Positions 1 through 56,588 of a DNA stretch of 56,588 nucleotides are shown one piece after another. The notes under the pieces were generated by a model, which did no database searches, was not told where the DNA came from, and was given only the letters and a program-made list of their open reading frames with translations. The number at the start of each line of letters is the position of its first letter. The first letter of the stretch is position 1. The position numbers were made by a program, and so were the translations under genes. Source of the stretch: Dehalococcoidia bacterium (GTDB lineage Bacteria > Chloroflexota > Dehalococcoidia > Lucifugimonadales > UBA3495); contig JAJEIA010000012.1 in the NCBI GenBank assembly GCA_022823505.1, positions 1-56,588 on the forward strand, given 5' to 3'.

Positions 1-78
1 CTCGGCCAGGTCAAAGGGTTGGTCTATCGCCAGTCGCACAGCGGGTTCCGACAGTTGCAATCCCGACCCCAAAAGCAC
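1..78 (-). CDS. Possible N-terminal fragment of an unidentified protein
   Basis: Immediately after the stop of the DinG-like gene, the minus strand stays open in the same frame to the window edge. A GTG at 76-78 could start a protein beginning VLLGSGLQLSEPAVRLAIDQ; the texture is coding-like, with alternating hydrophobic and charged residues. Only 26 codons are visible, no clear ribosome binding site was found, and no family can be named. It could be the next gene of the same operon running out of the window. Confidence 0.3.
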   Translation of the reverse strand, partial: MLLGSGLQLSEPAVRLAIDQPFDLAE

Positions 79-96
79 CCGCGCTGTTTCGTCGAT

Positions 97-2931
97 CTAG
101 GAGCGATCAAGTTGCAGCCAGCGCGCCGCCTGGTCGCCAACGGTGTTGACGCTGGACCGCTCGACCGTGCACGGCGGCAACGCGTTCAGGAAGCGGTCTC
201 CGTAGTTGGCGGTCTGGATCCGGCGATCCAGGATGACCACCGCCCCCCGGTCCACCTTGTTGCGGATCAACCGGCCGAACCCCTGGCGAAACCGCAATAC
301 AGCGGAAGGCACCTGGTAGTCGTTGAAGGGATTGTTGAACAGGTTGCCCCGGGCCTTGACGATGGGATCGGTGGGAACGGGGAAAGGCAGGCGGCACAAC
401 AGCAGGCCGCGCAGGATGCCCGACTCCATGTCCACGCCCTCCCAGAAACTGGCCGTGCCGAGGAGGACGGCCCGTGGATCGGCGTGCAGCCGGTCGACCA
501 GTTGCCGCGGGGTACCATCAATTCCCTGCGCCAGGACGTTGATGCCCGATGCCCGCAGGGGTCCCCGGACTTGGAACGAGGCCTCTCGCAAGGCGCTATG
601 CGAGGTGAACAACGCCATGATGTGCCCGTCCAGAGCCTGCGCCATGTTGAGGATCACCTGGGCGGTGCCGCGGGCATGGTCGGCGCCGCGACGGGGATCC
701 GGGAGGTCATCGGGCACCAATAACAGGGTGTTGCGCCGATAGTTGAAGGGGCTGTCGACCAGCAATTCGTCGCAGTCATCTGGGAAGCCAAGTCGCTGGC
801 GCAGGAACCCGAAGTTACTGTCGGTCGCCAGCGTTGCGCTGGTCAACACCACGGTCTCTTTCTGCTGGAACAGCATCTCGGACAGGATGGGGCCCACCGA
901 CAACGGAGTGGAATGCAGCGTTATGTTGCGCCGCACCATGTCGATCCACTGGATCTGTTCCTCATCGTAACGGCCGAACACCGAAGCCAATCGGTCGTTG
1001 ACCTCGGAAACCGTGTCGACTGCGCTGATCAGCTCGTTTCCCTGGCTGTCGTCGGGGAGATCGAATATCCCCTGGTCCACCAACCTCCACACATCATTGA
1101 GGCGGTTGACGCTATCGGCCATGAACGTCGCGAAGGATTCCCATTCGCGGGCGGCGGCGCCCCACTCCCCGCTTTGTCGCACCGAGAGCTCCAGCGATAC
1201 CGGCTGACGGTCGTTGTCGCCCCGCGTGTGCGATTGATAGAGGCCGGTGATCGCGGCCCAAAGCTGTTGCCACGCCTGCAAGGCCTGGTTGCAGCTGGCC
1301 GTGGCGTTGGTGAGGGCATCCCGCGCCCGGCCGAGATTTTCGTCCTCGGGAGACTGGTTGGCGATGGAGGTCAGGTGTCGGAACAGACGGTAGACCCCGT
1401 CGAGTTCCTGGGGCAGGTCGTCCTCTGCGATCTCAAAGCCCAGCTGCCGGCTCGCCTCTTCCTCCAGGTGGTGGGCCTCGTCAACGATCAGGTGCTGGTA
1501 ATCCTGCAACACCGTGCCGCCCACGGCCAGGTCCGCCAGCAGGAGGGCATGGTTCACCACCAGGATGTTGGCTGCTTCGGCTCGCTGACGGGCCTGGCGG
1601 AGAAAACAGGGCGCGCCGCCACGGAATGACTGGCACACGCCCTGGTTGTCCGCGCACACCCGCAGCCAGGCGCGGTGGTCTCCGAAGTTCAGGTTGAGGT
1701 CGGTTCGATCGCCGTTTTCCGTGTCGTCCAACCAGACCGCCGTCTTCCCCAGGACCCGGGCCTCGTCCTCGGACAAGGTGTCGGAAGCGCCCAGGCTGGA
1801 CCACCGGCGCAGGCACACGTAGTTGGAACGGCCCTTGAGTTGCGCGGCGCGAACCGCCCCCGGCTCCAGGATGCCGGCCTCTTCAAGGATGGAGATTACC
1901 GCCGGAATATCCTTGTCCATCAGCTGTTCCTGCAGGCTGATGGTGTTGGTGGAAACCACCACCCGGTGACCATGGGTGGCAGAGTAAAGCACCGCCGGAA
2001 GCAGATACGCGATGCTCTTGCCGATGCCGGTGCCGCCTTCGACAATGAGCTTCCGGCCCTGGTAGATGGCCCGGGTCACTGCCTTGAGCATCTCGGCCTG
2101 TTGGGGCCTGTTCTCAAACCCCGGGAAGGAGTTGGCGAACACGCCGTGCGGAGCCAACAGATCTTCAACCTGCTGCTCGGTGAGCTCACGCCGCACCGCG
2201 TTGTCTTTCTGGTCACTCGGGTCGTTCGATAGCCGCCGCGCAAGGCTGTCCAGGTTCAATCCATTGAGACCGACCGCTCCCGCACTGCCGGGCGCCGCGT
2301 TGGCGCCGGGGGCATGGGGCACGAGCGCTTCGAGCAGGTCTGCCACGGAGGCATTCGCGGCGCGGGCAGCGCGGGCGATGAACGCGACCTTCGCTGCCGG
2401 GTAGGACGCACCCAATTGCAACAGGTGATGGAACACCAGCGCGGTGGTTTCGGCGTCGGCCACGGCGCGGTGGGCCTGATTGTGGTCGACGTCCAAATGC
2501 CTGGCGAGGGCGCTCAGGTTGTACTCAGGTAGAGTGGGGAGGAAGATCGACGCCAGGTCCCAGGTGTTGTAGCTGCGATTGGTCAGGTGAAGTCCGTGGG
2601 AGGACAGGAACGAGATGTCGAAAGCGATGTTGTGCCCGACGATGGGTAGATCGCCGACGAACGCGGCGAACTGCGCTGCCACCTGCTGGAAGCGCGGCGC
2701 CCTTTCGATTTGGGAAGGGCTGATGGACGTCAGTTGCTGTACAAAAGTGGGGATCTGACGACCCGGGTTGACGAAGGTCTGATACCGGTCGGAAACCTCA
2801 CCGCCGCGAAACTTGACTGCGCCCACCTCGATGATGGCATCGGAGTGCGCATTCAGACCGGTGGTCTCCAGGTCGACACATACGAATTCGCGCTCGAATA
2901 TGTCACTTTGAGGCAACAGCGTCGGCGTCAT
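97..2931 (-). CDS. dinG: DnaQ-type 3'-5' exonuclease fused to DinG-family helicase
   Basis: A 944-residue fusion. Residues about 15-175 are a DEDD exonuclease: ExoI around VDLETTGLN (19-27), ExoII around GHNIAFD (99-105), ExoIII around HRAVADAE (154-161). The rest is an XPD/DinG superfamily 2 helicase with Walker A GGTGIGKS (299-306) and a DEAH box (484-487). Cysteines 373, 426, 433 and 442 lie between them at the spacing expected for the iron-sulfur cluster of this family. By family knowledge it unwinds 5'-tailed DNA, R-loops or D-loops and acts in repair; the exonuclease fusion is the form known from Firmicutes and relatives. All key motifs are present, so it should be active. The gene reads away from the PHP gene, which lies 34 bases upstream on the same strand. 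Confidence 0.93.
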   Translation of the reverse strand: MTPTLLPQSDIFEREFVCVDLETTGLNAHSDAIIEVGAVKFRGGEVSDRYQTFVNPGRQIPTFVQQLTSISPSQIERAPRFQQVAAQFAAFVGDLPIVGHNIAFDISFLSSHGLHLTNRSYNTWDLASIFLPTLPEYNLSALARHLDVDHNQAHRAVADAETTALVFHHLLQLGASYPAAKVAFIARAARAANASVADLLEALVPHAPGANAAPGSAGAVGLNGLNLDSLARRLSNDPSDQKDNAVRRELTEQQVEDLLAPHGVFANSFPGFENRPQQAEMLKAVTRAIYQGRKLIVEGGTGIGKSIAYLLPAVLYSATHGHRVVVSTNTISLQEQLMDKDIPAVISILEEAGILEPGAVRAAQLKGRSNYVCLRRWSSLGASDTLSEDEARVLGKTAVWLDDTENGDRTDLNLNFGDHRAWLRVCADNQGVCQSFRGGAPCFLRQARQRAEAANILVVNHALLLADLAVGGTVLQDYQHLIVDEAHHLEEEASRQLGFEIAEDDLPQELDGVYRLFRHLTSIANQSPEDENLGRARDALTNATASCNQALQAWQQLWAAITGLYQSHTRGDNDRQPVSLELSVRQSGEWGAAAREWESFATFMADSVNRLNDVWRLVDQGIFDLPDDSQGNELISAVDTVSEVNDRLASVFGRYDEEQIQWIDMVRRNITLHSTPLSVGPILSEMLFQQKETVVLTSATLATDSNFGFLRQRLGFPDDCDELLVDSPFNYRRNTLLLVPDDLPDPRRGADHARGTAQVILNMAQALDGHIMALFTSHSALREASFQVRGPLRASGINVLAQGIDGTPRQLVDRLHADPRAVLLGTASFWEGVDMESGILRGLLLCRLPFPVPTDPIVKARGNLFNNPFNDYQVPSAVLRFRQGFGRLIRNKVDRGAVVILDRRIQTANYGDRFLNALPPCTVERSSVNTVGDQAARWLQLDRS

Positions 2932-2965
2932 CGCGATGGGCTACCCTCAGAATTCGGAAAGGCGT

Positions 2966-3670
2966 CTACGCGGAGCGCAGGCGATACGGCCGCAATGAAC
3001 CCTGCCGGAGCCCTTCCAGCGGGCGGAAATCTCCGCGATGCAGCGCGGTGAGAAACTGGCCCTCGTCAAAGATCTCGTCGGGAAACTCGGTGACGAATTT
3101 ACCCAACCCGTGGGTGCTGTGGGCATCACTGCCGCCGGTGACGGGGAGGTCCAGCAGATGGGCGACCTCGGCGGCGAAGCGGTTTTCCTCGTCCGACGTC
3201 CCACCGTTGGCAACCTCGATGGCGTCCGCCAACCGGAACACCGGATGCGTCATGGCGGTCTCGGCGTCCTGCGGGATCGGCTCGTTGGGGTCGGGATACA
3301 GGTAGGGCCGAGTTCTATGGTGTTGCCCCAGGACTCCCCGGAAAGGGTGAGCCGACACCACGAATCCACCGGCCGCGTGGGCGGCTTTGCTGAGTTCCTC
3401 GGCGCGGTGAAAGCCACTCTGGTACCGGTCCACGCCGAAGGCCAGGATGTGCCCCATGTCGGTGTCCGCTTCCATGGCGCGGATGAGCACGACGTTGTGG
3501 CGGGCGGCAAAGGCGGAAAATTCATGCCGGTCCCAGGGACCGGCGTGCTCGGTGATGCACAGGCCGCGCAAACCCAGACGTTCTGCCTCAAGGATTAGGT
3601 CTTCGGGCGTCAGGCTGGAATCGGCGCTGCCTTTGGTTGTGTGAATGTGTAAATCGAAAATGCGTGACAT
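2966..3670 (-). CDS. PHP-domain metal-dependent phosphoesterase
   Basis: A 234-residue protein of the PHP (polymerase and histidinol phosphatase) superfamily. Metal-site motifs are in order: HIHT near the N-terminus (residues 7-10), TEHAGPWDRHEF in the first third, SAHPFRG mid-protein and GGSDAHSTHGLG near the end. The frame stays open further upstream, but the start at 3670 (MSRIFDLHIHTT) is chosen because the first His motif of the fold directly follows it and the upstream extension crosses the promoter of the divergent dehydrogenase gene. Family members hydrolyse phosphomonoesters or oligonucleotides such as pAp; the substrate here is not evident. It likely shares a transcript with the downstream helicase gene. 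Confidence 0.85.
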   Translation of the reverse strand: MSRIFDLHIHTTKGSADSSLTPEDLILEAERLGLRGLCITEHAGPWDRHEFSAFAARHNVVLIRAMEADTDMGHILAFGVDRYQSGFHRAEELSKAAHAAGGFVVSAHPFRGVLGQHHRTRPYLYPDPNEPIPQDAETAMTHPVFRLADAIEVANGGTSDEENRFAAEVAHLLDLPVTGGSDAHSTHGLGKFVTEFPDEIFDEGQFLTALHRGDFRPLEGLRQGSLRPYRLRSA

Positions 3671-3740
3671 AAGCCCTACCAGTCTATGCGTAGCCCGGAA
3701 CCGCGTCAACGCCGGTGCGTCGTTTCGCGCGGTGCGCCTC

Positions 3741-3749
3741 TGATAGAAT
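3741..3749 (+). promoter_or_regulatory. Extended -10 promoter element for the dehydrogenase gene
   Basis: TGATAGAAT followed by GCGGTCG, 48 bases upstream of the start codon at 3797. It matches the TGnTAnnAT extended -10 pattern seen before several other genes in this window. No good -35 hexamer is visible. Confidence 0.45.
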
Positions 3750-3796
3750 GCGGTCGAACCCTTCTCGGAGGGCGATTTTCCCAGGAGATGAGAGAG

Positions 3797-4732
3797 ATGG
3801 CGAAAGTTGGATTTATCGGTCTCGGAACCATGGGCGCCAGCATGGCGTACAACTGCCTGCGCGGCGGAAACGAGATGGTCGTCCACGACATCCGGCGCGA
3901 GGCCGCAACCCAACACCTGGAAGCTGGCGCCGAATGGGCCGACAACCCCCGCGAAGTGGCCGAAGCGACCGACGTGGTTTTCACATCCCTGCCGGGACCG
4001 GTGGAGGTGGAAGCAGTGTCGCTGGGTGAAGACGGGATCATGTCCGGCATGTCGGCTGGCAAGACCTACTTCGACCTCAGCACCAGTTCACCCACGCTGA
4101 TCCGGCAGATCCACGACCGCGTGGCGGAGCGGGGCATTAACGTGCTGGACGCCCCGGTGAGCGGCGGCCCGGCCGGCGCGGCCAGCGGTCGGCTGGCCAT
4201 CTGGGTCGGCGGAGACAAGGCGGTGTTCGACCAGCACAAGGCGGTCCTCGACTCCATTGGCGACGCCGCCTACTACGTCGGACCCATCGGCAGCGGGTCC
4301 GTTGCCAAGCTGGTGCACAACTGCGCCGGCTATATCGTCCAGACCGCATTGGCCGAGGTGTTCACCATGGGCATCAAAGCAGGGGTCGACCCGCTGGCGC
4401 TGTGGCTGGCCGTGCGCAAAGGCGCCGGCGGACGACGGGGGATGTTCGAGGGTCTGGCCCAACACTTCCTGATCAACGACTACGATCCGCCGGACTTCGC
4501 CCTGAGGCTCGCACGCAAGGACGTGGACCTGGCCGTGGCGGTGGGCCGCGAGTTCGACGTGCCAATGAAGTTGGCCAACACCACGCTGGCCGAGATGACC
4601 GAAGCGATGAACCGGGGCTGGGCCGGTCGCGACTCCCGGGTGGCGATGCTGTTGCAGGAAGAACGGGCAGGCATCGAAGTCCACGTCGATCCCGAGGATT
4701 TGCGGCGGGCTTTGGAGGAACAGGGCGGTTAG
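3797..4732 (+). CDS. NAD(P)-dependent 3-hydroxyisobutyrate dehydrogenase family protein
   Basis: A 311-residue beta-hydroxyacid dehydrogenase. The N-terminal Rossmann motif is GFIGLGTMG, the substrate-binding stretch is DAPVSGGPAGAASG (around residue 118), and the catalytic lysine lies in GSVAKLVHN (around residue 170). The C-terminal helical domain is complete. The family oxidises 3-hydroxyisobutyrate or reduces tartronate semialdehyde or related substrates; the exact substrate cannot be read from sequence. AGGAG at 3783-3787 sits directly against an ATG at 3788 but 9 bases before the ATG at 3797, so 3797 is the better start. It is a single-gene unit between an extended -10 element and a terminator shared with the convergent gcvPB. 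Confidence 0.88.
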   Translation: MAKVGFIGLGTMGASMAYNCLRGGNEMVVHDIRREAATQHLEAGAEWADNPREVAEATDVVFTSLPGPVEVEAVSLGEDGIMSGMSAGKTYFDLSTSSPTLIRQIHDRVAERGINVLDAPVSGGPAGAASGRLAIWVGGDKAVFDQHKAVLDSIGDAAYYVGPIGSGSVAKLVHNCAGYIVQTALAEVFTMGIKAGVDPLALWLAVRKGAGGRRGMFEGLAQHFLINDYDPPDFALRLARKDVDLAVAVGREFDVPMKLANTTLAEMTEAMNRGWAGRDSRVAMLLQEERAGIEVHVDPEDLRRALEEQGG

Positions 4733-4755
4733 GTCCTCGGCGACGACCAGTAATG

Positions 4756-4795
4756 AACGAGGCCGTCCCCCACGCGGAGGACGGCCTGTCTCGTT
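4756..4795. terminator. Bidirectional hairpin terminator between convergent genes
   Basis: AGGCCGTCC (4760-4768) pairs perfectly with GGACGGCCT (4779-4787), and outer AACGAG and CTCGTT arms can extend the stem. It lies between the ends of the dehydrogenase gene and gcvPB. There is no long T run, so termination strength is uncertain. Confidence 0.6.
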
Positions 4796-4844
4796 GATCC
4801 GGCTGGGGAGGTGCGACGACGATCCCAACCAATGGCTGATCGAT

Positions 4845-6320
4845 CTAATCTGCCGCCTCGGCAGCCTCCCAGCGGAGCACCGGCCGGCGTGCGGCCGTCG
4901 CCTCGTCGAGTCGGGATACCGGCGTGGTGTGCGGGGCGTGCTGGACGAGCTCGGGCTCGGCGGTCGCCTCTGAATCGATGAGGCGCAGGGCATCGATGAA
5001 AGCGTCCAGCGTCTCCTTCGTTTCGGACTCGGTGGGTTCGATCATCAGGGCTTCATGCACGATCAGCGGGAAGTACATCGTGGGGGCGTGGAAACCGTAG
5101 TCCAGCAGGCGCTTGGCCACTTCCAGCCCGCTCACACCCCGCTCACGCTGGCGGTCGGCGGAGAAAACGACCTCGTGCATGCAGGTACGGTCGTAGGGCA
5201 GTTCGTAGATGTCCTTTAGCGATTCCATGATGTAGTTGGCGTTCAGGACGGCGTTGCCGCTGATTGACAGCAATCCAGCCGCGCCCAGGGTTCGGATGTA
5301 GGTGTAGGCGCGGACCAGGACGCCGAAGTTGCCATGGAACCCACTGATCTTCCCGATGCTGTGATCGGGTTCCGATAGTGCGTATTCCCCGTCGGCGTCA
5401 ATCGTCACGACCGGGGCGGCCAGATAGGGAGCGAGATTATCGCCGCAGCAAACGGGACCGGCGCCCGGGCCGCCGCCGCCGTGCGGGGTGCTGAAGGTCT
5501 TGTGCAGGTTCAGGTGGCAGACGTCGAAACCCAGTTCGCCAAGCTTGGCGCGACCCAGCAGCGCGTTCATGTTCGCTCCGTCCCCGTAGACCAGGCCGCC
5601 GCATTCGTGGACGATCTGGCACACTTCCAGGATGTTGGTGTCGAACAGGCCGAGGGTGCTGGGCAGGGTGATCATCACACCGGCCAGGTCGTCGCGGGCG
5701 ATCTCCCGCAAGGCGGCAAGATCCGTGTTGCCCTCGGCGTCGGACGGGATAGTCACCACGTCGAAGCCGGCCATCGCGGCCGAGGCGGGGTTGGTGCCGT
5801 GGGCGCTGTCCGGGATGCCCATCTTGGTGCGACCGGAATCGCCGCGGGCCAGGTGGTACGCCCGCATCATGAGCACGCCGCCCAGTTCGCCGTGCGCGCC
5901 GGCGAGGGTCGCCAGGCTGGTCGCCGCCATGCCCGTGACTTCGGTCAGGAAGTCCTGCAAACGATAGAGCAACTCCAAAGCGCCCTGGACCTGCTCCGTC
6001 GGCTGTTGCGGATGGATACCGGCGAACCCGGGAAGGAAGGCGACCTCATCGTTGATTTTGGGGTTGTACTTCATCGTGCACGAACCCAACGGATAAAAGT
6101 GGGTGTCGATGCTGAAGTTCAACTGGCTCAGGGAGGTGAAATACTGGACCACCTCGGGCTCCGAAACTTCCGGGAGCGGCAGATCGTTCCGCAGGTAGGC
6201 TGCATCCGGCAAGGGCGCCATGGGCACGTCCAGGCCGGGAGTGATGACTCCGACCCGACCCGCGACGCTGCGGTCCATCAGCAGGCTCGTGGTGTCTCGG
6301 TTGCCGCCTTTGTTCAACAT
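4845..6320 (-). CDS. gcvPB: Glycine dehydrogenase (decarboxylating) subunit 2
   Basis: The 491-residue C-terminal-type half of the P-protein of the glycine cleavage system, which decarboxylates glycine through pyridoxal phosphate and passes the aminomethyl group to lipoylated GcvH. The PLP lysine is K274 in NLHKTFSTPHGGGGPG, the standard signature of this subunit. The N-terminal region carries DTHFYPLGSCTMKYNP, also typical. Length fits the two-subunit type found in Chloroflexi, Firmicutes and archaea. Its partner gcvPA is upstream on the same strand, separated by a small membrane-protein gene. gcvT and gcvH are not in the window. Confidence 0.95.
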   Translation of the reverse strand: MLNKGGNRDTTSLLMDRSVAGRVGVITPGLDVPMAPLPDAAYLRNDLPLPEVSEPEVVQYFTSLSQLNFSIDTHFYPLGSCTMKYNPKINDEVAFLPGFAGIHPQQPTEQVQGALELLYRLQDFLTEVTGMAATSLATLAGAHGELGGVLMMRAYHLARGDSGRTKMGIPDSAHGTNPASAAMAGFDVVTIPSDAEGNTDLAALREIARDDLAGVMITLPSTLGLFDTNILEVCQIVHECGGLVYGDGANMNALLGRAKLGELGFDVCHLNLHKTFSTPHGGGGPGAGPVCCGDNLAPYLAAPVVTIDADGEYALSEPDHSIGKISGFHGNFGVLVRAYTYIRTLGAAGLLSISGNAVLNANYIMESLKDIYELPYDRTCMHEVVFSADRQRERGVSGLEVAKRLLDYGFHAPTMYFPLIVHEALMIEPTESETKETLDAFIDALRLIDSEATAEPELVQHAPHTTPVSRLDEATAARRPVLRWEAAEAAD

Positions 6321-6439
6321 CGTCCGAAGTCTCCTGGTGTTCTCAAAGTTTCTGCCACCGCCGGCCCGGGTGGTGGGGTTGCGGTTTGGAAACGTCAGTC
6401 CATTGATTGTTCAGTGTTTTTTCGCCGCCGGGCTTGCGG

Positions 6440-7063
6440 TCACGACGATCGCTTCATCCGGCGATTTACAAAGGGCACAATCCGGTAGGCTCGCGAACTC
6501 CACGCCAGGATGACCGCCACGACGGCCAACGTGCTCGCTATGAAGACCGCCGGCCCTCCCCATGGGAAAAGCCAGGTGGTTCCGAAAATCGCGAACAGCG
6601 CGGCCATGGCGACCATCCAGCAAACGGTGCGCCAAAAGATGCGCCGGTTAATTCTCCGGTCTGCTGCGCGTACGATCTCCTCCACCTCTTCCGGCGTGGC
6701 GTCGTCCCAACGGGCCATCTGGGCGTTCATGTGGCGGATCTGCCGCCGGACTGCAATGGACCCGGACACGAACATGCTGCAGGCAACGAAGGTCAGGGTC
6801 ACGATGGATGCCAGGAAGGCAATGTTGAACCACAACGCGCCGGTGGGCAGCCAGGTTGTGAAACTGGCGAGTATTGTCCGAGCAATTACCAGGGCCAGCA
6901 TGAGGCCGGCGAGCCCGAACCCCACGGCGAATAGAGTGGGTTCTTTGACCCACAGGCCAAACCATTTGATGTATCCCTCGCGGTCCGGCGAAGGCTCGTC
7001 GTCTTCGAAGGGATCCGTGTAACGGCGCATCCGTATTAGATCGCGCAGGTTTCGGTCAATCAT
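6440..7063 (-). CDS. Four-helix membrane protein of unknown function
   Basis: I do not recognise this 207-residue protein. It has a charged N-terminal 40 residues, two hydrophobic segments (about 43-65 and 77-100), a charged cytoplasm-type linker (104-140) rich in Arg and Glu, then two more segments (about 143-163 and 170-189) and a basic tail. The start at 7063 (MIDRNLRDLIRMRRY) is chosen because the frame upstream of it runs into the end of gcvPA and is low-complexity. It sits between gcvPA and gcvPB on the same strand and is probably co-transcribed, but nothing in it points to a role in glycine metabolism. Confidence 0.7.
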   Translation of the reverse strand: MIDRNLRDLIRMRRYTDPFEDDEPSPDREGYIKWFGLWVKEPTLFAVGFGLAGLMLALVIARTILASFTTWLPTGALWFNIAFLASIVTLTFVACSMFVSGSIAVRRQIRHMNAQMARWDDATPEEVEEIVRAADRRINRRIFWRTVCWMVAMAALFAIFGTTWLFPWGGPAVFIASTLAVVAVILAWSSRAYRIVPFVNRRMKRSS

Positions 7064-7139
7064 GGCGGGCAGAGGGAGTTGGGGCGGTGACGCGATTGCA
7101 ACCGACACTTGCTCCGGGAGCGCAGTCCGGGCGGGTCGG

Positions 7140-8465
7140 TCACTTCGCGTTGGACAAAGCGTCAACCAGGAGGTCGATATCCTCCCGGGAGTTCATTTCG
7201 GTGACGCACAAAAGCATGCCGTTTTCGAATCGGTCGCTGACATCGAGGCCGCCAAGGATGTTGCGTTCCATGAGCCGGCGATTGATCTTGGCCGGAGGTT
7301 CGGGACAGCAGACGACGAACTCCTGGAAGAACGCCCCGGATTGGGGCAGGGAATATCCGTCCAGACCACCGATGGCAGAGGCGGCATAGTGCGCCTTGTG
7401 ATAGCAGAGCTCGGCAACCTGGCGCAGCCCTTGCCGGCCCATGGCCGCCAGGTAAATGGTCGACGCCAGGGCGTACAGGGCCTCGTTGGTGCAAATATTC
7501 GAGGTGGCCCTTTCCCGCCGGATATGTTGCTCGCGCGTCTGCAGAGTCAGGACATAGCCGGTGCGCCCCTGGGTGTCGGTGGTTCGACCCACCAGGCGGC
7601 TGGGCATCTGGCGGATATACTGCTGCTTGCAGCTGAACAGACCCAGGTACGGGCCGCCGAAAGAGGGCGGGATCCCGATGGGCTGACCTTCGCCCGTGAC
7701 GATGTCCGCGCCGAAATCACCCGGAGGCGTAAGCATCCCCATGGCCAGCGGATCAGCCGACACGACCAGCAGCGCTCCGTCGTCGTGCGCGGTGGCGGCC
7801 AGTCCGGCCAGGTCGTCCAGTCCGCCATAGAAGTTGGGGTACTGGGCGACGACGCCGGCGGTGGCTTCGGTGACGCTGGCGCCGATGTCGGCGGTCGGCA
7901 CGATGTCAAGAGCAATTCCCTGGGCCTGGCAGTAGGTGGCGATCACCTGGCGATAGGCCGGCGCCACGGCGTCGCTGACGACCACCTGCTGCCGACGGGT
8001 GACGCGGCAGGCCATGAGCACCGCCTCGGCAAGACTGGTGGCGCCGTCGTACATGCCGGCGTTGGCCACCTCCATCCCGTAGAGAGCGCTGATCATGGTC
8101 TGGAACTCGAAGATGACCTGCAACGTGCCCTGGGACACCTCGGGTTGGTAGGGGGTATAGGCCGTCAGAAATTCGCCTCGCGTCATGACCGCTTTCACGA
8201 TGGAGGGAATGAAGTGGTAGTAACTGCCGGCGCCAAGAAACGACGGACCACTGGACAACGGCCGGTTTCGCCCTGCCATCGCGCCAAGCTCCCGCTGGAT
8301 CTCCAGTTCCGACATCGGGTCGGGGAGGCGCAACGGCGGGTTCCGGTAGTCGTCGGGTATGTCGGAGAACAGTTCATCGATGCTGTTCAGGCCAACTGCG
8401 GCCAGCAACTCGTCCTGCTCGGCGACGGTGTTGGGGATGTAGTGCGATTGGAAATTCGTGACCAT
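7140..8465 (-). CDS. gcvPA: Glycine dehydrogenase (decarboxylating) subunit 1
   Basis: The 441-residue N-terminal-type half of the P-protein. Recognisable stretches include SFLGAGSYYHFIPS, TAYTPYQPEVSQGTLQ and ALYGMEVANAGMYDGAT near the N-terminal third, all characteristic of GcvPA. It forms a heterotetramer with GcvPB for the glycine cleavage reaction. The start at 8465 has a modest GGAGC about 10 bases upstream. It lies downstream of the DAO-type oxidoreductase on the same strand, 116 bases away, which suggests that glycine released by that enzyme feeds this system. Confidence 0.94.
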   Translation of the reverse strand: MVTNFQSHYIPNTVAEQDELLAAVGLNSIDELFSDIPDDYRNPPLRLPDPMSELEIQRELGAMAGRNRPLSSGPSFLGAGSYYHFIPSIVKAVMTRGEFLTAYTPYQPEVSQGTLQVIFEFQTMISALYGMEVANAGMYDGATSLAEAVLMACRVTRRQQVVVSDAVAPAYRQVIATYCQAQGIALDIVPTADIGASVTEATAGVVAQYPNFYGGLDDLAGLAATAHDDGALLVVSADPLAMGMLTPPGDFGADIVTGEGQPIGIPPSFGGPYLGLFSCKQQYIRQMPSRLVGRTTDTQGRTGYVLTLQTREQHIRRERATSNICTNEALYALASTIYLAAMGRQGLRQVAELCYHKAHYAASAIGGLDGYSLPQSGAFFQEFVVCCPEPPAKINRRLMERNILGGLDVSDRFENGMLLCVTEMNSREDIDLLVDALSNAK

Positions 8466-8581
8466 TCGGGATTGCTCCGTTTGGCTGATGGTTGTCCGTC
8501 GCGGCGAATACCCGGTCCCCGGGGGAGTTCGAGACTATTCGTCGCGGTCTTGATGGGCGCTGACCGGCAAATAATCGAGTG

Positions 8582-9769
8582 TCAGGCCAGCACCCGGTAG
8601 CGATAGCTCGATTCCATAAGATCACCCTCGGCGAAGCGGCTGAACCGCAGCGGCGAAAGATCCACGTCGCGGGCCTTGCCTTCGGCGACCAGCTCAGCCA
8701 CCGCTTTCCCGATGGCGGGAGAAAGCTTGAAACCGTGCCCACTGAAACCGACGGCACAGAACAGGCCGTCGACGCCGGGCACGCTATCCAGGATGGGATG
8801 CCAGTCAGGCGTGGTGGTGAACAGGCCCGACCATCCGCCGCGGTAGTATGAGTCGGACATGCCGGGGATGCGACGGGCCAGTTTCGCCCGCGCCGAAGCG
8901 GCGGACTGCAAGTCGATGCCCTGGGGAAATGTGTCAGGGTCCGGCTGTTCCTCGTCGTCACCAAACCCCATGGTGGTGAAGTTGGCGCCGTCGGGACGGA
9001 AGGAGAAGGACTGGCTGATGTCGCCAACAGTGGGGTGCTGCGGAACGAATTCCACGGGTCGGGCCACCGTCGCGACCTGATGACGTACCGGAAGCAACGG
9101 CACGTCCACCCCGACGCCGGCCAGAACCTGCCTGGACCACGGACCGGCCGCAACGATCACGGTATCGGTGGCGATGCGTTCGCCGGCTGCCGTGACCACG
9201 GCCTGGACACGTCCGGCGTCGGCGTCAATTCCGGACGCGGGGTTGCGCGAGGCGATAACGGCGCCGGCCTCGCGGGAACGAGTGGCGTATGAAACGGTAA
9301 CCTGATAGGGATCGGCGTAGCCGGATTCCGGTTCCCAAGCCGCTCGCTCGTCGTCGTACAGCGTGACCATGGGAGCGAGTTGCGTTAGGTCATCCGGAGA
9401 AACTACGGAGGTCGGCACGCCCAACTCCTGGTGCATGGCCACGTTCCTTTCCAGTCCGCCCTGGTCCGTCTCGTTGACCACGACCAGATACCCGGTCTTG
9501 ACGAAGCCGGACCGTCCGCCCACGTGAGCATCGAAGTCGGCGAAGACCTGGAGGCTCTGCCAGGCCAGTTGCGTGGTGACCCGGTTGGAGTAGTGCATGC
9601 GGCAGATGGCCTGGGATCGGCCGGTGCTTCCGGAACCGAGCACGTCCCGCTCCAGAAGAACGGTATTCGGGATTCCCAGCTGCGCCAGGTGATACTGGGT
9701 GGCGCAACCGATGACGCCGCCGCCGATGATTACGGCGTCGGCCACGTTGGGGAGGCTGTTACTGGTCAA
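8582..9769 (-). CDS. FAD-dependent oxidoreductase, DAO family (sarcosine/dimethylglycine oxidase-like)
   Basis: A 395-residue flavoprotein. The FAD Rossmann motif GGGVIG is at residues 16-21, followed by LLERDVLGSGSTGRS, and a C-terminal VGFSGHGFKLSPAIG motif is typical of the sarcosine oxidase beta/DadA group. The family oxidises secondary or tertiary amino acids to imines, releasing peroxide or passing electrons on. Its place directly upstream of gcvPA suggests an N-methylglycine substrate yielding glycine, but this is inferred from context. Its start overlaps the end of the PPOX gene by 11 bases, so the two are translationally coupled. Confidence 0.85.
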   Translation of the reverse strand: MTSNSLPNVADAVIIGGGVIGCATQYHLAQLGIPNTVLLERDVLGSGSTGRSQAICRMHYSNRVTTQLAWQSLQVFADFDAHVGGRSGFVKTGYLVVVNETDQGGLERNVAMHQELGVPTSVVSPDDLTQLAPMVTLYDDERAAWEPESGYADPYQVTVSYATRSREAGAVIASRNPASGIDADAGRVQAVVTAAGERIATDTVIVAAGPWSRQVLAGVGVDVPLLPVRHQVATVARPVEFVPQHPTVGDISQSFSFRPDGANFTTMGFGDDEEQPDPDTFPQGIDLQSAASARAKLARRIPGMSDSYYRGGWSGLFTTTPDWHPILDSVPGVDGLFCAVGFSGHGFKLSPAIGKAVAELVAEGKARDVDLSPLRFSRFAEGDLMESSYRYRVLA

Positions 9770-10181
9770 TGCCCTTCCACGACATGACGCGGTTCACGTC
9801 GATCTCGATGGCAACCAATTTCTGGTCGCCCTCGGCCAGGTCGGCAGCGTCCTGCTCGCCTCGTTCCTCGCCTTCGTACCGGGAAAAGATCCGGCGGACC
9901 GCGTCCTTGAGGTTATCGTTGCGAACCGTGGCGTCGCCCTCGAGTATGACGTATTGATACGGCCATTCGTCAGTGGCGACCGAGAGGGCGACCCTGGGGT
10001 TACGCCGCACGTTCCTGGTCTTCACCGCCGCATCGCCGGAGACCACGGTGACTTTGCCGTCTTCCCATTGGTACCAAACCGGCGAGACGTGCGGAGAGCC
10101 GTCCTCGCGAATGGAGGCGAAGTGGGCAACGTGCGGGCCCGCAAGATAGGCGTCGATCTCTTGTGGCGTGAGTCGCGGCAT
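9759..10181 (-). CDS. Pyridoxamine 5'-phosphate oxidase (PPOX)-fold flavoprotein
   Basis: A 140-residue split-barrel protein. The fold signature is HFASIREDGSPHVSPVWYQW (residues 19-38), then VVSGDAAVKTRNVRRNPRVA and a closing VMSWKG. This resembles the short FMN- or F420-binding PPOX proteins rather than true PdxH, so a redox role with an unknown substrate is more likely than vitamin B6 synthesis. GAGGT lies a few bases before the ATG at 10181. It is the first gene of the operon that continues into the amine oxidase and gcvPA. Confidence 0.82.
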   Translation of the reverse strand: MPRLTPQEIDAYLAGPHVAHFASIREDGSPHVSPVWYQWEDGKVTVVSGDAAVKTRNVRRNPRVALSVATDEWPYQYVILEGDATVRNDNLKDAVRRIFSRYEGEERGEQDAADLAEGDQKLVAIEIDVNRVMSWKGIDQ

Positions 10182-10246
10182 CGGTACCTCAGATTACGGC
10201 CGGCGACCTCGCACGTATCAGTGCGTGCGCGGTCTGGGATGCGAGT

Positions 10247-10255
10247 ATCATACCA
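10247..10255 (-). promoter_or_regulatory. Extended -10 element for the PPOX/amine oxidase/gcv operon
   Basis: Read on the minus strand this is TGGTATGAT, about 66 bases upstream of the PPOX start. It fits the TGnTAnnAT pattern. No convincing -35 was seen. Confidence 0.4.
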
Positions 10256-10392
10256 TAACCGACGTCCGGGCCATGGCCCGGAACGTTGAGCCCAGCGCCC
10301 CGCCCGCGCGCAAATCCCGTTGCAGAAGGCCGGACTCTTTGGCATCAGGAGCCAGCGCAAACCCCGTCCGGCTAACTCGCGCCGCCGCCCTG

Positions 10393-10401
10393 TGTTACAA
10401 T
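10393..10401 (+). promoter_or_regulatory. Extended -10 element for the MFS transporter gene
   Basis: TGTTACAAT followed by CCGGCCG, 72 bases before the proposed ATG at 10474. The 18 bases from 10391 are nearly identical to the element before the luciferase-like gene at 19672. Confidence 0.45.
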
Positions 10402-10473
10402 CCGGCCGCATGGCGGGGCGCGGGTATTCCACCGCGCCCCGGCATTACGTTCGTTGAGCGCGCGACCCGGACA

Positions 10474-11949
10474 ATGGTATCCCATATCCCACCCGACCCA
10501 TCCGAGACCGATGCGTCTCGATCCAGTCAGAGGCCAAGGCTAATGCGCCGGCCCAGGATCTTCTACGGGTGGTGGATCGTCATCGTCAGCCTCGTTGCCG
10601 ACGGCATGAAGCACGGGAGTTTCAACCGCGGCTTCACCGTCCTCTACGTGCCGATCGAGACCGATGTCATTTTCCCCAAGAACGTTCTGGGTTTCAGTCC
10701 GCAATCCAGGACCATGCTGGGGCTGGCGGAAGGCCTGGGCCGGTTCATGGGCGGCGTGCAGGGCCCGTTGATGGGATATTGCACCGACCGGTTCGGCCCG
10801 CGCGTGATGCTGGCGTTCGGCGGGTTGATGTCCGGCCTGGGCTTCATTCTGCTGGCGCGCACTACCAACTTCTGGTGGTTCCTGTTGGTGTTCGTGGTGT
10901 TCCTGTCCGTGGGTTTCAGGTCAGGCTACAACAACGCCTCGATCGCGGCCGTGAACAACTGGTTCCGTCGCCGGCGGGGCCTGGCCATGTCGGTGGTCAG
11001 CATGGGCAACGGTCTGGGCGGCGCGTCCGCCTATCTGGTGGGCCTGCTGGTTTTCCTGGTCGGATGGCGGGACGCGTGCACCATCCTTGGGGTCGCCATT
11101 CTGGCGGTGGTCATACCGTTGTCTTACTTCCTGCGCCGATCTCCGGAGGACATGGGTCAATTGCCGGACGGGGACCCGCCCGAACTCACCGAGACTAACG
11201 CATCGGACCGGAACACGGTGGCGCGCCGGCGTCCGACGAACGGCGACGATACCGACTTCACGGCCCGCGAAGCCATGCGTACACCGTCGTACTGGCTGCT
11301 GGTAATGTCGACCGGTTTCCGCAACATTGTTCACGCCGGCGCCTCGTTCCTGATGGCCCCAATGATCATCTGGTTCATGGAGGCCGGCGTGCCGGTCGAC
11401 CCAGCCTCGGAACAGGGCCAGAGGCACATCATCGTTGCGGCCGCCTTCGTGAGCGCGTTCTCGTTCGCAAACATGGTTTTCAACCCCTGCATGGGCTGGA
11501 TTGGCGACAAGGTGGACCGGCGCAAACTCAGCGCGCTGTGCATGCTCTCCGGCGCGGCGGCGCTGGGATCGCTGCTCACCCAAAGCGGGCAAATGTGGCA
11601 GGTAGTGCTGTTCGTGCTGTTGCTGGCCTTTGCGGAGAGCGCCAACCCGCTCAACTGGGCCATCATGGGAGACTTCTTCGGGCGGAGAGCCTACGCCACC
11701 CTGCGGGGATGGCAGCACCTGCCCGACCAACTGGCGTCGATGTGGACCGCGATGTGGATGGGCGCGATATACGACTACACCAACAGTTTCTACTGGGCGC
11801 TGTTCCCACTGGTGTTGTTGTACATTGCTGCGGCCATCGGCTACTGGTTCCTGCCGCGTCCCCCACTGCCGAGGCGATTGGAATTGCAGCGGGAACGCAA
11901 CGACCGCCGCAACCGGGCGGTCCGCGCGGCTCCGGAGCCGGCGGACTAG
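10474..11949 (+). CDS. Major facilitator superfamily transporter (oxalate/formate or monocarboxylate type)
   Basis: A 491-residue carrier with about 12 hydrophobic segments. The first membrane segment follows RRPRIFYGWWIVIVSL, a start common in the oxalate/formate antiporter and monocarboxylate MFS groups. A long hydrophilic central loop (DTDFTAREAMRTPSYWLL region) separates the two six-helix halves. ATG at 10474 lies downstream of a promoter-like element; ATG at 10543, directly before the first helix, would give 468 residues and cannot be excluded, as neither has a strong ribosome binding site. It stands alone, divergent from the amine oxidase operon. Substrate unknown; an organic acid is the most likely guess. 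Confidence 0.82.
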   Translation: MVSHIPPDPSETDASRSSQRPRLMRRPRIFYGWWIVIVSLVADGMKHGSFNRGFTVLYVPIETDVIFPKNVLGFSPQSRTMLGLAEGLGRFMGGVQGPLMGYCTDRFGPRVMLAFGGLMSGLGFILLARTTNFWWFLLVFVVFLSVGFRSGYNNASIAAVNNWFRRRRGLAMSVVSMGNGLGGASAYLVGLLVFLVGWRDACTILGVAILAVVIPLSYFLRRSPEDMGQLPDGDPPELTETNASDRNTVARRRPTNGDDTDFTAREAMRTPSYWLLVMSTGFRNIVHAGASFLMAPMIIWFMEAGVPVDPASEQGQRHIIVAAAFVSAFSFANMVFNPCMGWIGDKVDRRKLSALCMLSGAAALGSLLTQSGQMWQVVLFVLLLAFAESANPLNWAIMGDFFGRRAYATLRGWQHLPDQLASMWTAMWMGAIYDYTNSFYWALFPLVLLYIAAAIGYWFLPRPPLPRRLELQRERNDRRNRAVRAAPEPAD

Positions 11950-12073
11950 GGTGCGGTAAGGAGAAACTGGGTACGGAACGGATCGCCGGGCGGGCGGCGA
12001 AACGTAATGACATTCGCGAGAGAGACAGCTCGCCAGTTTCGTGATTTGCCCCGGATCCAATTGCGACGTCGCG

Positions 12074-12556
12074 ATGGCAACAATTCAAACACTGGCGCAA
12101 CGGTTGGACGGCCTGTTGAAAGGCGATCTCGCGTTCCAGGGGAAGGACCTCGTTGCCCACCCGCTTTATGCGTTGCACCCGTTTGCCGCGCGGTTTCCAC
12201 ACGGCCTGCCCGGATATTTCATCCATGGCCTGACGGAGGCCGCGGATACGGTTCTGGACCCGATGTGTGGATCGGGCATAACGCTGTTGGAAGGTTGGGC
12301 CGCCGGCCGGTCCGTGGTTGGCGTGGATCTGGACCCGTTGGCGCGACGGCAAGCGCAAGCCCGCACCACGGCATTGTGCGACGAAAACATCAGGCGCGCA
12401 GGTGAGGCAGCGCGCAACAGATCCGCGGACCTCATGGCCGGCCCCCCCGCGCATCCGGACCCGCTGGAGGTCGTCAAGTCAGGCATGGACCCGCCACGCG
12501 GGAGTTCCTGGACTACTGGTTTTTCCCGGAAACCCAGCGGGAACTGGCCGGCCTGA
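12074..12556 (+). CDS. DNA methyltransferase, N-terminal part (frameshifted)
   Basis: The N-terminal half of a SAM-dependent DNA methyltransferase of the N4/N6 amino type. It carries LHPFAARFPHGLPGYFI and the SAM-binding motif DPMCGSGITLLEG followed by VVGVDLDP. The frame is lost near 12490: from there the reading in the next frame continues as ATREFLDYWFFPETQREL, which links without interruption to the catalytic half. One missing base in the GACCCGCCACG region explains this. The last 20 or so residues before the stop at 12554-12556 are therefore out-of-frame. ATG at 12074 is preferred over GTG at 12041; neither has a strong ribosome binding site. No restriction gene is adjacent. Confidence 0.7.
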   Translation: MATIQTLAQRLDGLLKGDLAFQGKDLVAHPLYALHPFAARFPHGLPGYFIHGLTEAADTVLDPMCGSGITLLEGWAAGRSVVGVDLDPLARRQAQARTTALCDENIRRAGEAARNRSADLMAGPPAHPDPLEVVKSGMDPPRGSSWTTGFSRKPSGNWPA

Positions 12557-13395
12557 CGCTCGCGATACGAGAGGAGCCCGACCCTGACCTGCGGAACCTG
12601 TTGGAGGTGATCTTTTCTTCCACGATCGTTACCAAGTCGGGCGGCGTGTCCCGGGCCAGGGATTTGGCTCACACCCGACCACACCGCGTGTCCGACAAGG
12701 TACCGAGGCGCCCGATCCCGCTGTTCGCGAACCTGGTCGAACGCGCCGCTGACGCCTACGCCAGCATCGACCCGGACTCGGTCGGCGACAGTCGGATCGT
12801 TGCCGGTGACGCACGTTCTCTGCCCCTGGCGGATTGCAGCGTGGACCTCATCGTGACGTCACCACCGTACGCCAACGCCCTCGATTACATGCGGGCACAC
12901 AAATTCTCCCTGGCCTGGCTCGGCGACCCCATCCCGTCCCTCACTCGATTGCGCCGGGAGTACATTGGCTCCGAGTCTGCGGGGAGTGGGACGACGGCCA
13001 TATCCGAGGAGCAGTTGCCGGCGACCGTGCGAGCGGTGGTCGACTCAGTGGGCGCCGCCGACGCCGCGAAGTCACGCGTGCTGCTGCGCTATTTCACGGA
13101 CATGTCGGCATCGATCAGGGAAATGGAAAGGGTGCTACGCCCCGGGTCGGCGGCGGTGATCGTGGTGGGACCTTCCACCATGCGGGGAATACTGGTGCCC
13201 ACCCACGAATACCTGGCCGATCTGGCCGCACAGGCGGGTTTCGAAGTGGTTCGAGTGGCTCCGCGCAACCTTGACCGCGACCGGCGCATGATGCCGGCGC
13301 GTCACGCCGAACGGCTGGCAATGGACGGCGCCGAGACGACGGGGATCGAGCGCCGAATGCATACCGAGTACGTCATCGGCGCGGTCAAGCGATGA
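12490..13395 (+). CDS. DNA methyltransferase, C-terminal catalytic part (frameshifted)
   Basis: The continuation of the preceding fragment. It holds the catalytic motif IV TSPPY within VTSPPYANALDYMRAHKFS, then a conserved LAWLG, a motif-rich REMERVLRPG stretch and a C-terminal RRMHTEYVIGAVK. With motif I upstream, the intact enzyme would be about 440 residues. TSPPY-type enzymes methylate adenine N6 or cytosine N4. There is no good start codon of its own: a TTG at 12601 opens the longest start-to-stop reading, but coding texture extends back to about 12490. It is either a recent frameshift or a base-calling error, since both halves look otherwise undecayed. Confidence 0.7.
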   Translation, partial: PATREFLDYWFFPETQRELAGLTLAIREEPDPDLRNLLEVIFSSTIVTKSGGVSRARDLAHTRPHRVSDKVPRRPIPLFANLVERAADAYASIDPDSVGDSRIVAGDARSLPLADCSVDLIVTSPPYANALDYMRAHKFSLAWLGDPIPSLTRLRREYIGSESAGSGTTAISEEQLPATVRAVVDSVGAADAAKSRVLLRYFTDMSASIREMERVLRPGSAAVIVVGPSTMRGILVPTHEYLADLAAQAGFEVVRVAPRNLDRDRRMMPARHAERLAMDGAETTGIERRMHTEYVIGAVKR

Positions 13396-13514
13396 CGGCA
13401 GAGGCCGGTCAAATGGTCGGGGCGAAGAGACCTCATCGACGCCCGGTAATCTAGTCTCAAACGGCAGCCCGGCTCAGCCCGGAGCGGTTTTCTACCAGAT
13501 GTTGTTGTCAGCGG

Positions 13515-13555
13515 TTGGAGGGCGGGAACCTCCCCCGCTGATCCTCGCCCTCCAA
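13515..13555. repeat. 10-bp perfect inverted repeat upstream of dnaA
   Basis: TTGGAGGGCG (13515-13524) and CGCCCTCCAA (13546-13555) are exact reverse complements around a 21-base spacer. It has no T run after it. It could be a weak terminator for the methyltransferase gene or a binding site. Confidence 0.5.
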
Positions 13556-13600
13556 TCCGTCGGAACGGATACTCCATTTCCCCCGATAACGGCGGGGCCC

Positions 13601-13680
13601 AAGATTGGATTTCATCATGCGTTTTGTTATGCGACCAAAACCGTAATCTTTTTCATTTGTAGGCAAAACATTACATCTAC
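13601..13680. promoter_or_regulatory. AT-rich island upstream of dnaA
   Basis: This 80-base stretch has 27 G or C bases (34%) inside GC-rich surroundings, and lies 80-160 bases before the dnaA start. It may hold the dnaA promoter or a DNA-unwinding element. No match to the canonical DnaA box TTATCCACA was seen in 13396-13761, so an origin is not claimed. The rest of this 366-base gap has only the inverted repeat listed separately. Confidence 0.4.
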
Positions 13681-13761
13681 CGATCCGTCTAGCGAGACCG
13701 ATGAGGCCCCATTACCATTGTCTGCCATACGGTTATGTACGGCCGAATCAGGAAGCAGACA

Positions 13762-15192
13762 ATGCAAGACCGCCCAGACCCCGCGTCAGCCTGGCACGCA
13801 GCGCTTGGACGCTTACAGCTCGAAATCCCTCAGGAGCAGTTCAATACTTTCCTCCGGCCTTGCGCCGGTCTCCGCTGGGACGGTGATTGCCTGGTGGTGG
13901 GGGCGGCAACCACCTTCGCGGTGTCGTGGCTCGAATTGCCGCTCCACCTGGATATGGCGCGGGAGGCGGTTGCGAAAACGGCTGGCGCGCAGTCGAGCGT
14001 CCGCTACCAGGCGACGGCGGCAAAGTCCCCGGACGCCACATCCGCGGCTTCGGTGCACCCGATAACTGCGGAGCCGGCGGCTCGTCGTACGGATCCGATG
14101 GCTCCCCACGAGGATCAGTCCGACCGGGGGGTTGCAACTGCTCGGCACGGCAGCCAACCCGGGCAAGCGGCTGGGCTCAACCCACGGTATACCTTCGACA
14201 ATTTCGTCGTCGGCGAGAGCAATCAGCTCGCCTACCACGCCGCCCGAGCCATCAACGCGGATAACGGTGGATCGGCGCCGGGTTACAACCCGCTGCTGCT
14301 GTACGCCGGCTCCGGGATGGGCAAAACCCATCTGCTGCACGCCATCGGAAATCTGGCCCGTGAGCGGGAAATCTCGGTCCGCTACGTGACATCGGAGCAG
14401 TTCACCAACGAGTTTGTTTCGGCGATCAACCGCCGGGCTATGCCGGAATTTCGCGAACGCTACCGGGCCGTGGACCTGCTGCTGCTGGACGACGTGCAAT
14501 TCCTGGTGGGCAAGGAGCAAACCCAGGAGGCACTGTTTCACACGTTCAACGACCTGCACCAGGCCGGAGCGCAGATCGTGCTGACCAGCGACCGTCCGCC
14601 CGAGACCATCACCCCGTTGGAGGAGAGGCTTCGTTCCCGGTTCCAATGGGGGTTGGTGGCTGACATCCGGCCGCCGTCGCTGGAAACGCGGATGGCGATG
14701 CTGCATTCCTGGGCATCCGATCACGACTGTGACGTACCTTTTCCCGTGCTGGACGTCATCGCACAGCGGGTGAGCCGAAACGTGCGCCAACTACTGGGAG
14801 CCTTCAACCGGGTGGTAGCGGCGTCTCAGTTGTTGAGCTCCCCGATGACGGCCGAAAGCGTCTCCGCACAACTGGACGCCATTGTGGGACCGGACGTCCG
14901 CGCTGAGGTGACCGCACAGCAGGTGTTGGCGAAGGTGGCCCAACATTGCGGACTGACTGCGGAACAGATCCTCGGCCGGAACCGCACGGCGGCGGTGGCG
15001 CAGGCGCGGCAGGTGACGATGTACCTGTTGGTATCCGAACTCGGCATGGCCCCGACCGGCGCCGGGCGGTTCCTGGCGAACCGAAACCACAGCACGGTCA
15101 TCCACGGGGTTGGCAAGGTGCGAAAAGCCATGGAAACTGACGGCAGGCTCAGACAAGCGATCCTGGCGATCACCGAATCCCTGTCCAACTGA
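13762..15192 (+). CDS. dnaA: Chromosomal replication initiator protein DnaA
   Basis: A 476-residue DnaA. Domain I is the first 70 or so residues, followed by a low-complexity linker to about residue 140. The AAA+ domain begins at NPRYTFDNFVVGESN and has Walker A GSGMGKTH (183-190), Walker B LLLLDDVQFL, sensor LTSDRPPE and the arginine-finger region EERLRSRFQWG. Domain IV ends with NRNHSTVIHG, the DnaA-box-binding signature (GRDHTTVxH in most species, here varied). AGGAAG at 13750-13755 fixes the start at 13762. It binds ATP and opens the origin. dnaN, recF and gyrase genes are absent beside it, which is unusual. Confidence 0.93.
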   Translation: MQDRPDPASAWHAALGRLQLEIPQEQFNTFLRPCAGLRWDGDCLVVGAATTFAVSWLELPLHLDMAREAVAKTAGAQSSVRYQATAAKSPDATSAASVHPITAEPAARRTDPMAPHEDQSDRGVATARHGSQPGQAAGLNPRYTFDNFVVGESNQLAYHAARAINADNGGSAPGYNPLLLYAGSGMGKTHLLHAIGNLAREREISVRYVTSEQFTNEFVSAINRRAMPEFRERYRAVDLLLLDDVQFLVGKEQTQEALFHTFNDLHQAGAQIVLTSDRPPETITPLEERLRSRFQWGLVADIRPPSLETRMAMLHSWASDHDCDVPFPVLDVIAQRVSRNVRQLLGAFNRVVAASQLLSSPMTAESVSAQLDAIVGPDVRAEVTAQQVLAKVAQHCGLTAEQILGRNRTAAVAQARQVTMYLLVSELGMAPTGAGRFLANRNHSTVIHGVGKVRKAMETDGRLRQAILAITESLSN

Positions 15193-15229
15193 TCCTTCTT
15201 TGATCCACAATCCGCCCTGGGAGGCAAGC

Positions 15230-16264
15230 ATGACCACAGGCAGCAGCCAGACGATCCGAACCGTCGTTGGCACCGGCGAAGCGGGATACACCGGAGACGG
15301 AGGGCCGGCCGCGTCCGCCACCCTCCGCGAACCGTTCATGTGCTCCTTCGATCCCGATGGAAACATGTTCTTTTGCGAGGCGCGAAACCACATCGTGCGT
15401 CGGGTTGACGCGTCCACTGGACACGTCACCACGGTGGCCGGCACGGGTGAAGCCGGCTATTCGGGTGACGGAGGGCCGGCCGCGCAGGCCACCCTCAATG
15501 AACCCTATTCCCTGGAGGTCGACGGCGACGGGAACATCTACATCGTCGACCGGCTCAATGCCGCGGTACGCCGGGTCGACGGAGGGACCGGGGTGATCAC
15601 GACAGTGGCCGGCACGGGTGAGCCGGGGTACTCGGGCGACGGTGGTCCCGGCAACGAGGCCCAACTGCGGGAGCCGAATGACTGCTTCCTGGACGGACGG
15701 GGCGGGTTGCTCATCGCAGACATCCAGGACCAACGCATCCGCCGCCTGGATCTGGCGACGGGGACTATCGAGACATTTGCCGGCAACGGCGAGAAGGAGC
15801 GCGGCGGCGACGGGATGCCGGCACGACAGGCAAGCATACTGGGCTCACGGGCAGTATGCATGGACCAGCATGGCAACACCTACATTGCCGAGCGCGAGGG
15901 CAACGGTGTACGCGTCGTGACCGCCGGCGGGATAATGGGAACCGTTGCGGGTGCATCGGCCGAGCGTGGTTACACCGGAGATGGCGGGTCCGCCCTGGCC
16001 GCAACCTGGGGAGCGCCCAAGGCCCTGCGCTGTGACGCTGCCGGCAATGTGATCGTGGTCGACACTGAGAACCACGCCATTCGCAGGATCGACGTCACCA
16101 CGGGCGTGGTTACCACAATCGCCGGCGGCCAGCTGGGCGGGCACGGGGACGGCGGGCCGGCCACCGACGCCGGACTGGACCGGCCGCACGGCTGCGGCAT
16201 TGCGGCCGACGGGAAGATCTACATCGCGGACAGCAACAACCACCGGGTCAGGGTTGTGGATTAG
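15230..16264 (+). CDS. NHL-repeat beta-propeller protein
   Basis: A 344-residue protein built from six repeats of about 56 residues. Each opens with a version of TVAGTGEAGYSGDGGPA and continues with a D-x-x-GN-x-YIAD strand such as DGDGNIYIVD or DAAGNVIVVD. Six NHL units would close a beta-propeller, a fold used for protein or ligand binding; some relatives are lyases or lactonases. No signal peptide is visible, so it may be cytoplasmic. GGGAGG lies 6-8 bases before the ATG at 15230, while the frame upstream overlaps dnaA and is ignored. It follows dnaA by 37 bases and could be co-transcribed, but no functional link is known. Confidence 0.85.
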   Translation: MTTGSSQTIRTVVGTGEAGYTGDGGPAASATLREPFMCSFDPDGNMFFCEARNHIVRRVDASTGHVTTVAGTGEAGYSGDGGPAAQATLNEPYSLEVDGDGNIYIVDRLNAAVRRVDGGTGVITTVAGTGEPGYSGDGGPGNEAQLREPNDCFLDGRGGLLIADIQDQRIRRLDLATGTIETFAGNGEKERGGDGMPARQASILGSRAVCMDQHGNTYIAEREGNGVRVVTAGGIMGTVAGASAERGYTGDGGSALAATWGAPKALRCDAAGNVIVVDTENHAIRRIDVTTGVVTTIAGGQLGGHGDGGPATDAGLDRPHGCGIAADGKIYIADSNNHRVRVVD

Positions 16265-16372
16265 ACGTCCGAGCCTCGCCGATTTCGCCGGGTTCCTTGA
16301 CACTACCGGCACCCGTTGGCTACGATTGAATCACCGTCAGCAACGTGGTCGCCACGGTCCGACGGCAGATGT

Positions 16373-16448
16373 GGGGATATAGCTCAACTGGGAGAGCGCG
16401 GCGTTCGCAATGCCGAGGTTGCGGGTTCGAGCCCCGCTATCTCCACCA
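16373..16448 (+). tRNA. tRNA-Ala, anticodon CGC
   Basis: A complete cloverleaf: acceptor arms GGGGATA and TATCTCC (one G-U), D arm with AGCTCAACTGGGAGAGC, anticodon stem CGGCG/TGCCG around loop TTCGCAA (anticodon CGC, reads GCG), and T arm GCGGGTTCGAGCCCCGC. The CCA end is encoded at 16446-16448. Confidence 0.95.
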
Positions 16449-16458
16449 CTTCGTTTCT

Positions 16459-16532
16459 GCCCCTGTAGCTCAGTTGGACAGAGCGGCGGCGTCCTAAGTC
16501 GCGCGTCGGGGGTTCGAGTCCCTCCAGGGGTA
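16459..16532 (+). tRNA. tRNA-Arg, anticodon CCT
   Basis: A complete cloverleaf: acceptor arms GCCCCTG and CAGGGGT (one G-U), D arm with AGCTCAGTTGGACAGAGC, anticodon stem GCGGC/GTCGC around loop GTCCTAA (anticodon CCT, reads AGG), and T arm with GGGTTCGAGTCCC. No CCA is encoded. It is 10 bases after tRNA-Ala, likely one transcript, and the T-run TTTTT at 16534-16538 may help end it. Confidence 0.95.
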
Positions 16533-16699
16533 CTTTTTCTCCGCCATTGTGATCGGGCAGATGGCGCACCTATCCCAGCGCTACTGCCTGGCATCTTGGG
16601 TGGCTTGCGGTGACGTCCCCAAGCCGATACAAAATCTCCCGGAATACACCGACAGAGCGGGGCCGGAGCATCTGGCAGCGGGAGAAGCAACCCTTGCCC

Positions 16700-18067
16700 T
16701 CAGGTTCGAAGCAGGTCCGCCAGGCCGGTGACCGGTTTTCCTTCCTCCAAGCTGTCCAGGCGGGTAAGGACTTCCGCCGTCGTCGCTGCGGTCAGCGCCG
16801 GCGCGGCGCAGTCGCGGAACTTCTCGCGGACGTCCTCCATTGTCACGCCGCGCAGGGCCCCGCTGCTGGCGCGGTGCGCCTGCTGTCGCAGCGTGCTGCC
16901 GTCCTTCATCCGGACCTCGACCTGGTGGTAGCCTTCGGTCCAGCTCGGTTGACCCTCGTTGCCCGGGATGCGGCGCATGTCGATGCGCGGGATCAGCGCC
17001 TGGGCTTCGGAACGCATCACCTGATCGTCCGTGAAGGACTGCAACCCGACCCGCTGGTCCAGCAAGGCGGCCGCCAGGCAATACTGCATGCTGAACTTGC
17101 CCTCCAATGATGACACCGGGCGGGAGTGGATCAACGAGCGAGGCGGATCGAAGTCCACCATCACGTCGATCCGGTCCACCGAGGCGGGGTCAATGCCGCC
17201 CTGGGACAGCAGTTCAAAGGTGGCATCCAGCGCCAGATGGGCACTGCCGCAGCAGGGGTACTTCTTGATCTCGATTCCAGACTCCACCAGGTAGCACTTG
17301 TTTCCCAGGTTCTGGACCACCTGCTCGCCATCGAAACCCTGGCCGCCGGAGAAGGCGCGGATGAACCCGAACCTTCCTTCCAGGGCGTCCTCGCTGGCGG
17401 TGAAACCTTCCCGCACCAGTTTGGCAGCGACGACCCCGGCGCGCGCGGCGTCCCCGGCGTGGAACGGCTTGGTCATGGTCCCGAAGTTCTGTCGCAGACC
17501 AGAAGCCTGGGAGGCCGCCAGGGAGACGGCCATGGCCGTCTGCTCCGGGTCCAGCGCCATGATCCTGCTGGCCGCCGCCGCCGCTCCCACCGCACCCAGG
17601 GGTCCGGTGGGATGCCATCCCAGGTCATCGTAGTAGGCTTCGCTCAAAGCCTCACCCACGGCGCAGGCAACCTCGAAGCCGGTCATGTAGCCAACCAACA
17701 TGTCCTTGCCGGACGCGCCAAACTCCTCGGCCACCGCGAGGGATGCGGGCAACAGAACCGCGGTGGGATGCGTCTTGGTGATCTGGGTAATGTCGTCGTA
17801 GTCGAGGGCGTGGGCCATTGCGCCGTTGACGAGGGCGGCGTTGGCCGCAGAGGTCTTGAATCCCCGACCCACCACGCTGGCCGTTGGGGAGGCTCCCTCA
17901 GCCGAGACGTAGCGGCAAAGAATGTCCGACAGGGATTCTCGGGATCCGGCGAGCATACACGCCAGACAATCCATGATCGCTCCCTTGGCTGCCTCGATGG
18001 CGTCGGGCGGGAAGTCCTCGATGTCGGTGCCGGTGACGTATTCGGAGATCCGCTTGGTGATGTTCAT
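16700..18067 (-). CDS. MmgE/PrpD family protein
   Basis: A 455-residue member of the family that includes 2-methylcitrate dehydratase PrpD and iminodisuccinate epimerase. Typical stretches are DCLACMLAGSRES near the N-terminus, NGAMAHALDYDD (around residue 80), GWHPTGPLGAVGAAAAASRI and KKYPCCGSAHLALDA. The start at 18067 is chosen because AGGAG lies about 8 bases before it and MNITKRISEYV is the usual beginning. No other methylcitrate-cycle gene is present, so the substrate is probably a different hydroxy or unsaturated acid. It is transcribed divergently from the alpha/beta hydrolase at 18450. A second family member is at 22131-23486. Confidence 0.88.
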   Translation of the reverse strand: MNITKRISEYVTGTDIEDFPPDAIEAAKGAIMDCLACMLAGSRESLSDILCRYVSAEGASPTASVVGRGFKTSAANAALVNGAMAHALDYDDITQITKTHPTAVLLPASLAVAEEFGASGKDMLVGYMTGFEVACAVGEALSEAYYDDLGWHPTGPLGAVGAAAAASRIMALDPEQTAMAVSLAASQASGLRQNFGTMTKPFHAGDAARAGVVAAKLVREGFTASEDALEGRFGFIRAFSGGQGFDGEQVVQNLGNKCYLVESGIEIKKYPCCGSAHLALDATFELLSQGGIDPASVDRIDVMVDFDPPRSLIHSRPVSSLEGKFSMQYCLAAALLDQRVGLQSFTDDQVMRSEAQALIPRIDMRRIPGNEGQPSWTEGYHQVEVRMKDGSTLRQQAHRASSGALRGVTMEDVREKFRDCAAPALTAATTAEVLTRLDSLEEGKPVTGLADLLRT

Positions 18068-18191
18068 GGATCCGCTCCTGGCGCGCATGGCTTGTCGCGT
18101 GGTTGTCGTCCGCCTGCTCGTAACCCGAATGTATGCCATTTTGGTGCGGTGTCAAGTGGTTTGCGGACCCCAAGCGAACCCCGCTTTGAAC

Positions 18192-18207
18192 GACCACCGG
18201 GGTGGTC
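18192..18207. repeat. Operator-like inverted repeat in a divergent promoter region
   Basis: GACCACC and GGTGGTC flank two bases, a 7-2-7 inverted repeat typical of a dimeric repressor site. It lies in the 382-base gap between the divergent MmgE/PrpD and alpha/beta hydrolase genes. The same gap has a short direct repeat ACAGGAT (18221-18236 region) and otherwise shows no gene. Confidence 0.4.
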
Positions 18208-18392
18208 TTACATCGATGCACAGGATATACAGGATTTGATCGATTATCGTCCGCGTCCCGGATGTCGGTACGACGCTGTGATCGGAACGGCGCGACGGTA
18301 TTGCCGTCATCTTTCTTTTGATCCTGTCGTGGCGGGCTCGTGGGGATCCGGCGGGTTTTCCAGCGAGTTGCCCCGGCCGTTGCGCGGCTCCG

Positions 18393-18401
18393 TGCTATCA
18401 T
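18393..18401 (+). promoter_or_regulatory. Extended -10 element for the alpha/beta hydrolase gene
   Basis: TGCTATCAT followed by GGGCCCGC, 48 bases before the ATG at 18450. It matches the extended -10 pattern seen elsewhere in the window. Confidence 0.4.
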
Positions 18402-18449
18402 GGGCCCGCTTTTACTCAGACCTGCCGAATACCAAGGAGGGCATGGCAA

Positions 18450-19250
18450 ATGGCGACAGGCACCCAGACATGGACCGAAGAGTTCGCGGAGGTAGCTGGC
18501 ACCAAGCTCCAGTTGGTCAGGGGCGGCTCGGGCGACCCGCTAGTGATCCTGCATGACGAGATGGGCCACCATGGGCAGGTCCGCTACCAGGACGAACTGG
18601 CCCAGGACTTCGCCGTCCACATACCTTCCCACCCTGGATTCGGCGCCACCGAGGGCCAGGAATGGATCATGAACATGCGGGACATGGCCGGCTGGTATCT
18701 GGAAGCCCTGGATGACTTGAATCTGGGCCCGGTAAACCTGCTGGGGTTCTCACTTGGGGGCTGGCTGGCCGCGGAGATGGCGTCTATGTCTCCCGACCTG
18801 GTCCGTAAACTGGTGCTGGTGGCGCCGGCCGGAATTCGCCCGCCTTCCGGAGAGATTTTCGACATGTTCCTGGTGGTGCCGAGAGACTACATCGTCGCCG
18901 GCTTCCTGGACCCTGAGGCCACCCCCGAATTCGGCGAGGTCTGCCCGGAGGAGCCTTCGGCCGAGCTGAACGAGGCCTGGGCCGTGGCGCGTGAGGAAGC
19001 CTGCCGGCTCAGCTGGCGTCCATACATGCATAACCTGGCCATGCCGCATCTGGTACGTCGACTCAAGCGAGTGCCCACCCAGATCATCTGGGGACGCGAA
19101 GATAACATCGTCCCAGTGTCCGCCGGTCAGGCGTACCACGACTCCATCCCCGGCTCCCGGCTGGACATCCTGGACGGATGCGGCCATCGCCCCGAGTTGG
19201 AGAAGACCGACGAATTCCTGGGCCTGGTCAAGGGTTTCCTGGCACCATAA
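18450..19250 (+). CDS. Alpha/beta hydrolase
   Basis: A 266-residue alpha/beta-fold hydrolase. The nucleophile elbow is GFSLGG with Ser101, the acid is likely in IIWGREDNIVP and the catalytic His in DGCGHRPELE. AAGGAGG at 18434-18440 is 9 bases before the ATG at 18450, which also gives a natural N-terminus (MATGTQTWTEEFAEV). The family cleaves esters, C-C bonds or lactones; no substrate is evident. The next gene, a HEPN-like protein, starts 20 bases downstream and the luciferase-like gene follows, so the three may form one unit. Confidence 0.85.
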   Translation: MATGTQTWTEEFAEVAGTKLQLVRGGSGDPLVILHDEMGHHGQVRYQDELAQDFAVHIPSHPGFGATEGQEWIMNMRDMAGWYLEALDDLNLGPVNLLGFSLGGWLAAEMASMSPDLVRKLVLVAPAGIRPPSGEIFDMFLVVPRDYIVAGFLDPEATPEFGEVCPEEPSAELNEAWAVAREEACRLSWRPYMHNLAMPHLVRRLKRVPTQIIWGREDNIVPVSAGQAYHDSIPGSRLDILDGCGHRPELEKTDEFLGLVKGFLAP

Positions 19251-19270
19251 CTCCTGGGAGGACGAAACAC

Positions 19271-19657
19271 GTGGCAACCACTTCGATCCAAGACCGCGTG
19301 GACGAGCTTTTCGCCGATGCCCGCGACATGCAAGGCCAAGCCATCAGCTGCTTTGACCGAGGTGACATCCGCGATGCGGCGGAGAAAGCCTGGCGCGCCA
19401 CCAAGCGAGCCACCGACGGCCTCATCCTGGCTCGCACCGGCGAAGAACCGGTGACGACCGCACGCACCACTGACGAGTTGGACGGACTTGCCGACCGGGA
19501 GCCGGCAGCGGACAGTCTGTTGGGCCGCTATTACAGCCGCCTGGGGCAACTCCACGGGGCCTGCTTCTACGACAAACGCTGCAACCCCCAGACCGAACGA
19601 CGTATCAGGGAAACCGCCGAGTACATCAGCGACGCCGAAGTTCTGGCAACCCAATAA
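19271..19657 (+). CDS. Small HEPN-like (PaREP1-type) helical protein
   Basis: A 128-residue, mostly helical protein. The stretch SCFDRGDIRDAAEKAWRATK resembles the A-x-E-K-x-W helix of PaREP1/HEPN-domain proteins, but the canonical R-x4-6-H ribonuclease motif is not evident. It starts with GTG at 19271, with GGGAGGA 11-17 bases upstream; no ATG is available in frame. HEPN proteins often work with nucleotidyltransferases, but none is nearby, so the role is unknown. It lies between the alpha/beta hydrolase and the luciferase-like oxidoreductase on the same strand. Confidence 0.6.
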   Translation: MATTSIQDRVDELFADARDMQGQAISCFDRGDIRDAAEKAWRATKRATDGLILARTGEEPVTTARTTDELDGLADREPAADSLLGRYYSRLGQLHGACFYDKRCNPQTERRIRETAEYISDAEVLATQ

Positions 19658-19671
19658 GCGCATCCCCGCTG

Positions 19672-19680
19672 TGGTAAAAT
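19672..19680 (+). promoter_or_regulatory. Extended -10 element for the luciferase-like gene
   Basis: TGGTAAAAT followed by CCGGCCG, 33 bases before the ATG at 19714. It is almost the same 18-base word as the element before the MFS gene at 10391. Confidence 0.5.
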
Positions 19681-19713
19681 CCGGCCGTACCCGGAAGCGC
19701 AAGGAGAAGCGAA

Positions 19714-21003
19714 ATGTTTATCGGATACTTTACGGAAAGGCCGTACCAGGACCCCAAATCCGGGTACTTTGGCGCCACCGGCAAGTCCATCATGGACCTC
19801 AACGTGAGCAACGACATCTACGATGCCGAGCTGGGCGCCAGTCTCTACAATCGCTATCTGGATGAGAAGCTGTACGCCGAGGAGATGGGCTTCGACGGCC
19901 TGATGCTCAACGAGCACCACAGCACGCCCTTCTGCATGGGCGGCGCGATGAACGTTGAGGCATCCATCCTGGCCCGCATCACCAACCGGGCCAAGATTGT
20001 CCTCCTGGGCAACATCCTCCCCCTCTGGGACGACCCGCTCTGGCTCGTGGAACAGCTGGCCATGATCGACATGATCTCGCACGGAAGGCTGGTATCCGGC
20101 TGGGTGCGCGGCACCGGGCGCGAGAGCGTGGCGCACAACATTGAGCCCCACTACAACTGGGAGCGGTTCAAGGAAGCCCACGAGCTCATCGTCAAGGCGT
20201 GGACGACCCCCGGCCCCTTCCGCTGGGAGGGCAAGCACTTCCACTTCCGCCATGTGAATCCGTGGGTGCGCCCCTACCAGAAGCCGCACCCGCCCATCTG
20301 GCTGCCGGGCGTGGTCTCTCGCGACTCCCTGGTGTGGGCCGCCGAGCAGCGCATTCCCTACATCATGCTGGCCACTGAGATGGAACCCACCAAGCAGGCG
20401 TTCCAGATTTACCACGACACCGCCGCTGAGCTGGGCTACGAGTCCGGCCCGCAGAACATCGGCTACCTGTGGAAGGTCCACGTCGACGAGACCGAGGAGC
20501 TGGCGGAGCAGACCGGACGCAAGTACGTGCAGGGTCCCAGCAACCCCTTCCTGGCCGGAAACGAGGGAACCACCAACCAGGCACTGCTGCATCTCCCCGG
20601 ACTGACCTCCCGCCGGCGCGTCCTGCCCACCACCGACGTTGCCACGGCCGCCCGCGGCGGCAGCGCCGGCCCCGGTGGCGTCCTTTCCCGCCCCTACGAG
20701 CAGCAGGTCAACGACTACACCATCATCTCGGGCACGCCGGACAGCGTGATCCCCAAGATCCGCCATGTCCTGGAGACCATCCGGCCCGGCAGCATCTTCT
20801 TCTGGGACGGCGACGGGGCGATGACCCACGACGACGCCATGCGCAGCCTGCGCCTCATGGGCCAGGAGGTCCTACCCGCGGTGCGGGAGATGGCCAAGGA
20901 ACTGGACCTGCCCGGTCCCTTCGAGGTAGATCCGGCCACCGGTCAACCCTACGAGGCACAGACGTACTCAGCGCAGCCCGCCGAGGTCACCGCCGACGAT
21001 TAG
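19714..21003 (+). CDS. LLM-class flavin-dependent oxidoreductase (luciferase-like monooxygenase)
   Basis: A 429-residue member of the bacterial luciferase-like superfamily. Typical elements are the N-terminal strand MFIGYFTERP, AEEMGFDGLMLNEHHS, the RAKIVLLGNILPL strand, EQLAMIDMISHGRLVSGWVRG and KPHPPIWLPGV. The family uses reduced FMN, or F420 in some groups, to oxygenate alkanes, sulfonates, amines or terpenoid ketones. AAGGAG lies 8-9 bases before the ATG. Its neighbours are hydrolases and an amidohydrolase, suggesting degradation of an organic substrate. Luciferase-like enzymes are reported as expanded in SAR202-type Chloroflexi. Confidence 0.9.
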   Translation: MFIGYFTERPYQDPKSGYFGATGKSIMDLNVSNDIYDAELGASLYNRYLDEKLYAEEMGFDGLMLNEHHSTPFCMGGAMNVEASILARITNRAKIVLLGNILPLWDDPLWLVEQLAMIDMISHGRLVSGWVRGTGRESVAHNIEPHYNWERFKEAHELIVKAWTTPGPFRWEGKHFHFRHVNPWVRPYQKPHPPIWLPGVVSRDSLVWAAEQRIPYIMLATEMEPTKQAFQIYHDTAAELGYESGPQNIGYLWKVHVDETEELAEQTGRKYVQGPSNPFLAGNEGTTNQALLHLPGLTSRRRVLPTTDVATAARGGSAGPGGVLSRPYEQQVNDYTIISGTPDSVIPKIRHVLETIRPGSIFFWDGDGAMTHDDAMRSLRLMGQEVLPAVREMAKELDLPGPFEVDPATGQPYEAQTYSAQPAEVTADD

Positions 21004-21030
21004 GACCGAACCACACGAATCGCGTCAATC

Positions 21031-21054
21031 GCCTCTCCCAAGCTTGGGGGAGGC
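21031..21054 (+). terminator. Hairpin terminator after the luciferase-like gene
   Basis: GCCTCTCCCAAG and CTTGGGGGAGGC form a 12-base-pair stem with one G-U pair and essentially no loop spacer. It ends 51 bases after the stop and is followed by GGTTTGCT, a weak T run. Confidence 0.5.
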
Positions 21055-21110
21055 GGTTTGCTATCGACCTCTCCTATCCGATCCCACCCAAACCTTGACG
21101 GAGTGCAACC

Positions 21111-22127
21111 ATGCCTTACGGAGACAATGACTGGCTGGCCCTTACCGCCGAACCTTCCCTCGAACCGGACCTGCCCATCTGCGACGCGCACCACCACTTC
21201 TGGGACTTTCGCATGGACCGCGTCCCCTACCACCGCTATCTGCTGGATGAGCTGGCTGCGGATGTGAATAGCGGGCACAACGTTCGATCCACCGTGTTCC
21301 TGGAAGCCCGGTCCATGTATCGCCCCGACGGACCCGAAGAGTTGCGGCCGGTGGGCGAGGTCGAATTCGTCCAGGGCATCGCCGCCGCCAGCGCCACCGG
21401 CCTCTACGGCCCGACCAGGGCGGCCGCCGCCATCATCGGCCACGCGGACCTCGCCCTCGGCGATGACGTGGCTGGCGTTCTGGACGCCCTGCAAGCGGCC
21501 AGCCCGAACCGTTTTCGCGGCATCCGGTACAACACCGGGTGGGACCCGCATCCCGAACTGGATAGCCGTTCCACCGAGCACAAACTGGCCGACCCGCAGT
21601 TGCGCGCCGAGGCGAAGGTCCTGTCTGATCGCGGCCTGGTATATGAGAACGTAGTGTTCTTCCCGCAGCTTTCTGACCTGGTTGATTTCGCCAACGCCCT
21701 CCCCGACCTGACCATTGTCTCCAACCACATCGGCGGGCTGATCCGCATCGGTCCCTATGGCAACCGCGACGATGAGGTATTGCCGGCCTGGAGGGACGGG
21801 GTGGCTGCGTTGGCCCAATGCCCCAACGTGGTGATGAAGCTCGGCGGCGTGGGCCAGCCCCGGTACGGTTTCGATTGGCACACGCGGGCCACGCCCATCG
21901 GATCGGAGCAGTTGGCGGAGGAAATGGGCCCGCTGATCACCTACTGCATCGACCAGTTCGGACCCGACCGCTGTCTGTTCGAGAGCAACTTCCCGCCCGA
22001 CAAGGTGTCCTTCTCGTACAACGTCATGTACAACGCGTTCAAGCGCATGACGTCGGGCTACTCGGCCAGCGAGCGCGTCGCCATGTTCCACGATAACGCG
22101 GCTCGGATCTACAGCATCGAGTACTGA
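21111..22127 (+). CDS. Amidohydrolase family (amidohydrolase 2) protein
   Basis: A 338-residue TIM-barrel amidohydrolase. The metal motif is CDAHHHFWD (residues 24-32), followed by IRYNTGWDPHPELD, a VSNHIGG histidine and FESNFPPDK with the active-site Asp/Asn near the end. The family includes decarboxylases (ACMSD-like) and lactonases such as 2-pyrone-4,6-dicarboxylate lactonase and fucono-lactonase; FESNFP fits the lactonase branch. It ends 3 bases before the end of the convergent MmgE/PrpD gene, with no room for a terminator. Confidence 0.85.
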   Translation: MPYGDNDWLALTAEPSLEPDLPICDAHHHFWDFRMDRVPYHRYLLDELAADVNSGHNVRSTVFLEARSMYRPDGPEELRPVGEVEFVQGIAAASATGLYGPTRAAAAIIGHADLALGDDVAGVLDALQAASPNRFRGIRYNTGWDPHPELDSRSTEHKLADPQLRAEAKVLSDRGLVYENVVFFPQLSDLVDFANALPDLTIVSNHIGGLIRIGPYGNRDDEVLPAWRDGVAALAQCPNVVMKLGGVGQPRYGFDWHTRATPIGSEQLAEEMGPLITYCIDQFGPDRCLFESNFPPDKVSFSYNVMYNAFKRMTSGYSASERVAMFHDNAARIYSIEY

Positions 22128-22130
22128 CGG

Positions 22131-23486
22131 TTATGCGGTAGCAAGCAAGGCGGTCAGTTCGCCCACGTCCGGCATCTGATCCAGGCGGCTGACCGCTCCG
22201 ATCACCCGCTGGACTCCACCGGCGCCGAGGGTTTCCCGCGATAGCAGGTCGAACTTACCCAGCAGTTCCTCCCGGCCGGCGGGATTGGAGAAGTCGCCGC
22301 GCTGGGAGGTGACTTCCGCGCGGCGGAGTCGTCCGTCGGCAAGTTGCACGGCGACCCGCGCCGCCGGGTAGTCGTAGCGGCGCAGGTTCATCTCGGGGTC
22401 GGAATCGAGCGAGACGCGCGCGGCCAGTTCCTGGATATCGGCGTTGTCGACCCGCTCTGGCAGGAAAGCCGTGACATCGGTCCGCCCGTAGCAGATGGCC
22501 GCGGCGACCGCATAGGGAATCGAGAACTTCGCGGCCAGCATGTTGTCCGGATGCGGATCGGCCATGATTCCGGCAATTGGCGGCGCGGTGACGGCGATGT
22601 GTTTTACGTCCGAAGGTGTAAAAGCCTCTTCGCGAAGCAGGTCCTGCACCGCGTCCAGGACGGGGTGGTTGTACAGGCAGCAGGCGTGCAGCTTGAAGTA
22701 GTTGCGCTCGATACGAAACTCGCCGGGCACACCCAGGCCGTCGATCACGGCATCCGGGTCGAAGCCGTCCCCCAAAAAGGTCCGGTACAGGTCCGCCGGC
22801 CCGTCGGCGATGGCGGTGTACCCGCATTGGCTGAGGTGGGCCGCCATGATGCCCTGAAAACCGGACCGGCCGGGGTACAGGTTGCGGACGGTGGCGCCCT
22901 CGATGCACGGGGTCCACGTGTTCGCCGGGCTCATGGACATGGCCAGGTTCATCGCCGTCCTGGTCTCCCCCGCGTCGAAGCCCATGAGCCGCGCCGCCGC
23001 CGCTGCGGTGCCGATGGTTCCCCAGGTGCCGTGGGAGTGCACCTCGGCCTTGACCGTGGTCGCCGTGCCGATGCGCGAAATGACCTCGTAGCCGACGATG
23101 ATGCTCGCCAGCACCTCCTGGCCGCTGCAGCCCAAATCCTCGCCGACGGCGATAGCACCGGGCGTCACGTGGATGGACGGGTGCCCGCCGCCCAGTCGAT
23201 TGCCCTCGTCCATCTCCAGCGACACGCCGGCCGTGGCGTTCACCATGGTGGCCCAGACCGGCTGAACGCGGTTGGCGTGACCGATCACGGTTGCCTTACC
23301 CGGACCGCTCATGGTCGCGGCGAGCCCGGCGAAGTTGGCGTTTTCCGACAGGCGACTACCCGCCAGCATCGCGCCAACGGTGTCCAGCACCACATCCTTG
23401 GCGGCAGCAATGGTGGTCGGATGCAGGTCCTCCCAACGCGTTTCGGCGACAAATTCGGCCAAGAGGTCGAGGTAATCCTGGGCCAT
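22131..23486 (-). CDS. MmgE/PrpD family protein
   Basis: A 451-residue relative of 2-methylcitrate dehydratase. Typical stretches are VVLDTVGAMLAGS, NATAGVSLEMDEGNRLGG (the DYDD position of the other copy is changed to EMDEG), GTWGTIGTAAAAARLMG and FKLHACCLYNHPVLDA. It starts 8 bases after the stop of the dehalogenase-like gene and its ribosome binding site (AGGTAGG) lies in that junction, so the two are one operon. The two MmgE/PrpD copies of the window are clearly divergent and probably act on different substrates. Confidence 0.88.
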   Translation of the reverse strand: MAQDYLDLLAEFVAETRWEDLHPTTIAAAKDVVLDTVGAMLAGSRLSENANFAGLAATMSGPGKATVIGHANRVQPVWATMVNATAGVSLEMDEGNRLGGGHPSIHVTPGAIAVGEDLGCSGQEVLASIIVGYEVISRIGTATTVKAEVHSHGTWGTIGTAAAAARLMGFDAGETRTAMNLAMSMSPANTWTPCIEGATVRNLYPGRSGFQGIMAAHLSQCGYTAIADGPADLYRTFLGDGFDPDAVIDGLGVPGEFRIERNYFKLHACCLYNHPVLDAVQDLLREEAFTPSDVKHIAVTAPPIAGIMADPHPDNMLAAKFSIPYAVAAAICYGRTDVTAFLPERVDNADIQELAARVSLDSDPEMNLRRYDYPAARVAVQLADGRLRRAEVTSQRGDFSNPAGREELLGKFDLLSRETLGAGGVQRVIGAVSRLDQMPDVGELTALLATA

Positions 23487-23494
23487 GATCGCAC

Positions 23495-24373
23495 CTACCT
23501 GGTGAAGAATTCATGGAGCAGCCGATACGCGTCGTCCGGCAACTCCTCGGCGATGTAGTGCCCGCAGGGGAGCGACTGCCCCTCCACGTTGTTGGAATAG
23601 TTGCGCCACACTCCGAGGACGTCCTGGGTACGGCCCACGAAACCCCGGTCGCTCCACAGCGCCAGGTGGGGGCAGTTCACCTTGTTGTTGAAGTCGGCCT
23701 CGTCGTGTTCCAGGTCGATGCTCGCGCCAGCGCGGTAGTCCTCGCAGGCGCCGTGGATGGCGGCGGGGTTGCTGAAGCAGCGCACGTATTCCTCGACCGC
23801 CTCGGGCGGGAACACCTCCTCGGCGTTGCGCTCGCGCATGAACCGCGAGCGGATGTAGTAGTCGGGGTCGGCGCCGATGACGCGCTCGGGGAAGTCGTAG
23901 GGCTGGATCAGGAAGAACCAGTGGTGCGTGTTGGTGGCCATCTCCTTGTCAACGATGCTGAACATGTGACGCGTGGGCACGATGTCCAGCGTCGCCAGAC
24001 GCAAGACGCGTTCCGGGTGGTCCTTGGTCAACCGGTGGGCTACGCGGGCGCCCCGGTCATGGCTGCCCAGGAAGAAGGTGTCGAACCCCAGGTGGCTCAT
24101 GGCGTCCACCAGGTCCTGCGCCTGGGCCCGCTTGGAGTGATTGAAGTGGTCGGGGCTGCCCTGGGGTTTGCCGCTGTCGCCGTAGCCGCGCAGGTCAGCG
24201 CATACCACCGTGAAGTCTTCCGCCAGGCGGGGCGCGATCTTGTGCCACATGGTGTGGGTTTGCGGGTACCCATGCAGCAACAGCAGCGGAGGCCCACTTC
24301 CGGCCTTCACCAGGTTCACCTGCTCGCCGCTGGTATCGACCAGCATGCCTTCAAATCCCTCGAACAAAGCCAT
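23495..24373 (-). CDS. Candidate fluoroacetate/haloacetate dehalogenase (alpha/beta hydrolase)
   Basis: A 292-residue alpha/beta hydrolase whose active site matches fluoroacetate dehalogenase. The nucleophile position is Asp106 in GSHDRGARVAHR, not Ser; Arg107 and Arg110 follow, as in the carboxylate-binding pair. Asp130 (LATLDIVPT) and His272 (PCGHYIAEE) complete the triad. His151-Trp152 (HWFFLIQPYD) and Tyr213 (CEDYRA) match the halide pocket. Spacing Asp106-Asp130-His151 equals that of the Rhodopseudomonas enzyme as I recall it (110-134-155). The reaction would release halide from 2-haloacids. The start at 24373 is supported by AAGGAG 7 bases upstream. It is the first gene of an operon with an MmgE/PrpD protein. 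Confidence 0.82.
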   Translation of the reverse strand: MALFEGFEGMLVDTSGEQVNLVKAGSGPPLLLLHGYPQTHTMWHKIAPRLAEDFTVVCADLRGYGDSGKPQGSPDHFNHSKRAQAQDLVDAMSHLGFDTFFLGSHDRGARVAHRLTKDHPERVLRLATLDIVPTRHMFSIVDKEMATNTHHWFFLIQPYDFPERVIGADPDYYIRSRFMRERNAEEVFPPEAVEEYVRCFSNPAAIHGACEDYRAGASIDLEHDEADFNNKVNCPHLALWSDRGFVGRTQDVLGVWRNYSNNVEGQSLPCGHYIAEELPDDAYRLLHEFFTR

Positions 24374-24477
24374 CTTGCGCTCCTTGGCATCTCTTGATTC
24401 GGCACGAGCCACTGGGGCGTCGGTCGGTACATAATGCGGCCGGGCGCGGATGATGTAAATACCTTGCCCGGTTACCT

Positions 24478-24506
24478 TTGACACCATATTCCCGCCCGTG
24501 TACCGT
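24478..24506 (+). promoter_or_regulatory. Sigma-70-type promoter of the catabolic operon
   Basis: A perfect -35 hexamer TTGACA (24478-24483), a 17-base spacer and TACCGT (24501-24506) as a weak -10. The start codon of the first operon gene is 38 bases downstream. Confidence 0.5.
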
Positions 24507-24543
24507 AACCCGAAACCGCCTGACGGGCCCCTAGAGAGCGCGA

Positions 24544-25716
24544 ATGACAATCACCTCGATATCGAATGACATCGCCCACTACCTGGACGCGGCACAACCC
24601 TTCGTCTCTCGCGTCGACGAATCCGCCGCATGGATCGACGCCGAACGGCGGATGCCGCCCGACCTCGCCGCGGACATGGCGGACGCCGGCTTTTTCCGGC
24701 TGCTGCTGCCCCGGGATTTGGGCGGCGCCGAACTGGCCCATCCCGATTTTCTGAAACTCCTGGAGATGTTTGCGGGAGCCGATGCCAGCGTGGCCTGGTG
24801 CCTGAACCAGAACAACGTCTTCTCAACCAGGTCTACGCGGATGCCGCTTGCCACGGCGCAAGAAATCTGGGGGGAGCAGCGGGCGGTGGTGACCAACGGG
24901 CCACCGGCGGGCGGGTCGAAATCGGTTCCGAGCCCGGGCGGTTTTCGGCTGAGCGGGCACTGGAACTTCAGCAGCGGCAGCGACCACGCCACGTGGATCG
25001 CCGCGCTGGCGCCCGTCATACCTGAGAACGGAGCCGGAGCCGATGGGCGGCCCCCACAAACCCGCCTGCACCTGATGCCCATAGACCAGGTGCGGATGGT
25101 CGACCTGTGGCAGGTCGCGGGACTCCGCGGAACCGGCAGTTTCAGCTTCCAGGTGGACGACCTGTTTGTGCCGGAGGAACACTCCTTCACGCAGGAGGGC
25201 CCGTCGTGGTGTGACCGCCCGCTCTACGGCATTCCCACCACGCTGCTGTTTGCCACCGGTTTTGCCACCGTGGCCCTGGGCGTCGCGCGCAAGAGCCTGG
25301 ACATCGCCATCGACGTGGGCGGCAGCAGGACACCCTACCGCTCCGGCGTGCTGCTCCGCGACCACCAGACCACGCAGCGCACCATCGGCGAGGCTCACGC
25401 GCAACAGAGTTCGGCCCGGGCGTTCCTGAAAGACGCCCACGGTCGGCTCTGGGAGTCGGCCTGCTCCGAGGGTACGCTCACCACCGACGAGCGCATCCAA
25501 CTGCGGGTTGCCGCCACCCATGCCATCCGCACCTCGGCGCAGATCGTGGACGCGGCGTACACCCTGTGCGGGGCCAGCGGCATCTTCCAGACCAATCCGA
25601 TACAACGCAGGTTCCAGGACATCCACGTCATCACCCAGCACGTGCAGGGCCACCACGTGCATTACGAAACTGCGGGCCAGTACCTGCTGGGACTTGACCC
25701 GCAGGGCGTTTTCTAG
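24544..25716 (+). CDS. Acyl-CoA dehydrogenase-like flavoprotein (probable group D monooxygenase)
   Basis: A 390-residue protein with the acyl-CoA dehydrogenase fold: N-terminal helical domain (LLLPRDLGGAELAHPDFL), middle beta domain (GGFRLSGHWNFSSGSDHATW, residues 138-157) and C-terminal helical domain ending in QRRFQDIHVITQH. The SGHWNFSSG motif and the terminal RxxxDxH-type motif are closer to flavin-dependent hydroxylases of the HpaH/DszC group than to true acyl-CoA dehydrogenases. It may therefore oxygenate a ring or nitrogen substrate with reduced flavin. It is the first of four tightly spaced plus-strand genes. Confidence 0.82.
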   Translation: MTITSISNDIAHYLDAAQPFVSRVDESAAWIDAERRMPPDLAADMADAGFFRLLLPRDLGGAELAHPDFLKLLEMFAGADASVAWCLNQNNVFSTRSTRMPLATAQEIWGEQRAVVTNGPPAGGSKSVPSPGGFRLSGHWNFSSGSDHATWIAALAPVIPENGAGADGRPPQTRLHLMPIDQVRMVDLWQVAGLRGTGSFSFQVDDLFVPEEHSFTQEGPSWCDRPLYGIPTTLLFATGFATVALGVARKSLDIAIDVGGSRTPYRSGVLLRDHQTTQRTIGEAHAQQSSARAFLKDAHGRLWESACSEGTLTTDERIQLRVAATHAIRTSAQIVDAAYTLCGASGIFQTNPIQRRFQDIHVITQHVQGHHVHYETAGQYLLGLDPQGVF

Positions 25717-25733
25717 CGGAAGGAGGTATCGCC

Positions 25734-27152
25734 ATGGCCGCGAATCATGTGGATACGGTCATCGTGGGCGGGCAAATCGTGACCTCGTCGCAGGTGTACG
25801 AGAGTTCAATCGCAATCTCCGGAGAGAAGATTGTTGCCATCGGCCCGGAGAATTACCTGCCGCCGGCCGACCGGTACATTGACGCCAGCGGCAAGTTCGT
25901 GCTTCCGGGCCTGATCGACAGTCATGTGCACCTGGACGGTCACGATGACTACGCCCTGGGCTCGCTGGCTGCGGCGCACGCCGGCCTGACCACGCTCGTG
26001 CCTTTCGGCACCTACCAGCTGGAGGGCGACGAAACGCTGCCCCAGGCTGTCCACCGCACACGCGAAACCGTCGAACGAGCCGCCCTTACCGATTTTGCCT
26101 TCCATTTCATCCTGCAGAACCGGCCCAGCATCCTGTCCGGTCTGCCCGAGGCCGTCGACCTGGGCGTGAAGTCTTTCAAGATGTTCATGACCTACAAGAA
26201 ACGTCCCGGCAGGATGTGCGACGACGACTACATCTGCGAGGCGATGGATCTGGTGGGCCGGGGCGGCGGGGTCCTGCAGCTGCACTGCGAAAGCGGCAAC
26301 ATCATCGAGTACCTCGAAAACAAACTCCTGGGCGAGGGCCACACACACCCGACGGACTTTCCGACGGCGTGTCCCGACTGGGCCGAGGAGGAGGCGATCA
26401 ACCGGGCGGTCAAGATGTCTGCCGCAACCCGGTGCCCGACCTACGTCGTGCACCTCAGCACCCAGTTGGGCCTGGAACGGATCAAGCAGGCCCAGAGCCT
26501 CGGGCAGCGCGTGTGGACTGAGACCTGCCCGCAATACCTGCTGCTTTCGGACGCCCAGATGGCTGAGCGCGGCCCGCTGGCGAAGATAGGCCCGCCGCTT
26601 CGACCCGACGACGGACCCGACCGCGACGCATTGTGGGAAGGTTTGCGCCAGGGTCACGTCTCCATCGTGGCCAGCGACCATTCGCCGCATCCCCAGGAAC
26701 TCAAGCAGCCCGGCTGGGACAACATCTTCGTCGACGCCAACGGAATGTCGGTGCCCTTCGGCTCGCCCGGCATCGAGACCATCGTCCCGTTGATGTACAG
26801 CGAGGGGGTGGTGCAGCGTGGGCTGCCCATCTGGTGGCTGGCCCGGGTCATGGCGGAAAACCCGGCCCGCATCTTCGGCATCTACCCGCGCAAGGGAGTG
26901 ATCCAGGTGGGCTCCGACGCGGACTTTCTAATCCTCGACCCCAACGGCGACCGCATCGTCACCGCCAGCGACCACCACAGCAACGCGGGCTACACCCTGT
27001 TCGAGGGTTGGCGGGTCAACGGCCGCCCCTGGATCACCATGCTGCGCGGCCAGGTGCTGCTGCAGGACGGTGAGATCCAGCAGAACCCGGGATACGGGAC
27101 CTTCATCGAGAGCGGCTCGCCCATCGCTCCTCTCGGCGGTCCGGTTGATTAG
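25734..27152 (+). CDS. Dihydropyrimidinase/hydantoinase family cyclic amidohydrolase
   Basis: A 472-residue binuclear amidohydrolase. Metal ligands are visible in order: HVH in DSHVHLDG (around residue 64), the carboxylated lysine in VKSFKMFMTYK (around 148), LHCESG, YVVHLST and Asp in ASDHSPHP. The layout is that of dihydropyrimidinase, D-hydantoinase and allantoinase, which open cyclic amides or ureides. AAGGAGG lies 9 bases before the ATG. It follows the flavoprotein gene by 17 bases and abuts the next gene with no gap, so the products likely act in one pathway. Confidence 0.9.
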   Translation: MAANHVDTVIVGGQIVTSSQVYESSIAISGEKIVAIGPENYLPPADRYIDASGKFVLPGLIDSHVHLDGHDDYALGSLAAAHAGLTTLVPFGTYQLEGDETLPQAVHRTRETVERAALTDFAFHFILQNRPSILSGLPEAVDLGVKSFKMFMTYKKRPGRMCDDDYICEAMDLVGRGGGVLQLHCESGNIIEYLENKLLGEGHTHPTDFPTACPDWAEEEAINRAVKMSAATRCPTYVVHLSTQLGLERIKQAQSLGQRVWTETCPQYLLLSDAQMAERGPLAKIGPPLRPDDGPDRDALWEGLRQGHVSIVASDHSPHPQELKQPGWDNIFVDANGMSVPFGSPGIETIVPLMYSEGVVQRGLPIWWLARVMAENPARIFGIYPRKGVIQVGSDADFLILDPNGDRIVTASDHHSNAGYTLFEGWRVNGRPWITMLRGQVLLQDGEIQQNPGYGTFIESGSPIAPLGGPVD

Positions 27153-28199
27153 ATGAAAATCACCGACGTCCGCGCCGTATACCCCAACTATCGGTACGTC
27201 GTCCCGTCCTGGCGCACCCACTTCTGGCAGATCGTAGTTCGCGTCGAGACGGACGTCGGAACCGTCGGCCTGGGCTACGGCGGCGGCGGCGTGGCCGGTG
27301 TGGAGGTCGTCAACCGCCATTTCCGCGAGCTGCTGCTCAACCGCGAGATCAACAGCCCGGCGGACATCGCGGACACCTGGGACCATCTTTACGAACAATC
27401 GCTGCCCTACGGGCGCAAGGGACTGGCGATGATGGCACTGAGCGGCGTCGACCTCGCGTTGTATGACCTGCTGGCCAAGGCTGAAAACGTGCCGGTGTAC
27501 GAACTCCTGGGCGGCGCGCAGAAACCCAGCGTTCTTGCCTACGCCACGGGCCCCGACTCGGAAGCGTACCGCGACCTGGGCTTTCGCGCCCACAAGTTTC
27601 CCCACCGCTGGGTGGGTGATGCCGATTACGAGACCGCCGCGGCGGCAGCGGCAAGTGCCCGCCGGTTATACGGTTCAGACGCTCGCATCATGGTTGACTG
27701 CTACATGTCCTGGGACACGGAAGTCACCATTCGGATGGCGGACATCCTTTCCGAATACCGGCTCTACTGGTACGAGGACGTGCTGACCCCGGACAACCTG
27801 GCCGGTCAGGCGGACCTGCGCGCGGTGGCGGAGCCCACGCTCATTGCCGGCGGGGAGCATGAGTTCACGCACTTCGGTTTTGCAGACATCGCCCGCGCCA
27901 ATGCTCTGGGCCTGTGGCAACCCGACATCACCTGGTGCGGCGGGATCACGGCCGGTCTTCGCATCATCGACCTCGCCCGGGATGCCGGGATCCCGGTTTC
28001 GCCGCACCGCGGCGCCGAGGTCTGGGGACTGCATCTCATCGCTGCCTCCGACTGGGCGGACTTCGCCGAGTTCCACTCCGACCACATCCGTTCGCCCCGG
28101 GACGTGCTCTGGCTCGACGAACCGGAGCCGCAGGACGGCTATATCGCGCCGTCCGATCTACCGGGCTTCGGCGTCACCCTGAACGAGGAAATGCTGTAA
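27153..28199 (+). CDS. Mandelate racemase/enolase superfamily enzyme
   Basis: A 348-residue enolase-superfamily protein. The N-terminal capping domain is followed by the barrel with metal ligands Asp in MVDCYMSWD, Glu in YWYEDVLTPDN and Glu in AGGEHEFTH. Asp in QPDITWCGG and His in PVSPHRG form the Asp-His general base dyad of the mandelate racemase subgroup. Members abstract the alpha-proton of a carboxylate and racemise or dehydrate sugar acids and amino-acid derivatives. Its ATG directly follows the stop of the hydantoinase gene. Enolase-superfamily paralogs are reported as strongly expanded in SAR202-type Chloroflexi. Confidence 0.9.
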   Translation: MKITDVRAVYPNYRYVVPSWRTHFWQIVVRVETDVGTVGLGYGGGGVAGVEVVNRHFRELLLNREINSPADIADTWDHLYEQSLPYGRKGLAMMALSGVDLALYDLLAKAENVPVYELLGGAQKPSVLAYATGPDSEAYRDLGFRAHKFPHRWVGDADYETAAAAAASARRLYGSDARIMVDCYMSWDTEVTIRMADILSEYRLYWYEDVLTPDNLAGQADLRAVAEPTLIAGGEHEFTHFGFADIARANALGLWQPDITWCGGITAGLRIIDLARDAGIPVSPHRGAEVWGLHLIAASDWADFAEFHSDHIRSPRDVLWLDEPEPQDGYIAPSDLPGFGVTLNEEML

Positions 28200-28201
28200 C
28201 C

Positions 28202-29383
28202 ATGGCCGGTCCACTGAACGCCTTCGTACCAGACAGCAGCGCATACCTGGCCGGCGCGGAGGCCGGCGCGTTATCCGGCCTCACCTTCGCGGCCAAGGAC
28301 ATCTTTGACATCGCCGGGCACGTCACCGGCTGCGGCAACCCCCATTGGCTGGCGACCCACGGTCCCGCAGAGTCGACGGCCTGGGTGGTGCAGCGATTGG
28401 TGGAGGCCGGCGCCGCCATGGTAGGCAAGACCATTACGGACGAACTGACCCGTGGCATCTTTGGCGAGAACATGCACTACGGCACGCCGGTGAATCCAAA
28501 GGCGCCGGGCCGGGTACCCGGCGGCTCATCCAGCGGGTCGGCGTCGGCCGTGGCCGGGGAGTTGGTCGACTTTGCCCTGGGCTCGGACACCGGCGGCTCG
28601 GTGCGGGTTCCGTCCAGTTTCTGCGGACTCTACGGATTGCGCCCGACACATGGGAGGATCCCGCTGGACGGCATGCTGCTGCAGGCTCCTTCCTTCGACA
28701 CCATCGGCTGGTTCGCCCGGGACGCCGAGACGTTCGCCCGTGTGGGCTCGGTGATACTGCCACAGGGCCCATCGGTTGAACGTGCGCAACGCCTGGTCAT
28801 CGCCGACGACGCCTGGGACCTTGCCGAGCCGGCCACACGGGCCGCGCTGGAACCGGCTCTTGCGAAGCTCGGCGCGCTGTTCGCCTCGTCGTCGAAGGTG
28901 CGGCTTTCGCCAACCGGTCTGGAGGAGTGGTCGGGTCACCAGCAGGTGCTACAGAGCAGGGAGGCCTGGGAGTCGGCCCGGGACTGGATCGACCAGGTCA
29001 ACCCGACCTTCAGCTTCGAGGTCTCGGACCGTTACGCCCTGGCTCGCTCGGTAACCGACGAGCAGATTGTCGTCGCTCAGGCCGGCCGGGACGCCGTCAA
29101 TGCACGGATGAACGAGGTTTTCGACGGTGGCGACGCAGTGGTCTGCCTACCGACGACGGTCGCGCCGGCTCCGCCGCTGGGTCAGCGCGTTTCGGAGCGT
29201 CACACCCTCCGGCTACGCAACAGCGCCCTCACCTCGATAGCCGGAAACACCGGCCGGCCGCAGATCAGCTTGCCGCTGGCCGAGGTCGATGGCCTGCCCG
29301 TTGGCCTGTCCCTGCTGGGAGACTACGGGGCCGACGAGCGATTGATCGAGTTGGCGGGGGAAATGGGCCGATTGCTCGAATGA
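28202..29383 (+). CDS. Amidase signature family hydrolase
   Basis: A 393-residue amidase. The Ser-cisSer-Lys triad is visible: Lys32 in TFAAKDIFD, Ser109/110 in GGSSSGSASA and the nucleophile Ser133 in GSDTGGSVRVPSS. The length is at the short end for the family, and AtzE/AtzF-type and biuret-type amidases are similar. It starts two bases after the stop of the enolase-superfamily gene and closes the four-gene operon. In context it may cleave the linear amide or carbamoyl product of the hydantoinase-like enzyme; this is inferred. Confidence 0.9.
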   Translation: MAGPLNAFVPDSSAYLAGAEAGALSGLTFAAKDIFDIAGHVTGCGNPHWLATHGPAESTAWVVQRLVEAGAAMVGKTITDELTRGIFGENMHYGTPVNPKAPGRVPGGSSSGSASAVAGELVDFALGSDTGGSVRVPSSFCGLYGLRPTHGRIPLDGMLLQAPSFDTIGWFARDAETFARVGSVILPQGPSVERAQRLVIADDAWDLAEPATRAALEPALAKLGALFASSSKVRLSPTGLEEWSGHQQVLQSREAWESARDWIDQVNPTFSFEVSDRYALARSVTDEQIVVAQAGRDAVNARMNEVFDGGDAVVCLPTTVAPAPPLGQRVSERHTLRLRNSALTSIAGNTGRPQISLPLAEVDGLPVGLSLLGDYGADERLIELAGEMGRLLE

Positions 29384-29626
29384 GCCGCCGCATCAGATAC
29401 GGACGCCATGCTCGCCGCCGAATGCGCTGGCGTGGGATTGGCTAAACCGAAGTTGAAGATTCAGTCATAGATCCGGGCCGTTTCGAACCTTCGGTCCGGG
29501 ACCGCCAGAACGCCTGCAAACGAATCGGAGACCGTTTGATCCGGGTAACTTTCGTGGAAGCCGAAAATGGTATCCTGATCGTTACCGTGGTAGGTGGTAG
29601 ATCGAACGGATTGAGGAACTGCCGCC

Positions 29627-29917
29627 GTGCAGATCGAGTACAGCGCAGATGTCGACGCGCTCTATGTGTATCTCAGAAAAGTCGACGTGGCGCACACAGT
29701 GGAAGGCCGCGACGGCATTGCAGTCGATTACGATGCGAGCGGCGGGGTGGTCGGCGTGGAAATTCTCGACGCCAGCACTCGCTTTGCGCCCTTGGATTCA
29801 GCACTGCTGCTAAAAGACAGCGGGCCGGAGTACACGAAAAACCAATCTCGCCGCATCCGTTCCATTTTGTCCTCGGTTGCCGCCACGCCGCTACTTGTTG
29901 AGGACGACGTCGATTAG
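29627..29917 (+). CDS. DUF2283 family small protein
   Basis: A 96-residue protein starting MQIEYSADVDALYVYLRK, with GIAVDYDASGGVVGVEILDA after it; this is the whole DUF2283 domain. It starts with GTG at 29627, with GAGGA about 10 bases upstream. DUF2283 proteins have no settled function and often occur next to toxin-antitoxin type genes; no such partner is visible here. Its last 27 bases overlap the end of the convergent ThDP enzyme gene. The 243 bases before it hold no gene. Confidence 0.8.
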   Translation: MQIEYSADVDALYVYLRKVDVAHTVEGRDGIAVDYDASGGVVGVEILDASTRFAPLDSALLLKDSGPEYTKNQSRRIRSILSSVAATPLLVEDDVD

Positions 29918-31594
29918 CGCGACGCGCCCTTCGTTCACGGCGTCAAGGCCGTTGCGCAGCGCCTGTGCCAGATCGGCGGGGTTTTCCACCCGTTCACCGT
30001 AGCCGCCGAAAGGATCCACCAGCCTGGCGTAGTCCGGCCCGGGGATGTGCACTCCATGCCAGATGTCCGAGCGGGCGGCGACTCCGTCGGGGTAGTACGC
30101 CAGGTGATTGCCGCGCATAGCCTCGTAGCCGCCGTTGTTGAACAGCACGGTCAGGAACGGCAGGTTGGCTTCGCAGGCCACGCCAAAGCACTGGGTCACC
30201 GGGTTGTACAGGAAACCGCCGTCGCCCATGAGGGCCACCACCGGCTGATCGGGCTTCGCCAGCTTGACGCCCAGCGCCAACCCCAGGCCCTGGCCCAAAC
30301 CTCCGTTGGTCTTGTAGTAACTCTGCGGCCGGTCCCATACGACGTGACGGCCGATGGCGCCCCGATGAGTGGTGACCTCCTCGGCGTAGACCACGTCCTC
30401 GGGCATCACCTCGCTGAGCACGGCGCATAGCCAGGCAGGGTCAATTGGCCGGCTGCTGCTGGCGGCAGCCTCGGCGGCGTAGGTCGCCTCCGCCAGGCGG
30501 TCATGCTCCACGGCCCAATGCTGGCGTCGTGCTGCGATCTCGCCGGACTTGCCGGAAGCCAGCGGGCGCAAAGCCTCCACGAGCAGGCCCAAACCGATGG
30601 TGAGATCACCCTCGACGTACCGGTCGGCGAAGAGGTTCTGGTAAACCATGTATTCCTTGACCGTGGTCTCGCCCATCGCCACCACGGTCGCATCGCGGGG
30701 GCCGTCTTGCGGCGGGTACCACGGGGCGCGGCTGCCGGCCAGGATCACCAGGTCGGCCTGCTGCAGATAACGCTCCGACTGGCCGCCCAAGTACAGCGGA
30801 TGGCCCTTGGGGAAGTTGGCGTAAAGCGCCGCGCTCTCCACCACCGGAATGGCGAAGAGTTCGGCGAGGGCCACCAGATTGTTGAATCCCTCGACCTCGC
30901 GCCCCGCGCTGTCGGTGATGATCAACGGCGATTTGCTGCGGGCGATCAGATCGGCCAGCTCGGCGACGTCATCTTCGGACGGGCGGATTTTGGGCGCGGC
31001 CGGAACAGACCTGAGCTTGCCCGGAGGCGTCCACTCGTGGACCATCGTCTCGATGGGGATGTTCATGAACGATGGCCCCTGGGGAACCCGCTGCGCCAGT
31101 TCGCCGGCCCGCACCAGTTGCTCGTAAATGGTGTGTGGACTCGTGGCCCTGCCGCTCCACTTGGTGAAGGCGTCGGCAAAACGGTCCGGCCCGCCCACTA
31201 CGCTGAGGTTGCGGTACCACTGGCCCTGGGGGTCGATTTCCGGGTCCTCGCCGTAACTTATCGCCTCACCGGAACACACCAGCATCGGCACTTCACCGAT
31301 CATGGCCCCATGGACGCCCATGCTGCCCTGCAGCAACCCAACCCCGGCGTGCAGCAGAACCGCTTGCATCTTGCCGGTGACCCGGGTGTAACCGCTGGCC
31401 ATGTTCACCGCCAGGGTCTCGTGCCAACAGTTGATGTACTGCGGCCCGGGCGTCTCGTTGACCTTCTGGCGAGCCAGGGCTTCCCACACCGGAGCCCATT
31501 CCGACCCGGGGGAGGAGATTATGTAATCAATACCGAGATTGCGAAATGCTTCAAGGATGCCTTCGCCGCAATCCTGCGTGGTGGTGCTTGTCAT
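29891..31594 (-). CDS. Thiamine pyrophosphate-dependent enzyme (acetolactate synthase-like)
   Basis: A 567-residue ThDP enzyme with the three-domain layout of acetolactate synthase and benzoylformate decarboxylase. The N-terminal domain has the catalytic glutamate in NCWHETLAVNMASG (around residue 57). The C-terminal domain has the ThDP/Mg motif LMGDGGFLYNPVTQ through LFNNGGYEA. AGGAGG lies before the ATG at 31594. The substrate is probably a 2-keto acid. It is the last gene of a three-gene operon with a phosphotriesterase-like hydrolase and an exporter: the exporter stop is 3 bases before this start. Confidence 0.88.
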   Translation of the reverse strand: MTSTTTQDCGEGILEAFRNLGIDYIISSPGSEWAPVWEALARQKVNETPGPQYINCWHETLAVNMASGYTRVTGKMQAVLLHAGVGLLQGSMGVHGAMIGEVPMLVCSGEAISYGEDPEIDPQGQWYRNLSVVGGPDRFADAFTKWSGRATSPHTIYEQLVRAGELAQRVPQGPSFMNIPIETMVHEWTPPGKLRSVPAAPKIRPSEDDVAELADLIARSKSPLIITDSAGREVEGFNNLVALAELFAIPVVESAALYANFPKGHPLYLGGQSERYLQQADLVILAGSRAPWYPPQDGPRDATVVAMGETTVKEYMVYQNLFADRYVEGDLTIGLGLLVEALRPLASGKSGEIAARRQHWAVEHDRLAEATYAAEAAASSSRPIDPAWLCAVLSEVMPEDVVYAEEVTTHRGAIGRHVVWDRPQSYYKTNGGLGQGLGLALGVKLAKPDQPVVALMGDGGFLYNPVTQCFGVACEANLPFLTVLFNNGGYEAMRGNHLAYYPDGVAARSDIWHGVHIPGPDYARLVDPFGGYGERVENPADLAQALRNGLDAVNEGRVALIDVVLNK

Positions 31595-31597
31595 ACG

Positions 31598-33151
31598 TCA
31601 GTCCTCCTGTGCCGGGCTCGCGGCCGGGCGGAGCGCAGTTTCGGGACGGGTGCTGGCTGGCACAGCCTGCTCTTCGCGATGAGTGGGCAGGGCCGACAAA
31701 AAGAGCGCGACCGACAACGCCCCGATCATGGTGAAGAAGGCGTATCTCATCCCCACCGTGAACGCCGTTCCCACTCCCGATGCTGCGCCGTGGCGCACGG
31801 CATCGAGGCTGGGCTCGTAGCCCATGGAGCCCATGGTGGCGGTCACGATGGCGGTGGCAACGGCCACGCTGACCACGTTGCCGGCGTTGCGGATCAGGTT
31901 GACCAGCGCCGAAATAACTCCGTGGCTCTCCCGTTCCACCGCGCTCAGTATGGAGCTCGAGTTGGGGGAGTAAAAGGTCCCCATCCCGCTGCTGGTGAGC
32001 ATCAGGCCGGGGATCACCTGGAACAGCGAGGATTCGGCGGTGGCCTGGGAGAGAATGGCGATGCCCGTGGTCGACAGGATCAGGCCGGTGACCGTGAACT
32101 TGCGCCAGCCGTAACGATCGGAAAGGCGGCCGCTCAGCGGCCCGAGGATCGCCATGCACAGGGCTCCGGGGACCACGCAAAGACCCGCCACGGACGGGCT
32201 GTAGCCGAGAACGTTCTGCAAGTAGAACGGGGTCATGAACAGGATCGCCGAGCTGCCGATGAACATGAGGTAGTTCGCCGTCACGCCCAGGAAAAAATTA
32301 CGCCGACGGAACAGCCGCAGATTCAGCATTGGGCTGGCGATGCGGAGTTCCCACCAGATGAACCCCGCCAGGAGCACCACGAAGGCCCCGGCGGCGCCCA
32401 GTATCGGCGGGGAAGTCCAACCGGTGCGGTGGGCGTTGGTGATGCCCAGCAGCAACGCCAGCAGGGCGCTGGACGACAGGAACGCCCCCAACCAGTCGAA
32501 CCCACTTCGTCCCGGTTCGCGAACCGGACGCGTTTGGTCTGCGCTGGTCAGGACTGCGACGCACATCACGATGCTGATGGTCACCATGGGGACGGTGGCG
32601 AAGAACACGGAGCGCCATCCGAAGGCGTCGACCAGAAAGCCGCCCAAAGCCGGGCCGGCAACCGCGCCGGTTCCGACCATGGTCATGATGAGGCCGATGG
32701 CCTTGCCGCGCTCATTGGGCGGGAACGCGCCGATCATTATCGCCATGCCGGTGCCCTGGGTCATGGCCGCCCCGGTTCCCTGCAGGATGCGTGAAATAAT
32801 CAATATGCCCAGGTCAGTGGACGTCCCCGCCGCGACGGAGCCGGCGATGGTCACCACCGAGCCAATGATGTACACGCGCTTGGACGTGATGATGTCCGCC
32901 AGTCGGCCCATGGGCAGCAACAGCGCGATGATCGTCATGGCATACCCGATCACCAGCCACTGCACGCTGGGGATGTCAGTCTGGAAATGGGTCGCGATGG
33001 TCGGAAGCGCTACACCCACGCTTCCGTGGTCGACCACGGAGGCAAAGGTCCCCACCGCCAGGGTGGCGAAGGCGTACCATTTATAGTGGCGGCTTCGGGA
33101 TAGCGACGAAATCACGAGCGCTTGACCATGGGATCTCTGAGTCGCGGTCAC
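31598..33151 (-). CDS. MFS transporter, DHA2 (EmrB/QacA) family
   Basis: A 517-residue carrier with about 14 hydrophobic segments. Typical features are SVVDHGSVGVALPTIA in the first helix, SVQWLVIGYAM, the GRLADIITSKRVYIIG loop and the motif C-like GAVAGPALGGFLVDAFGWR in helix 5. DHA2 members export drugs or metabolites with protons. The start is a GTG at 33151 whose GTGA overlaps the stop of the phosphotriesterase-like gene, which implies coupled translation. Confidence 0.88.
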   Translation of the reverse strand: MTATQRSHGQALVISSLSRSRHYKWYAFATLAVGTFASVVDHGSVGVALPTIATHFQTDIPSVQWLVIGYAMTIIALLLPMGRLADIITSKRVYIIGSVVTIAGSVAAGTSTDLGILIISRILQGTGAAMTQGTGMAIMIGAFPPNERGKAIGLIMTMVGTGAVAGPALGGFLVDAFGWRSVFFATVPMVTISIVMCVAVLTSADQTRPVREPGRSGFDWLGAFLSSSALLALLLGITNAHRTGWTSPPILGAAGAFVVLLAGFIWWELRIASPMLNLRLFRRRNFFLGVTANYLMFIGSSAILFMTPFYLQNVLGYSPSVAGLCVVPGALCMAILGPLSGRLSDRYGWRKFTVTGLILSTTGIAILSQATAESSLFQVIPGLMLTSSGMGTFYSPNSSSILSAVERESHGVISALVNLIRNAGNVVSVAVATAIVTATMGSMGYEPSLDAVRHGAASGVGTAFTVGMRYAFFTMIGALSVALFLSALPTHREEQAVPASTRPETALRPAASPAQED

Positions 33152-34107
33152 TCGCCGGCGAAGAAGCGTCGGGGATTTTCCACGGTGATCTGATGAATGT
33201 CCTCGTCCGACGCTCCCATTTCCCTCAGGCGGGGCAGCACGTAACGGGGGATGAAGTTGTAGCCGTCGGGGTTGGCCCGCCGCCGTTGCTCCTGCACCTC
33301 GGCTCCGTGGCGCGCCTTGGGCACGGAGTAGTCATGGGAGAGGAATATGCGGTGCGTGAACCCGGCATCCATCAACGCCTTGGCAACCTCGGTTCGCTGT
33401 TCCCAGTTCGGCGTTCCGGGGCGCGTCCCGCCGGGATAACGGTCCAGACCCAGCCACACCCCCTTATTCAGCAGGCCAAGGAGGTATTCCAGGTCGGTGT
33501 CATCGTTGCTGTGCCCGATGTACACCCGGTCCAGATCGACGCCCTCCTCTTCCAGGATGGCCACCTGGGCGTCGCCGATGCGTTCCGGCGACCACGTGTG
33601 GGTCGAAATGGGGACTCCGGTGGATTTCTGCGCACGCGCCGCGGCCCGCAGCACGTTTGCCTGTGGGGCGGTGATTCCGCCCTCGTCGCTGGCCACCTTG
33701 ATGATGCCAGCCTTGATCCCCGTGCCCTCGATGCCCTCCTCGATTTCGCGGACGTAAAGCTCGGCGATGACGTCGGGAGAGATTTCACCGAAAGGCCTAG
33801 GCACGGCCAGATGGTTTCCCGTCGCGACGACCACCTGCATGTCGCTGCCCAGCGCCACTTCGCGGATCAGCTGCACGTCCCGTCCAAGGTCGAAGGTGCT
33901 CACGTCGATTATGGTTCGGACTCCATCCTCCCGCACGGCGCGCATGGCGGCGATGGACTGTTCGCGGATGCCGTCGCGGTCGATGATCTCCGGGTAGGTG
34001 TGGCGGAGGCCGGCGGCGTTGGTTCCCACATGCTCGTGGCTCAGGGTGAACCCCAGGTCGTCGGTATCGATGGGGCCCATCACGCTGTTCACGGTTGCCA
34101 TTGCCAT
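33148..34107 (-). CDS. Phosphotriesterase family (PTE/PLL) hydrolase
   Basis: A 319-residue TIM-barrel hydrolase. Metal ligands are visible: HEH in LSHEHVG (24-26), the carboxylated lysine in GIIKVASDEG, His in STHTW, His in YIGHSND and Asp in FLSHDYS. The family includes organophosphate hydrolases and lactonases; the natural substrate is most often a lactone. The motif GxRxxxP-like PRFFAGE ending is complete. It is the first gene of the operon with the DHA2 exporter and ThDP enzyme, and is divergent from the carboxymuconolactone-decarboxylase-like gene. Confidence 0.88.
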   Translation of the reverse strand: MAMATVNSVMGPIDTDDLGFTLSHEHVGTNAAGLRHTYPEIIDRDGIREQSIAAMRAVREDGVRTIIDVSTFDLGRDVQLIREVALGSDMQVVVATGNHLAVPRPFGEISPDVIAELYVREIEEGIEGTGIKAGIIKVASDEGGITAPQANVLRAAARAQKSTGVPISTHTWSPERIGDAQVAILEEEGVDLDRVYIGHSNDDTDLEYLLGLLNKGVWLGLDRYPGGTRPGTPNWEQRTEVAKALMDAGFTHRIFLSHDYSVPKARHGAEVQEQRRRANPDGYNFIPRYVLPRLREMGASDEDIHQITVENPRRFFAGE

Positions 34108-34295
34108 CCCTCCTGGGCACGGGTGAATGCGGGTATTTTATTACGAATTTCGCTGGAACGATACGAGCGGGGCATCTCCCGCGCGCACCCTTGCGCTACC
34201 AACGCCGTGTCTGGACCGCGCGCGTGTTTGCCAACGCGACTTGCTGGGAAATCACTTGCCCGTCTATATTGACTGAAACGCACCGGGAGGCACAC

Positions 34296-34847
34296 ATGCG
34301 AACGCCCATTTTGACCCGCGACCAGGTTCCAGAGCAACTGCGTGAGGCTTTCGACCACGAAACGGCCAACTCCGGCGGCGTGGTTTCCAGCGGACCCGGG
34401 TCTGCCATGATCAACAGTCCGGAGATGCGCCGGCGGGCCAACTACCTGGTCAACTACCTGCGGGACGAGTCGTCGCTGCCCAAGAAGATCCAGGAACTGG
34501 CCATGATCCTGACGGCGCGCAACATGGACTGCCAGTACATCTGGTTCGCCCACTCCGTCCGAGCCAAGGAACAGGGCATCAGCGCGGAGTTCGTTGACAA
34601 CCTGCGTGACCGCAAGGCTTTGCCACAATTGCCGGCCGACGAGCAGACGGTGGTGAACTATGCCACCGAACTGTTCAACAACCACCGGGTCACCGACGCG
34701 ACGTTCCAGGCCGCCATCGACCAGTTCGGCGCCCTGGGGTTGACGGAATTGACCACGCTGTTCGGGTACTACACCCTGCTCGCGTTCAACGCCAACTCCT
34801 TCGACATCGACGTGCCGGACGGCGCGGAGCCCAAGCTGCCGATCTAG
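34296..34847 (+). CDS. Carboxymuconolactone decarboxylase family protein
   Basis: A 183-residue helical protein of the AhpD/CMD family. The core motif is ARNMDCQYIWFAHSVRAKEQ (residues about 72-91) with one Cys and a His, lacking the CxxC of AhpD, so a peroxidase role is doubtful. The start at 34296 has GGGAGG 7 bases upstream; the longer open frame upstream crosses the promoter region of the divergent gene and is rejected. These proteins occur widely in aromatic and lactone catabolic loci. Confidence 0.85.
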   Translation: MRTPILTRDQVPEQLREAFDHETANSGGVVSSGPGSAMINSPEMRRRANYLVNYLRDESSLPKKIQELAMILTARNMDCQYIWFAHSVRAKEQGISAEFVDNLRDRKALPQLPADEQTVVNYATELFNNHRVTDATFQAAIDQFGALGLTELTTLFGYYTLLAFNANSFDIDVPDGAEPKLPI

Positions 34848-34907
34848 AAGAGAGCAAGCCGCCGACCCACGTGGTTGCACGGCCTCGAGCCTGGGCTGGC
34901 GCACGGT

Positions 34908-35993
34908 TCAGCGCGGCAGTCGGCTGAGCAGACTGACGTACCACCGGGACAGTTGTATGACGAAACCGGCGCGATGATACAAACGCGCCGGTGCGGACCG
35001 AGCCGGCACGCTCTCAGCGAGCATGGGGCCCAGGACCCGCTCGCGGAACTGCCCGACCAACCCGGGCTCGTCCGTGGACAGGACGACCTCCTGCTGCAGG
35101 TCATAGGCGACAAAATCGAAATTGCAGCTGCCCAGGATGAGTCGCGTGCCGTCGACCAGCACGGCCTTGACGTGGCACATTTCCGGTTGGTACAGCCAGA
35201 TCTCGATGTCGGAACCCGAGACAGAACGGAATAGAGCCTGCTGCAGGATGGCCTTGTTGTTTCGTGCCGGATTGATGACCCTGACGCGGACCGATGCCGG
35301 AAGCCTGGCGAGGCGTCCCAACAAAGGGTCGGAAACGTACGGCGTGATCACTTCAACCGATTCCTGGGCCCGCTCCATGGTGGCGAAGAGATCGTCATAC
35401 TCGACCCGGCTGCGGCGACCGTCGAGCAGGTAAAGCCTTCCCAGAGGGGTTGCAACCACTCGCGACGCGTTGACACCATCCAGCGTGTCGTAGAAGTCGC
35501 GCGCCAGCGCATCCACTAGGCACGGGCTGTCGGTGCGCATCATCAGGTCGTGCCACCTGAAGTTGTGCTCGCTGAGGTTGATCCCGCCCAGGAAACACTG
35601 GTCATCGACCACCATCATTTTCTTGTGGTTGCGGAGCGGGAACTTTCGCCACAGGCAGCCCATTGGGTTGGTAACAACAATGCGGACGCCGTCGCGTTCG
35701 GCTTGACGAAGCAGGTTGCGCGTGTCACGCACCTCACGTCGGAAGCCCGGGTCCACGAGGAACCTTGGGCTGAACACCAGACCATCGCTGATTTTGGCGG
35801 TGGAAAAGGCGTCGACGCACAGTATCTTTTCCTCGGCTGGGGAGCGTGCCAACAGGTCCCAAAAATGCCGACCCACCGCATCCAACTCGAAAGTCATCGC
35901 CTGGAACAGAACGCGGCGGCGCGCCTGAAGGATGGCCGGCTCTACCGCGGCGACGAATTCCGAGGAATTGACCAGCAGCGAGGAACGGTGCAC
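34908..35993 (-). CDS. Phospholipase D-like (cardiolipin synthase-type) protein
   Basis: A 361-residue protein with two HKD motifs: HKKMMVVD in the middle and HVKAVLVD in the C-terminal half, each followed by the usual GGINLSEHNF and GSCNFDFVAYD stretches. The two motifs together make one phosphatidyl-transferase or phosphodiesterase site. No membrane helices precede them, unlike standard cardiolipin synthases. The frame is open far upstream, but that part lies inside the agmatinase gene and is Arg/Gly-rich, so the GTG at 35993 (starting VHRSSLLVNSSEF) is proposed; its ribosome binding site is weak. It starts 14 bases after the agmatinase stop. Confidence 0.8.
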   Translation of the reverse strand: MHRSSLLVNSSEFVAAVEPAILQARRRVLFQAMTFELDAVGRHFWDLLARSPAEEKILCVDAFSTAKISDGLVFSPRFLVDPGFRREVRDTRNLLRQAERDGVRIVVTNPMGCLWRKFPLRNHKKMMVVDDQCFLGGINLSEHNFRWHDLMMRTDSPCLVDALARDFYDTLDGVNASRVVATPLGRLYLLDGRRSRVEYDDLFATMERAQESVEVITPYVSDPLLGRLARLPASVRVRVINPARNNKAILQQALFRSVSGSDIEIWLYQPEMCHVKAVLVDGTRLILGSCNFDFVAYDLQQEVVLSTDEPGLVGQFRERVLGPMLAESVPARSAPARLYHRAGFVIQLSRWYVSLLSRLPR

Positions 35994-36007
35994 TGGCTGG
36001 CGAGGGA

Positions 36008-37000
36008 TCAGCGGGACGGAAAACGGGCGGCGAGAACGTCCGCGATCAATCGGGCGGCCACCTGCGCCGTCAGATCTGACACATCGTACGGAGGCGCCAC
36101 CTCCACCACGTCGAAGGCGACCAGGTTGGAGCGGGCTACCAGGGCAGTGAGGCACCGTCGGCATTCCTCGTACATCAGCCCGCCGACCTCAGGCGTCCCC
36201 GTTCCGGGAGCCTGCGTCGGGTCCAGCACGTCCACGTCGAAGGTGATGTAGAGGTGAGATCCGACCGCGAGGCTTTCAGCGACGGCCTCCGGACCCGCCT
36301 CTCGGAATTGTCGGGTGGTCACGATGGTGTTGCCGTGGCCCATTGCTTCCTCATACGGGGCCCGACGCACGCTGCGGATGCCCACCGACGAGATGGAGCC
36401 CACGTGGTCCAACTCATGGCAGCGGCGAATCGGGCTGCCGTGGGTCAGCAAGGACCCGTGGTAGTCGTGCGTGTAGTCCAGGTGAGCATCGAAGTGGACG
36501 ATGTCCAGCGGAGCAAACCGCCCCAAGCCGGCCACGGCGGGAAACGTTATCGCGTGGTCGCCGCCGAGTATCACGGGCATCGCCCCGCGCTCGGCGATCC
36601 GCGCCACCACGCCGGCCAGACGCTCGAAATTGTGCACCACATCCGAGGGATTGACGGTCACGTTGCCGCAATCCGCCATGGTAATGCCACGAAGAAGCTC
36701 GTCGCCGGCGTCGGCGTCGAAAAATCCCTCGGCGTCCCTACCCTGGCCGTAGGGGTCGAGGTATGAATAGGCCCGGGGCGCGTCCCGCAGCGCATCGGGG
36801 CCGTAACGCGCCCCGGGGCGTCCAAAGGTTCCCTGGTCGAAGGGCATCCCCACGAAAGCGATGTCCACGTCCAGCTGATCGATGTCGGCGCAGTGGGGCG
36901 AGCGAAACATCGTTCGCGGCCGGCGGTCCAGCGGAGGGACATCGCCGGAGGACGCATCGGGCAGGTATTGTGGGCCGATGTTGAAATTCGAAGAGGTCAT
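36008..37000 (-). CDS. speB: Agmatinase/arginase (ureohydrolase) family protein
   Basis: A 330-residue ureohydrolase with the binuclear manganese motifs GGDHAIT, DAHLDYTHD and FDVDVLDPTQAPGTGTPE in the expected order. This C-terminal motif and GMPFDQGTFGRPGARYGPDA near the N-terminus are typical of agmatinases and guanidinobutyrases, which remove urea from agmatine or related guanidino compounds. The start at 37000 (MTSSNFNIGPQYLP) is preferred over the open upstream frame, which is low-complexity and overlaps the divergent promoter region. Substrate within the family is not fixed by sequence, so the symbol is tentative. Confidence 0.87.
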   Translation of the reverse strand: MTSSNFNIGPQYLPDASSGDVPPLDRRPRTMFRSPHCADIDQLDVDIAFVGMPFDQGTFGRPGARYGPDALRDAPRAYSYLDPYGQGRDAEGFFDADAGDELLRGITMADCGNVTVNPSDVVHNFERLAGVVARIAERGAMPVILGGDHAITFPAVAGLGRFAPLDIVHFDAHLDYTHDYHGSLLTHGSPIRRCHELDHVGSISSVGIRSVRRAPYEEAMGHGNTIVTTRQFREAGPEAVAESLAVGSHLYITFDVDVLDPTQAPGTGTPEVGGLMYEECRRCLTALVARSNLVAFDVVEVAPPYDVSDLTAQVAARLIADVLAARFPSR

Positions 37001-37131
37001 GTATTTGCAACCACTGTGCGGAGGAAGAATGGAGCCCGTTGCCAGGCGAGTGAGGGGTTCGCCGGGAGACCCACGTTCACGTGTTTGTTGATTATACTTG
37101 ACCGCAATCGACGAAAGAAAAGGAGATGGCC

Positions 37132-37902
37132 ATGGCACGGCTAGAGGACTACCAGGACCGGTTCCAGTTTGCAAAGTTCGAACGCGAGGACGGAATCCTC
37201 CAGATGACGCTGCACAGCGACGGCGACACCCTCCAGTGGGGCGCGGGCCCACACACCGAGCTGCCGGAGGTGTTTCACACCATCGGGACCGACCCGGAAA
37301 ACAGGGTGATCATCATGACCGGCGCCGGCGATGGGTTTACCGGACCCGCCGGCAGCAGCGACACGGTCCCGCGCCGCACGCCGGAGCAGTGGGACGCCAC
37401 CTACTGGGAAGGCAAGCACCTGCTGGGCAACCTGCTGAACATCGAGGTGCCGATCATTGCGGCCATCAACGGGCCGGCGTTGCGCCACTCGGAATTACCG
37501 CTGCTCAGCGACATCGTCCTGGCCGCGCCGCACACCACGTTCCAGGACTCGGGCCACTTCATGAGCGGGCTGACGCCCGGCGACGGGATGCACATCATCT
37601 ATCCGCTATTGCTGGGAATCAACCGGGGCCGGTATTTCCTGTTGACCGGCCAGATGCTCGACGCGGAAAAGGCACGGGAGTTCGGTCTGGTCGCCGAGGT
37701 GCTGCCCACCGACGAACTGCTGCCGCGGGCCTGGGAACTGGCAAGGCAACTCGCTCAGCAGCCGCGCCTGGTGCTGCGCTATTCGCGAGTGCTGCTGACG
37801 CACCAACTGAAGGGAGTGCTGCACGACATCCTGGGCTATGGCCTGGCGCTGGAAGGGCTGGGCTCCGCGCAGGACTACCTGGACCGGGGCCAGGGCCGCT
37901 GA
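37132..37902 (+). CDS. Crotonase-fold hydrolase resembling 6-oxocamphor hydrolase (beta-diketone hydrolase)
   Basis: A 256-residue enoyl-CoA hydratase-fold protein. The usual oxyanion motif NGxAxGGGxE is replaced by NGPALRHSELP, so acyl-CoA binding is doubtful. Instead the sequence follows 6-oxocamphor hydrolase: FQDSGHFMSGLTPGDGMH with His142 and Asp151 spaced as the catalytic His145/Asp154 of that enzyme (from memory), Trp36 near the position of its Trp40, and NRGRYFLLTGQMLDA. That enzyme hydrolyses cyclic beta-diketones by a retro-Claisen reaction. AGGAG at 37121-37125 sits 6 bases before ATG 37132 but touches ATG 37126, so 37132 is chosen. A convergent MFS carrier gene ends 5 bases away. 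Confidence 0.8.
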   Translation: MARLEDYQDRFQFAKFEREDGILQMTLHSDGDTLQWGAGPHTELPEVFHTIGTDPENRVIIMTGAGDGFTGPAGSSDTVPRRTPEQWDATYWEGKHLLGNLLNIEVPIIAAINGPALRHSELPLLSDIVLAAPHTTFQDSGHFMSGLTPGDGMHIIYPLLLGINRGRYFLLTGQMLDAEKAREFGLVAEVLPTDELLPRAWELARQLAQQPRLVLRYSRVLLTHQLKGVLHDILGYGLALEGLGSAQDYLDRGQGR

Positions 37903-37907
37903 TCACG

Positions 37908-39200
37908 TCAGCCCGGCGCGTCGTCCGTTTTGCGCGGAGGCATCGCCGTCAATACCAGCGCGGCGCTGCCTCCGTAGATTGCCAGCAGGGTCCACCAGGC
38001 CAGCAGGTAAGACCCGGTGTAGTCGTGCAGGTATCCCACCAAGGGGGCGCCGACGCCCGCGGACAGCAGGTTGATGGGCATCACGATTCCCCGGATGACG
38101 CCCAGGAAAGCGCGCCCGTAGTAGGCCGCGAAGATGTACGAGTGAACGATCATGCCGAATCCCACCGAACTGCCGAAAAGAACGGTGGACAGGAACATCA
38201 TCTGCGCCGACGACACGTAGATCATCAGCAGGATCGCGATGATGAAACCGGAGAACGAAGCGGCGGCCAGGAACCGGATGGGAACGCGATCGGCGAGCCA
38301 GCCGGCCACCAGCGAGGTGGCGGCCGCCCCTCCGGCGTCAGCGGCAAAGGACCAGGACACCAGCAGCGGGTCGTACGCTTTCTCCACGAAGTACGGTATG
38401 CGGTGAAAGCTGGCGCCACCCTGGGCCACGCCGGACAGAGCGAAGACCGCCATCAATTTCCACATCGTCCCGGTGTGGAACGCCTCCCGGACGGTCCACA
38501 CTTCCTCATCGTCGGCAAGACCAGGTCGCGAAGCCCCTGATCCGGGTTCCGCTGGCGTTTCGGGCGGAGCGCCATCCACCCTGAGGCCCATGTCCTCCGG
38601 CTGGCGGCGCAGAAAAAGCGCCGACGCGGGCACCGAAATGATGACGAAAATCAGCGCCAGGATCCGCCAGGTTCCCCGCCAGCCGTAGGCATCGATCAGC
38701 CACTGGGTGACCGGCATGAAAACTATGCCGCCGATGCCCAGGCCGGCGCCGGCCAGCGCAAGCGCGCGGCCACGTTTCTGCACGAACCACTTGGCCACCG
38801 GCACCGAGGTCACGATGCCGTTGGGCGCGGCCAAACCGGTCATCCCTATGATTCCGAAGAACAGGATGAACTGCCAAGCGTGGTCGCTGATGCTCACCAA
38901 CAGCAGACAGACGCTGATCACCAGCGCGCAGAGCGGAATGTACACCCGTGGGCCGTAGCGGTCGATCAGCCAACCAACGGCAAAGCTCAGCACGCCGGTG
39001 GCCAGGCGCCGGGTGGTCTGCAACCAGCCGAAGGTGGCACGAGACAGGGCTAACTCTCGCTGCATGGGCAGCACGAACAGGCCGTAGTTCAGCGTGCCCG
39101 TGCACATCGTCGAGAAGTTGATGGCAAACATGGCCGCGACGATGATCCAGCCATAGAAGACCCTCCCCTGCTCCGGGGAATGTTCGCCTGTAGTGATCAA
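37908..39200 (-). CDS. Major facilitator superfamily transporter
   Basis: A 430-residue carrier with 12 predicted helices. The first helix follows GRVFYGWIIVAAMFAINF, similar to the start of the other FYGWW-type carrier at 10474. The loop VGWLIDRYGPRVY between helices 2 and 3 is the MFS motif A. It belongs to the oxalate/formate or monocarboxylate branch. It is convergent with the crotonase-fold gene and downstream of the metallo-beta-lactamase-fold gene, from which a palindromic terminator separates it. Substrate unknown. Confidence 0.85.
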   Translation of the reverse strand: MITTGEHSPEQGRVFYGWIIVAAMFAINFSTMCTGTLNYGLFVLPMQRELALSRATFGWLQTTRRLATGVLSFAVGWLIDRYGPRVYIPLCALVISVCLLLVSISDHAWQFILFFGIIGMTGLAAPNGIVTSVPVAKWFVQKRGRALALAGAGLGIGGIVFMPVTQWLIDAYGWRGTWRILALIFVIISVPASALFLRRQPEDMGLRVDGAPPETPAEPGSGASRPGLADDEEVWTVREAFHTGTMWKLMAVFALSGVAQGGASFHRIPYFVEKAYDPLLVSWSFAADAGGAAATSLVAGWLADRVPIRFLAAASFSGFIIAILLMIYVSSAQMMFLSTVLFGSSVGFGMIVHSYIFAAYYGRAFLGVIRGIVMPINLLSAGVGAPLVGYLHDYTGSYLLAWWTLLAIYGGSAALVLTAMPPRKTDDAPG

Positions 39201-39213
39201 TTCAGAAACAAAG

Positions 39214-39241
39214 GCAGGGGCGAATGATCATTCGCCCCTGC
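39214..39241 (-). terminator. 28-bp perfect palindrome, probable terminator
   Basis: GCAGGGGCGAATGA and TCATTCGCCCCTGC are exact reverse complements with no spacer. On the minus strand it follows the metallo-beta-lactamase-fold gene and is followed by CTTTGTTTCTG, a T-rich tail, so it can act as its terminator. The same shape could also be a repeated palindromic element; only one copy was seen here. Confidence 0.6.
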
Positions 39242-39280
39242 GCTCAAACGTGGTATTGCGGTAGTGCCGACACCAGTCGA

Positions 39281-40117
39281 TCAGATGGCCTGCCAGTAGC
39301 GCCGGCCCTGCAGGCGGACGATCTTACCAAACCCGGGAGCGGGGAGATGCACCGCCGCCACCGGTATACCCTCGCTTTCGAGACGGTCAAGCACCTCCTG
39401 CCGCGTCGCTACGGCCTGCTCCGGAATGATGTCGGCGCGGGAGGCCCAGTGGGTCTGCTGTATCTGAGAGGTGTTGTGCAGAACATCCCCCAGAACCAGG
39501 GCTCTTTCTCCGCCGGAGTTGATCATGATGCTCATGTGACCCGGGGTGTGGCCGGGGGTGGGCAACGTGGTCAGTTCTCCGGTGATGCTGAACTCGCCTT
39601 CCATCAACTCCACCAGCCCCATGTCTACCAGGGGCCACACACAATCGGGGGCGTTGGGGAACCGGTCGGGTTGCAAAGCCGGATCGTGGCTGGCGTCCAA
39701 GTCAACCTTGCTGAAGTAATAGCGGGCGTTGGGGAAGGTCGGCTTCAGGTTGCCGCCGTCGTCTCGCACGGTGTTCCAGCCCACGTGGTCGCGGTGCAGG
39801 TGGGTCATCACCACCGCGTCAATGTCCTCGGGGGAAAGTCCGTTGCGGGACATGTCGTCCAGAAGTTCGCCCCAGGGGGTCTCCGGGGTGTCCTTGGCCC
39901 CCAGTCCCGTGTCGATGGCAATGGTCCTGCCCTCCGAGCGCACCAGGAAACAGGCCAAGTTGAAGCTCACCTTGTGGTCGGGTGTGAGGTGGTCGTGGAA
40001 GGGTTCCCACTCGGACGCCGGGATGTCCGGGAAGAAGTTGCAGATGTCAAATTCCAATAGGCCGTCCGACAACGATGCAATCTCCACGTTGCCGATGGTG
40101 ATCTTGCTGGCCGCCAT
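39281..40117 (-). CDS. MBL-fold metallo-hydrolase (lactonase-like)
   Basis: A 278-residue metallo-beta-lactamase-fold enzyme. The zinc motif is THLHRDHVGW (HxHxDH, around residue 108), followed by TPGHTPGHMS and the bridging Asp in VLGDVLHN. The closing AVHLPAPGFGK is typical of the AiiA/AttM-like lactonase group. It probably hydrolyses a lactone or ester; quenching of acyl-homoserine lactone signals is possible but not shown. The start at 40117 (MAASKITIGNVEI) has GGAGGG about 6 bases upstream; the open upstream frame is ignored. Confidence 0.87.
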   Translation of the reverse strand: MAASKITIGNVEIASLSDGLLEFDICNFFPDIPASEWEPFHDHLTPDHKVSFNLACFLVRSEGRTIAIDTGLGAKDTPETPWGELLDDMSRNGLSPEDIDAVVMTHLHRDHVGWNTVRDDGGNLKPTFPNARYYFSKVDLDASHDPALQPDRFPNAPDCVWPLVDMGLVELMEGEFSITGELTTLPTPGHTPGHMSIMINSGGERALVLGDVLHNTSQIQQTHWASRADIIPEQAVATRQEVLDRLESEGIPVAAVHLPAPGFGKIVRLQGRRYWQAI

Positions 40118-40307
40118 AATCCCTCCAGATGCCTGCGAATGCGGCATTCTACCACCGGCGGGGCCCCGACACCCCCGGGGCACGGGTCGAATCTTAGTCT
40201 CGGGACTCCCCGCGAGGCGACCGGAGTTGTGATTGCCGTATTGCTGATCCGGCGGCGGGCCGATGTCCCGATTTGACATCGTGGCCGGCGGTTGCTGACA
40301 GCAGGCG

Positions 40308-41672
40308 ATGGACGAGGGGAACAGCCGGGTGATACACCTGACGCGGGTAACCCTCATGACCGCTAACAACCCGCAAGACCCGGACATTGGCGCAACACCG
40401 CCAGAACCCGTCCCACACGATACGCTTCCGCCCATCACGGAAAAGCAGTTGGCCCGCCTTTGGCAGCGAAGAGCCGCCCGCAGTCGCGCGCTGCAGACCG
40501 AACGCGGCCATCGCATCCGGGTGCTCTACCCGGGGCGTCCGGGGGTCACCGCTGGTCCCGATTTCAGGGACGCCCTGCTGCTGGTCGAACACCAGGGTCT
40601 CGTGCAGGGCGACGTGGAGGTCCATCTGCGGCAACACGACTGGCGATCGCACGGCCACCACGATGATCCCAACTACAACGGCGTCGCGCTGCACGTCGCA
40701 CTGGAGACGACGGGAGCACAATCGAATACGGCCAGCGGCGGCAAACCAGCGCTCGTTGGATTGCAGAGCTTGCTGGACGACGCGTTCGACGACCATGCAC
40801 CGGAGGAAGTGAGAGATCATCTGTGGCGATTGCTGGAACAACGGGGCTACCGGCGCCCCGACACGGCGGAGCGCATGGCCGCCTTGCTCAACAGGGCCGG
40901 CGACGAGCGATTCCTGGGTCGCAGCCGCGTGCTGCAACGCCTGATGCGCGAGCAGTCCGCGGCTCAAACCCTGTGGGAATCGATTTGCGAGGCGCTGGGT
41001 TACCGACACAACCAGCACGCGTTTTTGCAACTGGCCACCGCCGCCCCGATCGACGTGCTGCAGGACACGGCGCGCCGCATCCAAGTAGCAGATCGAACCC
41101 CGACGCTGGAGCGTATGCTGCTCAACCTGGCCGGGTTTGGCGATCGGCGACCACCCGAAACCGTCGTCAGCCATTCCCGCAAGCTGGGACCGCCTTTGGA
41201 CGCGGCCCAGTGGAAACTGTTCCGGGTGAGACCATCGAACCATCCCCGCCGCAGGGTCGCCGGCGCAGCCAGGTTGTTGGCTCGGTTCGCCGACAGCGGC
41301 CTGCTGACGGGCCTGGACAAAGCGGCGTCCGCAGCCAATCCATCGACACTGGACAAAGCACTGGCGGTGGGCGGTGACGCTCCGGGGGATGCCGCGCTTA
41401 TTGGATTCGGCCGGGCGCGGGACATCGCCGTCAACGCGGTGCTGCCCTTTCTGCACGGGTGGGCGGCGCTCACCGGTCACGCGGACAGATCAACTGCCAT
41501 GTTGGAACTGTACCGACGGTATGGAAAGCTCACCGAGAACGAGATCACCCGCGAATTGGCGGCAGCGTTGCAACCGGTGGAATGGGGCCGGGTGGCCCGC
41601 AACGCGCGGCAGCAACAGGGGTTGATCCACCTGCAACGGCTCCTGGCCGGCGCCGCGGGACAAACGCGCTAA
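40308..41672 (+). CDS. DUF2851 family protein
   Basis: A 454-residue protein of the DUF2851 family, recognised by ITEKQLARLWQ, YPGRPGVTAGPDFRDALL and GDVEVHLRQHDWRSHGHHDD in the N-terminal 120 residues and RIQVADRTPTLERMLLNLAG later. The GPDFRDA and GDVEVH stretches resemble a nuclease-like core, but no activity has been established for the family as far as I know. ATG at 40308 gives an N-terminal extension of 16 residues over ATG 40356; neither has a strong ribosome binding site. It is a single gene, convergent with the cupin cluster. Confidence 0.85.
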   Translation: MDEGNSRVIHLTRVTLMTANNPQDPDIGATPPEPVPHDTLPPITEKQLARLWQRRAARSRALQTERGHRIRVLYPGRPGVTAGPDFRDALLLVEHQGLVQGDVEVHLRQHDWRSHGHHDDPNYNGVALHVALETTGAQSNTASGGKPALVGLQSLLDDAFDDHAPEEVRDHLWRLLEQRGYRRPDTAERMAALLNRAGDERFLGRSRVLQRLMREQSAAQTLWESICEALGYRHNQHAFLQLATAAPIDVLQDTARRIQVADRTPTLERMLLNLAGFGDRRPPETVVSHSRKLGPPLDAAQWKLFRVRPSNHPRRRVAGAARLLARFADSGLLTGLDKAASAANPSTLDKALAVGGDAPGDAALIGFGRARDIAVNAVLPFLHGWAALTGHADRSTAMLELYRRYGKLTENEITRELAAALQPVEWGRVARNARQQQGLIHLQRLLAGAAGQTR

Positions 41673-41699
41673 CGGGGGCGATGTCGGCACCGCCCCCGT
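41672..41699. terminator. Bidirectional hairpin between DUF2851 gene and cupin cluster
   Basis: ACGGGGGCG (41672-41680) pairs exactly with CGCCCCCGT (41691-41699) around a 10-base loop, directly after the DUF2851 stop and 28 bases before the end of the convergent cupin gene. No T run is present. Confidence 0.55.
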
Positions 41700-41727
41700 G
41701 ACTGACAAATCGCTTGACCAGGGTCGG

Positions 41728-42060
41728 TCATTTCAGAGGAACGGCCAGCGACACCCTCGGTTCTTCACCAACGTTGCGGATGATGTGCCCACGGCCGGTG
41801 AGGTCCTCGGCCACGAGCACGTCGCCGGGGCCGAACTGGCGCTTGGCGCCGCTGGCAACTTCGATCTCGGCGCCTCCCGACATGAACACCACGTACTGAT
41901 GCCGAGGGGCGGTGTGATAGTCCTGCCACCAGCCCGCGGGCCGCTGCCCGACGGTGATGTCGCCATCACCCACTTCGTTTGCTATCTCAGCGAACTGGTC
42001 GGCGGTCAGGTCCTCAAAGTGCGATTCGCCGTCATCGCCGGCGTAAATGCGGATAATCAT
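41728..42060 (-). CDS. Cupin-domain protein (copy 3 of tandem array)
   Basis: A 110-residue single-domain cupin. It starts IRIYAGDDGESHFEDLTADQ; the barrel motifs are QDYHTAPRHQYVVFMSG and a second turn GPGDVLVAEDLTGRGH. It is closely related to the two genes upstream: all three share an AGDDGxSH or TGDDGESH opening, the W/F-x-D-W/YHxAPRxQY core and a GPGD...EDxTGxGH turn. Such small cupins bind a metal through His residues and act as dioxygenases, isomerases or sensors. It starts 17 bases after the stop of the middle copy. Confidence 0.82.
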   Translation of the reverse strand: MIIRIYAGDDGESHFEDLTADQFAEIANEVGDGDITVGQRPAGWWQDYHTAPRHQYVVFMSGGAEIEVASGAKRQFGPGDVLVAEDLTGRGHIIRNVGEEPRVSLAVPLK

Positions 42061-42077
42061 CGCGTCCTGCCTCCCGT

Positions 42078-42422
42078 CTATGCCTCGGCCAGGGGAACAG
42101 CCAGGGAGACGCGAAAATCGTCGCCGATGCTGCGGGCGATGTGTCCGTGGCCGGTCAGATCCTCAGCCACCAGGACGTCGCCGGGAAACATCCTGACCTT
42201 GGTGCCATCGGCAACTTCGAACTCGGCGATGCCGTTGAGATTGACGACGTACTGCCGGCGCGGCGCGTTATGGTAATCGGAAAAGCTGGGGGATTCCCGT
42301 CGGTTGACGTTGATGTCGCCCGGGCCGACGTTGTTGGCGATCTCAGCGAACTGGTCCGGCGTGAGTTCCTGGAAATGGCTCTCGCCATCGTCGCCGGTAT
42401 AAACGCGAACTATCTGTCCCAT
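42078..42422 (-). CDS. Cupin-domain protein (copy 2 of tandem array)
   Basis: A 114-residue cupin with opening IVRVYTGDDGESHFQELTPD, core SDYHNAPRRQYVVNLNG and second turn FPGDVLVAEDLTGHGH. It is most like the copy downstream (41728-42060), sharing the DQFAEIAN segment, and less like the copy upstream. AGGAGG lies upstream of its ATG. The pattern points to successive duplication in place. Confidence 0.82.
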   Translation of the reverse strand: MGQIVRVYTGDDGESHFQELTPDQFAEIANNVGPGDINVNRRESPSFSDYHNAPRRQYVVNLNGIAEFEVADGTKVRMFPGDVLVAEDLTGHGHIARSIGDDFRVSLAVPLAEA

Positions 42423-42462
42423 AAGGGTAGCCTCCTGTGTGCTGGGGTGAACGGTCCGTGGA

Positions 42463-42801
42463 TCAATTGGCCAGGGGAATCACGGCGGTGAGACTGGGAA
42501 CATCGCCGATTACGCGGGTGGTGTGTCCCTGCCCGGTGGTGTCTTCAACCAAACGTGCATCTCCCGGTCCGTATCGGAAAGTGGTGCCATCGCCCAAGCC
42601 AATCTCGATCTCGCCGCGAAGGGAGATGATGTACTGCCGGCGCGGCGCCGGGTGCCAGTCTATGAAGTGTCCCGGCGGCCATTCCCGAAAGTTGATGGAC
42701 TGGGCGGTCTGGGCGTCACCCAGTTCCGGATGGTCGGCGAGGCTGGTCTCTTCGATATGCGATTGGCCGTCGTCGCCGGCGTATAGTCGGTAGATCGCCA
42801 T
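42463..42801 (-). CDS. Cupin-domain protein (copy 1 of tandem array)
   Basis: A 112-residue cupin, the first gene of the three. It opens IYRLYAGDDGQSHIEETSLA, with core HFIDWHPAPRRQYIISLRG and second turn GPGDARLVEDTTGQGH. It lacks the DQFAEIAN segment of the other two and is the most diverged. The 40-base gap to copy 2 and the same strand suggest one transcript for all three. Confidence 0.82.
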   Translation of the reverse strand: MAIYRLYAGDDGQSHIEETSLADHPELGDAQTAQSINFREWPPGHFIDWHPAPRRQYIISLRGEIEIGLGDGTTFRYGPGDARLVEDTTGQGHTTRVIGDVPSLTAVIPLAN

Positions 42802-42849
42802 GGAATCACCTGCCGTGGGGGCCTGCTGGCCCGAGGTGAGGTCATATTA

Positions 42850-42867
42850 CCCGCCAGTTGTGGCGGG
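42850..42867. repeat. Hairpin or operator upstream of the cupin array
   Basis: CCCGCCA and TGGCGGG flank GTTG, a perfect 7-base inverted repeat about 50 bases before the first cupin start. ATATTA at 42844-42849 reads TAATAT on the minus strand and could be the -10 beside it. The rest of this 304-base divergent gap shows no gene. Confidence 0.4.
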
Positions 42868-43105
42868 GGCAACCGACGGTGGTCGCATCTTCGGGCAGCG
42901 GGAAGGCAGTGATCCGGGACGAGCGGGCGGGGATTATTCGCAAGTGCGGCGAACCGGCCCGCTGTCCGGCGAGGACACCATTTCACCGGTATGAGCGGAA
43001 GTACTGGTGGGCAGAGGTTGTGTCCCACCTTGGAGAATCCACGCGTATTGGGGTAGCTTGACGGCCCTACAATCAATACTCCGCTTTGACAAGGGGGGCA
43101 GTACG

Positions 43106-43927
43106 TTGACGAGTAGAATCTCGGCAGAGCACGAATACACCATGGGGTACAGCCCCGAGTTCCTGCAACTGTTGGACCGGCGCAACGCTCACACGCACGC
43201 GGCCCATCTGGTTTCGCAGCTGCGCGCGGGCATGCGTTTGCTGGACTTCGGGTGCGGACCAGGCACGATAACCGTCGGCCTCGCTGCCGCGGTGAAACCG
43301 GGAGAAGTGCACGGCGTGGACATGGAAGAGAGCCAGATTGAAATGGCCCGCGCTGCCGCCTCGGCCGGCGGGCACGACAACATCACGTTCCACGTGGGCA
43401 ACGTGTACGAGTTGCCCTTCGAGGACAACTATTTTGACGCCGCACACTGCCACGCGGTGTTGATGCACGTGCCTGACACCCAATCCGCGCTGCGAGAAGT
43501 GAAACGCGTGCTCAAACCCGGCGGCATCATCGCCAGCCGGGAGATGATCGCGGGCTCCTCGTTCGTCGAGCCCGCCGGCGAACACATTCCCGACGCGTGG
43601 GCCACCTTCATCAGATTGTTGGCCGGCAATGGTGGCCACCCCGAGATGGGGAAGGAACTCAAGCGCGCGCTACTGGAAGCCGGGTTTGCCGACGTCAACA
43701 CCGGCGGATCGTTTGACTACTTCGATACCGCTGAGGAAATATCCTTCCTGCATGCGTTCATTAACGACTGGTTTTTCATGCCCCAGGTGGTCGCGGCGGC
43801 GACACAATACGGCCTGGCAACCCAGGCTGAGTTTGATCAGTGGCGGCTTGAGATCGACCAGTGGGAAGACGCGGTCGGAGCCGTGGGAGGCCTCGCCTTT
43901 GGGGAAGCGATCGCCACAAAACCGTGA
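43106..43927 (+). CDS. SAM-dependent methyltransferase (UbiE/class I type)
   Basis: A 273-residue class I methyltransferase. Motif I is LDFGCGPGTITVGLA, the acidic end of strand 2 is VDMEESQIEMA, and the motif after strand 4 is PFEDNYFDAAHCHAVLMH, followed by VKRVLKPGG. The substrate is unknown; UbiE-like relatives methylate quinones and other small molecules. TTG at 43106 is proposed as start, with GGGGGG 7-8 bases before it; ATG at 43142 (MGYSPEFLQLL) is the alternative and would lose the conserved lead-in ISAEHEYT. It stands alone upstream of the tmRNA gene. Confidence 0.83.
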   Translation: MTSRISAEHEYTMGYSPEFLQLLDRRNAHTHAAHLVSQLRAGMRLLDFGCGPGTITVGLAAAVKPGEVHGVDMEESQIEMARAAASAGGHDNITFHVGNVYELPFEDNYFDAAHCHAVLMHVPDTQSALREVKRVLKPGGIIASREMIAGSSFVEPAGEHIPDAWATFIRLLAGNGGHPEMGKELKRALLEAGFADVNTGGSFDYFDTAEEISFLHAFINDWFFMPQVVAAATQYGLATQAEFDQWRLEIDQWEDAVGAVGGLAFGEAIATKP

Positions 43928-43943
43928 TGGCAGGACCGGAAAT

Positions 43944-43972
43944 TTGCCGCCCATTCCGGCCGATGCTATGAT
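43944..43972 (+). promoter_or_regulatory. tmRNA (ssrA) promoter
   Basis: TTGCCG (43944-43949), a 17-base spacer and TATGAT (43967-43972), with TGC before the -10. Transcription would begin near 43979, 30-odd bases before the mature tmRNA end. Confidence 0.6.
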
Positions 43973-43982
43973 TAAGGGGCAC

Positions 43983-44001
43983 GTCGCTAACGATTAGCGA
44001 C
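43983..44001 (+). repeat. Perfect hairpin in the tmRNA precursor leader
   Basis: GTCGCTAA and TTAGCGAC pair exactly around a CGA loop, 10 bases before the mature 5' end of tmRNA. It may guide 5' processing. Confidence 0.5.
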
Positions 44002-44011
44002 TGACTAATGT

Positions 44012-44367
44012 GGGGACGCGTAGGTTCGACAGGAGCGGTTTCTGACGGATTGCAGGCCGAGGTTGCTGCTGCCCTCGTAAAAACAGTGGCGAAAAAGTAA
44101 CTGGCGAACGTGAATTCGCTCTAGCCGCCTAAACGCGGCTACGTCTGCTACCAGTAGGCCCGGAAGCCGGGACGCGGACGTACAATCATTCCGGGATGCT
44201 ACCCCAGGGACGCCGATACTCGGGGCCATAGACTGCATCGGCTGGCGGTTGTCGAATCCCGTCGGCGGGAGTCCTCAGCAGCGAGACTAAATCGCCGAAC
44301 ACGCTTGTAGCATATCCGATCAGGGAAGTTTCTGGACGGGGAGTGCGACTCTCCCCCGTCTCCACCA
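44012..44367 (+). ncRNA. ssrA: Transfer-messenger RNA (tmRNA)
   Basis: A 356-base tmRNA. The ends form the alanine-tRNA-like part: GGGGACG pairs with CGTCTCC, the 5' conserved GCGTAGGTTCGACAGGA is present, and the 3' CCA is encoded at 44365-44367. A tag frame GGC GAA CGT GAA TTC GCT CTA GCC GCC TAA lies at 44103-44132 and encodes GEREFALAA; the resume codon GGC is inferred from similarity to the Dehalococcoides tag GERELVLAG as I recall it. tmRNA with SmpB rescues stalled ribosomes and marks the nascent protein for degradation; the ALAA end is a standard degradation signal. Confidence 0.93.
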
Positions 44368-45341
44368 TTCCGTCCAAATTCCCCATATGGAGTGGGACAC
44401 TTCTTGGCCGGCATCTGCACCCTAATAGTGCGTGAAGATCCCAGCCCGCAGACCCAAGGCTTCACGAGTTTCCGGATCGCTGACGGTAACGCGCTGCGGC
44501 GACCGCGGATACCTGCACTTGGACGATCACCGAGGTCGCACAGTATGTTTCCCGCCTCTGCTGCTGTGTGCAGTTTCAGGGCGTGGACGGTGGTCAGTTC
44601 AGCCTCGGCGTCCCATTTGGCGGTGTCGTAGCCAGACTCGATACGCCCGTCTGAGAAACACGGTTGGCGGGTGGCAAGGAAAGCGTCGCGAAGGCAGCCC
44701 ACTGATGTGGTGCCATAGATAGGCAAGACCTGTCTGCCGTACGACGAGGGCCAGCAGTTGCGGCAGCCGGCGACTCTGCTGCGAAACTGCATCGGTGCCT
44801 CAGGAGCGAATGGTCTGCAGCGTCCATGCCACTCCACGAGACATGCAAGGCGTGACGAGTTGTACCATTCGCGATGCGATTGCCCTGATTGGGATGTGAC
44901 GACATATAACATCCAATGGGTTATAATTCGAACCGGCAAAATCGCCGGTGGCTGGGACTGCTCATCGGAGGCTCCCGTCGTAAAAATTTCCAGGGTCTCC
45001 CGCATATGTGGAGGCAAAGAGAGGATATGAAAGTGTTGAAGAGGAAGATCACCAGATAGCACAGGGCCCGGGTATCCTCGGGCTGTCGGCTGACCGTCAC
45101 TCAATAACTTGACGGGGCCGCATCGGGATTCGACAGCGGGGTCTGCATTGGCCCCCAGTACGCGCTCTTTCCACTCCCGCCTGGCCAGGCTTATTGCGTG
45201 CATCGCCGGCACGCAGTCGGCGGCGTCGGTGTGGCTCGCGTAATGCGGCGTAGGGGATAACCCTCGCCGTGGCATACGGGCATCGAACTGCAATCCCGAA
45301 CGTGTGCCCCACCCATTTCATAACTTCATGGGAGGGCTCTG
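44368..45341. other. Gene-free stretch after tmRNA
   Basis: This 974-base stretch has no gene I can support. A long open frame on the minus strand (44199-45293) runs antisense through the tmRNA and is not credible as a whole. On the minus strand around 44430-44700 two neighbouring frames have coding-like texture (for example VTVSDPETREALGLRAGIFT), so an eroded gene is possible. Near 45027 a ten-codon frame MKVLKRKITR follows GAGAGGAT; its meaning is unclear. Confidence 0.35.
44922..44927 (+). promoter_or_regulatory. Consensus -10 hexamer in the gene-free stretch
   Basis: A perfect TATAAT in GC-rich DNA, 415 bases before the start of the large secreted protein. No matching -35 at 16-18 bases is evident. 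If used, it would give a long leader. Confidence 0.3.
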
Positions 45342-48300
45342 ATGAGTCGAACATCCATTACGCTGCGCATGGGAAGGTCCCGGATCCTAGTCATTCTGGC
45401 CGTGCTGGTCGCTGTCGCGGCTGTGTTTGCCCAGCATCCATCACCGGCAGCCGCATACGAGGGTCGCCTGGCCATCGAGTGCAACAAGAATCCGGTCTCG
45501 GAGGGCGACTCCTTCCGGCTGCACATGGTCAAGGACTACACCTTGTGGAAAGAGTCCATACAGATACGACAGATGACGATGAAGGTGTACTGGTCCACGA
45601 AGGCGGGCTCCGCCGATCCTTCTGATTACAGTGTTTTGCGACACGTAGGCCAGGCCAGCAACGGCTTTCAAAGCTGGAACGGACGGATGGGACGTACCTT
45701 CTACACAAAGGAAGACAATCTGTCCGAGCTCACCGAAAGTTTCAAGGTCGAAGCAGAAAACGCTGACAGCGACGGCCCTGATGGAGAATGCACCATTGAA
45801 ATCAGCGATGACGACGGCCCGGGCCCGTACCAAACCGAGCTGAATTGGAGCGGTGGGAGCGACGGCTTCCAACGGGGTGACGTCATCCAGTTCCAGATTG
45901 ATTTCACTGAGCCCGTGACGGTCAGGGGAGAAGAACCCACGTTGGGGTTTCACCTGGGCCCGGGCACCGGTGCGGCCAACCGTTTCGCCACCCTTTACAC
46001 GGGAGGTTCGCGCAACCGGTTTTTCCGATATGAAGTGCAACCGGGAGACTTCGATCCTGACGGGATCTCCGTTCCGTCGGAGGAGATCACCGGTGGCAGG
46101 ATGGTGACGACCCAAACCAACCGCCCGGTCAACAAACTCGTCCACCCCTGGGTCGGTGGCGAGAATTACCGGGTGTTCGGCCAGACCCGTGTCACCAAGG
46201 TTTCCATGGCGTCCACACCGGAGCGCGGCGACACGTACCGCCCCGGTGAGCACATCCAGGTCACGGTGCAATTTGACCGGAGAGTGCAGGTAGACGGCGA
46301 CGTAGCCTTGCAATTGAAGGTTGGCGATGGCGCCGACTCGTTGGTTGAGGCGCCGTACCACTCCGGATCCGGCACCCGGAAGTTGATTTTCCGGTACCGG
46401 GTGGGCGCCTACGACAACGACGCCAACGGGGTAAGCGTTGCAGCTGGTGGCCAGAACGACGCCGGCCAGCGAACCGGGATCGTGGGCACCGGGAAAATCG
46501 TGGAAATGGTCGGCGGCAACGCGGTCGACGTGCAAACGGACTACGGCGCGCTCTCCGATCAATCCAGGCACAAGGTGGACGGGCGGGCATACGTCAAGCA
46601 GATCGCCGTGACCTCGACGCCGGCCAACGGCGAACACTACGTTTCCGGCGAATGGATCAAGTTCACGCTGACCTTCGACCGGTTGTTGATTGTGGCGCCT
46701 ACGCCGGCGTTCATCTTCAAGCTTGGCGACCAGGAAGAAACAGCTCGCTTCGAGCGCCAAACGACCGTCAGTACGCTGGTGTTCAGCTACCAGGTGGACG
46801 ATGACGATGTAGATGAGGACGGCATCTCGGTTCCCGAGCAGGAGGGATTCCGAGGGGATGGGGTTATCGGGAGCGACTACCCAAGGCAGCGCGTGTACGA
46901 GAGGATCCCCAGGCTGCCGCACCAGGCCGGCCATCGGGTCAACGGCGTGCTTCCCACCGTCGTCTCCAGCGAGATCATCTCCGAACCGGCCAGCGGAGAC
47001 ACCTACCGCAACGGAGAAACCATCGAGATTGCGCTGGAGTTCGATGACGCGGTGGACGTCGTGGGCCAACCGCAAGTCCGCCTGCTTGTCGATGGCCATG
47101 GCAATCCGGAGCGGAGGGCAGTTTACAGCCTTGGATCCGGCACCGACACTCTCGTCTTCGCCTACACCGTACTGCTTACCGACGTGGACCACGACGGCGT
47201 CGCCCTGATGGAACGAGACAGCGGAGGCTTTGAGCCGTCGACCACGCACGTCTACCAGGCGGGCACCGAGAACTCATTGACCGGACACATCGTCGGCTTC
47301 GACGATACCGCCGGCCATCGGGTCGACGGACGCCCCCAGGTTACCGCCACAACCATCACTTCGTCGGCGGCCCAGGGCGGCGTCTACCGCCCGGGCGAGA
47401 CCATCAACATCTCCCTGAGCTACGAAGAATCCGTTGTGGTGGAGGGCACGCCGTCCATCGCGGTGGAGATCGGCGATCACCTCGCCGAGGCGACCTACCG
47501 CAGCGGGTCCGGCACCAGCACGCTCGTCTTCGGCTATGACGTGCAGGACCACGATCGGGACGACGACGGCCTCGCCGTGCCTGCCGGCACTGATGGAGGC
47601 TTCCACGACGGGAGCATCTACTCCGCCGGCCGGGAGATTGAACTGGACGCAATCTACCCCGGGCTCGATAACCAGGAAGGTCACAAGATCGCGGGCAAGG
47701 CCGTCGTTGCGTCCATCTGGGTCGAGTCCAACCCCGGGGACGACGACACCTACGAGCTCGGCGACACAATCCAGGTGTTGGTGCGCTTTGACCACGACAT
47801 GACGGTGACGGGGACGCCCCAGATATCCCTGCAACTCGGCAGTTCGACCGTCGCGGCCGTCTTCCAGGGCGTTCAGGATGGCGACGACTACTCCCTGACG
47901 GCCACCGGCAGCGTCCTGGCCTTCGCCTACACGGTACAGGCCGGCGATGAGGACAACGACGGAATCTCGGTGGTCGCCAACTCGCTGGACCTGCACGGCG
48001 GCGCCATCGTGGACACTGACGGCAATGAGCCGCTCCTTGGCCACGAGGCTGTCACCTTTGCGGGTCACCTGGTGGGCATCGTTCCTCCGGAGTTCGCCAG
48101 CGCCCGAACCTCTCAGGACGGGCGGCAGGTGATCGTCACGTTCAGCGAGCCCGTGAACGTCCGATCCGACCTGCGCACCCTCGGCTCATTCACGGGGGTC
48201 GACACCGCGGTGTACCTGCGCACGCTCATCGACGTGTTCACCGACGGGCACCGCATCCATACCCGCGGTGCCACAATTTCGGGCACTGATCTGACCCTGA

Positions 48301-48659
48301 CCCTGGACAGCGCAATACGGGCCGGCATGGCGGTGACCGTGGCCTACGACGACGTTTTCGCACGGGACGTCCCGGGCCTGATCGTCGATGAAGACGACGG
48401 TCTCCCGCTGGAACACTTCGCGTCCCAGACGGTCACCAACAACTCCACCCTCGCCAGCAATGGACGGGAACTGTGGCCGGCGATCAGCTCCCACAGCCTG
48501 AGCCTCGCGGAGGGTGACACCGGTTCCTACACGGTAGCCCTCGGGGCGCAGCCGGAGGAGAACGTGACGGTATCTCTGTCCATCTCCCCGACAGGCTTCC
48601 TCACCGCCAGCGTCAGCCAACTGACCTTCACGCCGGACAATTGGTCCACTCCGCAGTAG
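45342..48659 (+). CDS. Large secreted repeat protein with Ig-like/Calx-beta-type domains, interrupted by amber codon
   Basis: A 1105-residue exported protein. Residues 1-38 are a signal peptide (basic start, hydrophobic ILVILAVLVAVAAVFA, cleavage after AAA). A Calx-beta-like domain covers about 40-150. Six repeats of roughly 120-130 residues begin near 165, 282, 416, 537, 665 and 786, each with a core like GDTYRPGEHIQVTVQFDRRV, then a SGTRKLIFRYRV-type strand and a DNDANGVSV acidic turn. A SwmB-like domain covers 914-1035, and a last Calx-beta-type domain is cut by TAG at 48657-48659 after DNWSTPQ. GGGAGGG precedes the ATG. It is probably surface-exposed and adhesive, possibly calcium-binding through the acidic turns. 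Confidence 0.82.
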   Translation: MSRTSITLRMGRSRILVILAVLVAVAAVFAQHPSPAAAYEGRLAIECNKNPVSEGDSFRLHMVKDYTLWKESIQIRQMTMKVYWSTKAGSADPSDYSVLRHVGQASNGFQSWNGRMGRTFYTKEDNLSELTESFKVEAENADSDGPDGECTIEISDDDGPGPYQTELNWSGGSDGFQRGDVIQFQIDFTEPVTVRGEEPTLGFHLGPGTGAANRFATLYTGGSRNRFFRYEVQPGDFDPDGISVPSEEITGGRMVTTQTNRPVNKLVHPWVGGENYRVFGQTRVTKVSMASTPERGDTYRPGEHIQVTVQFDRRVQVDGDVALQLKVGDGADSLVEAPYHSGSGTRKLIFRYRVGAYDNDANGVSVAAGGQNDAGQRTGIVGTGKIVEMVGGNAVDVQTDYGALSDQSRHKVDGRAYVKQIAVTSTPANGEHYVSGEWIKFTLTFDRLLIVAPTPAFIFKLGDQEETARFERQTTVSTLVFSYQVDDDDVDEDGISVPEQEGFRGDGVIGSDYPRQRVYERIPRLPHQAGHRVNGVLPTVVSSEIISEPASGDTYRNGETIEIALEFDDAVDVVGQPQVRLLVDGHGNPERRAVYSLGSGTDTLVFAYTVLLTDVDHDGVALMERDSGGFEPSTTHVYQAGTENSLTGHIVGFDDTAGHRVDGRPQVTATTITSSAAQGGVYRPGETINISLSYEESVVVEGTPSIAVEIGDHLAEATYRSGSGTSTLVFGYDVQDHDRDDDGLAVPAGTDGGFHDGSIYSAGREIELDAIYPGLDNQEGHKIAGKAVVASIWVESNPGDDDTYELGDTIQVLVRFDHDMTVTGTPQISLQLGSSTVAAVFQGVQDGDDYSLTATGSVLAFAYTVQAGDEDNDGISVVANSLDLHGGAIVDTDGNEPLLGHEAVTFAGHLVGIVPPEFASARTSQDGRQVIVTFSEPVNVRSDLRTLGSFTGVDTAVYLRTLIDVFTDGHRIHTRGATISGTDLTLTLDSAIRAGMAVTVAYDDVFARDVPGLIVDEDDGLPLEHFASQTVTNNSTLASNGRELWPAISSHSLSLAEGDTGSYTVALGAQPEENVTVSLSISPTGFLTASVSQLTFTPDNWSTPQ

Positions 48660-48779
48660 GTGACGCTCACCTCGGCGACCGACCGCGATGACGTCAACCT
48701 TTGGCGTGAGATCGTCCACACCTCAACGGCGGACGATTTCATCGCGGGCCACCTGAAGGTCCTCATCAAACACCGGTAG
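48660..48779 (+). pseudogene. In-frame continuation of the repeat protein after the amber codon
   Basis: The 39 codons after TAG, in the same frame, read VTLTSATDRDDVN and on to IVHTSTADDFIAGHLKVLIK before a second TAG at 48777-48779. This is the expected end of the last domain, which normally reads WSTPQQVTLTA or similar. A CAG to TAG change at 48657 explains the break. It is either recent loss of the last strands, read-through of TAG, or a base-calling error. Confidence 0.65.
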
Positions 48780-48869
48780 GGAGGCCCACCGGTTCCCGCC
48801 CGGGGTCGCTGCGATTTCCTGCCTGGACAGCGGCCCCGGTCGGGCGACGTCAATCCGGTGAAATGACCT

Positions 48870-48904
48870 GGGCCGCACCCAAACGCGTGCGGCCCCAATT
48901 TTTT
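48870..48904 (+). terminator. Rho-independent terminator after the repeat protein gene
   Basis: GGGCCGCAC (48870-48878) and GTGCGGCCC (48887-48895) form a perfect 9-base-pair stem with an 8-base loop, followed by CAATTTTTT. It lies 90 bases after the second TAG, which supports the longer reading frame as the original gene. Confidence 0.85.
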
Positions 48905-48919
48905 GGCGCTGAAGGGGTC

Positions 48920-51196
48920 CTAACCAGCCGCGACGCCGTCGGTCAGTATCACCCCTGAACCCAGAAGGGCCTGGTATCGGTTCCCCAAGCCGTGTTCTTC
49001 CAGTATCTCCCGGGCGTGGATGCCCGGCTTGGGAGCGGGTATGCCCGGGCGCACCGGGGTGCGCGACAACCGGGGCGCGGGGCCGCAGGTAGTTACCGGC
49101 CCCAATTCGTCGTGCTCCCGGGTCAGGCTGAGCCCATGGGACTCCACCCAGGGGTCGGTCATCAGCTCCCGCACGTTGGTGATCACCCGCTGCGCGCCGA
49201 CGCCGGCGGCGGCCAGTCGCTCCACCCAGAACGCCACGCTGTTGCCCTGGAACCGCTCTTCCAGCGACGAAGCCAGGGCATCCCCCCGCAGAGCGTCTAT
49301 TCCGGAGAGACCGTCCAGGCCGGCCAGCGTCGATAGGGCCGATTGCGGCGCCCCGATAAAGACCCAGCCGTCACTGGCCTGGTAGGCCCGGTGCAATGGG
49401 CCGGTACCCAGGGCGTCCTGCCCGCTGGTCTCGTTCCACTCCTTGCCATCGTACATCTGCATGAAGGGCGATTGCAGCGTCATGGCGGTGTAGGCCAGGG
49501 CGGAATCGATGTGCTGGCCTTCCCCGGTGCGTTGTCGGTGCAGCAGGGCCAGGGCGACGCCGTAGGCGCCCATGAACCCGGTGCCGTAGTCGTTAACCGG
49601 GTTGGGCTGCGACTCGGGTACGCCATCGCCGCCGAACCGGCGGGTCATACCGGCGGTGGCCTGGGCAAACCCCTCGTGACCGGGGCGCTCCGCCCAGGGG
49701 CCGACGTGCCCGTAGGCGTTCAACGAGGCGTAGATGATGTCGGGCTTGCGCTTTTTCACCTCTTCGTATCCCAGACCCAGCGCCTCCAGCCGGCCGGCCC
49801 GATAGTTCTGGGCCACCACGTCGGCATCCTCCAGCAATTTCCAGAAAACGTCGCGGCCCTCCTCGGATTTCAGGTCGAGCAGGATGCTGCGCTTGCCCCG
49901 GTTGATGTCGTTGTGCCGGGCCACGGTGGAGCCGCGCCGGGGGTTGTCAATCTTGATGACATTGGCCCCGTACTCGGCCAGCGTCCGGCCCATGGTCGGG
50001 CCGGCCAGGATGATGCACAGGTCGAGCACCTTCACTCCGTCAACGGCGGCGCGCATGACGTCCCGGGGCGCCGTCGTCTCGGCGCTGTGGTGGGGCTTCA
50101 GCTCCGCGAGAAGCTCCTCACGATGTTGGTCTGGCAACGGAGCCGGGCCACGCACCCGACCCGGCGTCGCGGACAGACGGGCGTTGACCCCCGGTTGAAG
50201 CATTTTGCCGTAGGTGGGGTCGTCGACCTCCGCCACCATCTCCGAGGCTCGGGCGTGGGGGTGGTCAAACCACTCGGCGCTGGTACGGCAGACGGCGCCT
50301 TCGCTGCCGGCCTCAGCGATCAGGTCCTCCCATTCCTGCGCAGTGCGGGTCAGGAAGAGTTCTTCAATCCGCGTTTGGGCATCGGCGCGGAATTGGGGGC
50401 TGTCCAGCGGGCGGTCAAAGTCGGTCAGCCCCTCGTCATCCCAGGAAACGATGCCGGCGGCCTCGACGAACTGCCGGAAGTTCTGGTTGCCGGAGCCGCC
50501 GAACCGCACGTACTGGCCGTCGCTGCACCGGAAGATGCCGCCCCACAACTCCTGGAGCGTCGGAATCGCCGGAGGAGCGTTGTGCACGCGCACCCCGAAC
50601 CGTCCGATGGACTGGAACATGCTGTCAAAGAGAGGGACTTCGATGCGTTGCCCCACGCCGTCACGCTCCCGGGCGTTCAGGGCCACGGTGATGGCCACCA
50701 CCGACTGGAAGGCCCCGTACACCGAGGCGATGGGAATGGCCGTGTACACCGGGCGCGGACTATTCGGGTCGGGCGGCCGGAATGTGGCGGAAGCCGCGCC
50801 CACCACGCCTTCGTAGGCCGGCATGGCTGCCCTGGGATCGTCCGATGCGAACCCCGGTATGGAGCAGTAAACCAGTCGGGGATTGGCCCGTGTCATCTGT
50901 TCCGGTCCCAGGCCCAACCGGTCCATGGTGCCGGGCCGGAAGTTCTCGATCACCACATCGGCGCTATCGACGAGCGACTGCGCGATGGCTGCGTCATCCG
51001 CGTTCTTGAGGTCAAGGGTGATGCTCCGCTTGCCCCGGTTCCACGTGGAGTTGGCCGGAGTCTTCCAGCGGGGTCCGCCGGGAGGGTCGATCCGCACCAC
51101 GTCAGCGCCCTGGTCCGCCAGCAACATTCCCGCCAGGGGGCCGGCAATGTACTGCCCGAAGTCGATTACGCGAATGTGTTCCAATGCTCCGGTCAT
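48920..51196 (-). CDS. Tandem-domain CaiB/BaiF (family III) CoA-transferase
   Basis: A 758-residue protein made of two family III CoA-transferase domains. Domain 1 (about 1-375) starts HIRVIDFGQYIAGPLAGMLL; domain 2 (about 385-758) starts GVKVLDLCIILAGPTMGRTL. Each has the NRGKRSI-x-LDLK motif. The catalytic Asp expected before the AxxGILAAL helix is present in domain 2 (PNPVNDYGTGFMGAYGVAL) but the equivalent in domain 1 reads AIPIASVYGAFQ, with Ser in its place. The family moves CoA between carboxylic acids. Such enzymes normally form interlocked dimers, so a fused pair could imitate that with one active site. It is divergent from the ThDP decarboxylase genes. Confidence 0.87.
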   Translation of the reverse strand: MTGALEHIRVIDFGQYIAGPLAGMLLADQGADVVRIDPPGGPRWKTPANSTWNRGKRSITLDLKNADDAAIAQSLVDSADVVIENFRPGTMDRLGLGPEQMTRANPRLVYCSIPGFASDDPRAAMPAYEGVVGAASATFRPPDPNSPRPVYTAIPIASVYGAFQSVVAITVALNARERDGVGQRIEVPLFDSMFQSIGRFGVRVHNAPPAIPTLQELWGGIFRCSDGQYVRFGGSGNQNFRQFVEAAGIVSWDDEGLTDFDRPLDSPQFRADAQTRIEELFLTRTAQEWEDLIAEAGSEGAVCRTSAEWFDHPHARASEMVAEVDDPTYGKMLQPGVNARLSATPGRVRGPAPLPDQHREELLAELKPHHSAETTAPRDVMRAAVDGVKVLDLCIILAGPTMGRTLAEYGANVIKIDNPRRGSTVARHNDINRGKRSILLDLKSEEGRDVFWKLLEDADVVAQNYRAGRLEALGLGYEEVKKRKPDIIYASLNAYGHVGPWAERPGHEGFAQATAGMTRRFGGDGVPESQPNPVNDYGTGFMGAYGVALALLHRQRTGEGQHIDSALAYTAMTLQSPFMQMYDGKEWNETSGQDALGTGPLHRAYQASDGWVFIGAPQSALSTLAGLDGLSGIDALRGDALASSLEERFQGNSVAFWVERLAAAGVGAQRVITNVRELMTDPWVESHGLSLTREHDELGPVTTCGPAPRLSRTPVRPGIPAPKPGIHAREILEEHGLGNRYQALLGSGVILTDGVAAG

Positions 51197-51324
51197 GTCT
51201 GATCCCTTCCGCGTGATTAGCCAAACAGATTGGCGGCGTCGATTGTGCGCACGCTAACACTGCGGGTAGCAGCGGTCAACGACGGGCGTCGAAGCCTGTC
51301 GCCGTCTGGCCCGACATCCCGAAA

Positions 51325-51353
51325 TTGACCCCCTCGATATGGGTTACTATAAT
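51325..51353 (+). promoter_or_regulatory. Near-consensus sigma-70 promoter of the ThDP decarboxylase genes
   Basis: TTGACC (51325-51330), a 17-base spacer and a perfect TATAAT (51348-51353), followed by CGGCGG. The start codon is 88 bases downstream. This is the best promoter match in the window. Confidence 0.75.
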
Positions 51354-51440
51354 CGGCGGAGTTTCACAGCAGGAACGGGTCTTTGCCCAGGCAGCGGAAA
51401 CCGTGACTGTTGGTCCACTGAGTACGTTAGGAGGACTTTC

Positions 51441-51959
51441 ATGGTTACACAACAGGCAGCGGTGCTTAGCCCTGAGGCTATGGTAGAGGAGTTCGAGAAG
51501 AATGGCGTCACCCATGTGGTGACCATCCCCGACAGCGAAACCAACTACCTGTACGAGTTGATGAAGGAGCAGGACGGGCTGGAGATCGTCCCCACCTCCC
51601 GGGAAGGCGAGACTTTCGGCATCGCCTTGGGTTTACTGGTAGCCGGCAAGACACCGGTGGTGCTGATCCAGAACACGGGCATGATGGAATCGGGCGACTC
51701 CATCCGGGGCATGGTCCTGGACGCCGGGTTCCCGCTGGTAATGGTGGTGGGCTATCGTGGCTGGAACCGCCACGGCATCATCACCGACTCGGCGGCCACC
51801 TATACCGAGCCATTCCTGAACGCCTTCCGCATCAACTACTACCTGGTTGAGCAGGACGCCGACAGCACGCGCATCTCCACGGCCTTCGAGGAGGCGCGGG
51901 CCACCAAGCGGCCGGTCGCCATCCTCGTCGGCGACGAATACCACGGTTTCAACCGCTAG
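51441..51959 (+). CDS. ThDP-dependent decarboxylase, N-terminal (alpha) subunit
   Basis: A 172-residue protein equal to the pyrimidine-binding domain of ThDP decarboxylases. It starts at ATG 51441 after GGAGG, and carries GVTHVVTIPDSETNYLYELM, the catalytic-Glu region TSREGETFGIALGLLVAGK and LIQNTGMMESGDSIRG. This matches the alpha subunit of sulfopyruvate and phosphonopyruvate decarboxylases. The cofactor-binding partner is encoded 116 bases downstream. Substrate is probably a 2-oxo acid with a charged tail; sulfopyruvate is one option. Confidence 0.85.
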   Translation: MVTQQAAVLSPEAMVEEFEKNGVTHVVTIPDSETNYLYELMKEQDGLEIVPTSREGETFGIALGLLVAGKTPVVLIQNTGMMESGDSIRGMVLDAGFPLVMVVGYRGWNRHGIITDSAATYTEPFLNAFRINYYLVEQDADSTRISTAFEEARATKRPVAILVGDEYHGFNR

Positions 51960-52075
51960 ACGGATAACCATTCGCCACAATTTGTTGCTCCGTCGGCGCA
52001 CGACCATGTGCCGCAGATGTTCCTGGGGCAGGGCGGCGTACGGAGCAAGAAAGACCCACCCAACGGAGGCACAGT

Positions 52076-52666
52076 ATGATTCAATCCGCGGACGTATTCC
52101 GAGTCTTCCAGGAGCACCGGGGCGATGCCATCGTGATCCCCACCGGTACTTCCGGCCGCCACTGGCGTGAATTCACCACCAACGAAAACCGCGACCTGAA
52201 CATGGGCGGCGCCATGGGCCAGACAACGTCAGCGGCTCTGGGGCTCGCTCTGGGTCTGCCCGATGAGAAAGTGGTGCTCTTCGATTCCGAGGGCGCGCTG
52301 CTGATGAACCTGGGGATCCTGGCGACCATCGCCGGCATGAAGCCGGAAAACTTCTGCCACATCGTGTTGGACAACGAGTGCTACGCCACCACCGGTGGGC
52401 AGCCGGTTCCCAACGCGCAGGAGATCAACTACGCCGGCATGGCCAAGGAATCCGGTTACGCCTCTTCGTACAGTTTCGAAGACCTGGAAGAGTTCGCCAC
52501 CAACGTGGAAGAAATCATGCAGGCAACCGGGCCGGTTTTCGTCGCCATCAAGGTTGTGCCCGAGGTGGAGAACGAACCCATCGGCATGCGCGTGCGTCCC
52601 CCGACCCGCAGCCGCGCCGAGACGATCCGTGACCTACGGGCCGAGTTGGGCATCGACGGCCCCTAA
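52076..52666 (+). CDS. ThDP-dependent decarboxylase, C-terminal (beta) subunit
   Basis: A 196-residue protein equal to the pyrophosphate-binding domain. It has NMGGAMGQTTSAALGLALG and the cofactor motif VLFDSEGALLMNLG through VLDNECYATTGGQP. The usual GDG reads DSEG here, with Glu in place of the Mg-binding Asp, while the NN end reads DN; the change is conservative. GGAGG precedes the ATG by about 7 bases. It pairs with the alpha subunit upstream to form the complete enzyme. Confidence 0.85.
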   Translation: MIQSADVFRVFQEHRGDAIVIPTGTSGRHWREFTTNENRDLNMGGAMGQTTSAALGLALGLPDEKVVLFDSEGALLMNLGILATIAGMKPENFCHIVLDNECYATTGGQPVPNAQEINYAGMAKESGYASSYSFEDLEEFATNVEEIMQATGPVFVAIKVVPEVENEPIGMRVRPPTRSRAETIRDLRAELGIDGP

Positions 52667-52939
52667 TGTCAGGGGCTGCTCAAACGGACATTGGGATGGA
52701 GCCCACGTCGGCATCGTTGACCCTGCCGCGGTGAACGTGCGATCCGGTCGTCAGTACCTCGCGGCACGCTTGCCGAGGCCGACTGAGCCACAATGTGCTC
52801 GGAGACCGGGAACGATCGCTTGACCGAGCGTTGATTCCATTTCCGACCGAGGCTGCGCCGGTGGGTTTCACTCAGCCACAGTAACGGACCCTTGACGTCA
52901 CAACGGCAGACGGCCATCCGGTCGCTGCAGCACGTACCG

Positions 52940-52968
52940 CAGTCGCGCCAGATTTGCTGGCGCGACTG
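52940..52968 (+). terminator. 12-bp perfect inverted repeat, possible terminator
   Basis: CAGTCGCGCCAG and CTGGCGCGACTG pair exactly around an ATTTG loop, followed by GCTTTATCC. It is 273 bases after the ThDP beta subunit gene. The 516-base gap 52667-53182 has no gene I can support; besides this hairpin it holds only the lipoprotein promoter element. Confidence 0.5.
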
Positions 52969-53140
52969 GCTTTATCCGGGCACCAGAGCATCAGGCACGT
53001 TGGGAAGACGCACACAGCGCGATCCGGCCATCACACCGGAGCGGACCTCGCAGCGCCCATGGTCCAGGTCAGGAGAGCGAAGCGTCGGCCGGTTTCGGGC
53101 GCCAGGCGCAGGCGGCCGATGCCAGGCAGTTACCGGCAGA

Positions 53141-53151
53141 TGGTATACAAT
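53141..53151 (+). promoter_or_regulatory. -10 element for the lipoprotein gene
   Basis: TGGTATACAAT, with TACAAT at 53146-53151 and CACGGCGC after it, 31 bases before the ATG. It resembles the extended -10 elements elsewhere in the window, with a slightly longer gap after TG. Confidence 0.4.
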
Positions 53152-53182
53152 CACGGCGCAAAATACGCACTTGAGGTCGGAT

Positions 53183-54055
53183 ATGACCAATCCCATTGGA
53201 AATACCCTCGTGCGGGCGTCGGCTGTTGCCAGCCTGGCGTGCCTGTGCTGGATGACCCTGGCCTGCGGTGGGGATGAGCCGGAAGTATCGGATACTCCGG
53301 ACTATGAAGCGACGGTCGCGGCGGCGCTGGCCAAAGTAAGCGTGTCCGCCCAATCAAATGAACCGACCGCCACCGTGGAGCCGACCACCGTGCCCACGGA
53401 GGTTCCGCCAAGCCCGGCTCCCACCGACTCTCCCGCAGCAACGACGGCGCCGGCAAACGCTGACATCGAACCACTGGCGCCACTGGCCATAGACGACGCC
53501 AACGCTTTTCTAACGGACGTTTCAGAGACAGAGCGCGACTGTCTTGCGGGAGCCCTTCCTCCGGAACGGCTTGCGGCGACGCTGCGGGCTCCGGAGCTGG
53601 CCGATGATGCGGACCGTACCGCGGTGTTGGATTGCCTGGGCCATGAAACATCGCTGAGACTGTTGCTGACGCCCGTCCTGAGCGCCTCTGGACCGCTCAG
53701 CGCAGAATCTTCAACTTGCCTGCGCAATAGCTATGCAAATCAGGACCTGACCACCCTTATGACGCGCCTGTTGGCGGCCAACGATCCCGGGGCCGAATAC
53801 GGAGCCGCTCAGGCCGAGGGGATGGTGACCTTTGTAGTCTCGCTTTCCTGCCTCAGCGAGGAGGAATTCCAGGCGGCGGCTCCGGCCATGGGAATTCAGC
53901 CGGGCGAGTACGAGAACTTCCAATGTGTGTTGGACACCGTGGGCGGACCGGATGCCCTGGCAGTGCTCCTGACACCGGCGTCGGAGTTCCCCGCCGCGCT
54001 GTTCGAAGCCGCGATTCAATGCCAACTCCAGCTGGACGGCCCTCCGCCGGGCTAA
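53183..54055 (+). CDS. Secreted lipoprotein of unknown function
   Basis: A 290-residue predicted lipoprotein. The signal peptide ends in the lipobox TLAC (Cys28) followed by GGDEPE. Residues about 55-105 are a Pro/Thr/Ala-rich linker (TVEPTTVPTEVPPSPAPTDS). The mature domain has regularly placed cysteines and repeated helical units such as FLTDVSETERDCLAGALPPE and VVSLSCLSEEEFQAAAPAMG, suggesting a helical repeat with disulfides. GAGGTC precedes the ATG at 53183. I know no family for it; small lipoproteins of this layout are common in Chloroflexi. Confidence 0.72.
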   Translation: MTNPIGNTLVRASAVASLACLCWMTLACGGDEPEVSDTPDYEATVAAALAKVSVSAQSNEPTATVEPTTVPTEVPPSPAPTDSPAATTAPANADIEPLAPLAIDDANAFLTDVSETERDCLAGALPPERLAATLRAPELADDADRTAVLDCLGHETSLRLLLTPVLSASGPLSAESSTCLRNSYANQDLTTLMTRLLAANDPGAEYGAAQAEGMVTFVVSLSCLSEEEFQAAAPAMGIQPGEYENFQCVLDTVGGPDALAVLLTPASEFPAALFEAAIQCQLQLDGPPPG

Positions 54056-54153
54056 TGGATCGCACCGGTTCGGAACAATCATTTGCCGTCTACCGCAGCC
54101 GAAGCAGATATTGAATTCAATCTCGGACCAATCGCCACACAAGGAGCATGACG

Positions 54154-54945
54154 ATGACCCGATTGGAAGGAAAAGTTGCGCTGATCACCGGCGCCACCGG
54201 CGGCATCGGTCGCGCAGCGGCCCGGCTTTTCGCGGACGAGGGGGCGCGGATCACGCTGGTTGATCTGGATGAGTCGGCGCTCCGAGAAACGGTCCAATCG
54301 ATCGGTGAGGATCGCGCCAGTTACGTGGTGGCGGACGTCACCTCGCCCGAGCAGACCGAGGCCTACGTGAAGGCGGCGGCAGACCGCTGGGGCGGAGTGG
54401 ACGTTTTGCTGGCGAACGCCGGGATCGAAGGATCCATTTCTCCCATTCCGGACTACCCTCTTGACGTGTTCGACCGGGTCATGGCGGTCAACGTGCGCGG
54501 CGTGTGGCTGGGGATCAAGTACGTGGTGCCGGTTATGCGGGAACGCGGCGGGGGCAGCATAGTGATCACGTCGTCCACCGCGGGGATCGGCGCCGGCCCC
54601 GACATGTCGGCATACACGACGAGCAAACACGCAGTGATCGGCCTGATGCGCACGGCAGCCATGGAAGGCGCGGCATCGGGTATCCGCGTCAACACCGTCA
54701 ACCCGGCGCCCATCGAAACGCGCATGATGCGCTCCATCGAGGAGATGCGCGTGGCCGCTTTGGACGACTCCGCCGTGACCGTGGAGCAGACCTACCGGGC
54801 CACATCGGCTCGCATCCCGCTGGGCCGGTACGGGAACCCCGAGGAAGTGGCGCGGATGATGCTGTTCCTGTCCAGCGACGAAAGCAGTTTCTGCACCGGG
54901 GGCGTCTACATGGTCGACGGCGGCAGATCGGCGGGCGGCCGGTAA
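54154..54945 (+). CDS. Short-chain dehydrogenase/reductase (SDR)
   Basis: A 263-residue classical SDR. It has the cofactor motif GATGGIG (starting near residue 12), LLANAG, the catalytic Ser in VITSSTAGIG and YxxxK in YTTSKHAVIG, and the closing GGVYMVDGG. Asp in LVDLDES after strand 2 favours NAD over NADP. AAGGAG at 54141-54146 is one base from ATG 54148 but 7 bases from ATG 54154, so 54154 is chosen. The DUF917 gene follows 48 bases later on the same strand. Substrate unknown. Confidence 0.9.
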   Translation: MTRLEGKVALITGATGGIGRAAARLFADEGARITLVDLDESALRETVQSIGEDRASYVVADVTSPEQTEAYVKAAADRWGGVDVLLANAGIEGSISPIPDYPLDVFDRVMAVNVRGVWLGIKYVVPVMRERGGGSIVITSSTAGIGAGPDMSAYTTSKHAVIGLMRTAAMEGAASGIRVNTVNPAPIETRMMRSIEEMRVAALDDSAVTVEQTYRATSARIPLGRYGNPEEVARMMLFLSSDESSFCTGGVYMVDGGRSAGGR

Positions 54946-54993
54946 TCGGCTCCCCGTGCGTCCAGGTACACCTGAAATCTGAGGTCACCCGCC

Positions 54994-56064
54994 ATGTGGA
55001 CGGCTACCGAAAATGAGCTGGAGTCCATCGCCATTGGCGCCGGGATCCTGGGCACCGGTGGGGGAGGGAACCCCTACATCGGGCAACTGCGCGCCCGTCA
55101 GGCGATGCGGCGTTGGGGGCCGGTTGACGTGCTTGCGCCCGACGAGCTGCCGGAGGGCGCGCGGGTGGTGTGCGTGGGCGGCATCGGTGCGCCGACGGTT
55201 GGGATTGAAAAGGTGCGCGATCTCCAGTCCTACCACGCGCTGCGCGCCATCGAAGAATACACCGGCGAGACGGCGACGGCCCTCATCTCCAACGAGATCG
55301 GTGGCAGCAACTCGGTGGAACCCTTGATTGCGGCGGCCATGGCAGGCCTGCCGGTGGTGGACGCCGACGGCATGGGCCGGGCGTTCCCCGAGTTCCAGAT
55401 GAAGACGTTCTTCGTGTACGGCGTGCCGTGCTGTCCAATGGCGGTGGCGGACGAGAAAGGCAACAGCGTGGTGATCCGCGAAACGATCGATCCCCGATGG
55501 GCGGAGCGCCTGGCCCGGGCCGTGACAATACAAATGGGTTGCGTGGCCTGCTACGCCGTGGCCCCCATGTCTACCGAGCAGGTGCGCCGAACGGCGGTGC
55601 CGCTGACGCTGTCGCTCGCGCGAGACCTGGGGGATGCGGTCAAGGCGGCCCGACGGCATGGCGATGATCCGTTGGATGCGATCCTCGGCGTCAGCCCGGG
55701 CAGGGTCCTATTCCGCGGCAAAGTAGTGGACCTGGAACGCCGAACGACGGCCGGATTTGCCCGGGGCTCGCTCACCATCGACGGACTGGACGCCTACGCC
55801 GGCGAGCGCATGGTCATCGAATTTCAAAACGAAAATCTCGTCGCCAGGCGCGACGGCGCAATCGTCTGCGTGGTCCCGGACCTGATCTGCGCCGTGGCCA
55901 CCGATCTGGGCGAACCGGTAACGACGGAACTGATGCGATACGGCCTGCGGGTCACGATACTGGGCTTCCCGGCCCCCGAACTGTGGACCAGTCCGGAGGG
56001 CCTGGCGGTCGCCGGCCCGCAGGCGTTCGGGTACGAGGTGGACTATGCGCCACTCACGGTCTAA
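54994..56064 (+). CDS. DUF917 family protein
   Basis: A 356-residue member of DUF917. Typical stretches are IAIGAGILGTGGGGNPYIG near the N-terminus, ISNEIGGSNSVEPLIAAAMA, DADGMGRAFPEFQMKTF and the C-terminal LVARRDGAIVCVVPDLIC. DUF917 proteins have no established activity, but they usually lie beside hydantoinase/oxoprolinase (HyuA) genes, as here: a HyuA gene starts 12 bases downstream. They may help with hydantoin- or N-carbamoyl-type substrates. Confidence 0.88.
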   Translation: MWTATENELESIAIGAGILGTGGGGNPYIGQLRARQAMRRWGPVDVLAPDELPEGARVVCVGGIGAPTVGIEKVRDLQSYHALRAIEEYTGETATALISNEIGGSNSVEPLIAAAMAGLPVVDADGMGRAFPEFQMKTFFVYGVPCCPMAVADEKGNSVVIRETIDPRWAERLARAVTIQMGCVACYAVAPMSTEQVRRTAVPLTLSLARDLGDAVKAARRHGDDPLDAILGVSPGRVLFRGKVVDLERRTTAGFARGSLTIDGLDAYAGERMVIEFQNENLVARRDGAIVCVVPDLICAVATDLGEPVTTELMRYGLRVTILGFPAPELWTSPEGLAVAGPQAFGYEVDYAPLTV

Positions 56065-56076
56065 AGGACGCCGCTG

Positions 56077-56588
56077 ATGTTAGTTGGGGTCGACGTGGGC
56101 GGCACCAATACGGACGCCGTTCTGATGGACGGGGCGGAACTGGTTCACGCCGTAAAGTTGCCTACCACCCCCGACGTTACCACCGGGATAGTCGACGCGG
56201 TAGGTGAATTGCTAGCCGAGTTGCCCGCCGCCGGGCGGGTGGATGCGGTGATGGTCGGCACCACGCACTTCACCAACGCGCTGCTGGAACGCCGGGAACT
56301 TGCTCCCACCGCCGTGCTCCGCTTGTGTCTTCCGGCCACCCAGCTCCTGCCACCACTGGTGGACTGGCCGAGTGATCTGCGGGAAGCCATGGGCGGGTTC
56401 ACCTACATGGTGGCTGGCGGTCACGAATTCGACGGACGGGCGATCAGCCCGATGGACCGGTCTGAGATACGCGAGGCGGTGGCGGACATGCGCCGCCAAG
56501 GGGTGCGCGCAGTAGCGCTTTCGGGTGTATTCTCGCCGGTCAACGGGGATCATGAATCCACCGCCGCAGCGATTATCCGGGAAGAGGC
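56077..56588 (+). CDS. Hydantoinase/oxoprolinase N-terminal family protein (HyuA-like), partial
   Basis: The first 170 residues of a HyuA/oxoprolinase-like protein, cut by the window edge. It starts MLVGVDVGGTNTDAVLMDG, the ASKHA-type phosphate-binding strand, followed by VDAVMVGTTHFTNALLERR, which is the usual TTxxTNALLER motif of this family. The family performs ATP-dependent opening of hydantoins and 5-oxoproline, or acetone carboxylation. AAGGA lies about 8 bases before the ATG. It is linked with the DUF917 gene. Confidence 0.88.
   Translation, partial: MLVGVDVGGTNTDAVLMDGAELVHAVKLPTTPDVTTGIVDAVGELLAELPAAGRVDAVMVGTTHFTNALLERRELAPTAVLRLCLPATQLLPPLVDWPSDLREAMGGFTYMVAGGHEFDGRAISPMDRSEIREAVADMRRQGVRAVALSGVFSPVNGDHESTAAAIIREE

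What the first reader, a model, noticed from the sequence alone, without database searches (positions are those of the whole stretch)
23495..24373. Candidate fluoroacetate/haloacetate dehalogenase with complete active-site layout
The nucleophile position of this alpha/beta hydrolase is Asp in HDRGAR rather than Ser, followed by both carboxylate-binding arginines; the Asp130/His272 pair and the His-Trp and Tyr halide pocket are all present with spacing equal to the known enzyme as I recall it. Its operon partner is an MmgE/PrpD protein, which is not a known dehalogenase neighbour.
Basis: partly seen in the sequence, partly recalled or inferred. Interest (0 to 1): 0.7.

Follow-up and report, generated by a model that had tools for sequence, protein, structure and literature searches.

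The report
Haloacid dehalogenase in marine SAR202 bacteria
The gene most likely encodes an ordinary enzyme that removes a halogen atom from small acids such as chloro- or fluoroacetate; it belongs to a known family, and what is new is mainly its conserved neighbourhood in a group of marine bacteria, at least one of which lives in a sponge.

Summary
The ORF at 23495-24373 (-) is a 292-residue alpha/beta hydrolase with Asp106 at the nucleophile elbow. R107, R110, D130, H151, W152, Y213 and H272 align with the catalytic and halide-pocket residues of RPA1163 and Delftia H1. The closest solved relative (57% identity) is Nostoc Alr0039/NOS0089, listed in a review as a defluorinase; the tree puts the SAR202 clade as its sister (96/91). 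It is a fluoroacetate/haloacetate dehalogenase family member; the substrate is open. One reservation: the cap-helix Trp (H1 Trp180, RPA1163 Trp185), reported critical in H1, is missing here and in 12 of 12 genus relatives. 9c9f, titled fluoroacetate dehalogenase D4B, also lacks it, so absence does not exclude activity. The genome is SAR202-type Dehalococcoidia (inferred from relatives). The gene is in 12 of 13 other genus members, each time beside the same MmgE/PrpD gene. The pairing predates the genus: a decayed dehalogenase relic sits at that spot in another genus whose MmgE/PrpD gene is intact. Five genomes have the MmgE/PrpD gene without a dehalogenase match. The partner is a neighbour, not a proven co-enzyme. 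New member of a known kind, modest interest.

The parts
23495..24373 (-). fluoroacetate/haloacetate dehalogenase family protein, 292 aa; D106, R107, R110, D130, H151, W152, Y213, H272
22131..23486 (-). MmgE/PrpD family protein, start 8 bases after the dehalogenase stop; nearest solved relatives are iminodisuccinate epimerase and cis-aconitate decarboxylase, both remote
   Evidence: 36.8 bits against a cut-off of 950 for the 2-methylcitrate dehydratase model
24374..24543 (.). 170-base shared upstream region between the dehalogenase and the divergent flavin-enzyme gene; ribosome-binding-like AAGGAG before the dehalogenase start
   Evidence: sequence
24544..25716 (+). acyl-CoA-dehydrogenase-fold flavin enzyme, best NCBIfam match HsaA monooxygenase (158.8 bits, cut-off 450); conserved divergent neighbour
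25734..27152 (+). dihydropyrimidinase/hydantoinase-like amidohydrolase (369.3 bits against cut-off 393.25)
27153..28199 (+). enolase-superfamily (MR/MLE) protein
28196..29383 (+). amidase (PRK08310, 510 bits, over the cut-off of 391)

Best explanation
It is a hydrolytic 2-haloacid dehalogenase of the fluoroacetate dehalogenase family. Asp106 attacks the halogen-bearing carbon of a small 2-halocarboxylate held by Arg107 and Arg110. The leaving halide is held by His151, Trp152 and Tyr213. His272, paired with Asp130, activates water to hydrolyse the ester intermediate and release the 2-hydroxy acid (glycolate from a haloacetate). Shown here: the residues, their alignment, the modelled fold, the relationship to assayed enzymes, and purifying selection. 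Inferred: the mechanism, carried over from the family. Not shown: activity, and which halide. My guess is chloro- or bromoacetate or a slightly larger 2-haloacid in nature, with fluoroacetate turnover likely but possibly slow because the cap Trp is missing.
For: phmmer: 3QYJ E 2.3e-117; the 22 best solved sequences (244 bits and more are not all shown here; lowest of the 22 is 265.8 bits) are mostly named fluoroacetate dehalogenase, then a drop to 140 bits for a chain named soluble epoxide hydrolase. Identity 56.7% to NOS0089, 50.7% to the aligned part of DAR3835, 48.6% to FA1, 44.3% to H1, 44.2% to RPA1163. All eight core residues match these five enzymes. NOS0089 and DAR3835 defluorinate fluoroacetate and difluoroacetate, and the residue roles are described (passages of PMC11022551). 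Tree: the SAR202 clade (100/100) is sister to NOS0089 (96/91). AlphaFold2 mean pLDDT 91.4; Foldseek best matches 3qyj, 8sdc, 1y37, TM 0.92-0.95. dN/dS 0.038-0.107 for the 8 of 12 genus loci compared. The genome also has three matches over the cut-off of the type II haloacid dehalogenase model.
Against: The cap Trp (H1 Trp180) is missing in the query and in 12 of 12 genus sequences; randomising that position in H1 returned almost only Trp, and the authors call it critical (passages of PMC12955510). They call Met246 critical too; the query has Val246, but so has DAR3835, and NOS0089 has Ile, so this one does not discriminate. Gly241 of H1 is Ser241 here and in 32 of 32 SAR202 sequences of that alignment. 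No fluoride riboswitch was found (150 of 718 candidates scored). The only CrcB fluoride exporter match is on another contig, whereas the plasmid-borne H1 gene has crcB and a thioesterase gene close by. No activity data exist for this protein.
Confidence: 0.8

Rival explanations
1. A dehalogenase-fold enzyme whose real substrate is not a haloacetate: without the cap Trp the pocket takes a larger 2-halo acid formed inside the neighbouring pathway (flavin oxygenase, hydantoinase, amidase, MmgE/PrpD), and fluoroacetate is at best a side substrate.
For: Cap Trp absent in 12 of 12 genus sequences; smaller residues at that place in RPA1163 let in bulkier 2-fluoro acids (statement in PMC12955510); the gene sits in a conserved catabolic gene block; no fluoride exporter on its contig and no fluoride riboswitch found.
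Against: 9c9f, titled fluoroacetate dehalogenase D4B, lacks the Trp as well; a D4B fluoroacetate dehalogenase (DeHa4) defluorinates mono- and difluoroacetate according to passages of PMC13419579. That 9c9f is DeHa4 is my inference. The block persists without an intact dehalogenase in G022.
Confidence: 0.3
2. An epoxide hydrolase or esterase with a dehalogenase-like sequence.
For: Epoxide hydrolases share Asp-His-Asp and a His/Tyr pair (recalled); own-genome paralog L002 has D, I, R, D, H, S, Y, H at the eight positions. Solved relatives 4bat, 4b9a, 4baz and 4nvr are named epoxide hydrolase or acyltransferase.
Against: The query keeps Arg107 and Trp152, which L002 lacks; it is 57% identical to an assayed defluorinase, while the best chain outside the 22 top relatives that is named epoxide hydrolase scores 140 bits against 394.9. 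The nucleophile is Asp, not Ser.
Confidence: 0.06
3. The dehalogenase and the MmgE/PrpD protein act in sequence in one pathway, e.g. the MmgE/PrpD enzyme isomerises or dehydrates the hydroxy acid made by the dehalogenase.
For: 8-base spacing; adjacent, same strand, in 12 of 12 other genus genomes that have the gene; the thirteenth, G009 (86% complete), lacks a match to both; the relic in G022 shows the pairing predates the genus.
Against: The MmgE/PrpD orthologue occurs in 5 genomes without a dehalogenase match at 1e-50 (G015, G018, G022, G023, G049; 73-96% complete); of 7 non-genus loci with enough upstream sequence, 0 have an intact dehalogenase and 1 a relic. G021 has the dehalogenase and no match to the partner, in a 71%-complete genome.
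Confidence: 0.25

Closest known systems
NOS0089 (Alr0039, Nostoc sp. PCC 7120, PDB 3QYJ)
   Same: 57% identity over 289 residues, same eight core residues, TM 0.93-0.95, sister of the SAR202 clade in the tree; assayed defluorinase (passages of PMC11022551)
   Different: NOS0089 has a Trp on the cap helix and Gly where the SAR202 proteins have Ser241
Fluoroacetate dehalogenase D4B (Delftia acidovorans D4B, PDB 9c9f)
   Same: 50.6% identity over the 267 residues compared, same core residues, also without the cap Trp
   Different: Falls in a separate proteobacterial clade; Gly at position 241
RPA1163 (PDB 3R3U), FA1 (1Y37), H1 of plasmid pUO1
   Same: Same triad, arginines and halide pocket; same fold for RPA1163 and FA1
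   Different: 44-49% identity; cap Trp present; on pUO1, H1 lies near crcB and a thioesterase gene
'Haloacetate dehalogenase' genes of deep-sea Chloroflexi
   Same: Annotation-level report of such genes in Chloroflexi (passages of PMC9088039)
   Different: No residue analysis or neighbourhood in the passages I saw

Membership tests
fluoroacetate/haloacetate dehalogenase (EC 3.8.1.3, alpha/beta hydrolase type) | Asp nucleophile at the elbow (RPA1163 D110, H1 D105) | tested here: met
   D106
fluoroacetate/haloacetate dehalogenase (EC 3.8.1.3, alpha/beta hydrolase type) | His base and second Asp (RPA1163 H280, D134) | tested here: met
   H272, D130
fluoroacetate/haloacetate dehalogenase (EC 3.8.1.3, alpha/beta hydrolase type) | Two carboxylate-binding arginines (R111, R114; roles recalled) | tested here: met
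   R107, R110
fluoroacetate/haloacetate dehalogenase (EC 3.8.1.3, alpha/beta hydrolase type) | Halide pocket His-Trp and Tyr (H155, W156, Y219) | tested here: met
   H151, W152, Y213
fluoroacetate/haloacetate dehalogenase (EC 3.8.1.3, alpha/beta hydrolase type) | Cap-helix Trp (H1 W180, RPA1163 W185); common but not universal, absent from 9c9f | tested here: not met
   Absent in the query; a Trp anywhere in that stretch is found in 0 of 12 genus and 3 of 20 family sequences, and in 5 of 6 solved or characterised enzymes
fluoroacetate/haloacetate dehalogenase (EC 3.8.1.3, alpha/beta hydrolase type) | Groups with assayed members in a tree | tested here: met
   96/91 with NOS0089; deeper forks unresolved
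fluoroacetate/haloacetate dehalogenase (EC 3.8.1.3, alpha/beta hydrolase type) | Homodimer | not tested
   single chain modelled only
fluoroacetate/haloacetate dehalogenase (EC 3.8.1.3, alpha/beta hydrolase type) | Halide release from fluoro- or chloroacetate | not testable with these tools
   needs protein
epoxide hydrolase | Best match to chains named epoxide hydrolase over dehalogenases | tested here: not met
   394.9 bits to 3qyj; 276.1 to 4bat, named probable epoxide hydrolase but inside the dehalogenase group of hits; 140 to 7ac0, soluble epoxide hydrolase
2-methylcitrate dehydratase (for the neighbour, 22131-23486) | Score over the curated PrpD cut-off | tested here: not met
   36.8 bits against 950; superfamily membership only

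The most novel reading that the evidence does not exclude
A hydrolytic dehalogenase has been built into a SAR202 catabolic block (flavin oxygenase, hydantoinase, enolase-type enzyme, amidase, MmgE/PrpD) that breaks down halogenated nitrogen-containing natural products, for example those of sponges. The lost cap Trp would have opened the pocket for a larger 2-halo acid made inside the pathway, and the MmgE/PrpD protein would act on its hydroxy-acid product.
Probability: 0.1. Interest if true: 0.55.

Novelty: new member of a known kind. Interest (0 to 1): 0.27.

Why it matters
It adds a well-supported carbon-halogen hydrolase to an uncultured marine lineage, at least one member of which (bin87, from Aplysina aerophoba) lives in a sponge. 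Together with Delftia D4B it offers a natural test of whether the cap Trp, called critical in H1, is really needed for C-F cleavage. Haloacetate dehalogenase genes in Chloroflexi were already reported from annotation (PMC9088039), so the surprise is limited.

Tried and rejected
Rejected: esterase (nucleophile Asp, not Ser). Rejected: epoxide hydrolase as the main reading (and paralog L002 as contrast). Rejected: recent insertion of the dehalogenase into a pre-existing flavin enzyme-MmgE/PrpD block. G022 looked at first like an empty site, but its spacer holds a 57-codon dehalogenase relic with internal stops (L129:7773-7943, 51% identity, E 2.2e-11 with composition correction off; reversed-protein control at the same cut-off gave nothing), so the gene was lost there. 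Rejected: the neighbour as a 2-methylcitrate dehydratase.

Caveats on counts. The 111 rows mix loci from two searches that partly hold the same contigs, and the 80 genome-contig loci (the best 80 of 424) were fetched with peptide patterns that overlap H151/W152 and H272, so conservation of those columns among them is biased; the characterised enzymes are free of this. The tree used 60 rows: 4 of 12 genus, 20 of 20 distinct family and 28 of 55 proteobacterial rows, 6 solved or characterised enzymes, the query, and one paralog as outgroup, which has a very long branch; deep forks are open. The cap-Trp column is hard to align (one- or two-residue shifts), so I counted any Trp in the stretch facing query 172-187. 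The 25 family rows were reduced to 20 by removing identical ones. Paralogs L003-L020 align poorly in the cap, so only their nucleophile motif is safe. dN/dS was computed for 8 of the 12 genus loci; that against L058, outside the genus (0.184), has dS over 1 and is not used. The plasmid search (362 records, all under 60% identity) was not used further.

Led nowhere: the VIA-align library was not available; the Chan 2010 and 2011 papers and the Farajollahi 2024 paper are not held; the search fluoroacetate + dehalogenase + MmgE gave 0 papers.

Full report
Identity of the gene. The reverse-strand ORF 23495-24373 encodes 292 residues. In Pfam it is only a general alpha/beta hydrolase (PF00561, 93.4 bits), and none of its 17 NCBIfam matches reaches its cut-off. 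Against solved structures the best match is Alr0039 of Nostoc (3QYJ, 2.3e-117), followed by DAR3835 (8sdc, 8sdd), FA1 (1y37), 9c9f and others down to RPA1163. Twenty-two sequences score 265.8 bits or more; three of them are named probable epoxide hydrolase and one putative acyltransferase. The next one, a chain named soluble epoxide hydrolase, scores 140 bits.

Active site. I aligned the protein with RPA1163, NOS0089, DAR3835, FA1 and 9c9f, and in a second alignment also with H1 read from plasmid pUO1. The H1 residue numbers in that translation match those in PMC12955510 (D105, S147, H150, W151, W180, Y213, Q245, M246, H272). The query has D106, R107, R110, D130, H151, W152, Y213 and H272 at the eight core positions. 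In the AlphaFold2 model (29-sequence alignment, mean pLDDT 91.4, pTM 0.92) strand 100-105 is followed by helix 106-118, so D106 is at the nucleophile elbow. Foldseek ranks 3qyj, 8sdc and 1y37 first (TM 0.92-0.95, rmsd 1.5-2.0). I had no coordinates and could not measure the pocket.

The missing tryptophan. H1, FA1, RPA1163, NOS0089 and DAR3835 all carry a Trp in the cap helix; the query reads RFMRERNAEEVF there. A Trp is absent from that stretch in 12 of 12 genus sequences, 17 of 20 family sequences and 54 of 55 proteobacterial ones. In H1, libraries randomised at Trp180 gave back almost only Trp under fluoropropionate selection, and the authors call it critical, together with Met246, which is Val246 in the query but also Val in DAR3835 and Ile in NOS0089; they also note Arg for Trp180 in their family alignment (passages of PMC12955510). 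In RPA1163 the residue lies in the substrate pocket (passages of PMC11465415). Against reading its absence as loss of function: 9c9f, titled fluoroacetate dehalogenase D4B, has no Trp there, and a D4B fluoroacetate dehalogenase, DeHa4, is said to defluorinate mono- and difluoroacetate (passages of PMC13419579; its kinetics with fluoroacetate are mentioned in a passage of PMC12184663). That 9c9f is DeHa4 is my inference.

Relatives. The window is contig C92 of a 3.7 Mb, 87%-complete assembly. The nearest named contigs are metagenome-assembled genomes titled Dehalococcoidia, SAR202 or Chloroflexi, from which I infer the lineage. One of them, bin87 (MPNC, 94% identical), is a SAR202 bin from the sponge Aplysina aerophoba; the source of the others I did not verify. 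At E<=1e-50, 35 of 60 genomes (own included) have a match: 12 of 13 other genus members, 16 of 22 other family members and 6 of 24 of the order. At 65% identity or more it is 26 of 60. In the tree the SAR202 proteins are one clade (100/100), sister to NOS0089 (96/91). Against 8 of the 12 genus loci dN/dS is 0.038-0.107. The gene is therefore maintained.

Neighbourhood. All 12 other genus members with the gene have the MmgE/PrpD gene next downstream on the same strand, with a gap under 190 bases; the thirteenth, G009 (86% complete), lacks a match to both. In the 12 longer loci (L045-L056) the divergent flavin enzyme is present in 12, and the hydantoinase-like gene in 11, the twelfth contig ending too early. 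Outside the genus the two part. The MmgE/PrpD orthologue is found in 23 of 40 genomes (own included) at E<=1e-100, among them five (G015, G018, G022, G023, G049; 73-96% complete) without a dehalogenase match at 1e-50. Of the ten such loci from outside the genus, all fetched, three have under 510 bases upstream of the gene and cannot be judged; of the other seven 0 have an intact dehalogenase within the 8 kb fetched on each side. In G022 the enolase-type gene, hydantoinase-like gene, flavin enzyme and MmgE/PrpD gene keep their order, with about 4.7 kb of other sequence between the hydantoinase-like and flavin genes, and the spacer before the MmgE/PrpD gene holds a decayed dehalogenase end with internal stops. 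So the arrangement is older than the genus, and the partner outlives the dehalogenase. In 9 of 13 other SAR202 loci (L057-L069; in L057 the upstream side is cut off) the gene directly upstream is instead a class-III-aminotransferase-like gene, with transporter-like and CoA-transferase-like genes beyond it (names from my reading of the sequences, not from a model).

Fluoride or chloride. On pUO1 the H1 gene has a thioesterase gene before it and crcB about 1.2 kb after it. Here the one CrcB match and the one FlK-like thioesterase match of the genome are on other contigs, and no fluoride riboswitch was found. The genome has three matches over the cut-off for type II haloacid dehalogenase and a glycolate-oxidase-like protein below its model's cut-off (483.9 against 567.9 bits). 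This leans towards general haloacid use rather than specialised fluoroacetate use, but proves nothing.

Conclusion. Activity, halide preference and the role of the neighbour remain untested. Haloacetate dehalogenase genes in Chloroflexi are already in print (passages of PMC9088039). I found no paper joining fluoroacetate, dehalogenase and MmgE, nor the word dehalogenase in the main texts of the SAR202 papers PMC6946804 and PMC6306507 (term searches only).

Noticed in passing
L129:7773-7943 (genome G022): Decayed remnant of the dehalogenase C-terminus (57 codons, 51% identity, internal stops) between the flavin enzyme and MmgE/PrpD genes.
   Followed up: yes
window 13735-15192 (+): A DnaA protein (Bac_DnaA, 214.8 bits), so the chromosome origin may be near; not checked.
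   Followed up: no
window 16700-18139 (-): A second MmgE/PrpD protein in the same window; the genome has nine matches to the first one, itself included, the other eight at 25-31% identity.
   Followed up: partly
window 33148-34107 (-): A phosphotriesterase-family protein whose relatives (76-77%) lie within about 2.5 kb of the dehalogenase in two other genera (L138, L142).
   Followed up: partly
window 25734-27152 (+): The hydantoinase-like protein is among the most conserved of the block (89-99% in the 11 longer genus loci that hold it; 84% in G022).
   Followed up: no
L058, L060-L065, L067, L068, directly upstream of the dehalogenase: In these 9 of 13 other SAR202 loci the upstream neighbour is a class-III-aminotransferase-like gene, which suggests a different pathway for the same enzyme.
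   Followed up: partly
window 45342-48659 (+): 1105-residue ORF without any Pfam match at 1e-5; overlapped by long reverse-strand ORFs, so it may not be the real gene.
   Followed up: no
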